NCBI GenBank assembly: GCA_017307735.1
Contig: JAFKGR010000004.1
Location: 274,360-338,359 of the forward strand
DNA length: 64,000 bases
From: Chitinophagaceae bacterium
Lineage (GTDB): Bacteria > Bacteroidota > Bacteroidia > Chitinophagales > Chitinophagaceae
Direction of reading: 5' to 3'
The notes under the pieces: generated by a model
The model's input: only the letters and a program-made list of their open reading frames with translations
Told to the model about the DNA's origin: nothing
Databases searched by the model: none
Program-made: the position numbers and the translations under genes
In this document: positions 1 through 64,000 of the stretch, one piece after another
Numbering within the stretch: the stretch's first letter is position 1
How the letters are laid out: each line of letters starts with the position of its first letter

Positions 1-1
1 T

Positions 2-736
2 GTACCCACGGATTCTGCATCTGTAAAAGAGGGTGAAAGGTTATTGCACATAGAACATTGCAGCGATTGCCATGGCGCCCGGCTGACCGGCCAGATATTT
101 TCCGATGCCGAACCGCTGGCAACTTTGGTGGCTCCGAACCTGACACAAATTATTCCAACTTATTCCAATGCAGAAATAGAAAGGTTATTGCGCGACGGGG
201 TGAAAAAAGACGGTAGATCAATATTCGTAATGCCGTCTTACATGTTCAGACAATTGAAAGAAGAATCTATTTTGAAAATAATTGCTTACCTGCGTACATT
301 ACAACCGCTTCCTAACACACCGGGATTGCCACGGGAGAGTACATTCCATTTTTCATGGCGGTTGAAACTGATTGAAGGAAAGATACAATCAACTGCATCC
401 ATGATCAATCCGAATTCTCCAAGATTGTACATTCCGAAGGATACTATGCAGATTTCTTTTGGCAGGTATCTCGCCATGACTGCCTGTACTGCGTGCCACG
501 GTCAAAATTTAAAAGGCGAGGAAGGTTTCTCTCCTGATCTGATCATAGCTTCTGCCTATTCGGAAAAGGATTTTTTCAGGCTGATACGTACAGGAACAGC
601 GCTTGGCGACAGAAAAGATATAGGCATGATGAGCAGAGTTGCCAAAAACAACCTCAGCTATCTGAACGACCAGGAGATCAGCAGCATTTATGCTTATCTC
701 AAAACCAAACCGACATTGAAAGATGAACAACATTAA
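2..736 (+). CDS. Diheme c-type cytochrome, 5' end outside window
   Basis: The reading frame is open from the first bases of the window, so the gene starts upstream and the N-terminus and export signal are not visible. The protein has two CxxCH heme c sites, CSDCH near visible residue 20 and CTACH near residue 162, each opening a cytochrome c fold of about 100 residues. Candidate distal methionines lie in MPSYM of the first domain and GMMSR of the second. The two-domain layout resembles the periplasmic cytochrome subunits that serve dehydrogenases. The electron partner cannot be told from here. A strong palindrome follows the stop codon. An internal TTG at 44 could be mistaken for the start, but it lies inside the conserved helix before the first heme site. 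Confidence 0.85.
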   Translation, partial: VPTDSASVKEGERLLHIEHCSDCHGARLTGQIFSDAEPLATLVAPNLTQIIPTYSNAEIERLLRDGVKKDGRSIFVMPSYMFRQLKEESILKIIAYLRTLQPLPNTPGLPRESTFHFSWRLKLIEGKIQSTASMINPNSPRLYIPKDTMQISFGRYLAMTACTACHGQNLKGEEGFSPDLIIASAYSEKDFFRLIRTGTALGDRKDIGMMSRVAKNNLSYLNDQEISSIYAYLKTKPTLKDEQH

Positions 737-755
737 AATAAAATGATTCACCAGA

Positions 756-788
756 AAACCTATAAGGTTTCGGAAACCTTATAGGTTT
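756..788. terminator. Perfect 15-bp palindrome, probable bidirectional terminator or extragenic repeat
   Basis: AAACCTATAAGGTTT (756-770), loop CGG, then the exact reverse complement AAACCTTATAGGTTT (774-788), followed by an A-rich stretch. It lies 20 bases after the cytochrome stop codon and 39 bases before the lipoprotein start. Such a hairpin could end transcription, although the downstream T run is weak. The perfect symmetry also fits a dispersed extragenic palindrome, which a genome-wide count would show. Confidence 0.55.
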
Positions 789-827
789 AAAAAATAATTT
801 ATTAATCAAAATTTTTAATAACACAAA

Positions 828-1995
828 ATGATGAAACTACAATCTCTCACTTCATTTATCATACTTATAGCATTGAGCGCTACCGTATTCAGCGCTTGCA
901 AAAAAAATAATGATGTGGAAACGAATGTTCAGATTACAGGTATAACCCCTGACTCGGGTCGCTATTCAACCATTGTTACTATAACAGGAACCGGCTTTAG
1001 CACGAATGCCTCAGAAAACCTGGTAAAGTTTAATGGCAAGGACGCAGTTGTTCAATCTGCCACCCCATCTCAATTGACTGTAGTGGTACCCAAAGGTGCC
1101 GGAACAGGCCCGTTGAGTATTACCGTGGGTAGCAAAAGCGCTACCTATCCTGTTTTTAATTATATCCTGACTGTTACAGTTAGCACATTAGCAGAAAGTG
1201 CAACTCTTTTTGCGTATGGGCTAACTACCGATGCCCAAGGGAATATTTATAATTATGGACCATCAGGCAATATCACCAAAATAACACAGGAAGAAGAAGC
1301 CTCTTCCTTTGCTCAAGAGATGAGCGGCTTTGGAGGCTTTGGAATCACCGCTGATACACATCTGAATATCTATGCTTCAGCTTCTGACAGTTGTTATATA
1401 TTCAAAATAACACCGGAAGGAGTAGTTTCTATATTGGCAGGAGATGGGCATAATGGTTTTGCAGATGGCCACGCCGGTTCAGCAAGATTTAATTATCCAA
1501 TGGGAATTACTACCGACTCCAATGGGAACATTTATGTTGCCGATTTTGGCAATAATCGTATCCGAAAAATAACACCGGCAGGAACAGTTTCTACCTTGGC
1601 TGGAGGTGGAGCGCGAGGTTTTGCAGATGGTACTGGTAGTTCTGCACGTTTCAATTCTCCTTATGGAATAGCTGTTGATGGCCAAGGAAATATTTATGTT
1701 GCTGATCGTGACAATAATCGTATCCGGAAAATAACATCAGACGGAGTAGTTTCTTGTTGATGGCCAAGGAAATATTTATGTTGCTGATCGTGACAATAAT
1801 CGTATCCGGAAAATAACATCAGACGGAGTAGTTTCTACATTGGCTGGAGATGGAACGGACGGTTCTACAGATGGCTCTGGTAGTTCAGCAAAATTTTATA
1901 ACCCAACCGGAATAGCTCTTGATGGCCAAGGAAATATTTATGTTGCCGATTATGGCTATGGCAATAACCGAATCCGCAAAATAACTCAGAAATAA
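828..1995 (+). pseudogene. NHL-repeat lipoprotein with IPT/TIG domain, frameshifted by an 82-bp tandem duplication
   Basis: The start ATG opens a lipoprotein signal peptide with the lipobox-like TVFSAC. An IPT/TIG immunoglobulin-like domain follows (about residues 30-115), then NHL-type beta-propeller repeats with recurrent GNIYVAD and NNRIRKIT motifs. The open frame stops at 1760, only a few codons into a second identical copy of an 82-base segment (1673-1754 and 1755-1836). Because 82 is not a multiple of three, the second copy is out of frame. If one copy is removed, translation continues from 1837 through another complete NHL repeat and ends naturally at the TAA of 1993-1995. The intact protein would be a surface lipoprotein of about 360 residues. 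Ligand and role are unknown. The gene is broken in this sequence, but the lesion could revert exactly. Confidence 0.85.
1673..1836 (+). repeat. Perfect 82-bp tandem duplication (two copies)
   Basis: Bases 1673-1754 and 1755-1836 are identical over all 82 positions. The unit covers the end of one NHL blade and the linker after it. The flanking bases differ (c at 1672, t at 1754), which fixes the unit boundaries. Nearby NHL blades are similar to each other but not identical, so this is a recent duplication and not ordinary repeat divergence. Confidence 0.95.
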
Positions 1996-2348
1996 AATTA
2001 GTGATAGAGCATGTCGAAAGGTAGCCAATGGATTCTTAATCTTCTAATCAAAAATCAAGAAACGTAGTCTAAGAAAAATACACTAAAAAATGGGCGAGTA
2101 TTTAGTTGAATACTAAAATATAACCACACTAAATTCTTAGATGTCCATGTTTAAATTTTAAACAAAATATTTACGATATCAAAAAACTAAAACCAAAACA
2201 TCATGAAGATTCCAAAAATTCCCCGGTCTCCATAGCCTCGGTTGAAGTCCCCGATAGGAATCAGGACAAAAACCGGAATTAAGATTCAGCACCATACTTT
2301 CTCAACGATATATCTATTCGTTATTGTAACATTAAAACAACAAACATT
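1996..2348. other. 353-base intergenic region, no gene seen
   Basis: This AT-rich spacer between the broken NHL gene and the beta-helix protein holds no open frame with coding character. It contains a 15-base near-palindrome GTTTAAATTTTAAAC at 2149-2163. No TAnnTTTG element was recognised in it, although the promoter of the downstream gene probably lies here. Confidence 0.5.
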
Positions 2349-5300
2349 ATGAATTTACGATTACACAGTCATCATTATTTCCATTTCAAAAAAGAAAACA
2401 ACGGGAGCGATGGGGGATTTTGTAATACACAAAAATCTCCAGAACGAAACTCCTTTCACATCATGCAACTCGTGTTGCTGCTTATCTTTTTTTACACCGT
2501 CACCGGCAGCACTAACGCACAAACCATCCGCTATGTAAAAGCAGGCGCTACCGGAAGCGGAACTTCCTGGACAGATGATTCGGGCGATTTACAGGCAGCT
2601 ATCAATGCATCTGTAGCCGGCGATCAGGTATGGGTGGCAAGGGGTACCTATAAACCAAAATATCGTGCGGACAACATGAGTAGTGCCAATGCAAATGACA
2701 GAAACAATGCTTTTGTATTAAAAAAAGACGTAAAAATTTATGGCGGCTTTGCAGGGACCGAAACAACCCTGGCTCAGAGAGATTTATCAGTGTTAGCAAA
2801 TAGGGCTCTATTAAGTGGGGATATCGGTGCTACTGGCGACAACAGCGACAATGCGTATCATGTGGTTATCAGTGCAGGAGATGCGGGTACTTCAGAGTTA
2901 AATGGCTTTACAGTAAGTGGTGGAAATGCAGATGGAATTGGAGGTATTAGCATTAATTCACAAGTCCTGTCTAATTCCCTTGGTGGTGGAATTTACAATT
3001 CTCAATCATCTCCTATATTAAACAATCTAATAATTAAAGGGAATTCTACCAGTACCGGAGGCGGTGGAATTTTTAATTTAAGTTCATCTGCTGTTTTAAA
3101 CAACATAGTTATTAGTGGAAATACTGCCAGCTTCGGAGGCGGAATTGAAAATTTTCAATCAACTACCTTTTTAACCAATGTTACTATTAGTGGAAATACT
3201 GCCAGCTCCGGAGGCGGAATTCAAAATTATTCTTCATCTCCTACGATCCACAACACGATTATCTACGGTAATAGTAGCGGAATCAATAATTCTGATGTTA
3301 ATTCAATACCAATGATTGGCTATAGCCTGGTGCAGGGGTCAGCAGATGTTACCAATGGTAATATAGATGGCAGCGCCGATCCAAAATTTGTAAGCCCCGT
3401 TACTGCGGGATTAAATACCGGCGGTGATTATCATTTACAACCAGGCAGTCCGGTCATTAACGCGGGCAACAATACCTATTATAATGCTGGTCAAATGCCT
3501 GACTTGTCAGCGATTACTACTGACCTTGCCGGAAATCCGCGTATTTCAGGTGTCAACATTGATATGGGTGCATATGAATATCATCAGCCGGTAAAATGGT
3601 TTGTAAAACCAGGTTCTTTGGATGCAGGTATTTCCTGGAGCGAGGCAGGCGATTTTCAAACGGTTATTGATAAGGCCGACAATGGTGATAGTGTTTTTGT
3701 TGCGAAAGGAACCTACCAACCCGCCAGTGGTTACCAATTCATTATGAGACCGGGAGTAAAAATTTATGGCGGATTTGCCGGGACAGAGAGCAGTCTGAGC
3801 CAAAGGGATCTATCAGCAGGCAACGCCAGTATATTAAAGGGCAATGGCAGCAGAGTAATAAATGGTGGGATTGCAGTAAAAAGAGATGCAGTGTTGGACG
3901 GTTTCACTATTACAGGGGGAAATGCAGGTTTCTTTTATGGAGGAGGAATGTACAACCATGCCGTTTCACCTACTATCGCCAATTGTACTTTTGTCGGTAA
4001 TTCGGCAACCCGGGGAGGAGGAATGTACAATGAAAGCTCTGCCCCGAACATCATCAATTGTATTTTTACAGATAATACTGCAACCGGATTCGGAGGCGCG
4101 ATGTGTAACATCTCTACCCGTCCGTCTTTGATGATTACCAATTGTACTTTTTTCAATAATAACGGAGCGGGTTTCGGCGGAGGGATTTTCAACCTTTACT
4201 ATGCTCAGAATAGTATAATTACCAACTGCGTGTTTTGGGATAATACAGCACCGGCTGATCAGCCAGATTTTATTTACCGGCAGGGTGATGGTACTCCTGT
4301 CTTCAATTATAACTATACACAAAGCGATTTTACCAGTATCGGTACGGGTAATATAACCGGTAGCAGTGATCCGTTTATAAACAGCAGCAATCCAGCCGGT
4401 ACGGACGGTATTTTTGGTACTGCAGATGATGGGTTGAGGCTGATTGCAGGTAGTGCAACTGTAAACGCAGGCGATCCTCAGACCAATAGCACAAATTACA
4501 CCGTGCAGGCAGGCAATACAGATATTACCGGCGCTGCCCGCATACAAGATGGCATCATAGATATGGGCGCTTATGAAAGCGCGGTTCCCGTAGCAGGCAC
4601 CATCAGCGGTGCAGGAATTGTATGTCCCGGTTCAAACAGCACTACACTTACCCTGACCGGTTACGCCGGAAATATCCAGTGGCAGTCATCAACAGACAAT
4701 GTAACATTTAATAATATTGAGGGAGCAAATGCAGCCACTTATACCGCATCCAATCTCACTGCCACCACCTGGTATCAGGCTGTTGTTTCAAGTGGTACAG
4801 AAAGTGTGACATCTCCGGGTGTGGCTTTAACCTTAGATGTTCTTCCTGCCATTACGGTCACTAGCAGCAACCCGCATCTTTACTTTGGTGCGCCGGGCGA
4901 TCAGACCTCAACCATAACGGCAACCGCTACAGGTGGCGCCGCTCCTTACACCATTACATTCAGCATTAACCGTGCATTAATCTCTGATTACATAAACGAT
5001 GCAGGCGATGAAGTTTGGTCAGCGCCGGGTAGTACCACAACCAGCGCCAATCCGCCTTCCGTATTTACAGGGATAGCGGACGGGGGATCTGCTTCCATTA
5101 ATGTAGCACTGCTTGCCGATGCTGATATTACGGCAACAGTTACCGACGCAAATGGTTGCTCACTGGCCGCTACAGCAGTTCATATCGTTGCGGAAGATGC
5201 ACGTTGTTTTGCAGGCAAAAGCGGAAACGCAAAAGTATTGATGTGTCATTTGACAGGCAGCGCCAAAAATCCCTATGTGGAAATTTGCGTTGATGCTGAT

Positions 5301-5696
5301 GCGGTGCAGGAACATCTGGACGAGGGTGATATGTTAGGCAGTTGCAGCATGAGCAGCAGGGATATGGGTAATGGCATTTTCAATTCAACTGTAAATCCTG
5401 CTTCAGCTATTGCTCCGGAAACCAGCAACAAAGAAGAAAACCGCGGCAAACTATCCGTAAAAGTTATGCCAAACCCGTCCTCCAATTTCTTTACTTTAGG
5501 ATTAGAAAGTCAAAGTATGGAAAAGGTTCAACTAACCATTTCAGATATTACAGGAAGAATCGTTGAACGCAGAGCCAATGTACCGGCAAACAGCACTTTG
5601 CAATTGGGCAGTGGTTATCATTCCGGTATTTACATTGCTGAATTTGTTCAGGGGGGTGATAAGGTAACTATCCGGTTGATAAAAGCAGGAAAGTGA
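2349..5696 (+). CDS. Large secreted beta-helix protein with T9SS C-terminal sorting domain
   Basis: This 1115-residue secreted protein has an export signal whose hydrophobic core is near residues 40-55, ending at TNAQ after an unusually long polar N-terminus. Translation could therefore begin at the ATG of 2463 instead. Two homologous parallel beta-helix modules follow (about 60-410 and 415-745). Each opens with a VKxG...SW...GDxxxVAxGTY block, carries KIYGGFAGTE, runs through GGGI/GGGM-N repeats and closes with IDMGAYE. An Ig-like domain (about 750-830) and a Cys-containing segment with VLMCHLTGS and a final GSC come next. The last 80 residues, from MPNPSSNFF to the terminal lysine, are a type A type IX secretion domain. 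It probably acts as a cell-surface or extracellular adhesin or carbohydrate-binding protein. The substrate is unknown. PorX, a regulator of this secretion route, is encoded at 48.8-50.3 kb. Confidence 0.88.
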   Translation: MNLRLHSHHYFHFKKENNGSDGGFCNTQKSPERNSFHIMQLVLLLIFFYTVTGSTNAQTIRYVKAGATGSGTSWTDDSGDLQAAINASVAGDQVWVARGTYKPKYRADNMSSANANDRNNAFVLKKDVKIYGGFAGTETTLAQRDLSVLANRALLSGDIGATGDNSDNAYHVVISAGDAGTSELNGFTVSGGNADGIGGISINSQVLSNSLGGGIYNSQSSPILNNLIIKGNSTSTGGGGIFNLSSSAVLNNIVISGNTASFGGGIENFQSTTFLTNVTISGNTASSGGGIQNYSSSPTIHNTIIYGNSSGINNSDVNSIPMIGYSLVQGSADVTNGNIDGSADPKFVSPVTAGLNTGGDYHLQPGSPVINAGNNTYYNAGQMPDLSAITTDLAGNPRISGVNIDMGAYEYHQPVKWFVKPGSLDAGISWSEAGDFQTVIDKADNGDSVFVAKGTYQPASGYQFIMRPGVKIYGGFAGTESSLSQRDLSAGNASILKGNGSRVINGGIAVKRDAVLDGFTITGGNAGFFYGGGMYNHAVSPTIANCTFVGNSATRGGGMYNESSAPNIINCIFTDNTATGFGGAMCNISTRPSLMITNCTFFNNNGAGFGGGIFNLYYAQNSIITNCVFWDNTAPADQPDFIYRQGDGTPVFNYNYTQSDFTSIGTGNITGSSDPFINSSNPAGTDGIFGTADDGLRLIAGSATVNAGDPQTNSTNYTVQAGNTDITGAARIQDGIIDMGAYESAVPVAGTISGAGIVCPGSNSTTLTLTGYAGNIQWQSSTDNVTFNNIEGANAATYTASNLTATTWYQAVVSSGTESVTSPGVALTLDVLPAITVTSSNPHLYFGAPGDQTSTITATATGGAAPYTITFSINRALISDYINDAGDEVWSAPGSTTTSANPPSVFTGIADGGSASINVALLADADITATVTDANGCSLAATAVHIVAEDARCFAGKSGNAKVLMCHLTGSAKNPYVEICVDADAVQEHLDEGDMLGSCSMSSRDMGNGIFNSTVNPASAIAPETSNKEENRGKLSVKVMPNPSSNFFTLGLESQSMEKVQLTISDITGRIVERRANVPANSTLQLGSGYHSGIYIAEFVQGGDKVTIRLIKAGK

Positions 5697-5717
5697 TTTC
5701 TTGAATCTTAAAATCCG

Positions 5718-5752
5718 AAGAGGCTGCCTTAAAAAAGCAGTCTCTTTTTTTA
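5718..5752 (+). terminator. Rho-independent terminator after the T9SS cargo gene
   Basis: AAGAGGCTGC (5718-5727) pairs with GCAGTCTCTT (5737-5746) through one G-U pair, with a nine-base loop and a run of T directly after. It lies 21 bases behind the stop codon of the beta-helix gene. Confidence 0.8.
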
Positions 5753-5825
5753 GTGTGTCAGTCATGTATAAATACATAGGGTGAAATTTTCTTTTGTTTT
5801 TCACCCAAATGATTTGAATTGATAA

Positions 5826-5884
5826 ATGATTTTGCAATTTTTAATTTTTAATTTTGAATTTTTAATTCTCAATTCTTAATTGCC
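5826..5884. repeat. AT-rich degenerate TTTTTAATT tract
   Basis: Repeated units of the form ATTTTTAATTTT/GAATTCTCAATTCTTAATT fill this spacer. A similar AATTCTAAATTC tract occurs before atpG near 43908-43945. Such tracts are common between genes in Bacteroidota. No coding or RNA feature was recognised within it. Confidence 0.5.
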
Positions 5885-5975
5885 TTTCCTCTGACCAAAG
5901 TCATTTAAACTACCGACGGATATCATTGACGGCCTTATCAGGTGAATTTAAATTACCGTCATAAAACTTAAAAAA

Positions 5976-6380
5976 ATGAAAATGATATTTTTGGTGGTTG
6001 GGCTATTATCAACAATGATGGTAGCCGCACAAATAAACAATACACGCGATTATTACTTAACTAAAAGCAAGAATCAAAAAACCATCGGATGGATCCTGGC
6101 AGGCAGTGTTGCCGGCCTTATTGTTGGAGACCAGGATAATAGCAACAATGGTTCTAATAATTCGGGTTTGGATTTAGGCCCAAATTTCGATGTGGGGTTA
6201 TGGTTAGTGGGCGGAGGAATTGCTGCCGGCCTGGCAAGTATTCCCTTTTTCATAAGTTCCCGGAAAAATGCCCGCAAGGCAGGGGCTATAGGTCTCAGCA
6301 ATCAAAAGATCGTTATGCCGCAAGGTTCCGCATTCACTACAAAAATGCAACCCACAGTTTCTCTTAAAATCCCTTTGTAA
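5976..6380 (+). CDS. Hypothetical small exported or membrane protein, 134 aa
   Basis: No family was recognised. The N-terminus (about residues 1-19, ending MMVAAQ) looks like a signal peptide or first membrane helix. Two further hydrophobic segments (about 36-51 and 73-93) are separated by an Asn/Ser/Gly-rich stretch, and a basic SSRKNARKAG follows the second. The mature protein would therefore be a small inner-membrane protein with a short loop. The gene is monocistronic between two same-strand neighbours, with about 280 bases upstream containing the terminator of the previous gene. Codon use looks like the neighbours. It is probably real, because the signal peptide sits exactly at the start codon. 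Confidence 0.6.
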   Translation: MKMIFLVVGLLSTMMVAAQINNTRDYYLTKSKNQKTIGWILAGSVAGLIVGDQDNSNNGSNNSGLDLGPNFDVGLWLVGGGIAAGLASIPFFISSRKNARKAGAIGLSNQKIVMPQGSAFTTKMQPTVSLKIPL

Positions 6381-6473
6381 TTTCAGTTTATTGGTGGCAT
6401 AGTGAAGGCCACCTGACCTCTGCATATTATTCAGCCAAGCCCGGTTTCCCGTCTGATTATTTATCTTTACCCA

Positions 6474-6848
6474 ATGTCTTTTAGGCTATTGCTTATTTGT
6501 TTTATTTTGACTTCCTGCTCTGCCAGTCGCTATACAGAAACTGCTTTATACTTTGGTCAGTCCAGGCCGGACGGAAGTTTGATAACGCAAAACGAATGGG
6601 AAAGTTTTAAAGGAGAACTGGTTGCAAGGATATTTAAGGAGGGTAGCACTGTTCTCAATGGCACCGGAAGCTGGTATGATACGGCGAGCAAGAGGCTGAT
6701 TAATGAACCGACTTATGTGGTTATCTTCTATTATAAAAATTCGCAAAGAATTTCTACCCAAATAGATAGTTTAAGGCATTTCTATAAAATCAGATTTCAA
6801 CAACAATCGGTTTTGCGGGTGGATAAAAAGGTGAAAGTGGATTTTTGA
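6474..6848 (+). CDS. DUF3574 family lipoprotein
   Basis: This 124-residue protein has a short lipoprotein signal ending LTSCSAS (lipobox cysteine near residue 15). The body matches the DUF3574 pattern: ETALYFGxxxPDG near the N-terminus, a central EWESFKGELVARIFKEGSTVLNG-type segment with a Gly-Ser-Trp after it, and a C-terminal part with FYYKNS. DUF3574 proteins are small exported proteins of unknown function, so no activity is assigned. A TATCTTTA element, one base off the -7 consensus, ends five bases before the ATG. The mRNA may therefore have almost no leader. The gene converges on the moaC-mogA gene downstream. Confidence 0.75.
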   Translation: MSFRLLLICFILTSCSASRYTETALYFGQSRPDGSLITQNEWESFKGELVARIFKEGSTVLNGTGSWYDTASKRLINEPTYVVIFYYKNSQRISTQIDSLRHFYKIRFQQQSVLRVDKKVKVDF

Positions 6849-6931
6849 ATGGCCGTTCTTTTCTGTTTTATTTTTATCGGAATATTCTTTAATCGTTAAA
6901 ATACTTTGCGGAGAAATTATCAAAGCAAATG

Positions 6932-7879
6932 TTATTCTGATGACGGAGAATTATGCTTTGTCCACGATTCTTCCTTTGGCTGGTAGTTGATAATTTTAAA
7001 CAAGTGCAATACATAGGGAAACAATGCGTCCATACTTTCGCTTGCTCCACGTGTTGAACCGGGCATAGCGATAATCAGCGTATTCCCTTTTAAACCTGCT
7101 ATGCTTCTGGACAGCATGGAGTAGGGCGTTTGCTCCTGGCCGTAATTTCTGGCAGCTTCGCTGATTCCCGGAATTTCTCTGTCAAGCAACGGCCTGATTG
7201 CTTCTGGTGTTACATCTCTTGGCGAAAGACCCGTTCCTCCGGTTATCAGAATCATGTCCAAATTAGCCGCGCATAAGTCCTGAACTTTTTCCTGAATCAC
7301 TTTTATTTCATCAGGGATGATGCTGTAATCTTTCACATAGATATTATATTTCTCAAGTTTACTGATGATCGCTTTGCCGGCGCTGTCCTGTTTTTTTCCT
7401 GCGGAAATACTATCAGAGCATACCAGAACACCGGCAATAAAGTCTTTGAAATTTTGGTCGGCGTATTGCGATTTGCCTCCTTTCTTCTTCAGCAGTTTGA
7501 TATTTTTTATCTCTATTCCTTTGTCAATGGGTTTTAGCATATCATAAATGGTGAGTGCTACGACCGAAGCACCGTGCATGGCTTCCACTTCCACACCTGT
7601 GCGGTAAATGGTATGAACTTCCACTTCAATAATAATATCCAGTCCATCAATTCTGTGTGTCACGGCGGCCGATTCTATCGGCAATGGATGGCAGTCGGGA
7701 ATCATATCGCTGGTGCGTTTGATGCCGAACAGGCCAGCTACACGACTGGCCTCCAGCACATCGCCCTTGGGTACGGTTTTGTTGAGGATGGCCTCAATTG
7801 TTTTTTCTGAACTTACACTGACAGTCGCCTGCGCAATGGCAGAACGATGCGTTTTGATTTTATTGGTGATGTCAATCAT
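6932..7879 (-). CDS. moaCB: Bifunctional MoaC-MogA/MoaB fusion, molybdopterin biosynthesis
   Basis: Two Moco enzymes are fused in one 315-residue cytoplasmic chain. Residues 1-145 are cyclic pyranopterin monophosphate synthase (MoaC), with the DCHPLP segment (His ligand), [10 protein letters not shown] (two catalytic Glu) and IYDMLK (Asp, Lys). Residues about 150-300 are a MogA/MoaB-type molybdopterin adenylyltransferase, with [12 protein letters not shown] and the [15 protein letters not shown] signature. MoaC works with MoaA on GTP, and the MogA part adenylates molybdopterin before molybdate insertion by MoeA. The MoaC part begins close to its conserved core. The gene is the last in the nitrate/Moco block, four bases after moaE. 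Similar fusions are known in Bacteroidota. Confidence 0.93.
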
Positions 7880-7882
7880 ATT

Positions 7883-8326
7883 TCAGGTATTTACTTTCCA
7901 TTGTGTGGTTGCGTTTTCAAATATTTCCTTTCCCCAAACAGGCACTTCTTTTTTTATTCTTTCAACAATCGCTTCGCAGGCATCAATGGCATCTTTCCGG
8001 TGCGCAGCGGATGTGAAAACCATCAGGCTGATTTCTCCTGCTTTCACGATGCCCAGGCTGTGATAAATGTGCAGGCAGATGAGTGGAAATTTTTTAAAAC
8101 CATCTTCACGTATTTCGTAAAGTTTTTCTTCTGCCATCTCCTGATAGGCTGTGTATTCTATTGCAGCAACTAATTGGTCTTCTATTTTGTCGTTGCGTAC
8201 CTGGCCGAGGAAAATACTGTGTGCACCGATGTTTGTTTTCCGGTTGTGATTTTCAATGGAGATTGCAATAAAAGAAGGACTAATCGGCCCATCAACAAAT
8301 ACGGTATGTTTTTTTGTTTTTTCCAT
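7883..8326 (-). CDS. moaE: Molybdopterin synthase large (catalytic) subunit MoaE
   Basis: This 147-residue protein is of normal MoaE length. It has the HRKDAIDACEAIVE segment and the C-terminal catalytic lysine region KKEVPVWGKE. With thiocarboxylated MoaD it converts cyclic pyranopterin monophosphate to molybdopterin by inserting two sulfurs. It lies five bases downstream of moeB and three upstream of moaC-mogA, so translation is likely coupled. MoaD, its small partner, is encoded two genes upstream on the same strand. Confidence 0.93.
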   Translation of the reverse strand: MEKTKKHTVFVDGPISPSFIAISIENHNRKTNIGAHSIFLGQVRNDKIEDQLVAAIEYTAYQEMAEEKLYEIREDGFKKFPLICLHIYHSLGIVKAGEISLMVFTSAAHRKDAIDACEAIVERIKKEVPVWGKEIFENATTQWKVNT

Positions 8327-8331
8327 AGTGG

Positions 8332-9477
8332 TCAGGTTTTTGCAGAAGAAACTGAGAAAGTCAATAATGATTTTTTATACGCAATGATACCTCCCTCCAA
8401 ATTATAAGCCTTACAATGTGGATACCTTTCTAAAAGTAAGTTCAATGCCGTTAAACTGCGCTGTCCTGATTTGCAGAACAGCACAACTCTTTCTTTTAAA
8501 TTGAGTTTTGTTATTCCGTCTTCAAACTCACTCAAAGGCAATTGAATGTACGGAAACTCATTCACGAGAGGTAATTCTCCGCACTCACGAACGTCTATCA
8601 CTGTTATATCATTCTTCTTTCTGAGTATTTCAAATTCTTCCGGCGAAATTTCCAAATGTTGACAGGTGTTTCCGCAGAACCACTCATAATTGAATTGTTT
8701 GAATTCTTCAATTGTTTTGGGGACAAAATGATTTTTCTGTTTTGATGGAGTAATTTCAAATTCGTAAAACAAATTCTCCAGGACATTGCAGGATAGAATT
8801 TTATTGCTTAATGGCGTTCCAATGCCGGTAATGATTTTGATAGCTTCGGTAGCCTGCATGGTACCGATGATTCCCGGTAATACTCCCAAAACGCCGGCTT
8901 CATTGCATGATGGTACAGTTTCCGGTCTGGGCGGCTCAGGAAATAAATCCCGGTAATTGGCTGAATAATTGTCATCGCTCGCCCGGAGATTGAAAACGCC
9001 TGCCTGGCCTTCATAGCGCAATACAGAACCATACACCAATGGTTTGTGAAGCAACACACAAGCATCGTTTACCAGATACCGGGTAGCGAAATTATCCGTT
9101 CCGTCAATCACTATGTCATATCCGCTGATAATCTCAACAGCATTTGCAGATTCAATTTTTGTTTGATGAACAATGAATTCAATATCGGGATTGAACTTCA
9201 TTAATTTTTCTGCCGCTGTTTGTGCTTTATATTTTCCGATATCATCAACATTAAAAAGAGTTTGTCTTTGCAGATTGGTGAGCTCAACTACGTCAAAGTC
9301 AAGAATGCCGATGGTGCCTACTCCTGCTGCGGAAAGATATTGAAGTGCCGGGCAGCCCAATCCGCCGGCGCCTATCATCAGCACACGCGAGTGGTGCAAC
9401 TTTTCCTGCCCGGTTATTCCAAAATCATTCAGTAAAAGCTGCCGCTCATAACGTTGATATGATTGATTTGGTTTCAT
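8332..9477 (-). CDS. moeB: MoaD-adenylating enzyme MoeB with C-terminal rhodanese domain
   Basis: This 381-residue protein has a ThiF/MoeB E1-like domain (about 1-245). It shows the nucleotide-binding GAGGLGCPALQYL, DGTDNFATRYLVNDAC and PSCNEAGVLGVLPG blocks. A rhodanese domain follows (about 275-370) with the active-site cysteine in LFCKSGQRS. It activates the C-terminal Gly-Gly of MoaD as an acyl-adenylate, and the rhodanese cysteine can deliver the sulfur. The paired CxxC zinc motifs of classical MoeB are not evident. Only isolated cysteines occur in the linker (SCNVLEN and WFCGNTC). It sits five bases after moaD and five before moaE. Confidence 0.92.
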   Translation of the reverse strand: MKPNQSYQRYERQLLLNDFGITGQEKLHHSRVLMIGAGGLGCPALQYLSAAGVGTIGILDFDVVELTNLQRQTLFNVDDIGKYKAQTAAEKLMKFNPDIEFIVHQTKIESANAVEIISGYDIVIDGTDNFATRYLVNDACVLLHKPLVYGSVLRYEGQAGVFNLRASDDNYSANYRDLFPEPPRPETVPSCNEAGVLGVLPGIIGTMQATEAIKIITGIGTPLSNKILSCNVLENLFYEFEITPSKQKNHFVPKTIEEFKQFNYEWFCGNTCQHLEISPEEFEILRKKNDITVIDVRECGELPLVNEFPYIQLPLSEFEDGITKLNLKERVVLFCKSGQRSLTALNLLLERYPHCKAYNLEGGIIAYKKSLLTFSVSSAKT

Positions 9478-9482
9478 CTGTT

Positions 9483-9722
9483 TTATCCTCCCGAAAAAGG
9501 TGGAAGCAGCGCCACAGTATCATCGTGATGCAACTCAACATCTTCCCGGATAATTTTTTTATTAACTGCGATTAAAAAATTTATAGACTTCAAATCTGGA
9601 AAATCCTTCAACAGTAAACGATTGAATTCTCCTGTGGTTTTTATATCAGAGATACTCCAACTGTTCTTTCCGGTAACCTCGGCCATCTGGCCAAAAGCAA
9701 GAATATTAATTTTCATTTTCAA
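9483..9722 (-). CDS. moaD: Molybdopterin synthase sulfur carrier subunit MoaD
   Basis: This 79-residue ubiquitin-like protein ends in the obligatory Gly-Gly (PPFSGG), which becomes the thiocarboxylate after activation by MoeB. The N-terminus is MKMKINILAFGQMAEVTG, and the third residue is a second possible start. The beginning overlaps the end of mobA by 17 bases, a sign of translational coupling. The stop codon is five bases before moeB, its activating enzyme. Confidence 0.92.
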   Translation of the reverse strand: MKMKINILAFGQMAEVTGKNSWSISDIKTTGEFNRLLLKDFPDLKSINFLIAVNKKIIREDVELHHDDTVALLPPFSGG

Positions 9723-10308
9723 CAGATTTTAATGCGTTTGAAAAATCAGTTTTGTTATTGAGGTTGGTAAATAACAAATCGTCAAAAATCGGATTGTCCT
9801 CAACCGGAATCTTTTTAAGGTCAAACATTTCAACCATGCTCTGTAATCTCGTCTCTCCGCTTTCAATCAAAGCCTTCCATTTCATCAGACAGTTTTTTGA
9901 ATATACCGCGAACAAAGGCTGAACCTTACCAAAAAATACGGGTATGGTAATTTCTGCCTGTGAAGAATGTTGAATGATATAATCAACCGCAGCAGAATTG
10001 ATAAAGGGCATATCGCAAGCTGTAACAAAGATTTTTTCTGAAGGGCTGTGTTGTAATGCAGTGTATATTCCACCGGCCGGACCAATTCCCGGAATTAAAT
10101 CGCTCAAAACGGGCAAACCAAATTTTTTATATTCCGGATTATTGGCAATAATAATTACTTCGTGTGTGGGTACTTGTAATTGTTTGATAATACCCAGCAC
10201 AAGTGGTTCTCCATTGAATAAGAGCAATCCTTTATCCACTCCCATGCGGGAACTTTTACCTCCTGCAAGAATATAGCCGGTTATATTTTTATTTGATTGA
10301 TGATTCAT
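9706..10308 (-). CDS. mobA: Molybdenum cofactor guanylyltransferase MobA
   Basis: This 200-residue nucleotidyltransferase has the signature GYILAGGKSSRMGVDKGLL at residues 10-29, a GPAGGIYTAL segment and the ACDMPF metal-site motif near residue 97. It transfers GMP from GTP to Mo-molybdopterin, giving the guanine dinucleotide cofactor that NarG-type enzymes of the DMSO reductase family need. Its presence in the same transcription unit as narG therefore makes functional sense. It overlaps moaD by 17 bases. Confidence 0.93.
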   Translation of the reverse strand: MNHQSNKNITGYILAGGKSSRMGVDKGLLLFNGEPLVLGIIKQLQVPTHEVIIIANNPEYKKFGLPVLSDLIPGIGPAGGIYTALQHSPSEKIFVTACDMPFINSAAVDYIIQHSSQAEITIPVFFGKVQPLFAVYSKNCLMKWKALIESGETRLQSMVEMFDLKKIPVEDNPIFDDLLFTNLNNKTDFSNALKSVENEN

Positions 10309-10320
10309 TTTTCATAGCTA

Positions 10321-11052
10321 TCAGGTGAATAATAATTTAAAGGAAGCGATAAGCAATACAAAAGCTAAAACACGCCGCAATAAAACTCCTTTTACCTTCA
10401 TTGCTCCGATATAAGAACCTGTAAGACCTCCCATGAGCGCGACGATAACCATCCATGCCATAGCAGGATTGAAATGCAGGCCCTGTGTAAATATTCCCGC
10501 AAGTCCGGATACAGAATTGACCAGAATAAATAATGCTGACACGGCGGCGGTCTGTTTCATGTTTGCCCAATGCAATAGTAAGATGACCGGACTCAGGATG
10601 ATGCCTCCGCCAATACCGATCATCCCGGAAAATAATCCGATGACAAAACCAATTGCGATTGAACCGGCCAACCCCTGCTTTTGTGTTTGTTTTTCTTCGT
10701 CAAATTTCAATCCGGCAAGTTTGATGATCGGGAAAATGAGCAAAGCTCCCAGCATGACTTTATATACTGACGGATTTATAGTGATCAGTCCGCCGATAAA
10801 CGCTGCAGGAATAGATGCAATAGCAAATGGCCAGAATAAGGACCAGCGAAAGTGGCCACCTCTGTAATACTGAACAAAAGCAATCAGCGAAACGAAAATG
10901 TTTAAAATAAGTGCGGTGGAGCGCATGGAATCAGGTGAAAAGGAGAAGAGTGCCATGAGTGCCAGATAGCCACTCGCGCCGCCATGCCCCACAGATGCAT
11001 ACAACATGGCCACGAAAAACAATAACCAATAAAAAATTAGTTCTGCATGCAT
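10321..11052 (-). CDS. TauE/SafE family membrane transporter
   Basis: This 243-residue integral membrane protein has about eight hydrophobic helices and the family hallmarks: GHGGASGYLALMAL near the N-terminus and the repeated FSGMIGIGGGIILSPVI near residue 145. TauE/SafE proteins are proposed exporters or permeases for sulfite, sulfoacetate and other organosulfur or oxyanion compounds. Here the gene sits between moeA and mobA, so a role with molybdate, sulfite or another oxyanion connected with Moco enzymes is a guess from context only. No ModABC molybdate transporter is present in the window. Gaps are 34 bases to moeA and 12 to mobA. Confidence 0.88.
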   Translation of the reverse strand: MHAELIFYWLLFFVAMLYASVGHGGASGYLALMALFSFSPDSMRSTALILNIFVSLIAFVQYYRGGHFRWSLFWPFAIASIPAAFIGGLITINPSVYKVMLGALLIFPIIKLAGLKFDEEKQTQKQGLAGSIAIGFVIGLFSGMIGIGGGIILSPVILLLHWANMKQTAAVSALFILVNSVSGLAGIFTQGLHFNPAMAWMVIVALMGGLTGSYIGAMKVKGVLLRRVLAFVLLIASFKLLFT

Positions 11053-11086
11053 CTTCTGAAAAATTTATACATCATTTTATTTATGG

Positions 11087-12262
11087 CTAAATAATCATCC
11101 GCACTTTCACCTTCTCTCCTTTTTGAAAATATTCTTTTCCTGCTTCCAATTCAATCAGACAATCCGCCAGGGCAAAGGAATTCATCATATAGCTTTCCTG
11201 ATGATTTAAAATTGCAACTTCATTTCCTTTGCACTTCCCTTTCAGAAAATAATTGAAATCAGGTTTCTTGGTATAGCTGGCTGCAAGCGTTAAAATATAA
11301 TCTCTGTTAATTTTTCTTTTTATAAAGGCGCTGATGGCTTCAGTTACGTATTCATAGAAACAAGTGAGTGCGGATGCGGGATTTCCCGGAAGCCCGAATA
11401 CCAGTGCATTCTGACGTTTTCCGAAGTACAGTGGTTTGCCGGGTTTTTGTTTGATTTTGTGAAATAGTTTTTGAACCCCGCATTTTTCCAATGCCGGTAT
11501 CACAAAATCGTAATCGCCTACCGAAACACCTGCGGTAAGCAATATGATGTCTGAATCCAGTTGCCTTGAAATAGCTTCTGTTAGTTTTTCTTCGTCGTCA
11601 GCAACCATTTCAACAGATTTGGGAGTGATGTGTATTTGATTGAGCGCTGCCATTAATCCGTAAGAATTGGATTCATAAATTTCACCGCCTGTTCTTTTCT
11701 GACCCGGTTTGATCAATTCATTGCCTGTAACAATGATGCTTACCCTGGGATAGTCATAAACCTTAACCTTGTCTATTCCCAAACCCGCCACAAATGAAAC
11801 AGATGACGGTGAGAGATAATGATTTTCCGGCAGCACTGTTTCATCCTTTTTTGTTTGTGATGCCCGCGGACGAACATTACATCCCTTAATAAGTTGTTCG
11901 TCATGGATGCGAATGGATTCTCCCTGAGTGGTAATTTTTTCCTGCATCACTACAGTGTCAGCCCCTTTGGGCAACACAGCTCCTGTGAATATGCGGACCG
12001 CCTCAAGAGGCTTCACTTCAAAAGTTACATCATCACCGGCCTTGCCTTCGCCGACAATTGTAAAATCTGAATATTTATCCCATTTGGCAAAAGAGAAAGC
12101 ATAACCATCCATAGCCGATTGATTAAAAGGAGGTGTGTCAATGGGTGCATAAACCGGAACGGCCAAAACATAACCTGCTGCCTCATTCAAAGGTATTTCA
12201 ACCACCCTCGTTGTAGTCGCATTTTCCCGGATAATTTGTTTTGCTTCATTTACGCTTATCAT
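11087..12262 (-). CDS. moeA: Molybdopterin molybdenumtransferase MoeA
   Basis: This 391-residue protein is of normal MoeA length. It has the conserved DTPPFNQSAMDGYAF segment near residue 45, the AVRIFTGAVLPKGADTVVMQE block near 90-110, and the MPT-binding core TAGVSVGDYDFV and KPGKPLYFGK with GLPGNPASAL. It inserts molybdate into adenylated molybdopterin made by the MogA domain. The gene is 12 bases downstream of moaA. Upstream and downstream neighbours are all Moco genes apart from the TauE-like transporter. Confidence 0.95.
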   Translation of the reverse strand: MISVNEAKQIIRENATTTRVVEIPLNEAAGYVLAVPVYAPIDTPPFNQSAMDGYAFSFAKWDKYSDFTIVGEGKAGDDVTFEVKPLEAVRIFTGAVLPKGADTVVMQEKITTQGESIRIHDEQLIKGCNVRPRASQTKKDETVLPENHYLSPSSVSFVAGLGIDKVKVYDYPRVSIIVTGNELIKPGQKRTGGEIYESNSYGLMAALNQIHITPKSVEMVADDEEKLTEAISRQLDSDIILLTAGVSVGDYDFVIPALEKCGVQKLFHKIKQKPGKPLYFGKRQNALVFGLPGNPASALTCFYEYVTEAISAFIKRKINRDYILTLAASYTKKPDFNYFLKGKCKGNEVAILNHQESYMMNSFALADCLIELEAGKEYFQKGEKVKVRMII

Positions 12263-12274
12263 GGTTGCTTTGTT

Positions 12275-13258
12275 TTATCCTCCGATGTGAATCATACTTC
12301 GGTTTTTCAATTGGGCGATATCTATGTTTTTATAATTGGAATCAAATTGCCCGCCCTGCGCTTTCTTTTTGTCCCAAACGCATTGTTTGATTAAAGGAAC
12401 GATATCGTCTCCCCTGCGAAGTGCTCCGAGGATGTCTGCTTCACCTTTAGAAAAAAGACAGTTTTTCATCTTGCCGTCTGTGGTTAACCTGAGCCTGTTG
12501 CAGCTTCCACAAAACGGATGGCTCATTGTACTGATGATTCCGAACGTTCCCTTCGCATCATTAACCGCAAATTTCTTAGCTGTTCCATGGTCGTCATCCG
12601 GCAGGCGGTTGAAATCAAAATGTGAAGCAATTAAATTCAGTATTTCTTCCTGAGAAAATACCTTCTCTTTACTCCACTGATTTCCGGCAAAGGGCATGAA
12701 TTCAATAAAACGAATATGAACGGGCTGATGCCTGGTCCATTCCACAAAGCCGGGAATCTCATCATCATTTACTCCTTTCATCAACACTGTATTCACCTTC
12801 ACATCGAAATTATTTTTCAGCAATAATTGAACGTTGCCAAATACTCTTTCAAATTCATTGCGACCTGATATCAGTGCGTTTTTGTTTTTCTTCAGCGAGT
12901 CAAGACTTACGTTGACAGACTTCATTCCTGCCTGTTGAAATACATCAATGAATTCATGTACGAAAACGCCGTTTGTGGTTATCGCCAATTCAACCGGGTA
13001 TTTTGAAAGGAGGTGAATAATTTCTCCGGCTCCTTTTCTCACCAGAGGTTCTCCTCCGGTCAGCCTGATTTTTTTGATTCCCAATTGAACGAAAACTCCG
13101 GCTATCAAGTCAATTTCATCCACCGTCATTTTGTTGGAATGGGCAAAATGTCCTTTTGGTAAATCAACAGGATTACAGTAGGTACATCGCAGATTACACT
13201 TATCAGTAAGGGATATACGTAAATAATCATGGATTCTATTGAAGGAGTCTTTCAGCAT
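12275..13258 (-). CDS. moaA: GTP 3',8-cyclase MoaA (radical SAM)
   Basis: This 327-residue radical SAM enzyme makes the first Moco intermediate from GTP. The SAM-binding cluster is CNLRCTYC near residues 21-28, and the second cluster comes from CGSCNRLRLTTDGKMKNC near residues 247-264. The chain ends in the conserved Gly-Gly (MIHIGG), which is needed for activity in studied homologues. The arginine-rich RLTGGEPLVRK block follows the first cluster. One base separates it from the hemerythrin-like gene upstream, which links that gene to the same transcript. Confidence 0.96.
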   Translation of the reverse strand: MLKDSFNRIHDYLRISLTDKCNLRCTYCNPVDLPKGHFAHSNKMTVDEIDLIAGVFVQLGIKKIRLTGGEPLVRKGAGEIIHLLSKYPVELAITTNGVFVHEFIDVFQQAGMKSVNVSLDSLKKNKNALISGRNEFERVFGNVQLLLKNNFDVKVNTVLMKGVNDDEIPGFVEWTRHQPVHIRFIEFMPFAGNQWSKEKVFSQEEILNLIASHFDFNRLPDDDHGTAKKFAVNDAKGTFGIISTMSHPFCGSCNRLRLTTDGKMKNCLFSKGEADILGALRRGDDIVPLIKQCVWDKKKAQGGQFDSNYKNIDIAQLKNRSMIHIGG

Positions 13259-13259
13259 T

Positions 13260-13979
13260 TTATTCTGTTTTTTCAGTTACTTGTTTTTCCGGTAATTGAA
13301 TAGAAAAATACTTTTTCATTTTGATGGTGATGTCATCATAATCTTCCGGTTTCAGATATTTATGTGCCAACGGAAAGGCGACGTTGTCCTCTCTGAAAAC
13401 ATGAAGCCGCAGCATCTCTACCAATGATAATCCTTGTTCCACAGCGGTATCTAATAACAGCGCATTGGAAACAATATCAGTAATGCGTGAGGTAATACCC
13501 ATCAGGCTAAAGGTCAGGGTACCCAGTTCCATCATTTTAATGTGGTCATTTTCCAACATGTCGACGGCGGTTTCCTTTACAAGTCCTATACTGTGCTCCC
13601 CGTTTTCCAGCATCCGGTCGTGGAGGATGGGAAATAAAACCCGTTCTTCCTTCAGATTATGCATCACAATTTTATCATCCAGGTAGGCAAAAAAATCACC
13701 GAGCTTTTTGTTTCTTTCTTTGTTAATTCCTTCTCTCTTTATTTCCAAAAGAGTAGTTTCCAGTTCATTTATTTTTTCCTGAGTCACTTTATGTTCGTTC
13801 ATGAAGAGTTGTAAGATCGGATGCAGTTCATCAAACGAAACCGGCTCCACTCCCTGCGGCTGATACGATTCAGGCGGCGCCATAGGAGAATAAACAGGGT
13901 TCGTGTCCGGTTCTTTTTCTACAAATCGTTTGATGTAATCCTGATTTTTGTTTTCGGAATTGGCGAAAATGTTATTCAT
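13260..13979 (-). CDS. Hemerythrin-like (HHE) domain protein
   Basis: This 239-residue soluble protein is predicted to be a four-helix diiron protein. Candidate ligand motifs are HPILQLFMNEHK near residue 53, HNLKEERVLFPILH near 112, ENDHIKMM near 144 and HVFREDNVAFPLAHKYL near 193. This His/Glu spacing resembles YtfE/ScdA-type and stand-alone hemerythrin domains that bind oxygen or NO, or repair iron centres damaged by NO. The first 45 residues are Pro-rich and lack a signal peptide, so it is cytoplasmic. Being one base upstream of moaA and in the nar block, it may protect or sense during nitrate and nitrite respiration. That role is inferred from context. Confidence 0.78.
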   Translation of the reverse strand: MNNIFANSENKNQDYIKRFVEKEPDTNPVYSPMAPPESYQPQGVEPVSFDELHPILQLFMNEHKVTQEKINELETTLLEIKREGINKERNKKLGDFFAYLDDKIVMHNLKEERVLFPILHDRMLENGEHSIGLVKETAVDMLENDHIKMMELGTLTFSLMGITSRITDIVSNALLLDTAVEQGLSLVEMLRLHVFREDNVAFPLAHKYLKPEDYDDITIKMKKYFSIQLPEKQVTEKTE

Positions 13980-14041
13980 AAATTTTTGTTTGGTGGTGGA
14001 AAAAGTGTTTGGAAGCTAATTTAAAAGTTTAGTTATCGGTG

Positions 14042-14086
14042 AAATATGACGGCCATCATAAACCGTGGATGAGTCGTATCATATTT
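14042..14086 (-). repeat. Imperfect inverted repeat between the TDT channel and hemerythrin genes
   Basis: AAATATGA (14042-14049) is mirrored by TCATATTT (14079-14086), with an inner CATC/GATG pairing around a ten-base loop. The right arm runs into the stop codon of the TDT gene. It could be an mRNA processing or stability hairpin inside the long transcript. No T run follows, so it is not a good terminator. Confidence 0.35.
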
Positions 14087-15189
14087 TAAGGGCTTTGTTC
14101 ATTAATAAGAGAAAGACTTTCCTTTTGCCGGGCAAAATGAAAAAACTGTTTTCGGATGAGACCCAGAAAGGTGAATGTCCATGCGATAATAGCGAGGTAA
14201 ATAAAATATCGCGGCACCGGCAATAAAAAATCCAGATCCATCGCCTGTGCCATTCGCCATGTGCAAACGGTGTACATCCCCAGGGGAAAGACAGCGCCCC
14301 AGTAGAGCGGGTCATAGGTGAGCGGAAATCTTTTATAGACATGCCGCCAAACAGCCAGTATGATCAGCATGGGGATCCACCAGGTACCAGTTGCCCAGTA
14401 AAAGATGGTGAAGCCTTTGATAAAGGGCAGGAGTGAATGTAGGAAAGGGGCATGTTCTTCATTAATGATCAACAACGAACCCGCCAGGGTGGAGATAGCC
14501 ATGGCGCCCATATTAATCCAGTAAGGCGGAGCCAGGTCGTTGGGTGAAAACCTGAAAAAAGTATAGCGATAAAATATCAGCGATATCATCCAGATGTACA
14601 GCATGCCACCCCAGAGCCACATAGAAAAAGCAAAAAAGTTGGCTTCTAATTTATAAGGCTGATTCCAGTGAGATGCAATCAGGGTGGTCAGTACAGCGAT
14701 AGATTGAATAGATACCACCGCCAGCAGCCAACCACCTGTAATGCCTTCGCTCAGCGGCGGTTTTTTGTCTTTGATGGTGAGCATGGGAAAGATGATGGAA
14801 GTCAGTATCACCCAAAGAATGACGCCCAGTGCCAGCAATATTTCCGCCGGACGATAACTACTGCTTATGATGATAAATTGTGTCCCGACAATACAAGTGC
14901 CGGCCACTACGGTGAAGAATCCCATTCCGGCCTGATGGTCTTTCAGGTCATCCAAAAAAGAACGGGTGTAAATGAAAAGCCGGATGAGATAAAGTACCCA
15001 TAAGACGACAAATGCTATCAGATTGATGATGAATAACGACAGCGCAAAAATGTGCATGCCCGCCAATTCTCCGGCGATGGAAACAATGCCGGTGGCCATC
15101 ACCAAACCGAAGTAGGCGGGAGAGAGGGTCCTGACAGATTCCTGAGACCTCTTTAAAAATGGACTGCTTTTTTGAATTGTGCTTTCCAT
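14086..15189 (-). CDS. TDT family (TehA/SLAC1-like) anion channel or transporter
   Basis: This 367-residue protein has ten predicted helices and the TDT-family opening [19 protein letters not shown] at residues 23-41. The family includes bacterial TehA, yeast Mae1 and the plant SLAC1 anion channels, some of which conduct nitrate or chloride. It lies 56 bases downstream of narK, and the next gene is the hemerythrin-like one. In a nitrate respiration block it is a reasonable candidate for nitrate or nitrite passage, or for a C4-dicarboxylate, but the sequence alone does not settle the substrate. Confidence 0.82.
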
Positions 15190-15245
15190 AATTAAGAATT
15201 TCCTGCTCTGAATGTTGATTTTTTATTTTTCATTATCCTCTTGTT

Positions 15246-16769
15246 TTATTTTTTAGAAATGCCTTCCGATATTCCCGGTGTTTGACGGGTAATAGCAAAG
15301 CGCATGAGCACCAGGCTGACCAGCGAAACAAACGCCAGCAGCGCCCAGCACGAAGTCCACACTCCCGACGCGGCCAACAGATATCCAAATAAAATCGGAT
15401 CAACAAAACCGCCCAAACCACCCAACACTCCGACAATTCCGCCTACGGTTCCTATGTCTTTGGGATAATAAACAGAAATGTGTTTGAAAACAGCAGCGCT
15501 GCCCATACCCAGCATAATGCCGATAATAAACACCAGCGAAGTAAAAATCCATTTGTTTGCCTGGAAATAAACCTCGGTTATTCCCCTTGCTATTAATTGA
15601 CCTTTGGTAATTTCATCTCCTTCTTTGATTATCGGCTCCTGCCAGGTGATGGTAGTGGGAAGTAATAAAAAGCCTTCCTTATCGTGATGAATACCGAAAC
15701 GTATGTTGGCATCTTTCCCGGAAAGGGTTTGTCCCTGCAACCTGAAAGTCGTTTTTTCTGATTCAGATTTCTCTTTCCTGATGACAATGACACTGTCCGA
15801 AACAAGTTCTGCCACTCCTTCCGTGGGTGACATGATTCCCTGCCCGGGAGTCCTGATTTCAATGCGCGGTGGCATCAATAATATCAGACACACGATACAC
15901 GTTCCGAAAACCCAATACAAAACAATACGCGCTCCTACCTTATCAGAAATAATTCCTCCTACAATGCGGGTGATTCCTGAGGGCAGGTTGAATGCTGTCG
16001 TCATAAATCCTGCCATCACAATGGACATTGAATAAACATTGACATAATAAGGAATCAGCCATTGCGTGAGTGCAACAAAACTTCCGAATACTACAAAATA
16101 ATACAACCCGAAACGCCATACCCTTGCCTCCTTTAACGGAGACAACCTTCTGGCGATAGATTTTATTTCCGACGGTTTTTTGTTGCCGGCAAATACAAAG
16201 AAGACAATTCCCATGATGACTAAAACGGCTGCATATATCTGCGGCAGTCCTCTCCATCCGTCGGGATTATTTCTCTGGTGAGTCAGTACATTCAAAAGTT
16301 TTGGGGCAAGCATGGTTGTTATGGCTGCACCGATATTGCCGGCGCCAAAAATTCCCAATGCTGTTCCCTGTTTTTTTTCAGGAAACCAAAGAGAGGTGTA
16401 AGCTACGCCCGCTGCAAAAGAACTGCCCGCAATTCCAAACCCAAAACTCAACAAAAGGAACATGGTGTAACTATCCGCCCCGGATAAAAAATACATGGGA
16501 ATGGCGGTGAGAAATAAAATGATGGTCATCACCCATTTGCCGCCAAACTTATCGGTCAACATGCCAACAGGCAGGCGAAAAACAGAACCCACCAAAACAG
16601 GCACACCCATCAGCCAGCCGACCTCAACGGAGCTCCATCTGAATAAATTATTGTTTACCAGGTAAGTGACCAACACACCATTGATCATCCAGGCCGCAAA
16701 ACACAAGGTGAAGGCAAGCGTACTGAGAACCAACGCCCTGACAGATGCTCCATTTGCCCGTTCCATCAT
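15246..16769 (-). CDS. narK: NarK-type nitrate/nitrite MFS transporter with extra periplasmic domain
   Basis: This 507-residue major facilitator has twelve predicted helices. Arginines at positions 65 (VFRLPVG) and 268 (GITRIVGG) correspond to the two substrate-binding arginines of E. coli NarK. The glycine-rich AGNIGAAI and GGIVGVLGGLGGF motifs are typical of nitrate/nitrite porters. It imports nitrate and can exchange it for nitrite. The odd feature is about 105 soluble residues (about 301-406) between helices 9 and 10, predicted on the periplasmic side. They contain a GIMSPTEGVAEL...EPIIKEGDEITKGQLIARG pattern like a biotinyl/lipoyl-type hammerhead without the modified lysine motif. The gene follows the unknown membrane protein after narI. 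Methionine 1 or 2 may be the start. Confidence 0.9.
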   Translation of the reverse strand: MMERANGASVRALVLSTLAFTLCFAAWMINGVLVTYLVNNNLFRWSSVEVGWLMGVPVLVGSVFRLPVGMLTDKFGGKWVMTIILFLTAIPMYFLSGADSYTMFLLLSFGFGIAGSSFAAGVAYTSLWFPEKKQGTALGIFGAGNIGAAITTMLAPKLLNVLTHQRNNPDGWRGLPQIYAAVLVIMGIVFFVFAGNKKPSEIKSIARRLSPLKEARVWRFGLYYFVVFGSFVALTQWLIPYYVNVYSMSIVMAGFMTTAFNLPSGITRIVGGIISDKVGARIVLYWVFGTCIVCLILLMPPRIEIRTPGQGIMSPTEGVAELVSDSVIVIRKEKSESEKTTFRLQGQTLSGKDANIRFGIHHDKEGFLLLPTTITWQEPIIKEGDEITKGQLIARGITEVYFQANKWIFTSLVFIIGIMLGMGSAAVFKHISVYYPKDIGTVGGIVGVLGGLGGFVDPILFGYLLAASGVWTSCWALLAFVSLVSLVLMRFAITRQTPGISEGISKK

Positions 16770-16860
16770 GTTGCCGAAATTTTATAATTAAAAATCAATT
16801 GCGTTTCTATAAAAAATTTTTTCTTTATTCTCTGTTTGTATCAACACTTCAGTCCGATAA

Positions 16861-17310
16861 CTAAGAATTTCTTTTTGTGAAAATCATTCTTCCGCTATCC
16901 CTAAATTTTTCTGAGCACCGCACTTTATATTTCCCTCCCGGCACCTGGATGCTGTCTTTTGGAACCGGGTAAAAAGTATTACACCGCTTGTATTTTTTCC
17001 CTCCCAGTTCATATTCAAATTCAATTCCTGTTCCCCTGGCAAAAACACTGCAATAGCCAATCGTGGTTCCCTCCACATAAACCGGATGTTCCAGCAATGC
17101 GCCTTCAATCCGGAATTCTCTGATGACAAAAAAGAGGGCAACGGAAAATGACAGAAAAAGAAAAATGTTGATGATTCTTCTTGTTGATGAAACAGCTTTT
17201 ATAGATTTAAACAGGTTAAAAATAATCGTGATGACAAGAATCAGCATCAGGATGAATTTGACCACCTGGCTGACCAACAATTCGTCATCTGTTACGATAT
17301 TGAGGTACAT
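16861..17310 (-). CDS. Unknown two-helix membrane protein in the nar cluster
   Basis: This 149-residue protein is not recognised. Two hydrophobic helices (about 12-35 and 46-62) are joined by a short basic turn, KSIKAVSSTRR. They are followed by a soluble C-terminal domain of about 85 residues, rich in beta-prone segments, with cysteines in GYCSVF, KRCNTFY and VRCSEK. With both termini on one side, the C-terminal domain is probably cytoplasmic. The start codon is two bases after the narI stop, so the two are translationally coupled. That suggests a part in assembly or function of the NarGHI complex or of nitrate transport. No function is claimed. Confidence 0.65.
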   Translation of the reverse strand: MYLNIVTDDELLVSQVVKFILMLILVITIIFNLFKSIKAVSSTRRIINIFLFLSFSVALFFVIREFRIEGALLEHPVYVEGTTIGYCSVFARGTGIEFEYELGGKKYKRCNTFYPVPKDSIQVPGGKYKVRCSEKFRDSGRMIFTKRNS

Positions 17311-17312
17311 GG

Positions 17313-18041
17313 CTACGTGTTTTCAGGTCGCTGTAGCGACCACGGTGTTTTCTTATTGCGAACTTTCTTCTTATCCCAATTCCAGATGACTTGCTGATAA
17401 GGTCGCCACAGATAATTCAGAGGCAGAACCAGCAAATGAACCAGTCTTGAAAAAGGGAGGATACCGATGATAAGATATGCTCCTGCAATATGTGCTTTCA
17501 CCGGCCAGGGCAGCAGCGCAACTGCCGTGGTGTCGGGGTGAAGTGTAAAAATGGAATACAGATAAGGAGTCAACAAAGTAGCGAACCACGAAGAACCCCA
17601 TCTGAAACTATAGGCAATCCATAATCCTGCAAATGTTTGAAGAAATAATAAAATGTAAATAACCAAATCCATTGCGTTGGTTACCGGACGAAGTCGCGGG
17701 GTGGTATATCTTCTGATGATCAGATTGATCAGTCCGACCAGCATGCTGATACCAAAAATAAAACCGGTTATTTCCAGTACCATCAGGCGAACTGGTTGGC
17801 TGTTCCATGCCAAAATACCTCTTGGAATCAGGAGAGCCGTGAGGTGACCACAAAAAACGACCAGTATCCCCCAATGAAAAGGAACAGAACCATAGAATAA
17901 TCTGCGCCCTTCCAGAAATTCGGATGACAGGGATGAAAACTGAAATTTCCTGTGGGTGTATTTGTAAATAGACCCGATCAGAAATACCGTTAAGGCGACA
18001 TACGGCAGCGCAATCAGTATAAAATTATCTAAGTAGGCCAT
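17313..18041 (-). CDS. narI: Respiratory nitrate reductase gamma subunit, cytochrome b NarI
   Basis: This 242-residue membrane protein has five predicted helices. All four heme b histidines expected from E. coli NarI are present: H56 and H66 in the FHWG...CGHLTALL segment, and H184 and H202 in KAHIAGAYL...RLVHLL. It oxidises quinol at the periplasmic side and passes electrons through two hemes b to NarH. The charged C-terminus should face the cytoplasm and contact NarGH. It follows narJ by 34 bases. Confidence 0.95.
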   Translation of the reverse strand: MAYLDNFILIALPYVALTVFLIGSIYKYTHRKFQFSSLSSEFLEGRRLFYGSVPFHWGILVVFCGHLTALLIPRGILAWNSQPVRLMVLEITGFIFGISMLVGLINLIIRRYTTPRLRPVTNAMDLVIYILLFLQTFAGLWIAYSFRWGSSWFATLLTPYLYSIFTLHPDTTAVALLPWPVKAHIAGAYLIIGILPFSRLVHLLVLPLNYLWRPYQQVIWNWDKKKVRNKKTPWSLQRPENT

Positions 18042-18075
18042 GGCGGTTGTATTTACTTGTTATCATTCGGTTTGT

Positions 18076-18837
18076 TTATTTTTCTGTCAGCATTTCGGTT
18101 TCAATATTCTGGCTGAAATCTTTTTCCGGTGCTGAAGCCGGAGCGCTTGCCGGATTATTCGGGTCAGCATATTCTTGTCTTCGGTTCATGCTCACTTCTT
18201 CCTGAGGTATATATCCGAAATCATTTTTAAGGACAATAAAAAATGCATGAAGGCAGTTTTGGTAAACGGTCCTGTAATTCTGAGAAAATTCCAGAATCAC
18301 TTTTTGGTGCTTTTTATATACCTCATCTTTTTTCTGAATCTTTTCAGGAGAAAACTCTTTCATCATTTTGACTACAGCAGGTTGAATCAGCAGCGTGGCA
18401 ATTTCAAATTGCATCGCATTGTCTTTCATTTTGGGCAACAGGCGAAGCAGATTGGGCAGATGGTCGGCCAGTTCGGTTTCACAATCATTGCCGGCATTCT
18501 TATGTTCCTCGTTTAGATGAACAAGCAACTTGCCTCTTTTGTAATCTTCTCCGAAGAGAATAAATCCGATGTCCAGCGTGGTGATGGCCTGCAGGTCAAA
18601 AGAGCGCAGAAACAATTCCTGCATTTCCATAAAAGAAGAATCTTCGGTGTATTCGGCAAATCGCTGCAATGCATCTGCCGCTTCCGGTAATTCTTTTTGC
18701 AGATACTGATAGACTTCTTTTATTTTCTTCTTGTAATTTTCATTCTGCGGATACATGAACAGGTTTGCCAATAATCCATAATCCTTCAGAGAAGAAGTTG
18801 TTCCGGTGTTTGTTTCATTATGATTGTTTGTTTCCAT
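18076..18837 (-). CDS. narJ: Nitrate reductase assembly chaperone NarJ
   Basis: This 253-residue helical protein is of the NarJ/NarW (TorD-like) chaperone type. It has the conserved core TLDIGFILFGEDYKRGKLLVHL (about 94-115) and PNLLRLLP. It binds apo-NarG, guards cofactor insertion and lets NarGH dock onto NarI. It is not part of the final enzyme. The C-terminal 40 residues are Pro/Ala/Ser-rich and poorly conserved. Its position between narH and narI is the classical narGHJI order. The gaps are 53 bases from narH and 34 to narI. Confidence 0.93.
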   Translation of the reverse strand: METNNHNETNTGTTSSLKDYGLLANLFMYPQNENYKKKIKEVYQYLQKELPEAADALQRFAEYTEDSSFMEMQELFLRSFDLQAITTLDIGFILFGEDYKRGKLLVHLNEEHKNAGNDCETELADHLPNLLRLLPKMKDNAMQFEIATLLIQPAVVKMMKEFSPEKIQKKDEVYKKHQKVILEFSQNYRTVYQNCLHAFFIVLKNDFGYIPQEEVSMNRRQEYADPNNPASAPASAPEKDFSQNIETEMLTEK

Positions 18838-18890
18838 CTTTTTGCGTTTTTAATCATTTCAAACATTTTATATTACCAGTCTATTTTCCA

Positions 18891-20441
18891 TTAAACACCC
18901 CGCTTCACTTTTGACTTAAATCCAAACCCCGTTGCGCCTTTTGTGTCGCCTGTGAAGTCCATCATTTCAATAGCCTGTTCTCTGTGGGCAGCGGGAATCA
19001 CAAACCTTTCTTCAAATTTTGGCAAAGAAGTGAGTGCATAAATGGCGTCGGCCATTTCTGCATTGATACCTGCTTCGCTCAGGGTATTATCTGCTTTTTC
19101 GTTGGTGATATCACCCACCGTTACCCTTCTTCTGTGAATGCGCACGGCCATTAGTTTTTTCCAAACCTCTTTGATGACGTCTTCATCCCCTGCACTGAAC
19201 AAACTGGCGATATATTTTAATGGAAATCTTATCTGTTCTAATTTTCCCCACAATTCTTCCGTGCTGGTATCGTATATCCAGTCGTTATTCCATTTTTTTG
19301 CAAGCGGCGCTTTTTTATCTGCTTCTGTCGTGTTGTCCACCTTCTTAACGCTTGCCATAACGGGCAGTAACGGTGGAATATAAAACAACATCGGCAGCGT
19401 GCGAAACTCAGGATGCAATGGCAGCGCCAGCCCCCATTGTTTTACAAATTTGTAAATGGGAGAAGCCTGTGCAGCATGCAGGGTGGAATCGGCAATACCG
19501 TTTTCTTTTGCTGCCTTGATTACATCTTCATCAAACGGGTCAAGGATAATATCCATCTGACTTTTGATTAAGTCTTTATCGTCAGCGCTTGCTGCTTCCT
19601 CAATGCGGTCGGCGTCATAGAGCAGAACTCCAAGGTATCTGATTCTTCCCACACAGGAGTGCATGCAGGCGGGCGCCAGCCCGGCTTCAAGGCGCGGATA
19701 GCAGAGAATACATTTTTCCGATTTCCCGGTGTGCCAGTTAAAATATGATTTTTTATACGGACAGGCAGTCACGCACATTCTCCAAGCACGGCAAACCTGT
19801 TGGTTGATGAGCACGATACCGTCTTCGCCTCTTTTGTAAATGGCTCCGGACGGACAGGAAGCCACGCATGCGGGGTTCAGACAGTGGTTGCAGATGCGTG
19901 GCAGATAAAACATCGCCATCTTTTCCAGTTGAAACATCACTTCCTGTTCTTCGGGAGTAATGTTTTTCATATTCGGGTCGTTGCGCGCATAGTCGGGAGT
20001 GCCTCCCAGATCGTCATCCCAGTTGGGACCCATTTTTATGTCAATGGGTTTTCCGGTAATCAATGACACTGGCCTTGCTGTGGGCTGATCGTCTCCCTGC
20101 GGAGATTCTATCAGGTCTAAATATTTGTAGGTGAAGGGTTCGTAATAATCATCTATCACCGGAAGGTTGGGGTTGTAAAAAATATTGACCAGCCCGCGTC
20201 TTTTGCCGGCGCCTTTCAGATGAATCTTTCCGTTTCTTTTTCCCCATCCGCCTTTATAAATTTCCTGGTCTTCCCATTTGGAAGGATAACCCGTGCCGGG
20301 CTTGGTTTCCACATTGTTCCACCACATATACTCGGCTCCCTTGCGGTCGGTCCAGATATTTTTACAGGCTATAGAGCAGGTATGGCACCCGATACATTTA
20401 TCTAAATGAAATACCATTGCTATTTGCGAACGAACATCCAT
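18891..20441 (-). CDS. narH: Respiratory nitrate reductase beta subunit, iron-sulfur NarH
   Basis: This 516-residue cytoplasmic ferredoxin-type subunit has a first cluster motif CIGCHTCSIAC at residues 16-26. The second and third regions are CNHCLNPACVASCP and CRAWRMCVTACP, and the fourth is CILC. The tryptophan in CRAW replaces a cysteine and marks the [3Fe-4S] site, as in E. coli NarH. The protein therefore carries three [4Fe-4S] and one [3Fe-4S] clusters, wiring NarI hemes to NarG. It has no Tat signal, which fits a cytoplasmic-facing enzyme. It begins 41 bases after narG. Confidence 0.96.
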   Translation of the reverse strand: MDVRSQIAMVFHLDKCIGCHTCSIACKNIWTDRKGAEYMWWNNVETKPGTGYPSKWEDQEIYKGGWGKRNGKIHLKGAGKRRGLVNIFYNPNLPVIDDYYEPFTYKYLDLIESPQGDDQPTARPVSLITGKPIDIKMGPNWDDDLGGTPDYARNDPNMKNITPEEQEVMFQLEKMAMFYLPRICNHCLNPACVASCPSGAIYKRGEDGIVLINQQVCRAWRMCVTACPYKKSYFNWHTGKSEKCILCYPRLEAGLAPACMHSCVGRIRYLGVLLYDADRIEEAASADDKDLIKSQMDIILDPFDEDVIKAAKENGIADSTLHAAQASPIYKFVKQWGLALPLHPEFRTLPMLFYIPPLLPVMASVKKVDNTTEADKKAPLAKKWNNDWIYDTSTEELWGKLEQIRFPLKYIASLFSAGDEDVIKEVWKKLMAVRIHRRRVTVGDITNEKADNTLSEAGINAEMADAIYALTSLPKFEERFVIPAAHREQAIEMMDFTGDTKGATGFGFKSKVKRGV

Positions 20442-20482
20442 GATTGATATTTTTGATGTTTTGAATAAAGTTTATTTTGTGT

Positions 20483-23400
20483 TTACCATACCAGTTTTTC
20501 CATCTTCTTCACGATTACGTGCGTGTCTCTCTGTGGCGCTACCGGCCCCCAATAATTGAAATGATAAGAGAATTGCCCGTAACCACCGTTCAGGAAATTG
20601 GGCTTCAGATGAATGCGCGTAACGCTGTTGTGCCCGCCGCCGCGACGGTTTCCCCTCAATTGTGATTTCGGAATGCCCACCGTTCTTTCGGGAACGTGAT
20701 AGACGATACATACGCCATAAGGAATCCTGGAGCTAACTACCGCGCGGGTTACATACACGCCGTGGTCGTTGTGCACTTCAACCCAGTCGTTGTCTTTGAT
20801 GCCTAATTCTTTTGCATCTTTTTCGCTCAGCCAGCATGGTTCAATACCGCGCGAGAGTGTCAGCATCCTCAGATTTTCCATGTAGGTGGAATGGATGTGC
20901 CATTTGCCGTGCGGCGTGACGTAGTTCAGCGCTTTTGCTTTTCCCTGTTTCCATGTTTCCCGCAGGTCGCCATACACCTCCGGACTTGGAGCAGGTTTAA
21001 ATGTGGGCAGATGCTCACCATAAGCGATGTATAATTCCTGGTCAAGATAGAAGTGCTGTCTGCCCGTCAATGTTCTCCATGGAACAAGCCTTTCCACATT
21101 GTAAGTATAAGCGGCGTAAGCCCTGCCGTTGTTGATGATGCCCGACCAAACCGGAGTGGTATTGTAACGGTGAGGTTGGGCAAGCAGATCGGCATACCGG
21201 ATTTTTACATCCTTGCTTCCTTCGGAAAGATCGGCAAGCACCAGTCCCGTTTTCTGCTCCATAAACTTATACGCTCTCTCTGTTAGTTTGCCATTGGTGA
21301 GTGTGGAGAGATGCAATACTGCATTGGCGGCCCACTCATCTTCCTGAATGGAAGGCAATATTTTGTCCTGATATTTCCGGTGGTGGAAGTGATGAGAAGT
21401 ACACATTTCATCGTACTCTTGTTTGCAGTCGTAATGATTGCCATGCGCTCCCAACCCTTTTTCACGTACACCTTCGCCGAGGGTAATAAACTTTTCGTAA
21501 ATCTGAGTGTAATCTCTTTCCACAACGGCCAGTTTGTGCATGGTTTTTCCGGGAATGACTTCGCATTCACCCTTGTACCAATCCTTGATAACGGGTTGCG
21601 TAATTTCGTCCGGCGAATCGTGTGAAAGCGGCATGGTTACCACGTCTTTCTGCACTTCAGCAAAATATTTTTTGGCCATTTCGCTGGTGGCCTTTGCAAT
21701 ATGTTTGAAGATATCCCAATCAGTTTTGGATTCCCAAACAGGTGCGATGGCCTGACCCAGCGGATGAATAAAGGAGTGCATATCCGTGGTATTCAGGTCT
21801 GCTTTTTCGTACCATGAAGCGGCGGGCAACACGATATCAGAATAGAGCGCAGAAGAATCCATCCGGAAATTGAGGTCAACCACCAAATCCAATTTGCCGA
21901 CAGGCGCCACATCATGCCATTTTACTTCTTCGGGTTTTTCATCTGCATCCACGGCGATGGCGTTGTGATGTGTGCCCAGATAATGTTTCAGGGCATATTC
22001 ATGTCCTTTCATGCTGGCCAGCAAGGCATTTCCGCGCCAGATGTACCATACGCGGGGATAATTGATTTCCTCTTCCGGGTCGCTGACAGCATATTGCAAT
22101 TTTTTTGATTTCAATTTCTCCAGTACATAAGCCTTTATTTCTTCATCATTTTTAGCGCCGCTTGCCACGGCTTGTTTGGAAAGTTCAAGCGGGTTGGCAT
22201 TGAATTGCGGATAAAAAGGCATCCACCCGTTTCGCACAGCCGTGAAGATGGTGTCGGCCACATGTTTTTCTGTCCATTTGTTTTGAGGAACGGTGTTGTA
22301 ATCAGAATAATGCCCGTCGTAACGATACTGGCAGGTGTTGATGTAGTGCCAGAGCGGAGCTTGTTGCAGCCGCGATACGGGCACCCAGTCTTTTGCAAAT
22401 GCAATAGAACCCCATGAATCTACCGGAGCCAGTTTTTCCTGTCCAACGTAATGGTTAAGACCTCCGCCGTTCTTCCCTACACATCCGCAAACCATCAATG
22501 CCATGGCGCCCGCACGATATGTGAGATTTTGGTGATACCAGTGGTTGACACCGGCGCCGACCAAAATCATACATTTCCCTTCAGTGAGGTTGGCCGTCTC
22601 TGCCCATTCGTGTGCAAATTGCAGAACTGTTTTGGAATCTATTCCGGTAAATATTTCCTGCCATGCGGGAGTATATGCAGCATCGGGATCGGTATAATCC
22701 TTTGGATATTGGCCGCCCAGGTTTCTGTCCACTCCGTATTGAGCCATGATCAGATCATAAACAGTGGTTGCAGGAATTTTCCCTTCTGATGTTTCAACCC
22801 ATTTAACCGGCACGCCTCTCAGCGCTTTTTTACCCATTCCGAATTCTGTAAATTCCACCTGCAATACTTCATCTTTTTTATCCAGCAGTGTGAGAACAGG
22901 ATCGTAATTGAGGTCCGTTTCACCGCATTCATATTTCATATTCCACTTGCCTCCGTTTTTATCCCAGCGATAGCCCATTGTACCTTTGGGAACCACGTAC
23001 TCACCTGTTTTTTCATCTATGGATAAAAATTTCCAGTCGCCATTTTCTATTTCCTTCCATTTAGGCAATTCATTGGCGCGAACCATTCTGCCTGCGGTGT
23101 AAGTATCGCCTGCCTTATCCAGGCGAACCAACATCGGACTGTCGGTATATCGTTTTACATAATCAATAAAATAAGGAGTCTGTTTTTCGTGGTGATATTC
23201 CTTTAAAATTATATGGGTAACGGCCATCCAGAATGCCCCATCGCTACCGGCATTCAGCGGAACCCACTGGTCGGCATATTTGCACAACTGACTGAAATCG
23301 GGAGAAAATACTACTGCCTTTGTTCCGTTGTGGCGCGATTCTGCAAAGAAATGACAATCCGGTGTGCGCGTCATGTTCAGATTGGTACCCATATCGGCTA

Positions 23401-24100
23401 TCATCTTGGCATTGTACCAATCGGCGCTTTCACACACATCGGTTTGTTCGCCCCAGAGTTCGGGAAACGCCGGCGGCAAGTCGCAATACCAGTCGTAAAA
23501 GCTCAGGTTAACACCCCCGAAGAGCTGAAGGAAACGGTGCCCGGCAGCGTGGCTCAGCATGGACATGGCCGGTATGGGAGAAAATCCTATGACCCTGTCG
23601 GGGCCATACTTCCTGGCAGTATAGATATTGGAAGCGGCGATGATTTCTAATACTTCATCCCATGAGGAACGGCGAAAGCCTCCTTTTCCCCGTGATTGCT
23701 GGTAGCGTGTGCGTTTTTCTTTGTTATTCTGCAGATTTTCCCAGGCGGCTACCGGGTCACCGTTTGTTTTATTTTTTTCTTCTCTGAAAGCGTCTAAGAG
23801 TGTGCCCCTGATCAGCGGATATTTTATGCGCAACGGACTATAGAGGTACCACGAATAAGAAATTCCCCGCTGGCATCCGCGCGGTTCGTAGGGCGGCAGA
23901 TTATTGTCTATTAAGGGGTAATCCAATTGTTGCGTTTCAAAAACAACAATTCCTTCTTTCACATGAATTTGCCATGAACACCCGCCGGTGCAGTTCACGC
24001 CGTGGGTGCTTCGTACAACGCGGTCGTGCTGAAACCGGTTGCGGTAAAACTCTTCCCATTGGCGGGTTTTAGGGGAAATGATGTCTGTAATCCAACTCAT
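20483..24100 (-). CDS. narG: Respiratory nitrate reductase alpha subunit, molybdenum NarG
   Basis: This 1205-residue catalytic subunit of membrane-bound nitrate reductase carries Mo-bis-MGD and one [4Fe-4S] cluster. The FS0 ligands are H33, C37, C41 and C76 ([20 protein letters not shown]), with the same spacing as E. coli H49/C53/C57/C92. D208 in DWYCDLPP corresponds to the Mo ligand D222. The N-terminus is short and lacks a twin-arginine signal, so the active site is cytoplasmic and nitrate must be imported, in line with narK downstream. Length and full colinearity indicate an intact enzyme. It follows the diheme cytochrome gene by 56 bases. Confidence 0.97.
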
Positions 24101-24156
24101 GATTTTTATATTAATCGGTTAATCAATGTTTATTTTTTTTTCAGTTTATCAGTGAA

Positions 24157-24990
24157 TCAGGCAGATTTCAGTTGCCTGTTGAAAATGCGTATGTTCACCG
24201 GCCCTTTTTTTCTTTTTATCCAAAAAAGAGAATACAATATTGCCAGGATTGTGAGTCCGGCTGCACCACCGAAAAGCAGATAGGCTCCTACTGTATTTGT
24301 CGGATTTGCAGGCGCCTGTTTATCAACAGTTGTCAGAAATGCAACGATATCAGCTATTTCCTGTGGCTTTACCGGATGGGCTGTATAGGTTTCCTTCATC
24401 TGGGGAAAGGGCAATCCCGAAACGATAGCCGCTACGCCCGACGCCGATAACCTTGTTATGGCATGTGTCAGGTCTTTTCCCAATGCGCCTCCGCTTAGTG
24501 ATCCTTTTATATCCACATTGTGGCAAGAGTTACAGGCGGCACCGCGATTAGCAAAGCGGACATCACCCAGAAATAACAAACGGCCCGTCTCGGCATTTCC
24601 GGGAGGCAATTCAGTAATTGCGGTTGCAGTACCGGCAGAAGAGCTCTGCTTTGTGATATAAGCAAGCAGTTCGTCTATCTGTGCATTGGTCAGATTGGGA
24701 TGGTCGGGCATCGGCATCTGATTAAAGGCCTTGAAAAGAGAGTCGGCGTATTTATCGCCGGACTTGACCACTGTTTGCGATGATTTGATGAAACTGACTA
24801 TCCATTGTTTGGGACGCCTGTTTTCCACATTAGACAAATCTGGTCCCACAAGTTTTCCCTTGCCGATTGTATGGCAGGCGGAACAATTCGCTTTGAAAAT
24901 TGCATCTCCGCCGGATTGGGAAAAAGCCGTTAGTTGGCCGGCGCCGATGAATACTGCTGTAATAAAAAGATTGCGAAATAATGATTTCAT
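24157..24990 (-). CDS. Membrane-anchored diheme cytochrome c heading the nar operon
   Basis: This 277-residue protein has an N-terminal signal (AFSQ near residue 25) and two cytochrome c domains with CSACH (C36, C39, H40) and CNSCH (C153, C156, H157). One C-terminal helix (about 235-257) ends in KRKKG, so the hemes are periplasmic and the tail is inside. It lies directly upstream of narG in the same orientation. In Thermus the nar operon also starts with a diheme cytochrome c, NarC, needed for nitrate reductase function. The arrangement here is similar, but the two proteins may not be close relatives. It may assist heme insertion in NarI or give a second electron route. Confidence 0.87.
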   Translation of the reverse strand: MKSLFRNLFITAVFIGAGQLTAFSQSGGDAIFKANCSACHTIGKGKLVGPDLSNVENRRPKQWIVSFIKSSQTVVKSGDKYADSLFKAFNQMPMPDHPNLTNAQIDELLAYITKQSSSAGTATAITELPPGNAETGRLLFLGDVRFANRGAACNSCHNVDIKGSLSGGALGKDLTHAITRLSASGVAAIVSGLPFPQMKETYTAHPVKPQEIADIVAFLTTVDKQAPANPTNTVGAYLLFGGAAGLTILAILYSLFWIKRKKGPVNIRIFNRQLKSA

Positions 24991-25353
24991 GCCTCTCTTT
25001 TTTGAGTAATAAAAAAGATATTTTTATCCTTTGTTTTTCAATAAAAACAGAAACCGGTTTACCGTTGATCCACCAGTTCAATGATGGAGTTCTACATTTC
25101 AATCGCTCTTAACGAAATTATTTTCTAAAGCGACGAATGTGAAGGGATAAAATACAGGAAAGTATGTTTTCGTATTTTTTGGAAAATTGGCAGGAAGGGA
25201 AAAATTATTTGTAAGAGTTTGTTTATAAAAGGAGAGTTGGGTAATAATGGAACTCCTGCCTGAGCGAAGTAAAAATTTACAAACAAAATATTCTCCTGAT
25301 ATCTTTCTTTGTAAAATTGGTTTTCTTTTCGCAAATGAATCATTCAGGAAATT
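24991..25353. other. 363-base upstream region of the nitrate operon
   Basis: No gene was seen. The region between the Crp/Fnr stop codon and the cytochrome start must hold the main promoter of the nar/Moco block, but no canonical TAnnTTTG was found on the minus strand. Candidate operators are the palindrome AAACCGGTTT (25051-25060) and the dyad at 25065-25081. Long inverted arms GGCAGGA (from about 25189) and TCCTGCC (25254-25260) lie further upstream and could end the crp transcript. Confidence 0.5.
25065..25081 (-). promoter_or_regulatory. Dyad TTGA-N9-TCAA, possible Crp/Fnr-family operator
   Basis: TTGATCCACCAGTTCAA shows half sites TTGAwC/GwTCAA around a five-base centre, 75-91 bases before the cytochrome c start codon. 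The half site resembles the TTGAT half of Fnr boxes, but the classical box has a shorter spacer (TTGAT-N4-ATCAA). The match is therefore only suggestive. The Crp/Fnr gene next door is the natural candidate to bind it. Confidence 0.3.
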
Positions 25354-26055
25354 TCAGATTGTTGATATATTTTTAAGCATAGGAATATTGAGGTAACTGA
25401 ACTTTTTTGCAGTAAACCGTATGTGTCCTTCCTTTTCGAATTCCTTTAAAATTTTTGAAACCTGTTCTTTGGTAGTTCCCGCCAGATCTGCAATATCCTG
25501 CCGCCCCATTGCAATTTTAAAGCTCGGGCTACCCTCTTTATATTCGTACGATTCCGCAAGAATCAGAAGCGCTTCGCCCACTTTCTGACGCACAGTCTTG
25601 TGCGCCAGATACAACGCCCTCTTTTCGGCCATTTCCAATTCTTGGAGAAAGAGATTGACCAATTGTTGCCTGAGCAAAATATTTTTACCGGAAATCTCTT
25701 TGAATTGATTGTAAGACACAAAGCAATATTCTACGTCCGAAACAGCCTTTACTGTATAAGGATAAAACATATGATCCGGATTGATCCTGTGTCCGAAAAC
25801 CGAACCTTTCCCTGCAATTCGGAGAATTAATGGCCTTCCTGTTTTCCCATTAAGTTCAACTTTTAAAAATCCTTTTTTAATAAAACTTATTCCCCGTTTA
25901 AGTTCCCCTTCGGAAAACAGGTTTTCTCCTTTTACCAAAGTTTTTGAAACCTTATTTGTGCTGATGGCCCTCAATGCATCCTTCCCACAACTGTTCAGAA
26001 TGGAACAAGTCCTGGCTTTGCAGGTAAAACAATCATATCGAACGGGATTAACCAT
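25354..26055 (-). CDS. Crp/Fnr family regulator with N-terminal four-cysteine cluster
   Basis: This 233-residue regulator has a cyclic-nucleotide-type sensor domain (about 30-140), a long dimer helix and a C-terminal winged helix with MGRQDIADLAGTTKEQVSKILKEF. The recognition helix carries E-x-V-S-K, similar to the ExxSR of Fnr. C9, C12, C17 and C23 (spacing C-x2-C-x4-C-x5-C) could hold an oxygen- or NO-sensitive [4Fe-4S] cluster. The ATG at 26055 is preferred over an in-frame TTG ten codons earlier, because that TTG is part of the probable -7 element. The gene is upstream of the nar block on the same strand and is the likely anaerobic or nitrate-linked activator of it. Confidence 0.88.
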   Translation of the reverse strand: MVNPVRYDCFTCKARTCSILNSCGKDALRAISTNKVSKTLVKGENLFSEGELKRGISFIKKGFLKVELNGKTGRPLILRIAGKGSVFGHRINPDHMFYPYTVKAVSDVEYCFVSYNQFKEISGKNILLRQQLVNLFLQELEMAEKRALYLAHKTVRQKVGEALLILAESYEYKEGSPSFKIAMGRQDIADLAGTTKEQVSKILKEFEKEGHIRFTAKKFSYLNIPMLKNISTI

Positions 26056-26082
26056 CTGATCGTGGGCGATTATTTCTCTGAA

Positions 26083-26090
26083 CAAAATTA
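26083..26090 (-). promoter_or_regulatory. Probable -7 element TAATTTTG of the Crp/Fnr gene
   Basis: The minus strand reads TAATTTTG, a full match to the Bacteroidota -7 consensus TAnnTTTG, 27 bases before the preferred ATG at 26055. No TTG -33 box was found at the usual 17-23 base distance. That would fit activator dependence. Confidence 0.5.
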
Positions 26091-26283
26091 AGGCGAACCT
26101 AAGCTCAGGCTTTTGATTTCTGTGAAAGATGATCCCAATCAGGCCATTATATGATTTTTGTCAACAGTTAATTCTGCCTGTTCTCCGCAAGAAGTTTATT
26201 TCCCACGGTTGATTTCTATCCACTTTTTACATGGCTGAAAATCTTCAATGAATTGAAATCTGCATTTTCTTTACCTTTTGCCG

Positions 26284-26931
26284 ATGAATAATGAGATATT
26301 GCATGCCGGAAAAATATTATGGAATTATCATCAAATGCATCATCAGATCCATCCTGCTGATTGCATTCTTGCCCTGGGCAGCCACGACCTGCGGGTGCCG
26401 GAGAGAGCGGCGGATCTGTATCTTCAAAACCTGGCTCCCATCGTAATCATGTCGGGCGGGTTGGGAAATTTCACCAAAGAAATCTGGTCGGAACCTGAGG
26501 CGAGAAAGTTTGCAAGAATCGCTGTCAGTAAAGGAGTGCCGGCTGATTCAATTTTAATTGAGGATAAGTCTTCCAATACAGGTGAAAATATTTTATTTAC
26601 CAGGACACTGCTCAACGAACGGGAAATTAAAGTAACGAAGATCATCGTTGTGCAAAAACCCTATATGGAACGGCGTTCCTTTGCCACAATCAGAAAAGTG
26701 TGGCCTGAACCTGAAATCATGGTGACCTCGCCTCAAATTTCTTTTGAAGATTATCCGACAAAAGAAATTCCTGCGGAAAGGGTTATCAATATTATGGTGG
26801 GGGATTTGCAAAGAATCATTGAATATCCATCCAAAGGGTTTCAGGTTCCTCAGGATGTACCGGGAAATGTCATGCAGGCCTTTCAGTTTTTGAAAAAAGA
26901 AGGATTTACCAAACACCTGATTAAAAATTAA
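26284..26931 (+). CDS. YdcF/ElyC/SanA-like DUF218 domain protein
   Basis: This 215-residue DUF218 protein has ILALGSHDLRVPERAADLYL near residue 22, a central IVIMSGGLGN and a SSNTGENILFTRTLL block with the conserved Thr/Glu/Asn. The family's charged pocket residues are present. DUF218 proteins are linked to envelope precursor metabolism (ElyC, SanA) or bind S-adenosylmethionine (YdcF). This one has no signal peptide or membrane helix and resembles cytoplasmic YdcF. The ATG at 26284 is chosen over an in-frame TTG six bases earlier, which overlaps a TTACCTTTTG promoter-like motif. It diverges from the Crp/Fnr gene. The substrate is unknown. Confidence 0.82.
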   Translation: MNNEILHAGKILWNYHQMHHQIHPADCILALGSHDLRVPERAADLYLQNLAPIVIMSGGLGNFTKEIWSEPEARKFARIAVSKGVPADSILIEDKSSNTGENILFTRTLLNEREIKVTKIIVVQKPYMERRSFATIRKVWPEPEIMVTSPQISFEDYPTKEIPAERVINIMVGDLQRIIEYPSKGFQVPQDVPGNVMQAFQFLKKEGFTKHLIKN

Positions 26932-27129
26932 GATAGTTTTTTGTCCATTTACCTGATATGAAGTTATTTTCTGAATATCCCGGCATGAATGGCGTTGTCG
27001 AAAATGATTATGCTGCCTGGCAAAATCAAATCCTGTTTTTTAGCAAAGCATTTTCATCTGAAAGAAAGTATTTCAGTTTTTTTTCGGGTGAAATGAAAGT
27101 TTGGCTAAGGCTTTGTGAAGAAGGTAGGC

Positions 27130-28659
27130 ATGTACGATGTAATAATTATCGGCAGCGGTGCCGGCGGCTCTGCTATGGCTTTCGAATTGGCAGATTCGAA
27201 TAAAAAAATATTGGTAATCGAACGTGGCGATTATGTACCACTCGAAAAAGAGAACTGGGATTCCATCGAAGTTTTTGAGAGAAACCGTTATACGACAACA
27301 GACACCTGGCTGGATAAAGACGGGAAAGAATTCCGGCCGGGGATGCACTATAACGTTGGTGGTAACACGAAATTTTATGGATCGGCGCTTTTCAGGTTGC
27401 GGGAAGATGATTTTGGGGAGATAAAACACTTTGGTGGCACTTCGCCCGCATGGCCGATAACCTACAAAGATTTGCAACCGTATTATCTGGAAGTTGAAAA
27501 ACTGTTTTGTGTGCATGGCCTGCGTGGAAGCGATCCCACTGAACCTCCTGAAACTCAGCCGTACCCGCTGCCTCCGCTACCTCATGAACCCCGGATTAAA
27601 GAAGTTTTTGATCAATTGACCGCCTATGGTTTGCACCCGTTCTATTTGCCGGTTGGGGTAAATCTGAACCCTCATAAAACTGCAAACTCTCCCTATATCC
27701 TGGATCGGTTTGACGGTTTCCCTGATGCAGCAGAACGCAAAGCTGATGCACAAAGCTGTGCTTTATCCAAAGCTTTGGAACATCCCAATGTGGAATTGAT
27801 GACCAATGCGAAAGTTCTGAAATTGATTACAGATGAATCAGGTCAGAAAATAACCGGCGTTTTGGTGGATCATCTTGGCGAACAAATCACTTTGGAAGCC
27901 GGATTATTTGTTCTCTCTGCAGGAGCCATCAACTCTGCGGCATTGCTTCTGGATAGCGCAAACAAGAATTTCCCAACCGGACTCGCCAATCATTCTGATC
28001 AGGTCGGAAGAAATTATATGTTTCATCAAAACACTGCGCTGATAGCGCTTTACACAGAGCCCAATCCTACAAGGTTTGGAAAAACCTTTGGCATCAATGA
28101 TTTTTACCGGGCGGCCAGAGGATACGAATTTCCTCTGGGCCATATTCAGATGTTGGGAAAGTCGGATGAACACCAGATTTCAGCAGATTCTCCTGTTCCT
28201 GCACCGGGTTTTACTTTCGAAATCATGGCGAAACATGCAGTTGATTTTTGGCTTACCTCCGAAGATTTGCCTGATCCGGATAACCGCGTGACAGTTGAAA
28301 ACGGGAAAATGAAACTTTCATACACGCCCAATAATGAAAGGGGGCACGAGCTGTTGAAGGAGGAGTTGGTGAAAGCATTAAAAGCATCCGGAAAGTTCCA
28401 GTCTTTCTTTTTCAAAGGTTATTATTTCAGCAAGGGAATCGGGTTGGCTTCTCCGGCGCATCAAAACGGAACCACCAGGATGGGGACTGATTCAACTAAA
28501 TCAGTAGTTGATACATTTTGCAAAGCACACGATCTTGAAAATTTGTACATCGTGGATGGAGGTTTCTTTGTTTCGAGTGGTGCCGTAAACCCTGCTTTGA
28601 CAATTATAGCCATGGCTTTGCGGGTTGGCATGCACCTTAAAAATAAGGTTTTGAAATAA
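27130..28659 (+). CDS. GMC family FAD-dependent oxidoreductase
   Basis: This 509-residue GMC flavoenzyme opens with the FAD-binding DVIIIGSGAGGSAMAFELA and closes with the family's C-terminal blocks, HQNGTTRMGTD (catalytic-region His) and SSGAVNPALTI. It lacks a signal peptide. GMC enzymes oxidise alcohols or sugar carbons, for example glucose, choline or gluconate. The substrate is not evident here. The ATG at 27130 is chosen over an in-frame GTG five codons upstream, because the FAD motif begins at residue 3, as in relatives. The stop codon overlaps the ATG of the next gene by one base, so enzyme and transporter are translationally coupled and probably share a substrate or product. Confidence 0.9.
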   Translation: MYDVIIIGSGAGGSAMAFELADSNKKILVIERGDYVPLEKENWDSIEVFERNRYTTTDTWLDKDGKEFRPGMHYNVGGNTKFYGSALFRLREDDFGEIKHFGGTSPAWPITYKDLQPYYLEVEKLFCVHGLRGSDPTEPPETQPYPLPPLPHEPRIKEVFDQLTAYGLHPFYLPVGVNLNPHKTANSPYILDRFDGFPDAAERKADAQSCALSKALEHPNVELMTNAKVLKLITDESGQKITGVLVDHLGEQITLEAGLFVLSAGAINSAALLLDSANKNFPTGLANHSDQVGRNYMFHQNTALIALYTEPNPTRFGKTFGINDFYRAARGYEFPLGHIQMLGKSDEHQISADSPVPAPGFTFEIMAKHAVDFWLTSEDLPDPDNRVTVENGKMKLSYTPNNERGHELLKEELVKALKASGKFQSFFFKGYYFSKGIGLASPAHQNGTTRMGTDSTKSVVDTFCKAHDLENLYIVDGGFFVSSGAVNPALTIIAMALRVGMHLKNKVLK

Positions 28660-29825
28660 TGAACTCACGGAAGTTTAAAGTTATTGTTGTTTATCTGCTG
28701 GCTTTTCTCACCGGGATCAACTTTGTTGTTTTTCCCGCATTGGGGGTGGTTTTTACAGACCGTGAGATTTTTGGTTTGACCCAATCCCGGTTTGGAAATC
28801 TGTTTATACCACAAACAGGTTTTATTATACTGTCCTGCCTGATTGCGCCTTTTCTGGTGAACAAATACGGACCTAAAAAAGTTTTGATCGTAGGAAATCT
28901 GCTCATGATTTTCTCAACGGGTATTTTGTGGTTATTACAATTTTTTTTAGGAGGTAATTTTAATCTGTTTCCTGTGTTGCTTGCTTTGGTGGCTTGTGTA
29001 GGATTGGGTTTCGGATTGTCGGTAACCACTCTGAATCCTGTGGCCGCGGATTTATTTCCGAAAAGCGAATCTTCTGCTATTCTGATTCTGAATTTTTTAA
29101 TCGGGGTGGGCACTTCCACAGCTCCGTTAATGCTTGCGCTGGCCGGAAAAAACAAAAACTGGATGTATGTGCCGGGAATAGTATTTGTTATGATGATATT
29201 GGCATTTGCTGCATTTTTATTTTTGCATTTCGAAAAAGATCAATCCTTTGAACTGCCGGAAAAAATAAGGATCCCGGGAAAATTATCGATATTTTTTATC
29301 GCAATTATTCTGTACGGTTTTATTGAAGGAACGTTTGGTGGATTTGGAACCATTCTTCTTAAAAATAAAGGACTGAATAGCGGAGATTCGACGCTCGGGC
29401 TTTCTCTTTTTTGGGGAGCCGTGGCGATCAACAGATTGCTGTTTGGAGCTTTTGCAAAGAGGTTTAATCTGTCGAAATTTTTTCTGATATCACCTCTGAT
29501 CGTTGGTATTTCGGTTTTTCTTCTGCCTCAGATAAGTGGAGCGGGGTTTCTTTTGACCCTGATGTTTTGTATTGGATTTTTTATGGGGAGTATTTTTCCC
29601 GGAAGCATTGGATGGGGCACCATTGAATTTCCCGTATATGCCGTAATGGTTTCAGGTTTTCTGATGGCTGCCGATCAAATTGGTACCGGTGTGATTACTC
29701 AGGTGATCGGTAACTTCTCGAATGAGATAAATCTGATCCTTCAGATTTTAAGCGGAATAACTGTTCTCATTTTTCTATTATTCGCATTGCTCTCAAAAAG
29801 ATCCAGAATCAGTGAAGCATTTTGA
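28659..29825 (+). CDS. Major facilitator superfamily transporter coupled to the GMC oxidoreductase
   Basis: This 388-residue protein has about twelve hydrophobic helices. It has an MFS loop 2-3 motif, NKYGPKKVLIVGN, near residue 69 and a second one near KRFNLSKF. The start ATG shares its A with the TAA of the GMC gene. It resembles sugar-type MFS porters, though no strong signature for one substrate was seen. It converges on the ClC gene, with 33 bases between the stop codons. The pairing suggests uptake of the GMC substrate or export of its product. Confidence 0.8.
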   Translation: MNSRKFKVIVVYLLAFLTGINFVVFPALGVVFTDREIFGLTQSRFGNLFIPQTGFIILSCLIAPFLVNKYGPKKVLIVGNLLMIFSTGILWLLQFFLGGNFNLFPVLLALVACVGLGFGLSVTTLNPVAADLFPKSESSAILILNFLIGVGTSTAPLMLALAGKNKNWMYVPGIVFVMMILAFAAFLFLHFEKDQSFELPEKIRIPGKLSIFFIAIILYGFIEGTFGGFGTILLKNKGLNSGDSTLGLSLFWGAVAINRLLFGAFAKRFNLSKFFLISPLIVGISVFLLPQISGAGFLLTLMFCIGFFMGSIFPGSIGWGTIEFPVYAVMVSGFLMAADQIGTGVITQVIGNFSNEINLILQILSGITVLIFLLFALLSKRSRISEAF

Positions 29826-29858
29826 CTGATGAAAAAAAGAATCTTCTTCGCATGGAAT

Positions 29859-31139
29859 TTATTTTTCTTTGCCCAGTTGAGCCGCAATCAAAGGTGATTT
29901 GGGTGCGAGGAAAAACCCTGTGAGGCTGGCAAACAGAATCGGAATGAAGAAATCGTAACCGGTAAGAGCGCCTACCAGAATAACGGTACTGATTGGCGTT
30001 GAGGTCACACATGAATTCACGGCTGCCATGCAACAAACCACTGCGAGACCCAGATTCTGATTGGGAAAAACATTGAAAATTATCATGCCCAGTGCGGCGC
30101 CGATAAACAGGAGCGGAATAATAAATCCACCTCTCCAGCCCGAGGTAACCGTCAGCGCCATACTGAAGATTTTTACAAACATGATGGCCACCAAAAGTCC
30201 CAAAGCCCAATTGCCATGCAAAAGATCAATGAGTTCATAATGGGAAAAGAATCGGGTGACCGGAAATTTCCAGGCAAGGATTCCTAAAATGATTCCGCTG
30301 AGACAGGTCTGAATGTAAAACGGCAGATTTGCTTTCTTGAAAAATTTTTTCAAAATGCGGAATGTCCAGATGATACCCCAACCCAAAATGGCTCCGACTG
30401 CTCCGTAAAGCATTGCCCAAAAGAAATCGAATATTTGGTGTGGCGCTTTTGGAAACGGAAGTTGCCATACCGGAGCCAACCCCATTTTAGTTATTAACTG
30501 AAAAATGATGAAGGTCGTTCCGCTTGAAACAAAAGCAGGAATCAGGGCTGCGTAATATTGAACCACATGTTTATGGTGAATGACTTCAAGAGCAAACAGG
30601 CTTCCCGCCAGGGGAACTCCAAACATGGCCGTGAACCCGCTTGCCATTCCTGCAACGGTCATAGATCGGTGGTCTTCTCTTTTATACTTCAGTTTTTTGG
30701 ATAACCACGATCCCAGCGACCCGATCACCTGAACCATCGGTGATTCAGGTCCTGCGCTGCTTCCTGCGCTGATACCAATGACAGAGGTGACTATCATGGA
30801 TCCATTGTGTTTGGTATCCAATTCGCCGCCTTTGAATCGAATATTGTTTAAGACCACATCTAATTTCCCCGGATCCCCTTTAAAATAGATGATCAATCCG
30901 AGAATTAATCCGGCGCCGCCCATGATGGTAATTACTTCCCAACCTGCAGAAAAATTTTTTACAAATCGCATCAGGTGGTCAATTATTATCCAGTAAATCC
31001 CTGCCACAATTCCACCAAGTATTCCGAGTAAGGTCCAGACAAAAAATGATTTAGTAAAAACAAACGGATTTAATTTGAGAGGCCGGTTTACCTGATCACG
31101 TAACAGGATTAATTTGCGCCGGCGGGAAAAATCAGACAT
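29859..31139 (-). CDS. ClC family chloride channel/antiporter
   Basis: This 426-residue ClC protein has about ten to twelve membrane segments. The gating-glutamate motif appears as SAGPESPMVQ near residue 128, corresponding to GxEGP in typical family members. The later GVPLAGSLFALE (about 175) and SGWRGGFIIPLLFIGAALG (about 338) blocks are conserved too. The retained gating Glu is compatible with a proton-coupled exchanger. It moves chloride or related anions, and nitrate is possible in the family. It lies near, but outside, the nitrate block. The glycine-serine of the N-terminal filter is less clear (KHNGS). Confidence 0.88.
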   Translation of the reverse strand: MSDFSRRRKLILLRDQVNRPLKLNPFVFTKSFFVWTLLGILGGIVAGIYWIIIDHLMRFVKNFSAGWEVITIMGGAGLILGLIIYFKGDPGKLDVVLNNIRFKGGELDTKHNGSMIVTSVIGISAGSSAGPESPMVQVIGSLGSWLSKKLKYKREDHRSMTVAGMASGFTAMFGVPLAGSLFALEVIHHKHVVQYYAALIPAFVSSGTTFIIFQLITKMGLAPVWQLPFPKAPHQIFDFFWAMLYGAVGAILGWGIIWTFRILKKFFKKANLPFYIQTCLSGIILGILAWKFPVTRFFSHYELIDLLHGNWALGLLVAIMFVKIFSMALTVTSGWRGGFIIPLLFIGAALGMIIFNVFPNQNLGLAVVCCMAAVNSCVTSTPISTVILVGALTGYDFFIPILFASLTGFFLAPKSPLIAAQLGKEK

Positions 31140-31197
31140 GTAGTAATATAATTTGTTCAGCGAAAATTATCTCGCATATCCTGCTTAAAAAGCGCTG

Positions 31198-31205
31198 CAA
31201 ATATA
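31198..31205 (-). promoter_or_regulatory. Probable -7 element TATATTTG of the ClC gene
   Basis: The minus strand matches TAnnTTTG exactly, 58 bases upstream of the ClC start codon. No TTG -33 box was seen at the usual distance. Confidence 0.4.
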
Positions 31206-31407
31206 AAGGAGAGTGCTTTTAAGATTTCGCCTGGTCGGAATTTTTTGTACTTTCTTAAAAATCATTCTCATTTATAGTTAAAAATAAAATTGTGTTTTAC
31301 GCCAATCCTTAAATGTTGAATTCAATATTTATGATCTCACTCCAGGAGAAGTTCCGGTTCATTAGTTTTCCCATTCAAATATTGAAAAAATGAAAAATAG
31401 AGAACTG

Positions 31408-32211
31408 TTACCTGTACACCGGATTAACTTTGAAGCCCTGGTCTGAAAGGGCTTTGATGATCCCTGTTTCTCCCGGCAAATGGCCCGCGCCAACTGCAAT
31501 AAAACAACTGTGTGAAGAAATCAGCGATGGGATTTCTTTTGCCCATCTCTTGTTTCTGTTTGTCACCAGAATGCTGAATGCCCTTCTGCTCATGAACTTT
31601 TTGTCAGTTACCAGTGCTGCCAATTCTTCCAATTTTTCATGGCGGTAGGCCAAAATGATTTTTTTAAAAAGATCTTTATAGTTCACCCCATCAGTTTTCA
31701 ACTGTGTGAGCAATTCTTTTCCATTAAATACTTTGCGGGCAATTTTCATTTGCTGCATTGCAGTTTCAATGCCTGCTGACTTTAATCCTTTTTCTCTGGC
31801 AACTTTTAAAAGTTCGATTTCAGCCACTTTTATTTCCTCACAATCCATAGCATTCAATGTCATTTGATTGATCAAAGCCATGGGAGGGATTTCATCAATC
31901 CTGTCACCTGGGATACCGAGGCGTTGTACCACAATTCCCCGGAGGGATTCTTTCTCGTTTTCTGTGAGATCACCAGTCCAATCGCGGTTTTCGGAAGATG
32001 CCAATTCCATGGTTTGTGTTTCATCTTCACTTCCCAAATCAACCTCCATATAATATGTTGAACATTTGGAAAGCGCTGAAATTACTTTTGCCGGGATATA
32101 AAAATCCCGGGCACAAATCATATGCATGGTACCAAAGAGATAGGATGGTTTTTTTAAACCGTTTGCTGAAACTTTATATAAGAGTGAATTTTTGTAGGAT
32201 TTTTTTGCCAT
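31408..32211 (-). CDS. TraB/GumN family protein
   Basis: This 267-residue protein of the TraB/PrgY/GumN family has a KKPSYLFGTMHM block near residues 20-31, with the GTxH motif. A central EEIKVAEIELLKVAREKGLKSAGIETA follows, with conserved Glu residues. It closes with FIAVGAGHLPGETGIIKAL near residue 233 (GxGHLxG). The family is proposed to be a metal-dependent hydrolase or protease. Bacterial members are often exported, but no signal peptide is visible here, so it appears cytoplasmic. The ATG begins seven bases after a perfect -7 element, with no other methionine before the first conserved block. The mRNA is therefore probably almost leaderless. Confidence 0.85.
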   Translation of the reverse strand: MAKKSYKNSLLYKVSANGLKKPSYLFGTMHMICARDFYIPAKVISALSKCSTYYMEVDLGSEDETQTMELASSENRDWTGDLTENEKESLRGIVVQRLGIPGDRIDEIPPMALINQMTLNAMDCEEIKVAEIELLKVAREKGLKSAGIETAMQQMKIARKVFNGKELLTQLKTDGVNYKDLFKKIILAYRHEKLEELAALVTDKKFMSRRAFSILVTNRNKRWAKEIPSLISSHSCFIAVGAGHLPGETGIIKALSDQGFKVNPVYR

Positions 32212-32218
32212 CGCACGG

Positions 32219-32226
32219 CAAAGTTA
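32219..32226 (-). promoter_or_regulatory. Probable -7 element TAACTTTG of the TraB/GumN gene
   Basis: There is a full TAnnTTTG match on the minus strand, separated from the ATG by only seven bases. A transcript started from it would carry a leader of only a few bases. Confidence 0.5.
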
Positions 32227-32284
32227 TTCTTATGCAACGAATGATTTGTTAATCCGCGTCGGAGCAGGGTTCTGAGAATTGAAA

Positions 32285-32338
32285 AAAAAATTAAAAAATC
32301 AGAGAGGAGTTTTATCGGTTCTGATTTTTTAATTTTTT
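32285..32338. terminator. Long bidirectional hairpin terminator
   Basis: AAAAAATTAAAAAATCAGA (32285-32303) pairs perfectly with TCTGATTTTTTAATTTTTT (32320-32338), a 19-bp stem around a 16-base loop. T runs on either strand make it a terminator in both directions. It closes the dnaB-sORF transcript on the minus strand, just before the TraB promoter. Confidence 0.8.
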
Positions 32339-32349
32339 AAAAGCAGTAT

Positions 32350-32439
32350 TTAGGATTTCCACTTGTGGCTTTTGGCCTGAATGAGAAGAACAATGTGAAT
32401 GGCGATAAGCATTTCAAACACAATCTCTTTAACGATCAT
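32350..32439 (-). CDS. Putative 29-aa membrane microprotein behind dnaB
   Basis: An ATG-to-TAA frame of 30 codons lies 83 bases after the dnaB stop codon and just before a strong terminator. The peptide starts MIVKEIVFEMLIAIH, continues with a hydrophobic IVLLIQ, and ends in basic KSHKWKS. That gives one hydrophobic helix of about 18 residues with a positive C-terminus. It shares the orientation of dnaB and would be in the same transcript. No family was recognised. It could also be chance. Conservation between relatives would decide. Confidence 0.4.
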   Translation of the reverse strand: MIVKEIVFEMLIAIHIVLLIQAKSHKWKS

Positions 32440-32521
32440 AGGGTAAGTGATTTAAAACGGGTTTGATTTTGTTTTAAAACGTACCTGGTTTTACTTTATT
32501 GCCTATGCGTAATTTAATTTG

Positions 32522-34018
32522 CTAAAATGGCTGATCGTCTTCTTCAAAAAATCCTTCGTTCATTCGGCTGCTCTTTTGAATAAACAATTTGCTTGAAGAA
32601 TCCACAAAAGGTTCAAATTTCTGGATGTTAAGTATGGATGAGAATTCCAATGTTTCGAGCCGTCCGTTTCTGTGTTTGGCAATTTTCAAAAATGCCCTTC
32701 CTTCTGTGGAGTTGCCTTCAGGATCCTGTTTGATGTCGTTGTATTCGGGCCTGTAAAGGAACATGACGATGTCTGCATCCTGCTCGATGGCTCCCGATTC
32801 ACGGAGGTCGCTCAATTGTGGAGTGAAGTTTTTGTCTTTTCTTTTTTCAACTTCACGGCTCAACTGGCTGAGCGCGATAATGGGAACCTGCAGATCTTTT
32901 GCCAATCCTTTAAGGTCGCGGGAAATGCGGCTGATTTCCTGTTCGCGGTTTGAATTTCTGTTTTCACCTGCGCCACTCATCAATTGCAGATAATCGATGA
33001 TGATGAGTCCGATATCATATTTGTTTTTTAGCCGCCGGCATTTGGCTCTGAGTTCAAAAATATTCAGGGCGGGTGTATCATCAATTTGTATTGGAGCCTT
33101 GCTCAGTACATTGATCCCTTTGGCATGAAGCTGGTTCATTTCGTAATCCTGCAAAGTACCGCGTGCAATTTTTTCAAGCTGAACCTCACTTTGTGCACTC
33201 AGGATCCTCTGAACCAATTGACTTGAACTCATTTCCAAAGAGAAGATAGCCACCGATGTGGGTTTTTGGGGATGCAGGGCTGCATTGCGTGCGAGGTTAA
33301 GCGCAAAAGCGGTTTTCCCGACAGAGGGACGGGCCGCCAGAATAATTAAATCGCCGGGCTGCCATCCGTAAGTTACGTAATCAAGCATGGGAAATCCCGA
33401 GGGGATCCCGGTTATTTCTTCCTGATGATCGCGTAATTCGTCAATGCGTTTCACAGTTTCCACCAAAACATTACTGATATTTTCAGTTTCACTTCTCAGG
33501 TAATTGTTTCCGATTTCAAAAAGTTTTGTTTCGGCCTGATCCAGCAAATCGAAAACATCAGTTCCATCTTCATAAGCATCCCCGATAATTTCATTGCTGA
33601 TGCGTATCAATTCCCGTTGAATAAATTTCTGGAGAATAATCCGCGCATGGATTTCAAGGTGAGCCGATGATACGACTGCATTGGTAAGTTTGGTGATATA
33701 ATAAGCTCCGCCCACCATTTCCAATTCTCCTCTTGACCTCAATTCTTCGACAACTGTGAGCAGGTCGATGGGAAGGTTTTTTTGCTGGAGGCTTTGCATT
33801 GCTGCAAAGATTTTTTGATGGGTTTCCAGATAAAAACATTCGGGTTTCAAATGTTCAAAGGCTGTGTCAACAGCATTTTTTTCGAGCATGATGGCACCCA
33901 GTACCGCTTCCTCAAGTTCACGGGCCTGAGGCTGGACTTTGCCAAAAATCATGTTTCCCAATTCAGGCGTTGTTTTACGCCTTGCCTTTCGGTCTTTATT
34001 TAGGTTGGTAAGATCCAT
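32522..34018 (-). CDS. dnaB: Replicative DNA helicase DnaB
   Basis: This 498-residue hexameric replicative helicase has an N-terminal DnaB domain (about 25-130) with AVLGAIMLEKNA. The RecA-like core starts near 190 with the Walker A motif AARPSVGKTAFALNLA, then has SLEMSSSQLVQRI, the Walker B-type IIIDYLQLM and the SQLSREVEKR block. It unwinds DNA ahead of the replisome and recruits primase. There is no intein. Length and motifs are normal. A 616-base spacer separates it from the divergent pheT. Confidence 0.97.
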   Translation of the reverse strand: MDLTNLNKDRKARRKTTPELGNMIFGKVQPQARELEEAVLGAIMLEKNAVDTAFEHLKPECFYLETHQKIFAAMQSLQQKNLPIDLLTVVEELRSRGELEMVGGAYYITKLTNAVVSSAHLEIHARIILQKFIQRELIRISNEIIGDAYEDGTDVFDLLDQAETKLFEIGNNYLRSETENISNVLVETVKRIDELRDHQEEITGIPSGFPMLDYVTYGWQPGDLIILAARPSVGKTAFALNLARNAALHPQKPTSVAIFSLEMSSSQLVQRILSAQSEVQLEKIARGTLQDYEMNQLHAKGINVLSKAPIQIDDTPALNIFELRAKCRRLKNKYDIGLIIIDYLQLMSGAGENRNSNREQEISRISRDLKGLAKDLQVPIIALSQLSREVEKRKDKNFTPQLSDLRESGAIEQDADIVMFLYRPEYNDIKQDPEGNSTEGRAFLKIAKHRNGRLETLEFSSILNIQKFEPFVDSSSKLFIQKSSRMNEGFFEEDDQPF

Positions 34019-34634
34019 TGTTAGTTACTCAAAGCGGCTTTTATACAAAAAAAATTGAAATTGTTTTTACTCATTTTCTTCAGGGGGAGGGCTAAGGTAA
34101 AGGACATTTTGCTTTCAAACCAATCAATTTGTTCTTAATATTTGTTCCATACTGATTCACATTCCCATGCACATATTCAATAGTGCGCAATTCACATTAC
34201 CGCTCCCGTTATCCACAATTTAAAAAATTAATAAGAACTTGTCTAATGGTTTTGCACACTTCTGTGTGAAGAAACTTTTTACGAAAAAAATCAACGACAT
34301 CTGTTTTAATTTCATAATATAAAAGCGATTTTTTCCGGCAGCAGAAATATTTTTTCTCATATTCCGATGAAACCTTTTGCTGGCATGATTTTCACGGAAA
34401 ACAAACTAAAATTATCAAAGAAAAAATACCAATTTTCCTGAAAACTGAATTCAAAAAAGGTGGTTTTTTTTCTTTTATTGATTGATAATTGGATCCGCTT
34501 CACCAATTTTTTTTCTGAATTTTTAACTTTGGCATTTTCATCTGTTACTGACAAATCCTTTGATGCAGAACAATTAATTTTGCGGCTTTGGAATTGTATC
34601 ATCTCTTTTTGAAAGTAAAAGACACAATATTTAA
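34019..34634. other. 616-base divergent intergenic region between dnaB and pheT
   Basis: This AT-rich region should contain promoters for both genes. No gene or recognised RNA was found. It holds one exact DnaA box TTATCCACA (34209-34217), a small CACAC-TTCT-GTGTG hairpin near 34256-34269, and two TAnnTTTG matches on the plus strand: TAACTTTG (34524-34531) and TAATTTTG (34575-34582). A single DnaA box does not make an origin. Confidence 0.5.
34575..34582 (+). promoter_or_regulatory. Probable -7 element TAATTTTG of the pheT operon
   Basis: There is a full TAnnTTTG match 52 bases before the pheT ATG. A second match, TAACTTTG, lies at 34524-34531. Neither has a clear TTG box at the usual distance. 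Confidence 0.4.
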
Positions 34635-37061
34635 ATGAAGATTAGTTACAATTGGCTGAAGGAATATCTTCCCAAAGAAGAAGTATTTGCACACTATGTC
34701 AATTCTGTTGAAAAATTATCGGCAATCCTCACTTCTGTCGGGTTGGAGGTGGAAGCATTGGAAGTGTATGAATCGGTTCCCGGCGGCCTCGAAGGGTTGA
34801 TTGTCGGCGAAGTGCTCACCTGCATAAAACATCCGAATGCCGACAGGCTCAGGCTGACCACGGTCAATACCGGCAAAGAAATCCTTCAGGTAGTGTGTGG
34901 TGCGCCCAATGTGGCTGCAGGCCAGAAAGTAATCCTGGCTCAGCCGGGAGTAAAAATTTTTCCTTTTAAAGATGAACCATTCACCATTAAGAAATCAAAA
35001 ATCAGGGGAGAGGAAAGCAATGGAATGATTTGTTCGGAAGATGAAGTCGGACTGGGCCCGGCACATGAGGGTATTGTTGTGCTTGATGCAAATGCTGTTC
35101 CCGGCACTCCCGTTCAGCAATTATTTAATATTCAGAAAGATCACATTTTTGAAATCGGGCTTACCCCTAACAGGATGGATGACCAAAGTCATTTGGGTGT
35201 TGCCAAGGATATTTGTGCCTGGCTCAGCCACCACACCGGTCATAAAGCAAATATCAATTCTCCGCTCGGCGCCCCGTTTTCGATACAGGGACATTCTTTC
35301 AAAATCGACGTGGAAATCAAAAATCCACAACTCTGTTCCCGTTATGCCGGTGTTGTTGTGAGTGGGGTAACCATTACAGATTCTCCCGAATGGCTTCAAA
35401 ACAGATTGAAATCACTGGGGATGAAACCCATTAACAATGTGGTGGACATCACAAATTTTATTCTCCATACAACCGGCCAGCCTTTACATGCTTTTGATGC
35501 AGATAAAATCGGTAAAAACCGGATTATCGTGGAGACCCTTAAAGAAGGTACGCCGTTTACAACCCTTGATGAGAAACAAAGAAAATTGAGTGCAGAAGAT
35601 ATACTGATATGTGACGGAAATAATACACCGATGTGTATTGCCGGTGTTTTTGGAGGAATTGAAACAGGAGTGACGGCATCATCAAAAAATATTTTCATTG
35701 AAAGCGCTGTATTCAATCCGGTGAATATCCGTAAAACCATGATCAGGCACGATTTGAGGACGGATGCCGCTTCCCGGTTTGAAAAGGGCGTGGATGTTGG
35801 CAAATCGGTGGAAGTGCTGAAATATGCTGCAAATCTTATTTCTGATTTGGGCAAAGGGAAAATCGCATCAGAAATCGTGGATGTTTTTCACAAGCCGGAA
35901 GACAGAGTCATTGATCTTTCTTTTGGGTATTTAAAAAAGCTGAGCGGAAAGGAATTCCGGGCTGAATCTGTTGTGGGGATTTTAAGCAGCCTCGGATTTG
36001 TAATAAAAAATAAAAATGAGAAAAGTATTACCGTTGTAGCTCCTGCAAGCAATCCTGACATCAGTTTACCCGCCGATGTTGTCGAAGAAATATTGCGTAT
36101 TGACGGGCTCGATAATATTGAGATTCCCAAAGGTGTGACAATGGTTCCGGGAAGCAACGACCGGAGTGTAGAATTTAATTTTTATGAAAAATTAGCTTCC
36201 TGGCTGACCGGAAATGGATTCCGGGAAATTTTTACAAACAGTATTACCAGCGACAGGAATACAGAACCGGATGATGTGCCGGTACGGATCATGAACAGCC
36301 TCAGCGAAGACCTTACCATCCTGCGTACACACATGCTTCCCGAAGGATTGGAAAGCATTGCATACAACCTGAACAGGCAGAATAAAGACCTCTTGTTTTT
36401 TGAATTTGGAAAAACCTATTCTGCTGCAGATGATAAATATTACGAAAAGAATCATTTGTCACTTTATTGTACCGGTGATTATCAAAAGAAAAGCTGGAGA
36501 GGTGCGGAAAAAGCTGTGGATATTTATTTTATGAAGGGAATCGCACAATCCATTTTTGCTCTTGCCGGGATAAATTGCGAAACCAAAACAGATGCGAATG
36601 GAAGTATCGTGTTTTTGTTTGAAAAAGAAGAAATCGGAAAGGCTTTTGAAGTTTCAAAAAACAAGCTGGAAATATCCGGAATTCGGCAACCGGTTTTCTC
36701 TCTCGATTTGAATATCGATTTGTTGAAAGAGGTTGCGCTGTCCCAAATTGTGAAATACAAGCCGGTAAGCAAGTTCCCCTCTGTAACAAGAGACATTGCC
36801 ATGATTATTGACAAAGAAATTTCTTTCGGGGAGATTGAAAAGACCATTCATGATTCCGGATTGAAAAAATTGACAGGTATCCGGATGTTTGATCTCTACG
36901 AAAGTGATAAATTGGGGGCAAATAAAAAGTCGATAGCACTGAGCTTGTCTTTTGCAGATGAACAAAAAACACTAACCGATGAAGAGACGGACACGATGAT
37001 GCAAAAAGCAATCAGGGCTTTAAGTAAACAGGTAAATGCCGAAATAAGAACCCATGCTTGA
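34635..37061 (+). CDS. pheT: Phenylalanyl-tRNA synthetase beta subunit
   Basis: This 808-residue beta chain of the alpha2-beta2 PheRS begins with the N-terminal MKISYNWLKEYLP. The tRNA-binding EMAP/OB-fold (about 40-150) follows, with GEVLTCIKHPNADRL. The B3/B4 editing domain, B5 (FEKGVDVG region) and the C-terminal anticodon-binding FDX domain (YKPVSKFPSVTRDIAMI...) complete it. It charges tRNA-Phe together with PheS, which is not in the window. The last bases overlap the next gene by eight, so the following coiled-coil gene and zapA are probably read on the same mRNA. Confidence 0.97.
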   Translation: MKISYNWLKEYLPKEEVFAHYVNSVEKLSAILTSVGLEVEALEVYESVPGGLEGLIVGEVLTCIKHPNADRLRLTTVNTGKEILQVVCGAPNVAAGQKVILAQPGVKIFPFKDEPFTIKKSKIRGEESNGMICSEDEVGLGPAHEGIVVLDANAVPGTPVQQLFNIQKDHIFEIGLTPNRMDDQSHLGVAKDICAWLSHHTGHKANINSPLGAPFSIQGHSFKIDVEIKNPQLCSRYAGVVVSGVTITDSPEWLQNRLKSLGMKPINNVVDITNFILHTTGQPLHAFDADKIGKNRIIVETLKEGTPFTTLDEKQRKLSAEDILICDGNNTPMCIAGVFGGIETGVTASSKNIFIESAVFNPVNIRKTMIRHDLRTDAASRFEKGVDVGKSVEVLKYAANLISDLGKGKIASEIVDVFHKPEDRVIDLSFGYLKKLSGKEFRAESVVGILSSLGFVIKNKNEKSITVVAPASNPDISLPADVVEEILRIDGLDNIEIPKGVTMVPGSNDRSVEFNFYEKLASWLTGNGFREIFTNSITSDRNTEPDDVPVRIMNSLSEDLTILRTHMLPEGLESIAYNLNRQNKDLLFFEFGKTYSAADDKYYEKNHLSLYCTGDYQKKSWRGAEKAVDIYFMKGIAQSIFALAGINCETKTDANGSIVFLFEKEEIGKAFEVSKNKLEISGIRQPVFSLDLNIDLLKEVALSQIVKYKPVSKFPSVTRDIAMIIDKEISFGEIEKTIHDSGLKKLTGIRMFDLYESDKLGANKKSIALSLSFADEQKTLTDEETDTMMQKAIRALSKQVNAEIRTHA

Positions 37062-37344
37062 TGAAGTCTTAACACGCATTGCAGGAATCTCATCGAGGAT
37101 TCAAAAGCTGACTGCTGATTACAGCATGCTGGAAAATGAACTTCAGAAAACCAGCCGGGAAAATCTGCTGCTGAAAGAAAAACAATCGTCCCTCGAAGAA
37201 GAAATCCGTCAAATGAAAGAGCAAATTTTTATTTTGAAAGCTTCAAATGCTCCTTTGGGTGATGATGACAAAAAAGAATTTCAGAAATCGCTTAATGAAT
37301 ATCTCCGTACAGTTGATAAATGTATTTCTCTTTTAAAGACTTAG
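37054..37344 (+). CDS. Small coiled-coil protein between pheT and zapA
   Basis: This 96-residue protein is almost wholly heptad-rich from residue 5 to 65 (LTRIAGISSRIQKL..., LENELQKT, LKEKQSSLEEEIRQM). A short C-terminal helix follows, with FQKSLNEYLRTVDKCISLLKT. It overlaps pheT by eight bases and is followed after three bases by zapA. Size, coiled coil and location make it a possible functional counterpart of the division protein ZapB, which binds ZapA. Sequence homology to ZapB cannot be judged, because coiled coils look alike. Confidence 0.72.
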   Translation: MLDEVLTRIAGISSRIQKLTADYSMLENELQKTSRENLLLKEKQSSLEEEIRQMKEQIFILKASNAPLGDDDKKEFQKSLNEYLRTVDKCISLLKT

Positions 37345-37347
37345 TTT

Positions 37348-37632
37348 ATGGCCGACTCATTGATCCCGTTAAATATTGTCATAGGTGACCGGAATTATCG
37401 AATCAAGATTTCTTCGTCTGATGAAGAAACGGTGAGAAAAACCCTGAAAGTTATCAATGAAAAAATTCTTGAGTTCAGGGGTAAATTTGCAGGAAAGGAT
37501 ATGCAGGATTACATTTCCATGGTTTTGATTTGGTATGCTACACAGCCGCAGGCAACCACCACCAGGTTTCAGAGTGAAGAAGTACTTGAAGCGCTTTCAA
37601 AGCTCGACAGGCAATTAAAAGATTTTGAGTAA
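37348..37632 (+). CDS. zapA: Cell division protein ZapA
   Basis: This 94-residue ZapA-family protein has an N-terminal beta hairpin IPLNIVIGDRNYRIKIS and the helix with EETVRKTLKVINEKILEFRGKFAGKDMQDYISM. A C-terminal helix supports oligomerisation. ZapA crosslinks FtsZ filaments at the division site. It follows the coiled-coil gene by three bases and pheT by less than 300 bases. Grouping of zapA with pheT is seen in other Bacteroidota. It converges on the glycosylase gene with a seven-base gap. Confidence 0.88.
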   Translation: MADSLIPLNIVIGDRNYRIKISSSDEETVRKTLKVINEKILEFRGKFAGKDMQDYISMVLIWYATQPQATTTRFQSEEVLEALSKLDRQLKDFE

Positions 37633-37639
37633 ACACGGC

Positions 37640-38350
37640 TCAGATTAAATCTTTTCTTTTCATCACATCATTAAAGGCGTTGAGATATTTATCTATGTAA
37701 AGTTGTTTGGATTTCGATTTGTATTGCATTATGAAACGTGGATGTTCCAATGGAATGATCTCTTTAAAAAAGTGATGCTTCTCATTTAACTGATTAATGA
37801 ACCGGAGGTTTTTACCTGTACCAAAGCAAAAAATGATGTCTTCATAAATGCCCAGTTCAAATTGTTTCCGGATATTGTCAAGTACAAAAGACATGACTGA
37901 TTTTGTAAGTTTTTTGTCGTCGTAATAATTGTAATTGACATCCCTTCCTTTCGCATTTCGGATGGTGAACCCGAGTGGGCAGACGGATTGAATAAAGAAA
38001 TTTCCGTAAAACCTTTCAGGGCCACCCATGGCATCTACAACTTCGTAAACAAAGGCCGAGGACGGCTCATGTGTTTTTGTTCCGGGAAATGGAATTCCAC
38101 AGACACCTTCCAGCCGTTTGGTATCCGTAAATGGTACACCGGTCAATCCGGCTCCAAATCTTCCCGGGTTAATTCCCAGAATTAAAAACCGGGGATTGTT
38201 GTCATTATAAAATTTCTTGTAAAACGCAGACGAAATTTTTTTGGCGGTGTTGTCAGTAAACGGATTCATCACTTTTACACCTCTTGGCAGCTTTCCCGGA
38301 AAATGCAACTGATCGTTGAAACTGATCATTCTGTTAGCAAAAGTCTTCAT
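37640..38350 (-). CDS. SMUG2-like uracil-DNA glycosylase superfamily protein
   Basis: This 236-residue protein has the superfamily motif 1 in LGINPGRFGAGLTGVPFTD (about 57-75) and a motif 2-like LEHPRFIMQY near residue 202. Relatives annotated as DUF4918 or SMUG2 (one studied from Pedobacter) remove uracil and other deaminated bases from DNA in base excision repair. The Asn in GINPG sits where this group carries its active-site residue. It is a monocistronic gene on the minus strand, converging with zapA. A close divergent neighbour is glyS, whose promoter lies in the 72-base gap. Confidence 0.85.
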   Translation of the reverse strand: MKTFANRMISFNDQLHFPGKLPRGVKVMNPFTDNTAKKISSAFYKKFYNDNNPRFLILGINPGRFGAGLTGVPFTDTKRLEGVCGIPFPGTKTHEPSSAFVYEVVDAMGGPERFYGNFFIQSVCPLGFTIRNAKGRDVNYNYYDDKKLTKSVMSFVLDNIRKQFELGIYEDIIFCFGTGKNLRFINQLNEKHHFFKEIIPLEHPRFIMQYKSKSKQLYIDKYLNAFNDVMKRKDLI

Positions 38351-38407
38351 TGCTTCAAAATTACGTCAGGGAGGATTATGTTTCACCATTGAAATATGAT
38401 CTGCTCT

Positions 38408-38415
38408 TATATTTG
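38408..38415 (+). promoter_or_regulatory. Probable -7 element TATATTTG of glyS
   Basis: A full TAnnTTTG match ends seven bases before the ATG at 38423. A possible TTG box at 38389-38391 is 16 bases upstream, just shorter than usual. An in-frame ATG at 38396 lies upstream of this element and so cannot be the start of a transcript made from it. Confidence 0.5.
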
Positions 38416-38422
38416 CAGCCTT

Positions 38423-39880
38423 ATGGCAAACGAAAATAACTTTTCAGATATCATTTCACATTGCAAGGAATATGGATACCTGTTTCCTTCCAGTGAAATT
38501 TATGACGGATTGAGTGCCGTGTATGATTACGGGCAAAATGGCGCCCAACTGAAAAAAAATATCCGCGATTTGTGGTGGAAAAGTATGACGCAGATGCATG
38601 AAGATATTGTGGGGATTGATGCTGCCATTTTTATGCATCCACTCACCTGGAAGGCGAGTGGGCATGTGGATAATTTTTCGGATCCGATGATCGACAACAA
38701 AGACAGTAAAAAAAGATATCGCGTGGATCAGTTGATTGAAGCGCATGCCGATAAACTTGCATCTGAGGGAAAGAAAGAAGAATCTGAAGAATTACTCAAG
38801 GTGATGGACGGTCTGATTGCCAAGGATGATTTTGCAGGTTTAAAACAATTGATTCTCGACAACAATATCAAATGTTCTGTAAGCGGCACCGCCCATTGGA
38901 CAGATATCAGACAGTTTAATCTGATGTTCGATACACAGTTGGGAAGTGTTTCCGGCGAAGCCGATAAAATTTATCTGAGGCCTGAGACAGCACAGGGAAT
39001 TTTTGTTGACTTTCTGAATGTGCAGAAAACCGGAAGATTGAAAATCCCTTTTGGAATTGCCCAAACCGGAAAAGCTTTCCGAAATGAAATTGTTGCAAGG
39101 CAATTTATTTTCAGAATGCGTGAATTTGAACAGATGGAAATGGAATTTTTTGTAAGGCCCGGAACAGAATTGGAATGGTATGAACGTTGGAAACACGAAA
39201 GACTGGAATGGCATAAGGCATTGGGAATACCAGCAGAAAAGTTGCGGTTTCACAATCATACCAAATTGGCTCACTATGCCAATGCAGCGGTGGACATTGA
39301 ATTTGAATTCCCCTTTGGATTTAAAGAACTGGAAGGTATCCATTCCAGGACTGACTACGATCTGAAACAACATCAGACATACAGTAAAAAGAAGATTCAA
39401 TATTTCGACAACGAATCTGGTCCGGATGGAAAACCTTACGGAAATTACATTCCTTATGTGATTGAAACTTCGGTGGGGCTTGACCGTTTGGTGTTGGCAA
39501 TCATTTCACTGTCCTTCACAGAGGAGAAATGGAAAAGAGAAGACGGCTCCGATGATGGCAGGGTGGTACTCAAAATTCCCCCAAAAATTGCTCCGTACAA
39601 GCTGGCAGTTTTGCCTTTGGTCAAAAAAGACGGCTTGCCTGAAATAGCAAGAGACCTTGTGAAGAAATGCCACCAGGATTTTTATGCTTTTTACGAAGAG
39701 AAAGACAGTATCGGAAAGCGTTACCGGAGAATGGATGCCATCGGAACCCCATTTTGTGTAACTGTGGATCACCAGACAAAAGAAGATCAGACAGTCACCA
39801 TCCGCGACAGAGATACCATGACACAGCGAAGGATTCATCTGGATGAGGTGGTACCTGAAGTATTGAAAGCAATTCGATAA
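38423..39880 (+). CDS. glyS: Glycyl-tRNA synthetase (alpha2 type)
   Basis: This 485-residue class II aminoacyl-tRNA synthetase begins MANENNFSDIISHCKEYG as in relatives, with the hallmark FPSSEIYDGLSAVYDYG at residues 21-37. Motif 2 is FRNEIVARQFIFRMREFEQMEMEFFV, and motif 3 is ETSVGLDRLVLAI. The C-terminal anticodon-binding domain starts near PPKIAPYKLAVLPL. This is the dimeric eukaryote/Gram-positive-type enzyme, not the bacterial alpha/beta form. The start at 38423 is preferred over an ATG nine codons upstream, because the -7 element and family alignment agree. The mRNA would be nearly leaderless. Confidence 0.96.
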   Translation: MANENNFSDIISHCKEYGYLFPSSEIYDGLSAVYDYGQNGAQLKKNIRDLWWKSMTQMHEDIVGIDAAIFMHPLTWKASGHVDNFSDPMIDNKDSKKRYRVDQLIEAHADKLASEGKKEESEELLKVMDGLIAKDDFAGLKQLILDNNIKCSVSGTAHWTDIRQFNLMFDTQLGSVSGEADKIYLRPETAQGIFVDFLNVQKTGRLKIPFGIAQTGKAFRNEIVARQFIFRMREFEQMEMEFFVRPGTELEWYERWKHERLEWHKALGIPAEKLRFHNHTKLAHYANAAVDIEFEFPFGFKELEGIHSRTDYDLKQHQTYSKKKIQYFDNESGPDGKPYGNYIPYVIETSVGLDRLVLAIISLSFTEEKWKREDGSDDGRVVLKIPPKIAPYKLAVLPLVKKDGLPEIARDLVKKCHQDFYAFYEEKDSIGKRYRRMDAIGTPFCVTVDHQTKEDQTVTIRDRDTMTQRRIHLDEVVPEVLKAIR

Positions 39881-39900
39881 GGAGTTGTCCTTTCTGCTGA

Positions 39901-40650
39901 TTACCCGTATAATTCGAGCCGGATGTCTTTTTTATCAAATCCGAGTTCCAAAATTTTTTGGCGGGCATCTATTATCATGAATTTCCAGCCGCAGAGGTAA
40001 AAAGTTGCAGGAGATGGCGGTTGACCGGAAGAGCATTGGCTCTTTTTTGACTCAATGATTTCCTGATAGATGGAATGCACATAACCGGTTCTTCCTTCCC
40101 ATTTTTCACGGCTCAGCGTAGGCATGTAACTGAAACCCGTCAATTTGGTTTCCAGCGATTTGAGTTCTTCATAATACAGGAGGTCTTTTTTTGTCCGGCA
40201 ACCGTAAATCAGAAAAATTTCCTGATGAGGCTTATGATGATTCAGCATTTCGAAGAGCATGCTTCTGAAAGGAGCCACACCCGTTCCTGTACAAATCAGG
40301 TATAAATCTTTGTCTATCATTTCCGGCAGCGTAAATAAACCCAATGGCCCGCGAATGATGAATTGGGAACCTTCTTTTATTTCATTAAAAATATAGGTAC
40401 TTCCTGCGCCTCCTTCCAGAAGAACAATCAATAACTCAATGACATTTGTACCGGTGGGTGCGCTGGCGATAGAATAACTTCTCCATCTTTTTGAAGGAGT
40501 GTCGCCGATGGGAAGATCGAGAGTTATGAACTGGCCTGCACGGAAATGAAAACATTCAATATCATCAAATTGAATAAAAAACCTGCGTGTATTGTGAGTT
40601 TCCTCTATAATTTTTTTAACGGTTCCGGTCTGCCAGGGAGGAATCGGCAT
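39901..40650 (-). CDS. Ferredoxin-NADP(+) reductase-like flavoprotein
   Basis: This 249-residue protein has an N-terminal FAD beta-barrel with the WRSYSIAS motif (RxYS) near residue 52. The C-terminal nucleotide-binding domain has LICTGTGVAPFRSML near 117-131, IFLIYGCR and a final YLCGWKFMIIDARQ...LELYG. The family moves electrons between NAD(P)H and ferredoxin or flavodoxin. The aromatic end (LYG) resembles Fpr-type enzymes whose last residue stacks on FAD. It is monocistronic and convergent with glyS. The electron partner is not defined by context. Confidence 0.87.
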   Translation of the reverse strand: MPIPPWQTGTVKKIIEETHNTRRFFIQFDDIECFHFRAGQFITLDLPIGDTPSKRWRSYSIASAPTGTNVIELLIVLLEGGAGSTYIFNEIKEGSQFIIRGPLGLFTLPEMIDKDLYLICTGTGVAPFRSMLFEMLNHHKPHQEIFLIYGCRTKKDLLYYEELKSLETKLTGFSYMPTLSREKWEGRTGYVHSIYQEIIESKKSQCSSGQPPSPATFYLCGWKFMIIDARQKILELGFDKKDIRLELYG

Positions 40651-40898
40651 GCTTTCATTTTAAACTAAAGTACAAAATATTATCCGGCATAGAGTTGCCG
40701 ATTGTAAAAGTCTTTTAATTTTTTTTGCAGTTGAGGCAAAAGAATTTGAATTTCCGGAATGTTTGAGTTCAGATTACCTTTTTATGAAATTTTCTTTATT
40801 TTTCCCGGGTTGGCTGTTTAATTAAATCTCAAAATCCCCCATTTTTCCAGCCGAAAAAAAGCGATTGATTTAAAAAAAAGAAAAAACAGGCCTTAAAA
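40651..40898. other. Intergenic region upstream of the rpsU promoter
   Basis: Divergent spacer between the reductase gene and rpsU, AT-rich, without an open frame of coding character. It carries a small CGGCA/TGCCG stem near 40684-40699. Nothing else was recognised before the rpsU promoter at 40899. Confidence 0.4.
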
Positions 40899-40931
40899 TT
40901 GTGTCTGTTAATACAAATTGGCCTATCTTTG
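40899..40931 (+). promoter_or_regulatory. rpsU promoter, TTG -33 and TATCTTTG -7
   Basis: TTG at 40899-40901, a spacer of 22 bases, and TATCTTTG at 40924-40931 match the Bacteroidota promoter pattern TTG-N17-23-TAnnTTTG. The expected mRNA start lies about 25-28 bases before the rpsU ATG. Confidence 0.65.
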
Positions 40932-40946
40932 CCCTCCCAAAAAATT

Positions 40947-40953
40947 AAAGGAA
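40947..40953 (+). promoter_or_regulatory. Unusual Shine-Dalgarno sequence of rpsU
   Basis: AAAGGAA stands 10 bases before the rpsU ATG. Most genes in this window have no such sequence. In Flavobacterium, ribosomes hide the anti-Shine-Dalgarno with help from bS21, and a Shine-Dalgarno before rpsU allows feedback control by bS21-free ribosomes. This site fits that scheme. Confidence 0.6.
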
Positions 40954-40963
40954 AAGAATATTT

Positions 40964-41161
40964 ATGCTGATTATCGACTCTAAAGATTGCGAAAACATTG
41001 ATAAGGCTTTAAAAAAGTACAAAAAGAAATTTGAAAGAAGCCGTATTCTACTTCAGCTTCGCAATCGCCAGGCTTTTACCAAACCATCAGTTCGTCGCAG
41101 GGATGAAGTTTTGAAAGCCAAATACAGACAACAGATAGCAAGCGGAAAAATAGAGTTATAA
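40964..41161 (+). CDS. rpsU: 30S ribosomal protein bS21
   Basis: This 65-residue bS21 has the basic core LKKYKKKFERSRILLQLRNRQAF and RRRDEVLKAKYRQQ. It binds the 30S platform near the 3' end of 16S rRNA. In Bacteroidota it helps hold the anti-Shine-Dalgarno sequence out of reach. The gene has its own good promoter and a clear Shine-Dalgarno sequence, and a strong hairpin follows 24 bases after the stop codon. Length and composition are normal for the phylum. Confidence 0.93.
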   Translation: MLIIDSKDCENIDKALKKYKKKFERSRILLQLRNRQAFTKPSVRRRDEVLKAKYRQQIASGKIEL

Positions 41162-41185
41162 TCTGTTTTCCCTCATTATATTTTG

Positions 41186-41220
41186 AACCGATAGCATATC
41201 TTTACTGCTACCGGTTTTAT
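41186..41220 (+). terminator. Hairpin between rpsU and xerD, terminator or attenuator
   Basis: AACCGATAGCA (41186-41196) pairs with TGCTACCGGTT (41206-41216) with a single A-C mismatch and a nine-base loop, followed by TTAT. It ends two to five bases before the xerD ATG at 41222, so it must limit read-through from rpsU into xerD. The loop contains TATCTTTA, one base off a -7 element, so xerD could have its own start site there. Confidence 0.65.
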
Positions 41221-41221
41221 T

Positions 41222-42115
41222 ATGCCCCTCAATGATTGCATATACGAGTTTCTCCAACATCTGTCCTCGCAGAAACGGTATTCTCCCAACACGATTAAAA
41301 GCTATCAGAATGACCTGACGGATTTCAGGGATTTTATTGAACAACAATATCCTGACGCAGGATTGCCTGATATTAGGCTTCCGCTGATGAAATCCTGGCT
41401 GGCCTCACTCAAGGCAAGGAACATGGAATCGAGATCCATCAACCGGAAAATGTCGGCCATCCGGTCATTCTACAAATTTTTGTTGCGGATGAATTATGTC
41501 AATTCAGATCCTGCGCTCTCCCTGACCACACTAAGGACTAAAAAATCGCTTCCGTCTTTTGTTGAAGAGAGACAAATGCAAAGATTACAGGAGAGGTCGT
41601 TTTTCCCGAAAGAATTCAAAGGAGATACCTGGTATTTAATCATTTTATTATTATATGTAACAGGTCTTCGCGTGAGCGAACTGACCGGATTGAGAGAATC
41701 GGATATTGACCTCGCAGGTGCAAACATCAAGGTACTTGGAAAAGGGAATAAGGAGAGAATCGTACCGGTAAAAAAGGAAATTCTGACTTTGCTGGAGGAT
41801 TATTTATCAGTCGTAAAAAAGGAAACCGGGATTGTAAACCCCCATTTATTTACCGGCAAAAACGGCAAACCCCTGTCTCCCGCTTCGGTGTACAAAATTG
41901 TTAAAACTACCCTTTCTGAAGTTACTACTATCAGAAAAAAAAGCCCGCATGTTTTGCGGCATACATTCGCCACCCATCTCAGCAATCATGGCGCTGCCAT
42001 CAATGCAATCAAAGAGTTATTGGGCCATTCAAGCCTTGCAGCCACCCAGGTTTATACCCATACCAGCATCAGCAGGCTGAAGGAAATTTATAAACAGGCC
42101 CACCCGAAATCTTAA
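41222..42115 (+). CDS. xerD: Tyrosine recombinase XerD/XerC type
   Basis: This 297-residue site-specific recombinase has an N-terminal SAM-like DNA-binding domain (FLQHLSSQKRYSPNTIKSY) and a catalytic domain. The active-site residues are visible: Arg in TGLRVSELTGL, the beta-hairpin Lys in VLGKGNKERIVPV, HVLRHTFATHL (His, Arg), LGHSSLAATQVYTH (His) and the Tyr nucleophile in VYTH. It resolves chromosome dimers at dif. The length is standard. It follows rpsU across a 60-base gap dominated by a hairpin, and hpf lies about 120 bases downstream, which is a common order. Confidence 0.9.
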   Translation: MPLNDCIYEFLQHLSSQKRYSPNTIKSYQNDLTDFRDFIEQQYPDAGLPDIRLPLMKSWLASLKARNMESRSINRKMSAIRSFYKFLLRMNYVNSDPALSLTTLRTKKSLPSFVEERQMQRLQERSFFPKEFKGDTWYLIILLLYVTGLRVSELTGLRESDIDLAGANIKVLGKGNKERIVPVKKEILTLLEDYLSVVKKETGIVNPHLFTGKNGKPLSPASVYKIVKTTLSEVTTIRKKSPHVLRHTFATHLSNHGAAINAIKELLGHSSLAATQVYTHTSISRLKEIYKQAHPKS

Positions 42116-42238
42116 TTAAGGTTTATTTAAAGTATTCCTTTTGAAATTTCCTTTTGAACAAGTAACTTCATTTCAGATTTGTAAAAAATCTGCTTAGTTC
42201 TTTTTTAAATTGATTGTTCACCTTTAAAATGGATGTTC

Positions 42239-42538
42239 ATGAACGTAAACATTCAAACACAACGGTTTGTTGCCGATTCAAAATTGATTGAATTCATTGA
42301 AAAAAAAGCGGAAAAGCTGAACCAGTTTCATGATCGTATTGTCAAGGTTGATGTATTTCTCAAACTTGACAATGTGGTACACAATATCAAAGACAAAGTG
42401 GTGGAAATACAGGTGGCGGTTCCCAGACACAATTTTTTCGTAAAACAATCTTCCAAATCTTTTGAAGGAAGTTTTGAAATAGCCCTCGATTCCCTGATAA
42501 ACCAAATGAAAAGAAAAAAGGAAAAAGAAGTTTCCTGA
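42239..42538 (+). CDS. hpf: Ribosome hibernation promoting factor, short form
   Basis: This 99-residue HPF/YfiA-family protein begins MNVNIQTQRFVADSKLIEFIEKKAEKL and has the conserved basic middle VVEIQVAVPRHNFFVKQSSKSFEGSFEIALDSL. The short form lacks the C-terminal dimerisation domain of long HPF. It binds the 30S decoding region of idle ribosomes in stationary phase. An in-frame ATG two codons earlier (42233) is also possible. It follows xerD in the same direction. Confidence 0.88.
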   Translation: MNVNIQTQRFVADSKLIEFIEKKAEKLNQFHDRIVKVDVFLKLDNVVHNIKDKVVEIQVAVPRHNFFVKQSSKSFEGSFEIALDSLINQMKRKKEKEVS

Positions 42539-42596
42539 CGGTTGAATGACGCCTTTGATCAAAAGTTGATTTTTTTACAGTGACGACTATCTGACA

Positions 42597-43610
42597 ATGC
42601 CGTTTAGAAAGAAAAAAGAATTCATCAACTATGTTTCCGACAATCCGGAACTGGAAGAATGGATAAGAGATTTTTCAAAACATCTGAAGACTCATCCGGA
42701 AAAGAATACTATCGTGTATCCCGAGTCTTTTGCAACAGGCTACGCGCGTGTATTGAAAATTGAAGACGGACTCACTTTCAGGATGGTGAATTACCGGCTG
42801 AATTCAAATTTTGTTTTTGAGCGATTACCCTCGCCTGAATTTTATTTGATCCTTTATTATTATCAATACTCGAATTGCCGAAGACTGGATTATAAAATCA
42901 ATGACAGGGTGGTTTTGGAAAATGTGGATTCCGATTACAGTTCTTTGTTGATGACAAACAGCCATACCGGGCAAGAGTTGAAATTAACCAGAGATACTAT
43001 TGTAAGAGGATTGACAATTCAGATATCTGAAGCATGGCTGAAAAAAAATCTTGTAGTTTCTTCAAGGCTCGATCTGAATATGCTCAGGAAAAAAGACGTC
43101 TTCCAGACATTTATCAGTATAAAATCCAGAAGGCTCCTGGTTGAGATTTTTTCACCCAAAATTGTATCTCCGGTTCCTGATGTTTATTTAAGTGCAAGGG
43201 TGCTGCAACTTCTGGATTATTTTCTGGAAAATATTTTTCAAAATGGACTGGATGCCAATGTGCTTCCGGTTTCTTCGAAAGACGTGCAACAAATCCTGAA
43301 TGTGCAGCAGTATCTTATAAAGAATTACAGGGAACAATTTCCTACAATTGAATATTTATCGAGGCTTGCATTGATGAGTGGCAGCAAATTAAAACAGTCT
43401 TTTAAAAAGGCATTTGGTATGGGATTGTTTGAATATTTTCAGAAAAACAGAATGATGAAGGCACGGGAACTTCTTCAGTCAAACCTTTATACGGTAACCG
43501 AAGTTGGCAACATGCTCGGATATCACAATCTCAGTAATTTTTCAACTGCATTCAGAAAGGAATTTGGTTATTTGCCAAGGGAAGAATCTCACATGGAGCA
43601 AGAATATTAA
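42597..43610 (+). CDS. AraC family transcriptional regulator
   Basis: This 337-residue regulator has an N-terminal domain (1-225) of unknown ligand and no clear cupin motif. The AraC-type double helix-turn-helix (about 235-332) has EYLSRLALMSGSKLKQSFKKAFGMGLFEYFQKNRM and the second motif TVTEVGNMLGYHNLSNFSTAFRKEFG. The target is unknown. It stands alone between hpf and atpG, with 368 bases downstream, so no adjacent operon identifies its role. Pure two-domain architecture without a membrane segment suggests a cytoplasmic ligand-binding factor. Confidence 0.85.
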   Translation: MPFRKKKEFINYVSDNPELEEWIRDFSKHLKTHPEKNTIVYPESFATGYARVLKIEDGLTFRMVNYRLNSNFVFERLPSPEFYLILYYYQYSNCRRLDYKINDRVVLENVDSDYSSLLMTNSHTGQELKLTRDTIVRGLTIQISEAWLKKNLVVSSRLDLNMLRKKDVFQTFISIKSRRLLVEIFSPKIVSPVPDVYLSARVLQLLDYFLENIFQNGLDANVLPVSSKDVQQILNVQQYLIKNYREQFPTIEYLSRLALMSGSKLKQSFKKAFGMGLFEYFQKNRMMKARELLQSNLYTVTEVGNMLGYHNLSNFSTAFRKEFGYLPREESHMEQEY

Positions 43611-43808
43611 GGAGTTTTTTATCGTAATAAATGTCCTATACAGGTATTTCTATAACTTTTGCGGCGTTAAATTCTGTGTATTTCAGTTGACATTTGCAAA
43701 TGTAATTGAGTAAAGGAACTATTTACTTCAATATCCTCGGGAAAAAATCTCTTTCACTCCAAGAAAAAATATTTAAAATTCTAAGTCCGAATGGCCGCCA
43801 GATTATTA

Positions 43809-43832
43809 AGCTCCTTTTGAGGGGCTTTTTTG
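43809..43832 (+). terminator. Terminator-like hairpin downstream of the AraC gene
   Basis: AAGCTCC (43809-43815) pairs with GGGGCTT (43822-43828) through one G-U pair around a six-base loop, followed by TTTT. It lies about 200 bases after the AraC stop codon. Confidence 0.6.
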
Positions 43833-43949
43833 TTGACCCGTTGGCCACTTGATGTACGTTAAATACCCGGTCAGTATTTTTTAAATAAAACAACTCCTTT
43901 TCGCAATCATAATTCTAAATTCTAAATTCATAATTCATCATTCTTACCC

Positions 43950-43957
43950 TACCTTTG
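43950..43957 (+). promoter_or_regulatory. Probable -7 element TACCTTTG of atpG
   Basis: There is an exact TAnnTTTG match, 21 bases before the atpG ATG. The spacing is similar to ribE. No TTG -33 box is seen at the usual distance. Confidence 0.5.
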
Positions 43958-43978
43958 CAGCCCGAAAATCATTAAGAA

Positions 43979-44860
43979 ATGCCCGGTACTTTAAAGGAAG
44001 TCAGAAACCGAATACAAAGCGTCAGGAATACCCAGCAGATTACCAAGGCCATGAAGATGGTCAGCGCTGCCAAGTTGCGAAGGGCCCAGGATGCCATTCA
44101 GCACATGCGCCCCTATGCACAAAAACAGCAGGAGGTACTTGGAAATATCGTCAGCAATTTTAACGGAGATGTAAGCATGTCGCTTGCCAAAAGCCGTCCG
44201 GTAGAAAAAGTTTTGTTGATAGTGATTACCAGCGACCGCGGGCTTTGCGGAGGATACAACAGCAATCTGATTAAACTCGCCCGTTTTGAAATTCAGGAAA
44301 AATACAATGACCAGTTTAAAAAAGGGAATATTACCATAATGCCCCTTGGAAAGAAAGGGTATGAATTCTTTGTAAAGCATAATTTCAATGTGATAGATAC
44401 TTACTGGGCCATTTTTTCAAATCTGTCTTTTGAATATGTTTCCGGTATTTCTGCCTTTATCAGAAAGGGTTTTTCTGAAGGCCGGTTCGACAAAGTGGAT
44501 ATCATTTACAGTGAATTTAAAAATGCTGCCATGCAGCAATTCAAAGTGGAGCCCTATTTGCCGGTTCCAAAAACCGAAAATCCAAAAGGCTATCCCAAAG
44601 CCGATTTTATTTTTGAACCGGGAGAAGAAGAACTTATTGAAGAACTGATGCCCAAAATTCTGAATACCCAGTTGTACAAAGCTGTACTGGATGCCAATGC
44701 AAGTGAACATGGTGCGCGAATGACGGCTATGGATAAGGCCACAGAAAATGCCGATGATCTTTTGCATACACTGAAAATAAGTTATAACAGAGCAAGGCAG
44801 GCAGCCATCACTACCGAGCTGACCGAAATCGTCAGCGGCGCTGCTGCATTGCAGGGATAA
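43979..44860 (+). CDS. atpG: F1Fo ATP synthase gamma subunit
   Basis: This 293-residue central-stalk subunit begins MPGTLKEVRNRIQSVRNTQQITKAMKMVSAAKLRRAQ. The conserved C-terminal coiled coil has SEHGARMTAMDKATENADDLL and ends RQAAITTELTEIVSGAAAL. It rotates inside the alpha3-beta3 ring and couples proton flow to ATP synthesis. No other ATP synthase gene is adjacent. Upstream is an unrelated AraC gene and a private promoter, so atpG is detached from atpA here. scpB follows after 14 bases. Confidence 0.96.
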   Translation: MPGTLKEVRNRIQSVRNTQQITKAMKMVSAAKLRRAQDAIQHMRPYAQKQQEVLGNIVSNFNGDVSMSLAKSRPVEKVLLIVITSDRGLCGGYNSNLIKLARFEIQEKYNDQFKKGNITIMPLGKKGYEFFVKHNFNVIDTYWAIFSNLSFEYVSGISAFIRKGFSEGRFDKVDIIYSEFKNAAMQQFKVEPYLPVPKTENPKGYPKADFIFEPGEEELIEELMPKILNTQLYKAVLDANASEHGARMTAMDKATENADDLLHTLKISYNRARQAAITTELTEIVSGAAALQG

Positions 44861-44874
44861 GCCCCAAACATAAA

Positions 44875-45594
44875 ATGGAATTATCTGCACTACTTCCCCA
44901 TATTGAAGCCTTGATTTTTGCAAGTGACAAACCGATTGCAGAACCGGAAATTGAGGAATACCTGAATAAGGCATTGGCTTTTATGGAAGACAGGGCTTCT
45001 TCAGAACAGGTGGCAGAGGCCATAAATGCAATTCAGGAAAAATATAATTCGCCATTTTATCCATTTGAAATTATACATAGCGGCGGTGGCTGGCAGTTCC
45101 TTACCAAAAAGGAATACCATTCTACCATCTCTCAGATGTTTGGCGATAAATTTCTCAAGAAACTTTCTGTGGCTGCATTGGAAACCCTTTCCATCATTGC
45201 GTATGAACAACCTGTAACCAAGTCGGAAATTGAATTGATAAGGGGAGTGAATTGTGATTATGCCGTACAGAAATTATTGGAAAAAGAACTCATCGTGATA
45301 GCCGGACGCAAAGAAGAGGCTCCGGGGAAACCACTGATTTATACCACTTCCAAATCCTTCATGGATTATTTCGGAATCAATTCGTCGGAAGAATTGCCCA
45401 AGATCCAGGAAGTGCTCAACCAGGAAATTGAGGAAGCTACCAGGCTGCAGTTGCACAATGAAGTACCTGCTGAAAAAGAAGAAGACCAGGAACCACCAAA
45501 TGAATTAAGAGAAGAAGAGGTTGAGAAAAAAAATCCGCAAGATAATCCTGTTACAAATGAAGATGAGAAATCATCTGATAAAAATCCAGAATAG
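44875..45594 (+). CDS. scpB: Segregation and condensation protein ScpB
   Basis: This 239-residue protein is ScpB over residues 1-175, with LPHIEALIFASDKPI, GGWQFLTKKEY and the winged-helix LETLSIIAYEQPVTKSEIELIRGVNCDYAVQKLLEKELI. The last 60 residues form a Glu/Lys/Asn-rich, probably disordered tail (EEDQEPPNELREEEVEKK). ScpB bridges the Smc-ScpA condensin that compacts and separates chromosomes. ScpA and Smc are not in the window. The gene is tightly flanked by atpG (14 bases) and lysA (3 bases). Confidence 0.93.
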   Translation: MELSALLPHIEALIFASDKPIAEPEIEEYLNKALAFMEDRASSEQVAEAINAIQEKYNSPFYPFEIIHSGGGWQFLTKKEYHSTISQMFGDKFLKKLSVAALETLSIIAYEQPVTKSEIELIRGVNCDYAVQKLLEKELIVIAGRKEEAPGKPLIYTTSKSFMDYFGINSSEELPKIQEVLNQEIEEATRLQLHNEVPAEKEEDQEPPNELREEEVEKKNPQDNPVTNEDEKSSDKNPE

Positions 45595-45597
45595 CTG

Positions 45598-46818
45598 ATG
45601 AATGATGATCTTTCAAGAGAATTATTGATCAGCATTGCCGGAGAATATGGCACACCGGTTTATGTGTATAACGCAGATAAAATCAAAAGCCAGTACGACC
45701 GTCTTTCCCGCGCATTTCAAAAGTTGCCGGTCAGGATATTTTATGCAGGCAAAGCCCTGACAAATATCAATATTCTCCGCTATATCCATTCCCTGGGAGC
45801 ATCTGTTGATTGCAGCTCGATCAACGAAGTGAGGCTTGCCTTGTATGGAGGCATCATACCTGAACATATTCTTTATACATCCAACAGCATCCCTTTTTCT
45901 GAAATTGAAGAAGCACAGAGGCTGGGAGTACATATTAACATTGACAGCCTTTCTGCATTGGAAAAATTCGGAAAGAGATTTGGTAATAGTTATCCTGTCG
46001 GAATTCGTGTACGCCCCAACGTTATGGCCGGAGGAAACCTTCAGATCTCTACCGGGCATGACAAGAGTAAATTCGGTATTCCAATAGATCAGTTTGAAAA
46101 AATACTGAAGGTTGTAAAAAAATACAACATGCACATTACCCTTCTTCATGTGCATACAGGAAGCGGAATCAGTGATGCAGATTTGTATATGAAGGCAGTC
46201 AATCATTTGCTGGATATAGTTAAATATTTTCCCGATTTGGAGTGCGTGGATCTGGGTGGCGGATTTAAGGTGCCATTCAAAGAAGACGATTCAGAAGCAG
46301 ACGTTGACCTGATTGCCGGTGAGGTCAAAAAGGCGATCGACAACATTCAAACCAAAGTTGGTAAGAAGCTGCAATTATGGATTGAGCCGGGAAAATTTTT
46401 GGTAAGTGCTGCCGGATACCTGATTGCAACAACAGATGTAATAAAGGAAACTTCAACGGTGACTTTTGCCGGTGTGGATACAGGATTCAATCACTTGATC
46501 AGGCCTATGTTTTATGGTGCCTACCATCAGATTCTCAATTTGAGTAATCCTGAGGGGCAATTGAAAAAGTATGCAGTGGTTGGGAACATTTGCGAAACTG
46601 ACACCTTTGCCTGGGACCGCGACATTCCGGAGATCAGGGAAGGAGATCTGATTGTTTTTAAAAATGCCGGCGCTTACGGATTTGAAATGGCATCTAATTT
46701 CAACAGCCGGTTTCGTCCGCCCGAAGTTTTGGTAAAAGATGGTGAACCGATATTGATTCGCCGCCGCGAAAGTTTGGAAGATCTCGTAAAAAATCAAATA
46801 ATTTCGAATAAAATTTAA
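45598..46818 (+). CDS. lysA: Diaminopimelate decarboxylase
   Basis: This 406-residue PLP-dependent fold III decarboxylase makes L-lysine from meso-diaminopimelate. The PLP lysine is in RIFYAGKALTN (K near residue 42), followed by HVHTGSG, LDLGGGFKVPF, the EPGKFLVSAAG block and the catalytic CETDTFAWDR near the C-terminus. Length and motifs are standard. It begins three bases after scpB and ends two bases before the FAD oxidoreductase. It is therefore in the same transcript as atpG-scpB. Confidence 0.93.
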   Translation: MNDDLSRELLISIAGEYGTPVYVYNADKIKSQYDRLSRAFQKLPVRIFYAGKALTNINILRYIHSLGASVDCSSINEVRLALYGGIIPEHILYTSNSIPFSEIEEAQRLGVHINIDSLSALEKFGKRFGNSYPVGIRVRPNVMAGGNLQISTGHDKSKFGIPIDQFEKILKVVKKYNMHITLLHVHTGSGISDADLYMKAVNHLLDIVKYFPDLECVDLGGGFKVPFKEDDSEADVDLIAGEVKKAIDNIQTKVGKKLQLWIEPGKFLVSAAGYLIATTDVIKETSTVTFAGVDTGFNHLIRPMFYGAYHQILNLSNPEGQLKKYAVVGNICETDTFAWDRDIPEIREGDLIVFKNAGAYGFEMASNFNSRFRPPEVLVKDGEPILIRRRESLEDLVKNQIISNKI

Positions 46819-46820
46819 TT

Positions 46821-48083
46821 ATGAATTCGATGAAAGATAAAACTGTACTTGTCATTGGCGGTGGAATTTTAGGATTGGCCAGCGCCTATTATTTGAATAA
46901 AAAAGGATTTCAGGTAACCATAATTGATAGTGGCACTATTGAAAATAATTGTTCATTTGGCAACATGGGATATCTTTCTCCAAGCCATTATGTGCCGCTT
47001 GCTTCTCCCGGAATTGTTGCCGAAGGATTGAGTTATGTGCTCAATAGCAAAAGCCCGTTTTATATAAAGCCACGGCTGGATATGGATTTTTTCAAATGGG
47101 CGTGGAAATTTTACAGAAGCAGCAATCAAAAAACGGTAGAGAAGAACGCGCCTTCACTGGAAGATTTGCTGAAACTCAGCCGCCATCTGATGGACGAAAT
47201 CAGGGCTGATATCGGAGATACATTTGACATGGAAACCAATGGCTGTATGATGATGTGCCATTCCAAAGCTGCTTTTGAAAAAGAGCTGAAGGTGGCCGAA
47301 GGTGGAAAGAAGTACGGTTTGAATACGGTCATATTAAACAGGGAAGAATTGCAGAAATATGAACCGGATGTGGAGTTGGATATTTATGGCGGCGTATTGT
47401 TTACCGATGATGCGCATATCCATCCTGGAAAATTTATGCACGCTATGAAAAACTACCTGGAAAAAGCCGGGGTAAGATTTCAATTAAATACAACCGTTAC
47501 CGGATTCAAAAAATCTGCTTCGGGTGTGGAAACGGTAAATACCGATCACGGTGATTTTCAGGGTGACTATACGATTTTATCGGCCGGTAGCTGGCTGGGA
47601 AAACTCACTCACAAACTGGGCCATCCGCTGATGATCCAGGGAGGAAAAGGATACAGCACCACTTATGAAAATGTGGAAAAGAACCTTCATTATCCTGCCA
47701 TTTTAGTTGATGGCCGTTGTGCCATGACGCCGTGGAAACATACCCTGAGAATTGGCGGAACAATGGAGTTGAGCGGATTGAATGACAGGATCCTGATTAA
47801 GCGGATGCATGGAATCTATGAATCTGTAAAGAAATTCTATCCGGGATTGAAAATTGAATTCCCAACCATAGACAAAATCTGGACGGGATTGCGGCCTGTT
47901 TCTCCCGACGGATTGCCTTACATCGGAGCGCTGAATGGTTTTCAAAATGTATTTGTGGCCGGTGGCAATGCAATGCTGGGTGTTTCTTCCGCTGCAGGAA
48001 CCGGAAAATTAATTTCTTCTCTTCTTGAAAATGAAAAACCGGAAATTCCCATCGGAGCTTTTAATCCCGGACGTTTTTCCTGA
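46821..48083 (+). CDS. DadA-like FAD-dependent D-amino acid dehydrogenase/oxidase
   Basis: This 420-residue DAO-superfamily flavoenzyme has an N-terminal VLVIGGGILGLASAYYLNKKGF FAD motif, the SFGNMGYLSPSH segment and a C-terminal WTGLRPVSPDGLPYIGALNG followed by GNAMLGVSSAAGTGKLI. It is similar to D-amino acid dehydrogenase DadA and to hydroxyproline-type oxidases. The exact substrate is unclear. Position two bases behind lysA suggests co-expression but not necessarily a shared pathway. No membrane segment or signal peptide is evident. Confidence 0.85.
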   Translation: MNSMKDKTVLVIGGGILGLASAYYLNKKGFQVTIIDSGTIENNCSFGNMGYLSPSHYVPLASPGIVAEGLSYVLNSKSPFYIKPRLDMDFFKWAWKFYRSSNQKTVEKNAPSLEDLLKLSRHLMDEIRADIGDTFDMETNGCMMMCHSKAAFEKELKVAEGGKKYGLNTVILNREELQKYEPDVELDIYGGVLFTDDAHIHPGKFMHAMKNYLEKAGVRFQLNTTVTGFKKSASGVETVNTDHGDFQGDYTILSAGSWLGKLTHKLGHPLMIQGGKGYSTTYENVEKNLHYPAILVDGRCAMTPWKHTLRIGGTMELSGLNDRILIKRMHGIYESVKKFYPGLKIEFPTIDKIWTGLRPVSPDGLPYIGALNGFQNVFVAGGNAMLGVSSAAGTGKLISSLLENEKPEIPIGAFNPGRFS

Positions 48084-48136
48084 AGTGATTTAGGATTTTA
48101 AAATCTGAAAGAAAGTTTTCAACTTCTATAATTTAA

Positions 48137-48166
48137 TTGCCTGTAACAATTAGTAGGTTATTTTTG
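48137..48166 (+). promoter_or_regulatory. ribE promoter, TTG -33 and TATTTTTG -7
   Basis: TTG at 48137-48139, a 19-base spacer and TATTTTTG at 48159-48166 match the Bacteroidota promoter. It overlaps an apparent 17-codon N-terminal extension of ribE, so that extension cannot be on this mRNA. Confidence 0.65.
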
Positions 48167-48187
48167 TTTAAAGCAATCGCCTCTCCT

Positions 48188-48781
48188 ATGTTTACAGGGA
48201 TTATAGAAGATTTAGGTACTATTACCGGCAGAATTCCTTCGGATAAAAATATTACTTTTTCCATTTCTTCAACGTTGAAAGGAATTAAAATTGATGACAG
48301 TATTTCGTGCAATGGAATTTGCCTGACAGTTGAAAAGATTTCAAAGGGCATCCTCACGTTTACCGCAGTAAACGAAACGTTGAATAAAACGAATGCAACC
48401 AAATGGAAAACAGGAGACAGGATTAACCTGGAACGCACGCTGAAATTCAATGGAAGGATTGACGGGCATTTGGTTCAGGGACATGTGGATACCACAGCCT
48501 TGTGTACCTCGGTTCAGGATGCCGGGGGAAGTTTTTTGTTTTCATTTTTATTTGAAAAAAGATTTCGCTCTCTCATTATTGAAAAAGGTTCTGTTTGCAT
48601 AAACGGAACCAGTCTCACTGCTTTTGATGTGCATGATGATACCTTTTCCGTAGCCATCATTCCATACACATTCCGGAATACCAATTTTGAGTTTCTCAAA
48701 GAGAACGATCGTGTCAATATAGAATTTGATATGGTTGGGAAGTATATCCAGCGTTATCTTGATACACAAAATAAAAAATAA
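48188..48781 (+). CDS. ribE: Riboflavin synthase alpha chain
   Basis: This 197-residue enzyme turns two 6,7-dimethyl-8-ribityllumazine molecules into riboflavin. The duplicated lumazine-binding barrels are evident: MFTGIIEDLG at the very start, SISCNGICLTVEKI and GHLVQGHVDTTA, with KGSVCINGTSLTAF in the second barrel. The start at 48188 gives the family's invariant MFTGI N-terminus. An upstream in-frame TTG belongs to the promoter. The gene has its own promoter after the DadA-like gene and converges on porX with one base between the stop codons. Confidence 0.95.
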   Translation: MFTGIIEDLGTITGRIPSDKNITFSISSTLKGIKIDDSISCNGICLTVEKISKGILTFTAVNETLNKTNATKWKTGDRINLERTLKFNGRIDGHLVQGHVDTTALCTSVQDAGGSFLFSFLFEKRFRSLIIEKGSVCINGTSLTAFDVHDDTFSVAIIPYTFRNTNFEFLKENDRVNIEFDMVGKYIQRYLDTQNKK

Positions 48782-48782
48782 A

Positions 48783-50345
48783 CTACGATTCTTTTGACGA
48801 CATGCGTATAATGGGTATAATCATTTCTTCCAGGCTCACGCCACCGTGCTGAAAAGTATCTCTGTAATAATTGGCGAAATAATTATAATTGTTGGGATAA
48901 CACAAGTAGCCGCCCATCTTGGCAAAGATGTACGATGAATTTACATTTGGCACCGGAAGGCCTGCCTGGCGCGGATCCCTGAATGCAAGAACTTCTTTTG
49001 GATCATAATTCAGATTGCGCCCGTGTTTGTACCGGAGGTTGTTGGTTGTTTGTTTGTCGCCAATCACTTTGTGTGGTGTGTGCACTCTCACACTTCCATG
49101 GTCGGTAGCAATAATGAGATTGATTTTTTTGCCGGCAATCTTTTTTAATGCCTGATGAAGCGGTGAATGTTCAAACCAGGATTTGGTGAGGCTGCGATAA
49201 CTGGCTTCATCAGCGGCCAGCTCTTTCAGCACTTCCATTTCGGTACGTGCATGGCTGAGCATATCTACAAAATTATATACAATGACATTGAGATCGTTTG
49301 TAAGAAGGTTGTGTACATTGTCCACCAGTTTCTGCGCTTCCTGATGGTTGGTAACTTTTGTATAGCTGTATTTTTTTTGATCCAAACCCAGTCTTTTCAG
49401 TTGAGCTTTCAGAAAGAATTCTTCATTCAGATTTTTTCCGCCTTCCTCGTCGTCATTTTTCCACTCCGCCGGAAATCGTTTTTCAATTTCCAGAGGCAAC
49501 ATTCCGGAAAAAATTGCATTGCGGCTGTATTGGGTAGCCGTTGGAAGCAGGGAATAAAAAGTATCTTCTTCCATCAATCTGAAGTTTTCGGTAAACAAAG
49601 GCTGAATGGATCTCCACTGATCAAACCTGAGATTATCGATGAGAATGAAAAACAGCGGGACCCCGGGTTCCAGATGAGGGAATACTTTAAACTTCATCAG
49701 GGTGTGGCTCATCACCGGCGACTCAGCGGTGGGATGAGTAACCCAGTCAGAATAGTTTTTGCTGATAAATTTGAAGAACTCGTTGTTGGCTTCTTTTTTC
49801 TGTGTTTCAAATACCTCCTGCATTTCGGGGCTTTCACTCTTCTTCATTTCCAATTCCCAATAAACCAGTTTTTTGTAAATCTCCATCCATCCGAGGTAAT
49901 CAGGATTGTCGTTGAGGGCCATAAAAAGATCGCGGAATTCCTGTTGGTAATTGCTGGTGGTTTTTTGGGCAACCAATCTTTTATTATCAATAATTTTTTT
50001 GAGAGAAAGCAATACCTGATTTGGATTCACCGGTTTGATAAGGTAGTCGGAGATTTGTGATCCGATGGCTTCATCCATCAGGTTTTCGGTTTCATTTTTT
50101 GTAATGAGTACAATCGGAAGGCTGCTGTTTTCTGCCTTCATTTTTTGTAATGTTTCCAATCCGGATAGTCCGGGCATACTTTCATCAAGCAAGACCACAT
50201 CCACCAAATTCCCTTTTACATATTCCACCGCGTCATAACCGTTGCTCAGGCTTTTTACATCATATCCTTTTTTTTCAAGAAATAAAATCTGTGATTTCAG
50301 GCTGTCCATCTCATCATCCACCCATAGAATCTTTGCTGTTGCCAT
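48783..50345 (-). CDS. porX: PorX: response regulator with PglZ/alkaline-phosphatase-type domain
   Basis: This 520-residue two-domain protein has a receiver domain (1-125) with acidic pocket D10, D11, E12 and phospho-acceptor D54 in VVLLDESMPG. A PglZ domain (about 205-510) carries FFILIDNLRFDQW and a metal-site IIATDHGSVRVHTP near residue 410. PorX partners the sensor PorY and a sigma factor to control type IX secretion genes, and the PglZ domain is a zinc-dependent phosphodiesterase in studied members. A T9SS cargo gene lies at 2.3-5.7 kb. The gene diverges from the HD hydrolase across a 112-base gap with a promoter for each. Confidence 0.93.
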   Translation of the reverse strand: MATAKILWVDDEMDSLKSQILFLEKKGYDVKSLSNGYDAVEYVKGNLVDVVLLDESMPGLSGLETLQKMKAENSSLPIVLITKNETENLMDEAIGSQISDYLIKPVNPNQVLLSLKKIIDNKRLVAQKTTSNYQQEFRDLFMALNDNPDYLGWMEIYKKLVYWELEMKKSESPEMQEVFETQKKEANNEFFKFISKNYSDWVTHPTAESPVMSHTLMKFKVFPHLEPGVPLFFILIDNLRFDQWRSIQPLFTENFRLMEEDTFYSLLPTATQYSRNAIFSGMLPLEIEKRFPAEWKNDDEEGGKNLNEEFFLKAQLKRLGLDQKKYSYTKVTNHQEAQKLVDNVHNLLTNDLNVIVYNFVDMLSHARTEMEVLKELAADEASYRSLTKSWFEHSPLHQALKKIAGKKINLIIATDHGSVRVHTPHKVIGDKQTTNNLRYKHGRNLNYDPKEVLAFRDPRQAGLPVPNVNSSYIFAKMGGYLCYPNNYNYFANYYRDTFQHGGVSLEEMIIPIIRMSSKES

Positions 50346-50383
50346 CTTTTAATGTAAAGGGTTAAATTTATTCCGTATGTACA

Positions 50384-50391
50384 CAAATATA
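50384..50391 (-). promoter_or_regulatory. Probable -7 element TATATTTG of porX
   Basis: The minus strand matches TAnnTTTG exactly, 38 bases upstream of the porX ATG. It forms a back-to-back pair with the plus-strand element at 50413-50420. Confidence 0.45.
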
Positions 50392-50412
50392 GATATTCCT
50401 GTTCTTGCATTT

Positions 50413-50420
50413 TACCTTTG
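50413..50420 (+). promoter_or_regulatory. Probable -7 element TACCTTTG of the HD hydrolase-lpxD operon
   Basis: There is an exact TAnnTTTG match 37 bases before the HD gene ATG at 50458. No TTG -33 box is evident. Confidence 0.45.
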
Positions 50421-50457
50421 CGCACCGGCAGGTATGATTTAACATAATTCGAAAAAT

Positions 50458-51687
50458 ATGACTGGCAGGAAGATAATTAATGATCCGGTGTATGGATTTA
50501 TTAATGTGGATGATCCGATTATCATGGAGGTTTTGAAGCATCCTTATTATCAAAGGTTGAGAAGGATACATCAGATGGCGCTGGCGCAATTGGTATATCC
50601 GGGTGCGGTTCATTCGCGATTGCATCATTCGTTGGGTGCCTATCATCTGATGAACAATGCGCTGCATATTTTGAAAAGCAAAGGTGTAGATATTTCACCT
50701 GAAGAAGAGCAGGCGGCCAAACTGGCGATTTTACTTCATGATGCAGGCCACGGACCGTATTCTCATACATTGGAAGGCGTGTTGGTGAAGAACAAAAGCC
50801 ATGAGGATATAACGCTGTTGATTATGCGTAAAATGAATGAGCAGTTGGGCGGCGCATTGTCAAGGGCTATTCGGGTTTTTTCAAATCAATGTGATAAAAA
50901 GTTTTTGCACCAGCTTGTCAGCAGCCAGTTGGATGTGGACAGAATGGATTACCTGATCCGCGATAGTTTTTTTACCGGGGTAAGCGAGGGTGTCATAGGC
51001 TATGATCGTATTTTGAATATGCTTACGGTTCACAAAGGAGAGTTGATGGTTGAAGAAAAGGGGATTCATTCCATTGAAAAATTCCTGGTTTCCAGGCGGT
51101 TTATGTATTGGCAGGTGTATCTGCATAAAACCGTTATGTGCGCTGAAAAAATGCTTGTGAAAATCATTGAGAGAGTCCGTGAAATCGGGGCGGAATCACC
51201 TTCTCCGGTGCTCAATAATTTCCTGACCGGAAAAAATGATCATCGTCTGTTTGAGGAATTACTGGATGATTATTGCCACCTGGATGATGTGGACATCATG
51301 TACTCTCTGAAAGTGTGGGCGCATCATCCCGACAAAGTTTTATCCACCCTGAGTAAAGGAATTTTGGACCGCAATCTTTTGAAAGTCCAGTATTTCCCTC
51401 AGCCGGTTGAGAAAGATCTGGTAAAAGAGAAGAGAGATCTTGCCATGCGTTATCTGATGGTTAGTGAACCTGATGCACACTATCTTGCCTTTACCGGTGA
51501 AGCGAAATCCATGACCTATAATCCAACAGGGGAGCACATCAATATTTTATTTAAAAATGGAGAAGTAAAAGACATCAGCAAAGTGGATCATCCTCTGATT
51601 AATCAATCTTTATTTGGCACAACAAAAAAATTCTACATTTGTTACCTTAACATGAACGTACATGTTGAGAAGATAAACACTATTTAA
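50458..51687 (+). CDS. HD domain phosphohydrolase
   Basis: This 409-residue HD-superfamily protein has the metal site [10 protein letters not shown] (about 58-67), [16 protein letters not shown] (HD at about 93-94) and [12 protein letters not shown] near 160. It is the dGTPase-like or YdhJ-like type found before lpxD in many Bacteroidota. It is likely a nucleotide or nucleotide-derived phosphohydrolase, with unknown substrate. lpxD begins eight bases after its stop codon, so the two are co-transcribed. Confidence 0.88.
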
Positions 51688-51695
51688 TCAATCGC

Positions 51696-52736
51696 ATGGA
51701 GTTTACAGCTCAACAGATAGCTGCTCTTATTCAGGGTAGAATTGAAGGAGATCCCGAAGTAAAAGTCAGAAGTTTTGGAAGATTGGAAAATGCAACAGCA
51801 GGCCAGATTGCTTTTTTTTCAAATCCCAAATATGAAGAATACCTGTATTCTACACAGGCCTCCATCATTATTGTCAATGAATCTCTCGAGCCTGAACATC
51901 CGATCGGCGCCACATTGATTAAAGTGAAAGATGCCTATTCCGCTTTTGCATCCTTGCTTTCGGAATATGAAAAGATAAAGAGGCAAAACCTGGTGGGAAT
52001 CCAGCAACCTGTTTTTATTCACCCGACGGCGAAGATTGGTGACAATGTATTTATCGGAGCGTTTTCTTATATCGGTGAAAATGTAGTGATCAGAGATCAT
52101 GTGAAAATCTATCCGCAGGTGTTTTTAGGAAGCAATGTGGTGATTGATCATGATTCGATTTTATTTGCCGCAGTCAAAGTGCAACATGACTGCGTTATCG
52201 GAAGCCATGTGTCTATCCATGCAGGCACAGTGATAGGCAGCGATGGATTCGGATACGCGCCCCAGGCCGATGGCACTTATAAAAAAATTCCTCAGATTGG
52301 AAATGTGGTAATTGAAGATAATGTTGAGATTGGCTCTAACTGCACCATCGACCGATCAACCATTGGTTCCACTGTAATCAGGGCCGGAGCCAAACTGGAC
52401 AATTTGATTCAAATTGCGCACAATGTCGAAATCGGGAATAATACGGTCATTGCTGCCCAAAGCGGAATCAGCGGGAGTACCAAGGTTGGGAAGAATGTGA
52501 TGATTGGCGGCCAGGTCGGAATCGTGGGACACATCCAGATTGCAGATGGTGCTAAAATCAATGCCCAGAGCGGAGTGAGTAAATCTATCAAGCAGGAAAA
52601 TATGGCTGTAACCGGAACGCCTGCCTTTGAATATACCCACGCGTTGCGCAGCCAAAGCCTGAGCCGCAACCTGCCCACTCTTGAAAAACGAATCAAAGAA
52701 TTGGAAGATCTGGTAGCCGAACTCAGAAAGAAATAA
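51696..52736 (+). CDS. lpxD: UDP-3-O-acylglucosamine N-acyltransferase LpxD
   Basis: This 346-residue trimeric lipid A enzyme has an N-terminal uridine-binding domain (1-100, [12 protein letters not shown]...[12 protein letters not shown]) and a left-handed beta-helix of hexapeptide repeats (about 110-300). The repeats include [21 protein letters not shown], the catalytic-site [26 protein letters not shown] and HNVEIGNN (His). A C-terminal helix ends the protein. It transfers the second acyl chain in lipid A synthesis in the cytoplasm. The usual partner genes lpxC-fabZ and lpxA are not found downstream in this window. Confidence 0.95.
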
Positions 52737-53047
52737 ACGAAATCACCCGACTTTATTTTTTACCTTAGCCTTTCATGTAATTTTTAATCATTACGTTGAA
52801 AAACCTTTGCAGGATGGATGGCCAGAGTTATGATCCATTTAAACCATTTAAGATTTGAGAAGAAAGATAGTGGGCGCTTTGCGTATAGTGATTGTACCCA
52901 AAGTTGATTCGCGTGCGCCACTGCACACTAACTGGCTAATAGCAAATGGGCAAATGCCATGGAAAGGAAAAGAGCTGACAATCCAAAAAAGAACGAATAA
53001 AAAAATAAAACGAAAAGAATAGTTTAGAAAAGGAGAAACAGAAAATT
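52737..53047. other. 311-base spacer between lpxD and the CoA-transferase gene
   Basis: No convincing gene was seen. A 55-codon frame (52855-53022) with only a TTG start and a Lys/Arg-rich end is open but has no family signature. There is no clear hairpin terminator. The last bases hold AAGGAG 12 bases before the next ATG, one of the few Shine-Dalgarno-like sites of the window. Confidence 0.4.
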
Positions 53048-54253
53048 ATGTTAGAAGGAGTAAAAGTGTTGAGTTTTACGCACTATATGCAGGGGCCGTC
53101 GGCAGTGCAGATGCTTGCAGATAACGGAGCCGATGTTATCAAAATTGAAAGGAGAGAAGGCGCTTACGAAAGATTCTGGTCGGGAATGGATACTTACAAA
53201 AATGGGGTGAGTGTTTTTTTTCTTCTTGCCAATCGAAATCAGAGAAGCCTTGCCATCGATTTGCGTTCGGATGAAGGAAGAGAGGTTATATACAAACTGA
53301 TCAAAGAAACAGATGTGGTAGTTGAAAATTACAGGCCGGGTGCGATGGAACGTTTGGGATTGGGATACGAAAAATTGAAAGAAATAAATCCGCGATTGAT
53401 TTATTGTTCATGTTCCGGTTTTGGATCTGACGGGCCTTATGTCAATAATCCCGGACAGGATTTGTTGCTGCAATCTTTGAGTGGGCTGATGTCATTGTCA
53501 GGAAGAAAAAACGATCCTCCGGTTCCTGTGGGTACAGCAGTGGTTGATCAGCACGGCGCTGTGCTGGCAGCATTTGGCGTTGTCACTGCCCTGTTCAACC
53601 GCGAACGAACCGGCAAAGGATGTAAAATAGACAGCAGCCTTTTGAATTCTGCTCTCGATCTTCAATGTGAATCTTTGGGATATTTTTTAAACAAAGGTGA
53701 GATGTGGGACAGATGTGCTACCGGATTGGCAAGCCGGATCCATCAATCGCCTTATGGAGTTTATAAAACCAAAGACGGATACCTCACTGTATCGAATACA
53801 CCGGTTGAAAAACTTTCGGAAATTCTGCATTCCGAACCGCTTTCACATTATACTTCCAAAGATCAGATGAGCAAAAGGGAAGAGATTGATTTAATCTTTA
53901 GTGAAATCATGGAAACAAAGACAACTGAAGAATGGGAAAAGTTTTTTACCGAAAACAAAATCTGGTTTGCTCCTGTGAATACTTATGAAGATGTGGTGAA
54001 AGATCCTCAGGTGGAGTGGAATAGGATCATTGTAAAATATGACCACCCCGATGCAGGAGAGATTCGCCTGGTCAATCATCCGTTGCGGTTTGATGGGAAA
54101 GCGCCTGGGCAAAGATTGCCACAACCGGCTATCGGCGAACATTCTGTGGAAATACTAAAACATCTTGGGTACAGCAATGAAAAAATTGAAGAGATGCTGA
54201 ACGAAAAAGTTATTGTTTCAAATTCGAGAAAAGCAAAAAATGATCAGGCTTGA
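53048..54253 (+). CDS. Family III CoA-transferase (CaiB/BaiF type)
   Basis: This 401-residue CaiB/BaiF-family protein moves CoA between carboxylic acids. It opens with LEGVKVLSFTHYMQGPSAVQMLADNGADVIKIE, and has the family block ENYRPGAMERLGLGYEKL. The catalytic Asp is in NPGQDLLLQSLSGLMSL near residue 140, as in formyl-CoA transferase. The acyl substrate is unknown. The stop codon overlaps the ATG of the enoyl-CoA hydratase gene by 14 bases, so the two enzymes are coupled and likely act in one acyl-CoA pathway. A Shine-Dalgarno-like AAGGAG precedes the start. Confidence 0.9.
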   Translation: MLEGVKVLSFTHYMQGPSAVQMLADNGADVIKIERREGAYERFWSGMDTYKNGVSVFFLLANRNQRSLAIDLRSDEGREVIYKLIKETDVVVENYRPGAMERLGLGYEKLKEINPRLIYCSCSGFGSDGPYVNNPGQDLLLQSLSGLMSLSGRKNDPPVPVGTAVVDQHGAVLAAFGVVTALFNRERTGKGCKIDSSLLNSALDLQCESLGYFLNKGEMWDRCATGLASRIHQSPYGVYKTKDGYLTVSNTPVEKLSEILHSEPLSHYTSKDQMSKREEIDLIFSEIMETKTTEEWEKFFTENKIWFAPVNTYEDVVKDPQVEWNRIIVKYDHPDAGEIRLVNHPLRFDGKAPGQRLPQPAIGEHSVEILKHLGYSNEKIEEMLNEKVIVSNSRKAKNDQA

Positions 54254-55004
54254 AAAATTACCAGGAAGGATTGCAGTGTTGTATTTGGATAATCCACCTT
54301 TGAATATTCTAAATCTTCAAATGACGGGTCAGCTTATTGATCTGACAACCCAAATTGAAAATGACGATGAAATCCGGGTTCTGATCATTACAGGTGCTGG
54401 AGAAAAAGCATTTTGTGCCGGAGCGGACATCAAAGAATTTGTAGCGGTGAGAGATCATGTGGTTGAGAAAAAACTTCGCAGGGAAAATGAGGCATTGCTG
54501 AAAATTGAAAATCTTTCAAAACCTGTAATAGCTGCAATTAATGGCGTTGCTCTTGGAGGAGGATGCGAAATTGCGCTGGCTTGTGATATCCGGTTTATGG
54601 ATGAGGATTTAAAGATGGGTTTACCGGAAGTCAAATTGGGCGTTTTTCCCGGAAGTGGCGGGCTTTACCGGCTTCCGGAGATTGTAGGCATTTCGCACGC
54701 GATGGAACTGATGTACACCGGCGAGATGATTTCAGCACAAGAAGCTTTCAGAATCGGATTGATAAATCACATTACCGAACCTCATCACGCACTTTCTTCC
54801 GCAAAAGAACTTGCTGAAAAAATTGCAAAGCAACCCAAACATTCTCTTTCTTTTATCAAACAGGGCGTACGGAGATCGATGGAGTTGAACCGGCATGATG
54901 CCATTGAATACAATCTTGAATTGAGCGACAAAGTTTTTAAAACGGAAGATTGTGATGAGGGAGTCAAAGCATTTTTTGAAAAGCGTGCACCACATTTTAA
55001 ATAG
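54240..55004 (+). CDS. Enoyl-CoA hydratase/isomerase family protein
   Basis: This 254-residue crotonase-fold protein has the oxyanion-hole segments KAFCAGADIKEF near 63-74 and NGVALGGGCEIALACDIRF near 106. The catalytic Glu region is GLPEVKLGVFPGSGGLYRLP. The family hydrates enoyl-CoA esters or carries out related isomerase and lyase reactions. The start is the ATG at 54240, not an in-frame TTG nine codons upstream, which would lie deep in the CoA-transferase gene. It overlaps that gene by 14 bases and is nine bases before the GH88 gene. Confidence 0.9.
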   Translation: MIRLEKLPGRIAVLYLDNPPLNILNLQMTGQLIDLTTQIENDDEIRVLIITGAGEKAFCAGADIKEFVAVRDHVVEKKLRRENEALLKIENLSKPVIAAINGVALGGGCEIALACDIRFMDEDLKMGLPEVKLGVFPGSGGLYRLPEIVGISHAMELMYTGEMISAQEAFRIGLINHITEPHHALSSAKELAEKIAKQPKHSLSFIKQGVRRSMELNRHDAIEYNLELSDKVFKTEDCDEGVKAFFEKRAPHFK

Positions 55005-55013
55005 TTGTAAAGA

Positions 55014-56153
55014 ATGGTTGAACCGGGATCAGCGTTGAAGAATGTTTTTGAAAGGGGCCTGAAAAAAGTAGAGTTTCTTTTCGTGAAGTTGAAGGGGAAA
55101 TTTCCTCACATTACTGAGAAAGGAAAATGGCTGACCAATGCGAATGGACATTGGACAGGTGGTTTCTGGACAGGTCTTTTATGGATGGATTCAATGTATA
55201 ACCAAAGCGGAATCATTGATAAAACAACTGCACTGAATCAGGCTAAAAAACTGAAGGTTCGGATCAGCGACAACAAAACCCATGACATGGGATTTATTTT
55301 CGGTCCGAGTTGTGTATTTGGAAATCGTATTCAACCCGATGATGAATTGGCGGACATGGCTGTGAAGAGTTCATACAACCTGCTTGATTTGTTTGAAGAG
55401 AAAACAGGATTGATACAGGCCTGGCGTGAACCGGGATATGAGGGAGTAGCTATTGTGGACACGATTATGAATATTCCGCTGATGATTTGGGCGGGCAAAC
55501 GATCGAAGGATAAAAAACTATTTGATACCGGAATGATAGCTGCTGATCATATTCAGAAAGAGTTTATCCGGAAAGACCATTCTGTTTTTCACATGGTACG
55601 CTGGGATACGAAATCTTATAAAGTTATTGAGCGGACAACGCATCAGGGTTACAGACCAGATACCTGCTGGTCGCGCGGGCAGGCATGGGCGCTTTATGGA
55701 TTCTCTAACATGTACCGTTACACGGAGAATAAAAAATATTTGGAAACTTCTCAAAAACTGAGTGATTTTTTCTGGAGGAATACCGATGATGATTCTCACC
55801 TTCCGAGATGGGATTTCTTTTTTAAAAATAATGTTGAAGAGCCTTTGGATACTTCGGCAGCTTCTATTGCCGCTACCGGGATGATTCTTTTGTCAAAGTT
55901 ATTATCGGACCAAAATGAAAGAGAAGAAGCAAATCTTTGGAAAGAAAGAGCAGAGGAAATTATTCAAGCACTCATAAAAAAATATTTCAATGACAATCCG
56001 GATTCCTACGGAATCATTAAAGGAGTAACTGTTGATAAGCCGCGCAATTCAGGGATCAACGAATCATCCATGTACGGAGATTATTATTTTATGGAAGCGT
56101 TATACCGGTTGTTGAATTATGATAAGGAAGCAATGACAAACAAGTTGTATTGA
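55014..56153 (+). CDS. GH88 family unsaturated uronyl hydrolase
   Basis: This 379-residue alpha6/alpha6-barrel hydrolase has HWTGGFWTGLLWM near residue 44 and the general acid region VAIVDTIMNIPLMIWA near 145. The RTTHQGYRPDTCWSRGQAWALYGF block is near residue 205. GH88 enzymes split the unsaturated uronic acid left at the non-reducing end of oligosaccharides by polysaccharide lyases, giving a keto-uronate. No signal peptide is present, so it works in the cytoplasm on imported oligosaccharides. Downstream are an MFS carrier, KDG kinase and KDPG aldolase, which complete the route. The isomerase/dehydrogenase KduI/KduD step is not encoded nearby. Confidence 0.9.
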   Translation: MVEPGSALKNVFERGLKKVEFLFVKLKGKFPHITEKGKWLTNANGHWTGGFWTGLLWMDSMYNQSGIIDKTTALNQAKKLKVRISDNKTHDMGFIFGPSCVFGNRIQPDDELADMAVKSSYNLLDLFEEKTGLIQAWREPGYEGVAIVDTIMNIPLMIWAGKRSKDKKLFDTGMIAADHIQKEFIRKDHSVFHMVRWDTKSYKVIERTTHQGYRPDTCWSRGQAWALYGFSNMYRYTENKKYLETSQKLSDFFWRNTDDDSHLPRWDFFFKNNVEEPLDTSAASIAATGMILLSKLLSDQNEREEANLWKERAEEIIQALIKKYFNDNPDSYGIIKGVTVDKPRNSGINESSMYGDYYFMEALYRLLNYDKEAMTNKLY

Positions 56154-56180
56154 TTTTTACATATTAAATTTTTATACGGA

Positions 56181-57467
56181 ATGCAAACAGAAGAATCGGT
56201 TTTAAGAAAGCTCAATAAGAGGATTCTTTTGTTTTTGATGCTTTGTTATTTTGTTTCCATTCTCGACAGGGCGAATATAAGTGTGGCTTCATTGACCATG
56301 AATCAGGCGCTGGGCTTTAGTCCGGCGGTATATGGTTTTGGTGCGGGCATATTTTTCTTTGGTTATTTTCTGTTTGAAGTTCCGAGTAATATTATTCTCG
56401 GCAAAGTAGGGGCTCCTATATGGATCGCGCGGATCATGACAACCTGGGGTATCGTGACAGTGTTCATGATATTGATTCACAACAGCACCTCCTTTTTTAC
56501 CATGCGTTTTTTATTGGGAGTAGCGGAAGCAGGATTTTATCCGGGAGTTATTTATTATTTATCGCAATTTTATCCGAAGGAACACAGAACTAAAGCCATA
56601 GGTTGGTTTCAGCTTGCCTCACCGGTAGCGCTGATGATTGGCACACCCGCCATCGGATTGATTTTGAGCCTGCACGGAACCCTGGGATTTGAGGGGTGGC
56701 AATTGATATTTTTATTGACAGGCATTCCTGCAATTATTTTGGGTGTGACGTGTTTCTTTTATCTGAAACCCTCTTTTCAAAAAGTGAAATGGTTGACGGG
56801 CGAAGAGAAAAGCTGGCTCGAGTCGCGTCTGCAAAGTGAAAGGGAAACCAGGACATTTGCCCATCTCAAATTTTATCAGGTATTCAGCAAACCGCAGGTT
56901 TGGCTGGCTACTTTTTTGTTATTTGCCATCAACGTCGGATTTAATGGTGTCGCATTTTGGACACCGCAGATTATTAAATCCATCGGTGCAGAAAGTAATT
57001 TGGAAGCAAGTGTTTTATCCGGAATTCCTTATTTCGTCGCAGCCGTTTCCATTGTGCTTGTCTCAAGGCATTCAGATAAAACCGGCGAGCGAAAGTTGCA
57101 TGTCGTCTTTTGTTTGCTGGCTTCAGGATTAGGATTTCTCTTGAGTTCGGTGGCCACTCAGCCATACCTGATGTTGACAGCATTGTCGATTGCCACCGCC
57201 GGATTGTTGTCAGCCATGCCACCGTTATGGACTTTTCCGATTGCCATGTTTGAAGGCGTGGCGGCTGCAACAGCGATAGCCACCATCAATTCGTTTGGCG
57301 TATTGGGTGGTATTGCAGGGCCGAATATTCTTGGGTTTGTGACGAATCTTACGGGTAAACTTTCCGCAGGATTGATGGCAGTGGCCGTAATCATGTTGTC
57401 CGGAAGTTTTGTAGCGTTGTATTTGAAAGTGCCTGGGAAAAATATGATGAAAATGAAATCTAACTAA
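56181..57467 (+). CDS. ACS family MFS transporter (hexuronate/organic anion type)
   Basis: This 428-residue protein has twelve predicted helices and the anion:cation symporter family signatures: LCYFVSILDRANISVASLTMN near residue 20, FGAGIFFFGYFLFEVPSN, and VAEAGFYPGVIYYLSQFYP near 115. Relatives carry hexuronates, glucarate or galactonate with protons. Position between GH88 and the KDG kinase genes suggests hexuronate or an unsaturated uronate as the substrate. It begins 27 bases after GH88, so it is in one operon with the three genes before it. Confidence 0.88.
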   Translation: MQTEESVLRKLNKRILLFLMLCYFVSILDRANISVASLTMNQALGFSPAVYGFGAGIFFFGYFLFEVPSNIILGKVGAPIWIARIMTTWGIVTVFMILIHNSTSFFTMRFLLGVAEAGFYPGVIYYLSQFYPKEHRTKAIGWFQLASPVALMIGTPAIGLILSLHGTLGFEGWQLIFLLTGIPAIILGVTCFFYLKPSFQKVKWLTGEEKSWLESRLQSERETRTFAHLKFYQVFSKPQVWLATFLLFAINVGFNGVAFWTPQIIKSIGAESNLEASVLSGIPYFVAAVSIVLVSRHSDKTGERKLHVVFCLLASGLGFLLSSVATQPYLMLTALSIATAGLLSAMPPLWTFPIAMFEGVAAATAIATINSFGVLGGIAGPNILGFVTNLTGKLSAGLMAVAVIMLSGSFVALYLKVPGKNMMKMKSN

Positions 57468-57577
57468 AAAATTAATTTGTTAGGTTCTGTTGTTTCTCAT
57501 AGGAACAAGGATGATTCAACTCCTGAGATTTTGTTGAACATAACGTTTTTCGTGGACTGAAAAATATCGTTTGAAAA

Positions 57578-57585
57578 TAGATTTG
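57578..57585 (+). promoter_or_regulatory. Probable -7 element TAGATTTG of kdgK
   Basis: There is an exact TAnnTTTG match, 71 bases before the kdgK ATG, within the 189-base gap after the MFS gene. It would give kdgK-kdgA a promoter of their own. Confidence 0.4.
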
Positions 57586-57656
57586 CAAAATCTTATTAGT
57601 CCGATGAATCGGATTCAAATTAACTTAGAAGTAAAATTGAAAAATCAATTATCACA

Positions 57657-58655
57657 ATGCCCAAAAGAATAGTAACGCTCGGAGAAATTCTTCTTCGTTT
57701 GTCACCGCCGGATCATCAGAGTATGAAGCAGGCGAAAGAACTGGAGATGAATTTTGGAGGAAGTGAAGCCAATGTTGCTTTGGCGCTTTGCAATTTCGGG
57801 ATGGAAGGAGTTGTCGTTTCCAAAGTTCCCGATAATGCGCTCGGACAATCAGCAATAAATCACTTTCGCCGGTATGGAGTAAATACCGATTATATTTTGA
57901 AAGGTGGAAACAGGCTGGGACTCTATTTTCTTGAATCCGGAACCTGGGCCAGGCCGTCAAAAGTGATTTATGACAGAGCACAATCCTCAATGAGCCTGGC
58001 AAAGAGAGATGAATTTGATTTTGACAAAATATTGGAAGATGCGAATTGGTTTCATACATCAGGAATTACCACCGCCATCAGTGAAGAATCTGCTGAAATA
58101 GCGCTGCAAGCCATGAAGACAGCAAAGGCAAAAGGGATAACGACCAGCTTTGATATAAATTTTCGCCAGAAAATATGGAGTGCTGAAAAAGCCAGGCCGT
58201 GGCTGACAAAGTTGTGCGAGCAGGCCGATGTGTATATCGGAAATACCGGACACGCATCCTTGTTACTGGATGTGGATTGTAGTGATACCTGTAATTATGA
58301 AAATGTTTTTTCAGCTTTGTACGACAGGTTCGGATTTAAATACATCGCCTGCACAAGCCGGAAAGTTCAAAGTGCATCGCAAAATGAAATAAGCGCTTTG
58401 GTTTCCGACGGGAAGAAAAGTTATAGGAGCAAAGAGTATTCTATATCCATCATTGACCGTGTAGGAAGCGGAGATGCCTTTGCTGCGGGATTGATTTATG
58501 GATTGCTCGACGGCCGGTCACTGGAAAATGCGGCAGCGTTTGGGATAGCTTCGTGTGCACTCAAACATACCTATCCGGGTGATGCCACTTATTCAACCGT
58601 TGAAGAAGTGGAAGCGCTGATTGATGGTAATTCTTCAGCACACGTACAGAGATAA
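57657..58655 (+). CDS. kdgK: 2-Keto-3-deoxygluconate (KDG) kinase, PfkB family
   Basis: This 332-residue PfkB-family carbohydrate kinase has an N-terminal TLGEILLRLSPPDHQSM and a substrate-binding NFGGSEANVALALCNFG (about 32-48). The catalytic-base signature is DRVGSGDAFAAGLIYGLLDG near 262-281. It phosphorylates 2-keto-3-deoxygluconate to KDPG. The neighbouring aldolase gene (44 bases downstream) acts on the product, which supports the assignment among the many PfkB kinases. Confidence 0.9.
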   Translation: MPKRIVTLGEILLRLSPPDHQSMKQAKELEMNFGGSEANVALALCNFGMEGVVVSKVPDNALGQSAINHFRRYGVNTDYILKGGNRLGLYFLESGTWARPSKVIYDRAQSSMSLAKRDEFDFDKILEDANWFHTSGITTAISEESAEIALQAMKTAKAKGITTSFDINFRQKIWSAEKARPWLTKLCEQADVYIGNTGHASLLLDVDCSDTCNYENVFSALYDRFGFKYIACTSRKVQSASQNEISALVSDGKKSYRSKEYSISIIDRVGSGDAFAAGLIYGLLDGRSLENAAAFGIASCALKHTYPGDATYSTVEEVEALIDGNSSAHVQR

Positions 58656-58699
58656 ACGACGATTTTAGTTTACAGAACTGTTTTTAAATAATTTAATAA

Positions 58700-59362
58700 A
58701 TGAAAAGAAGTAAAGAAGATATTTTAAAACAGATATTAGGACAGAAGGTATTGCCTTTGTATTTCTGTGAAGATACTGACGAGAGTATTGAAGTATTGAA
58801 GGTGCTTTACGAAGTAGGGATTCGTTCGGTGGAATATACAAACCGTGGAAAAGGAGCTTTGAAGAATTTCAAAGAAATGAGAAAGGCGTGTGATAAAGAG
58901 ATGAAAGAAATGATTCTCGGAATCGGAACGATTAAGAATGGCCAGGCAGCCAAAGAATTTATTTCTGCGGGAGCGGAATTCATTGTAAGTCCCGGCATGG
59001 TGAAAGAAGTAATAGACATCGCAAATGATCACAAACTGCTGTGCATTCCCGGCTGCATGACACCAACTGAGATTATTACTGCAGAGAATTTGGGGATCGG
59101 ATTGGTCAAACTATTCCCGGGTAGTATGCTTGGACCGGGTTATGTAAAATCAATCAAACCTCTTTTCCCCGAAATGAAATTTATGCCGACAGGCGGAGTA
59201 TCATTAAATAAGGAAAATATTCAATCGTGGTTTGATGCAGGCGTGAACGCCGTGGGGATGGGAAGCAAGCTGATCAGTAAGACAGCGCTTGAGCAAAAAG
59301 ATTATCAGGCAATCAGGAAGGCAACAGAAGAAGTGGTCCGGATTGTGAGAGAGATGGAGTGA
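58700..59362 (+). CDS. kdgA: KDPG/KHG aldolase
   Basis: This 220-residue class I aldolase of the KDPG/KHG family has the conserved VEYTNRGKGAL near residue 35, FIVSPGMV near 95, CIPGCMTPTEI near 115 and LVKLFPGSMLGPGYVKS. The Schiff-base lysine is in VKLFPG, and a PTGGVS phosphate-binding loop follows. It splits KDPG into pyruvate and glyceraldehyde-3-phosphate, the last step of the uronate route. It pairs with kdgK. No clear hairpin terminator was seen after it. Confidence 0.92.
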   Translation: MKRSKEDILKQILGQKVLPLYFCEDTDESIEVLKVLYEVGIRSVEYTNRGKGALKNFKEMRKACDKEMKEMILGIGTIKNGQAAKEFISAGAEFIVSPGMVKEVIDIANDHKLLCIPGCMTPTEIITAENLGIGLVKLFPGSMLGPGYVKSIKPLFPEMKFMPTGGVSLNKENIQSWFDAGVNAVGMGSKLISKTALEQKDYQAIRKATEEVVRIVREME

Positions 59363-59705
59363 AGCGCTATACTTTGAGAGTGCCTGAATGAGTGAGAGAA
59401 ACAGTTTTTTGGAAATATTTTAAACATTATTCCTGTCCGTTGTTTTTTTCTATATTAATTTCCTGTTTGAAACTCCATAGCTGAATATCTTAATTTAGCA
59501 AGTGAAAACTTTATAATCAATATTAAAAGCATCCGTAATAATATCTTTTTGCATCGCACGATACACCACCAGTAGTTCTCCAAATGGCGAGAAATCAAAA
59601 TGCACCGCCAAAAGATTTTCAATCCTTTCCATTTAAGATAAATTTGCAGGTCAATCAGAATTATTTCATCACCTAAAAATTCTATGTGCCGTGCCCCTGG
59701 AAAAT
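59363..59705. other. 343-base spacer before the ECF sigma gene
   Basis: No gene with support was seen. The region separates the uronate cluster from the sigma/FecR/SusC locus and contains a -7 element TAAATTTG at 59639-59646. The rest is AT-rich without recognised structure. Confidence 0.4.
59639..59646 (+). promoter_or_regulatory. Probable -7 element TAAATTTG of the ECF sigma gene
   Basis: There is an exact TAnnTTTG match, 59 bases before the preferred sigma ATG at 59706. No TTG box lies at the usual distance. Confidence 0.4.
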
Positions 59706-60254
59706 ATGATATGGGACCGTATTTCACAAGATGACAAAAATGCTTATGCAGAGGCATACCGGTTTTTATTCAACAGATTTTACAATTATGGAGTCAGATT
59801 CACAACCGATGAATTGCTGATCGAAGATGCTATCCAGGAGACACTTTTATTACTTTGGGATAAACGGGGATCTTTGTCTGAAATCAAGTATCCCTCAACC
59901 TACTTTTACAGTGTCTTTCGGAATAACCTGATCAACAGGTTGCGGTTAAAAAAGACGGAACGTTTCGGGGAAGAATTAGAAATCCTTGATTTTTCTGTTG
60001 AAGAATTCATTTTTGAAAAAGAAACTGAGATCTTGTTAAAAGGTAAACTGAAAAATGCCATTGAAGGCCTTACCTCCAGACAGCGCGAAGCCATTTATCT
60101 GCGTTTTTATGAAGGGTTGTCTTATGAAGGCGTTGCCTCAATACTTGGCATTAGCACAAAAGCTACATACAAAATAATGGCACGGGCACTCAGTCAGTTA
60201 AGGGATCTTATCGGGATTCTGGTCTTAGCCTTTTGGTATTTTTTATCAAAATAA
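59706..60254 (+). CDS. ECF RNA polymerase sigma factor
   Basis: This 182-residue ECF sigma-70 factor of the Bacteroidota FecI-like type has region 2 with LFNRFYNYGVRFT...DAIQETLLLLWDKRGSL and YFYSVFRNNLINRLR. The region 4 helix-turn-helix has LTSRQREAIYLRFYEGLSYEGVASILGISTKATYKIMARALSQLRD. The C-terminus is strongly hydrophobic (GILVLAFWYFLSK). An in-frame GTG five codons upstream is an alternative start. The next gene encodes a FecR anti-sigma, and the SusC receptor downstream is the expected outer-membrane partner of this trans-envelope signalling set. Confidence 0.88.
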   Translation: MIWDRISQDDKNAYAEAYRFLFNRFYNYGVRFTTDELLIEDAIQETLLLLWDKRGSLSEIKYPSTYFYSVFRNNLINRLRLKKTERFGEELEILDFSVEEFIFEKETEILLKGKLKNAIEGLTSRQREAIYLRFYEGLSYEGVASILGISTKATYKIMARALSQLRDLIGILVLAFWYFLSK

Positions 60255-60325
60255 ATTCAATCAAAAAAATATTTTTCATTCACGTGGGGTAAAATCCTCG
60301 TTTTTTATAACTAAAACTATATAGT

Positions 60326-61465
60326 ATGGCAAACTTTGCAGATTATTCAGGATTTGATGTGCTTTCATTCGCAATGGATTCTTCTTTTCAGGATTGGGTA
60401 TTGAAGGGGGAAAATGAAAGCTATTGGCAGGATGTGATCGGGAATTACCCGGATAAAAAATCTGAAATAGAAAAAGCACAACAGTTGCTTATGTCTATTC
60501 GATTTAAGCAAAGAAACCCTTCAAAAGAACTGGTTGACAAATCTCTGAAAATGGCCCTGGCCAAAATTGAACGGGGTATTCCTCAACACAGGGCAAAAAT
60601 CCGTACAGGTTTCTTCAGGGATAAATGGGTGTGGGCGAGCGTTGCGGCTTCCATTGTTTTTCTTTTAGGTGGATTCTGGCTGGGTTATTACCTGGCTAAT
60701 TCTCAAACAAACGATGCTGGCTGGATGGTGGCATCCAGATCAATTGACGGAAATAAGATGACGGAAATTGCATCGGCAGATGGTTTTAAATTTATACTTG
60801 CCTCTAATTCTCACTTGTCCTATTCCAAAGGACATGATAATAACCCGACCATATATTTAGACGGAGCGGCTTCATTTGATTTTGAACAGAGCAATAAAAA
60901 ATTTACAGTTAAAACAAAAGGCATTACTGCCAGTACTACTCAGGGTAAAATGAATATCAGTGCCTACTCAGGCGACAGTCTTATTAAGATCGTCGTCAAA
61001 GAAGGTAGCGCGGAACTTTACAATTCTCAAAAGACAATTCCCCTGATCAATCTTATTCCGGCTAAAAGTGCACAAACAGAGGAACATGTTATTACAGTAA
61101 CTTCCAACGAACAGGCAATTTTTAATAAGAGTTCGAATTCCGCAATCATCAGGGCGCTTGATCCCAACACCGTTCCATTTATGTTGATCTATCCCGTAAC
61201 CGGTAACCATCCGGGAACTGATGCACTAAAGTTCAAAAATATCTCACTGGACAATCTTTTAGACACGCTTCATAAAAAATACCATCTTCAATTTGAGATT
61301 GATAAATCGGTGCCTGCAAATAATCCCGATTTTACCGGAACGTATAATATCAATGAGAATCCTTTCAATATTCTGATCCTCGCCTGCAAAAAAATGGGGC
61401 TCACGTATGAATTGAAAGAAGGTGTCATCATTATTAAAACTTTACCAGATCATATCAAAAATTAA
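60326..61465 (+). CDS. FecR-type anti-sigma factor
   Basis: This 379-residue inner-membrane protein has a cytoplasmic N-terminal part (1-105) that should hold the sigma factor. One membrane helix (about 112-130, WVWASVAASIVFLLGGFWLGYYL) follows, then a periplasmic FecR domain with FKFILASNSHLSYSKG, YLDGAASFDFEQ and VVKEGSAELYNS. The final part, KNISLDNLLDTLHKKYHLQFEID, is an STN-like or DUF4974-type domain that contacts the receptor. It follows the sigma gene and precedes the lipoprotein and SusC genes, the standard order for nutrient-responsive loci. Confidence 0.9.
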   Translation: MANFADYSGFDVLSFAMDSSFQDWVLKGENESYWQDVIGNYPDKKSEIEKAQQLLMSIRFKQRNPSKELVDKSLKMALAKIERGIPQHRAKIRTGFFRDKWVWASVAASIVFLLGGFWLGYYLANSQTNDAGWMVASRSIDGNKMTEIASADGFKFILASNSHLSYSKGHDNNPTIYLDGAASFDFEQSNKKFTVKTKGITASTTQGKMNISAYSGDSLIKIVVKEGSAELYNSQKTIPLINLIPAKSAQTEEHVITVTSNEQAIFNKSSNSAIIRALDPNTVPFMLIYPVTGNHPGTDALKFKNISLDNLLDTLHKKYHLQFEIDKSVPANNPDFTGTYNINENPFNILILACKKMGLTYELKEGVIIIKTLPDHIKN

Positions 61466-61483
61466 AACCTAAACCTTACCGCC

Positions 61484-62863
61484 ATGACTATTTTCAAATC
61501 CAAAATGTACAGTGCGCTGATTGTATTAATTGCTGTGATGACTTTTGTATCCTGCAAGAAGGATACTCCACTCAGTAATCTCGCCGGAATTACCTCATTT
61601 AGCATCAAGGAACTGCAGGTACCTTTTACAGTTGATGAAGTAATGCAAAAGATTTCAAATGTGGATAGCCTTCCTTTTGGAACTGATGTTTCAAAATTGA
61701 CAGCAGTGTTTACGGCTGTTCCAAAATCTAAAGTAATGGTGGGCAGTGCTGCACAGCAATCCGGAACAACTGTGAATAACTTTACCAGCCCGGTAAAATA
61801 TACAGTAGTCGCAGAGAACGGAAATACAACGCGGGAGTACAACGTAGTGGTAAATGTCGCCAAAGTAGATCCAAAAACAATCGCATGGCAACAACTGACA
61901 CCTGAAACAGGATGGGGTAATTTCCATACCAATTCTACCACGTATATGGGTGATAAGCTTTATATGATAGGAGGCACTATGGGATCTTTTGGTGCATTTT
62001 ATTTTACCAGTAATGTATCCACAGACGGAATCGCCTGGACAAGAACCAGAGCCGTTGATAATAATGGAGATTCTGTGCCGAAAGTTGAACATCCTGCGTT
62101 TCTCACTTTCAATAATAAATTATGGTTGTTGGGCGGCCACAGGCCGGGAGTTGGATTTTCTTTTGATGATGTTACCAATAAAGTATGGAGCTCCGCCGAT
62201 GGATTGAGCTGGACTGCTGATGCTCCTGCTGACCCCTCGACCAGGTGGTCAAAAAGAGAAAGAATTGAATCCGTTGTTTTCAATAGCAAACTGTGGGTAA
62301 TTGGGGGTAATGATTATCCTCCCATGGGAAATACAGAAGGGCCAGGTACCTCCCACAACGATGTTTGGAGTTCTGTGGATGGCACTGCATGGACTCAGGT
62401 GACAGCGGGCGCTGCATTTGTTGCCCGGACAAACCCCGCAGTTTTTGTCTATGACAATAAAATGTGGGTTGTTGGCGGAAGAGATATGAGCAAAAATTAT
62501 CTGAATGATGTGTGGAACTCATCCGATGGAAATACATGGACACAGGTGAATGTCGCCACGCCATTTACAGGACGTATTGCACCGGAAGTTGTAGTGGATA
62601 AAGACAGAATTATATTGGTGGGAGGCGAAAATAACGATGGCGTTTTGGGTGATATGTGGGTCTCAGAGGATAAGGGCGTTACCTGGACAAAGGTGGAAAG
62701 TGGAAATGTAATGGCCTTGCCAGGCAGTTTTAAACCGAGAAAAGATTTCAGCATGTTCGTAAAAAGCGGTTCCATTTATATTGTCGGAGGATTGGGTACG
62801 AAAGATGTGAATACAGGAAAATATCCTTCTGTCAATGATGTTTGGGTAGGTAAACTTCAATAA
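61484..62863 (+). CDS. Surface lipoprotein, DUF5018-like domain plus kelch-like propeller
   Basis: This 459-residue lipoprotein has a signal ending MTFVSCKK (lipobox Cys near residue 24). A DUF5018-like beta-sandwich (about 33-125) follows, with ITSFSIKELQ and KYTVVAENGNTTREYNVVV. A kelch-like beta-propeller has at least five units of the form W-x-S-x-DG-x-x-WT (for example VWSSADGLSWT, VWSSVDGTAWT, VWNSSDGNTWT). It is probably displayed on the cell surface to bind a glycan or protein. It lies 18 bases after FecR and before SusC. Confidence 0.82.
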   Translation: MTIFKSKMYSALIVLIAVMTFVSCKKDTPLSNLAGITSFSIKELQVPFTVDEVMQKISNVDSLPFGTDVSKLTAVFTAVPKSKVMVGSAAQQSGTTVNNFTSPVKYTVVAENGNTTREYNVVVNVAKVDPKTIAWQQLTPETGWGNFHTNSTTYMGDKLYMIGGTMGSFGAFYFTSNVSTDGIAWTRTRAVDNNGDSVPKVEHPAFLTFNNKLWLLGGHRPGVGFSFDDVTNKVWSSADGLSWTADAPADPSTRWSKRERIESVVFNSKLWVIGGNDYPPMGNTEGPGTSHNDVWSSVDGTAWTQVTAGAAFVARTNPAVFVYDNKMWVVGGRDMSKNYLNDVWNSSDGNTWTQVNVATPFTGRIAPEVVVDKDRIILVGGENNDGVLGDMWVSEDKGVTWTKVESGNVMALPGSFKPRKDFSMFVKSGSIYIVGGLGTKDVNTGKYPSVNDVWVGKLQ

Positions 62864-62937
62864 GCCCCGAATCGTATTTGGAGTTAATCTGCGCCTGATT
62901 TTCAGTTTAATTTTTAATAGTTACCAATTCTGTTTCA

Positions 62938-63885
62938 ATGATTCTAAAGAGAATACTGGTTATGAATCTCATTGTCTGCCTGGCGCTTCTGCAACGGGAA
63001 GCGACAGCACAGGACATGAGGCCTTTAAGGGAAATTAAAGGTGTGGTTAAGAATGAAAAAAATATTCCATTGGCCGGAGTAACTGTAAAAATCAAAGGCA
63101 ATGGCAAAGCTACTACTACCGATGAACAGGGAAAGTTTCTGCTGTTGACAAGCCCGTCAGATACGATACAACTTTCAGCTATCGGATATACGCCCATTGA
63201 AAGCCCCTGCAGAAAAATTTCCGTGTCGCTGATTATGCTTACACATGAACAGGCGCTGCAGGAAGTGGTGATCGGCTATGGCCGTGAAAAAAAGTCTAAT
63301 CTGACTGGCTCAATTTCTTCTATTAGTTCGGAAGAGTTGGAAAAGTCACCTGCGATTTCTTTTGACAACGCCATTATTGGAAAAGCCGCCGGCGTATTTG
63401 TTTCGTCAAGTTCCGGCGTTCCCGGCTCTGCAACTGCAATTACCATCCGTGGCCTCAGTACGCTCAATCCGGATGGGAGCCAGCCGTTGGTTGTCATTGA
63501 CGGCATTCCGGTTTATGGTTCGGGTAAAGGCATGAACAATAAAGTGTTTAATCCGTCCACAACAGCAGCGATTGGTTTTGGCGGAACCTATGTCAGCGAT
63601 CGGTTAGATCCTAAAAATGAATTTGAAAATAATCCGCTCGCTTCATTGAATCCTGCAGATATTGAATCCATAGAAATCCTGAAAGATGCGTATGCAACGG
63701 CTATTTATGGATCGAGGGGTTCTGCCGGCGTGATACTCATTACCACTAAAAAAGGAACGAATGGGAAAGCCCGTTTTAATGTCCAATACGTCACAGGAAG
63801 CATAAGTCCCATTGCAAAATATTCTTTGCTTAATGGGCCACAGTATAACGAAATTGTAACTATTCAGCACCCAAACATACAATAA
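62938..63885 (+). pseudogene. SusC/RagA TonB-dependent receptor, truncated after the plug
   Basis: The 315 readable residues contain an N-terminal signal region, a carboxypeptidase-D-like regulatory domain (IKGVVKNEKNIPLAGVTVKI to IGYTP), and the TonB plug with EVVIGYGREKKSNLTGSISS. The plug continues with IIGKAAGVFVSS, TIRGLSTLNP and LKDAYATAIYGSRGSAGVILITTKKG. Family members usually have about 1000 residues with a 22-strand barrel, of which only the first strand or so is present. The frame stops at 63883-63885, shortly after NGPQYNEIV, where similarity to the family seems to end. As it stands it cannot form a receptor, so it is broken, probably by an insertion at the right edge. Confidence 0.8.
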
Positions 63886-64000
63886 GCGGTATATATGTTT
63901 TTTAGTCTTTTTTATAATTTCAAATAGTTATGCACATTTTTTTTGCGGCTTTGAAGATTCTGATTTTTGTGCACATTTTTGACTTGAAAAAATTGATTTA
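63886..64000. other. AT-rich window edge with direct repeat TGCACATTTTT
   Basis: Behind the truncated SusC frame, TGCACATTTTT occurs at 63931-63941 and again at 63970-63980. The region does not continue the receptor in any frame I could read. It might be the terminus of an inserted element, but too little is visible to name one. Confidence 0.3.

Follow-up and report, generated by a model that had tools for sequence, protein, structure and literature searches.

A perfect 82-base half-blade tandem interrupts a TIG/NHL-propeller gene of a Chitinophagaceae-like bacterium, probably as a recent loss-of-function lesion

Does an exact, frame-shifting tandem duplication inside a putative surface-protein gene mark a genetic switch, or is it simply the lesion that inactivated the gene? 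The window, i.e., the whole stretch of 64,000 nucleotides that was analysed, raises this question near its start. A sequence-only reading had described two identical 82-bp copies at 1673..1836 that close a reading frame at 1760, with the downstream frame still open, and had proposed ON/OFF switching, with a recent mutation or an assembly error as alternatives. The description of the locus holds in every detail. The two adjoining copies, 1673-1754 and 1755-1836, are identical at 82/82 positions; the ORF that begins at 828 on the forward strand runs for 310 codons to a TGA at 1758-1760; and 1756-1992 provides 79 open codons in the +1 frame, ending in a TAA at 1993-1995. As the repeat unit of 82 is 1 mod 3, the gain or loss of one copy shifts the frame. 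The parts of the gene, all on the forward strand, are as follows.

828-1760 (+): upstream piece of the interrupted TIG/NHL-propeller gene, 310 aa and the stop TGA (ORF list; Pfam TIG and NHL)
897-899 (+): codon of the predicted lipidated cysteine C24, in the context ...TVFSAC-KKNN (sequence)
933-1148 (+): IPT/TIG domain, residues 36-107 (Pfam)
1425-1583 (+): NHL blade 3, residues 200-252 (blade profile)
1587-1748 (+): NHL blade 4, residues 254-307 (blade profile)
1593-1672 (+): first half of blade 4, 80 nt (repeat anatomy; comparison with P0002, the nearest relative)
1673-1754 (+): 82-nt copy 1, the second half of blade 4, VDGQGNIYVADRDNNRIRKITSDGVVS (repeat anatomy; comparison with P0002)
1755-1836 (+): 82-nt copy 2, the same as copy 1 (repeat anatomy; alignment with P0002)
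1756-1995 (+): downstream piece in the +1 frame, 79 aa, comprising a half blade, the last blade and the natural stop (Pfam; alignment with P0002)
1837-1916 (+): first half of the last blade, 80 nt, whose best match is the first half of blade 6 in P0002 at 24/27 residues (comparison with P0002)

An exact 82-base tandem far exceeds what would arise by chance, and it also stands apart within its genome. We scanned the window and 20 sampled stretches, 408,012 bases in all, for perfect tandems with units of 15-599 nt: apart from the 82-nt repeat, no unit exceeds 42 nt, and all other units (21, 39 or 42 nt) are divisible by 3, as 82 is not. Perfect minisatellites of the same genome, with 21/42-nt and 39-nt units, lie at L122:568-1107 and L126:1089-4006 (contigs C16 and C19), and C19, at 4.7 kb, holds two 39-nt arrays. 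Imperfect 75-78-nt repeats occur in the window itself at 2982-3217, within the gene (2349-5696, forward strand) for an 1115-aa protein with a T9SS sorting domain and choice-of-anchor Q domains.

The sequence-only reading missed that 82 nt is one half of a propeller blade. The blades in this array have a period of 162 nt, split into halves of 82 and 80 nt. Duplicating 82 nt and deleting the 80 nt that separate two identical halves therefore yield one and the same sequence. The upstream and downstream pieces each match NHL separately in Pfam, 1756-1992 at 5.3e-15, and the latter also aligns to the end of P0002. A blade profile built from three six-bladed relatives (P0008, P0012 and P0041) recovers four blades in the window frame, rather than six in one frame behind the TIG domain. 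Blades 3-4 score 88-98 bits and blades 1-2 only 11-14 bits; by this profile the array appears only partly repetitive, with its first two blades degenerate.

What the intact gene looked like can be approached through its relatives. Among the best 120 of 6060 protein matches, the nearest other protein is P0002, which has 411 aa and is 85% identical. It aligns to both pieces, with an extra half-blade of 27 residues placed exactly between the two 82-nt copies, and its identity to the downstream piece (84%) is about equal to that to the upstream piece (85%). Six blades were counted in all 52 other TIG-labelled proteins of these 120, a set chosen by hand from the Pfam labels of the listed matches. 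The remaining 67 comprise 49 with six blades and 18 with seven to nine, so that none of the 119 other listed matches has fewer than six; the list is, however, ordered by a score biased towards more blades and confined to lengths of 0.55-1.75 times that of the query, which may tip the count towards six. One hundred loci from other searches, which partly overlap (about 91 are distinct by coordinates), give a more varied picture. With own-genome loci, frames whose best blade is below 40 bits and duplicate sequences set aside, 46 of the 84 complete NHL frames are six-bladed and 12 are five-bladed; 7 of the 13 five-bladed frames (12 complete and one open at an edge) have a sixth, weaker stretch.

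An AlphaFold2 model of P0002 (pLDDT 92.2, pTM 0.84) was obtained from an alignment of 40 of the 53 TIG-labelled proteins, the own protein included and the 13 longer ones left out; folded without an alignment, P0002 reaches a pLDDT of 45. Counting from the strand list of the model, P0002 is predicted to consist of a TIG domain followed by six four-stranded blades. Among solved folds, 3hrp from Bacteroides thetaiotaomicron matches best; a teneurin-like protein and auxiliary nutrient-binding proteins come next. In the same 40 aligned sequences the column of C24, which corresponds to C23 of P0002, is an invariant Cys, and from such features the product of the 828 gene reads as a putative lipoprotein. 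The window gene shares with the six-bladed TIG and NHL proteins (P0002, P0008, P0012 and P0041) a signal-peptide-like start with a Cys, a TIG domain and NHL blades, and differs from them in lacking the half-blade between the copies and in being out of frame. When P0002 and P0008 are compared with each other, the N-termini and TIG domains are near-identical and the propellers differ, a pattern that suggests, at the sequence level, that blade arrays have been swapped or re-amplified behind a constant N-terminus. With both pieces counted, the one-copy form of the window gene would have five blades and is hence unlikely to be native.

The reading that we favour, and consider probable, is that the perfect half-blade tandem is a recent, unprogrammed loss-of-function rearrangement in the array of a six-bladed parent, and the sequence-only reading's alternative of a recent mutation is thus the best fit. 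The parent would have had six blades, of which blades 4 and 5 were remodelled in such a way that the gene was left out of frame. Two histories could have led there: an 82-nt duplication of half-blade 4 combined with the loss of one in-frame blade, or a stage at which blades 4 and 5 had become identical, after which blade 5 lost its 80-nt first half. On either, the product would end after blade 4, and a 310-aa protein without blades 5-6 would not close a propeller. The lesion looks recent because the downstream piece is about as close to P0002 as the upstream one and contains no further stop. Copy 2 agrees with half-blade 4 of P0002 at 25/27 residues and with half-blade 5 at 23/27, and being nearer to the former it fits a direct duplication. 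The second history needs adjacent blades identical over 82 nt, for which the 100 loci offer no example at lags of 150-174 (longest run 55 nt); an 86-nt run in one of them (L057) has a lag of 255 and lies away from its matched gene. DNA coding for P0002 was found neither in viral contigs nor in 20 genomes of the genus, and a search of genome contigs, which may omit records very near the window, kept 79 loci with best-segment identities of at most 60%, too low for any of them to be the record of P0002 itself; the two histories could thus not be told apart at the DNA level. Against a six-bladed parent one may set the ranking of the list, the six-bladed source of the blade profile and the five-bladed frames seen elsewhere.

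Could the tandem instead be a reversible switch, in which slippage or recombination adds or removes an 82-nt copy and so turns the lipoprotein on and off? The geometry is right: the copies are exact and adjoining, the unit is 1 mod 3, and the frame behind is open. Identical, adjoining copies make the loss of one by slippage or recombination physically possible; it would probably occur at a low frequency and would yield the five-bladed product. Moreover, such a mechanism exists elsewhere, as reversible sequence duplication has been described in pneumococcal capsule genes (Waite et al. 2001, 2003, as cited in a passage of PMC4243769). Both systems have a duplication within a reading frame, but reversal is reported there, whereas the window gene showed no reversal and no second state. 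Among the best 120 of 6060 protein matches, where the own protein is followed by P0002, no allele of the species with one copy or an intact frame turned up. The species is thinly sampled (the cluster of the own protein has 1 member on 1 contig, and the 99%-identical cluster of a neighbouring gene has 5 members on 2 contigs, the longest of 1022 bases), and with the species so sparse in the database the absence of other alleles is weak evidence. Against switching also speaks that the one-copy product would be five-bladed. The junction has 0 bases of microhomology as prefix and 0 as suffix, so the identity of ends expected of microhomology-mediated tandem duplication is absent at this unit, and nothing there would make the same ends prone to repeated duplication; the literature on that process among the matches listed concerns fungi and mammalian cells.

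Recurrence in relatives points the same way. A scan of the 100 related loci for exact repeats of at least 70 nt at lags of 30-999 found three runs, in 2 loci, all at lags of 255 and 306, which are multiples of 3, and none that changes the frame. A second NHL array read in two frames in genome G009 (L098) was rejected as a parallel, there being an unreadable codon (N) at the break. There is also a counter-precedent, for in the lrp gene of Xenorhabdus tandem duplications of 26-116 bp account for 3 of 25 distinct spontaneous mutations, and in the passages concerned (PMC6786866) the authors conclude that these mutations are not phase variation and report never having observed a complete reversion that restored lrp. 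Xenorhabdus lrp resembles the window gene in its in-gene tandem duplication and differs in that its mutants are those of a regulator (PMC6786866, same passages). No study pairing the NHL repeat with phase variation appears among the literature matches listed. The portion of PMC13410964 at hand deals with homopolymer slippage and IS elements rather than tandem duplication, and no usable deletion rate was found in the excerpts of PMC3519483. Nothing beyond the repeat geometry positively supports a switch. Of the sequence-only reading's proposal, therefore, the geometry and the existence of such a mechanism stand, but no sign of switching was found and the one-copy form is five-bladed; we regard an ON/OFF switch as unlikely.

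Within P0002, half-blades 4 and 5 agree with each other at 25/27 residues, so copying at this place may have hit the sister lineage, too. A more adventurous proposal, which we consider quite improbable, is that blades 4 and 5 are a recombination hot spot of live shuffling, at which changes of 80, 82 and 162 nt would toggle the gene between off, five-bladed and six-bladed states of a surface propeller, giving phase and shape variation at once.

The tandem might also be no property of the genome at all. An assembler could have left an overlap between joined contigs uncollapsed or dropped a half-blade between identical repeats, and such an artefact gains some appeal from the position of the repeat inside a blade array, from ends that coincide with half-blade boundaries, and from the expectation of a six-bladed gene. 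The assembly itself argues otherwise. Of 66 unmasked contig ends, 44 fall into 22 pairs with exactly 149 terminal bases in common (apart from these, shared lengths of at least 20 occur twice, at 30 and 39 bases); hence, the assembler probably resolved its graph at about 149-mers. Repeated k-mers are absent from 1501-2000 at k = 83, 99, 127 and 149, some being present at k = 82 and the smaller sizes tested, and all 148 of the 149-mers that span the junction are unique in the window, although a multi-k assembler may carry an error made at small k upward. The 408,012 bases examined contain no N. As a k of 83 or more resolves the repeat and the contig ends share 149 bases, a false join over an 82-base overlap is unlikely. 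We consider the sequence-only reading's alternative of an assembly error, in either of these forms, rather unlikely. These observations suggest, if indirectly, that the two-copy form was the dominant one in the sequenced sample.

A further possibility is that the gene is not dead, the 310-aa protein with its TIG domain and four blades being functional, possibly together with a partner or with a separately made downstream half. Its signal-peptide-like start, TIG domain and first four blades are indeed intact. However, the downstream frame has no ORF of at least 60 aa starting from ATG, GTG or TTG; the TGATG overlap at 1758-1762 would, by our reading of the sequence, restart translation in another frame; and none of the other listed matches has so few blades. 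We therefore deem a functional truncated product highly improbable.

The recent, unprogrammed lesion that we prefer is also an event of a known kind. There are published beta-propellers in which a deletion or frameshift has disrupted the gene and left the other blades in another frame further downstream (PMC9218822), and for a Kelch example from Verrucomicrobia a large deletion in the fifth blade is given there as most likely. Blades past the stop in another frame, the mark of such disrupted propellers, are present in the window gene at 1756-1992. As far as the pertinent sections of that paper go, the window gene resembles its highly repetitive propellers in having a blade array stopped by an indel with out-of-frame blades just downstream, and differs from them in two respects: its lesion can be recognised as an exact half-blade tandem, and its array appears repetitive only in part.

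The names on some matches to neighbouring genes (Ferruginibacter, Chitinophagaceae and others) point to a Chitinophagaceae-like host. Nineteen other genomes of the genus, of which 10 have a completeness of 90% or more, yielded no ortholog of the gene: DNA matches amount to patches of 48-77 nt in three genomes, and protein matches, at a cut-off of 1e-40, are NHL-only and 45-59% identical. The gene hence looks accessory, and its loss would be unremarkable. The upstream neighbour is a cytochrome gene with a single match in a congener (G014) at 1e-30, and the 2.6-kb piece of G014 that carries this match has no NHL gene. Further along the window, 6932-24100 on the reverse strand is one run of molybdenum-cofactor genes (MoaC with a molybdopterin-binding domain, MoaE, ThiF, MobA-like and MoeA), an MFS transporter and the alpha and beta subunits of nitrate reductase, the alpha subunit being 96% identical to a protein on another contig of 165 kb. 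Elsewhere in the family, a genome of 4.2 Mb (G024) stands out among the 59 genomes searched with 70 matches to the NHL protein, against 20 in the runner-up, which amounts to an expansion of NHL propellers.

Overall, the tandem is most likely a real feature and a recent loss-of-function allele, of a kind already known. If it is such an ordinary lesion, it offers a clean snapshot of the death of a repeat-built propeller, caught as an exact half-blade duplication or deletion before further decay. Should both states be present in reads, duplication-based phase variation would be extended to a Chitinophagaceae-like propeller lipoprotein and tied to the evolution of blade number. In either case, the lesson for repeat proteins is that a frame-restoring duplication should be compared with the usual repeat number of the family before it is named a switch.
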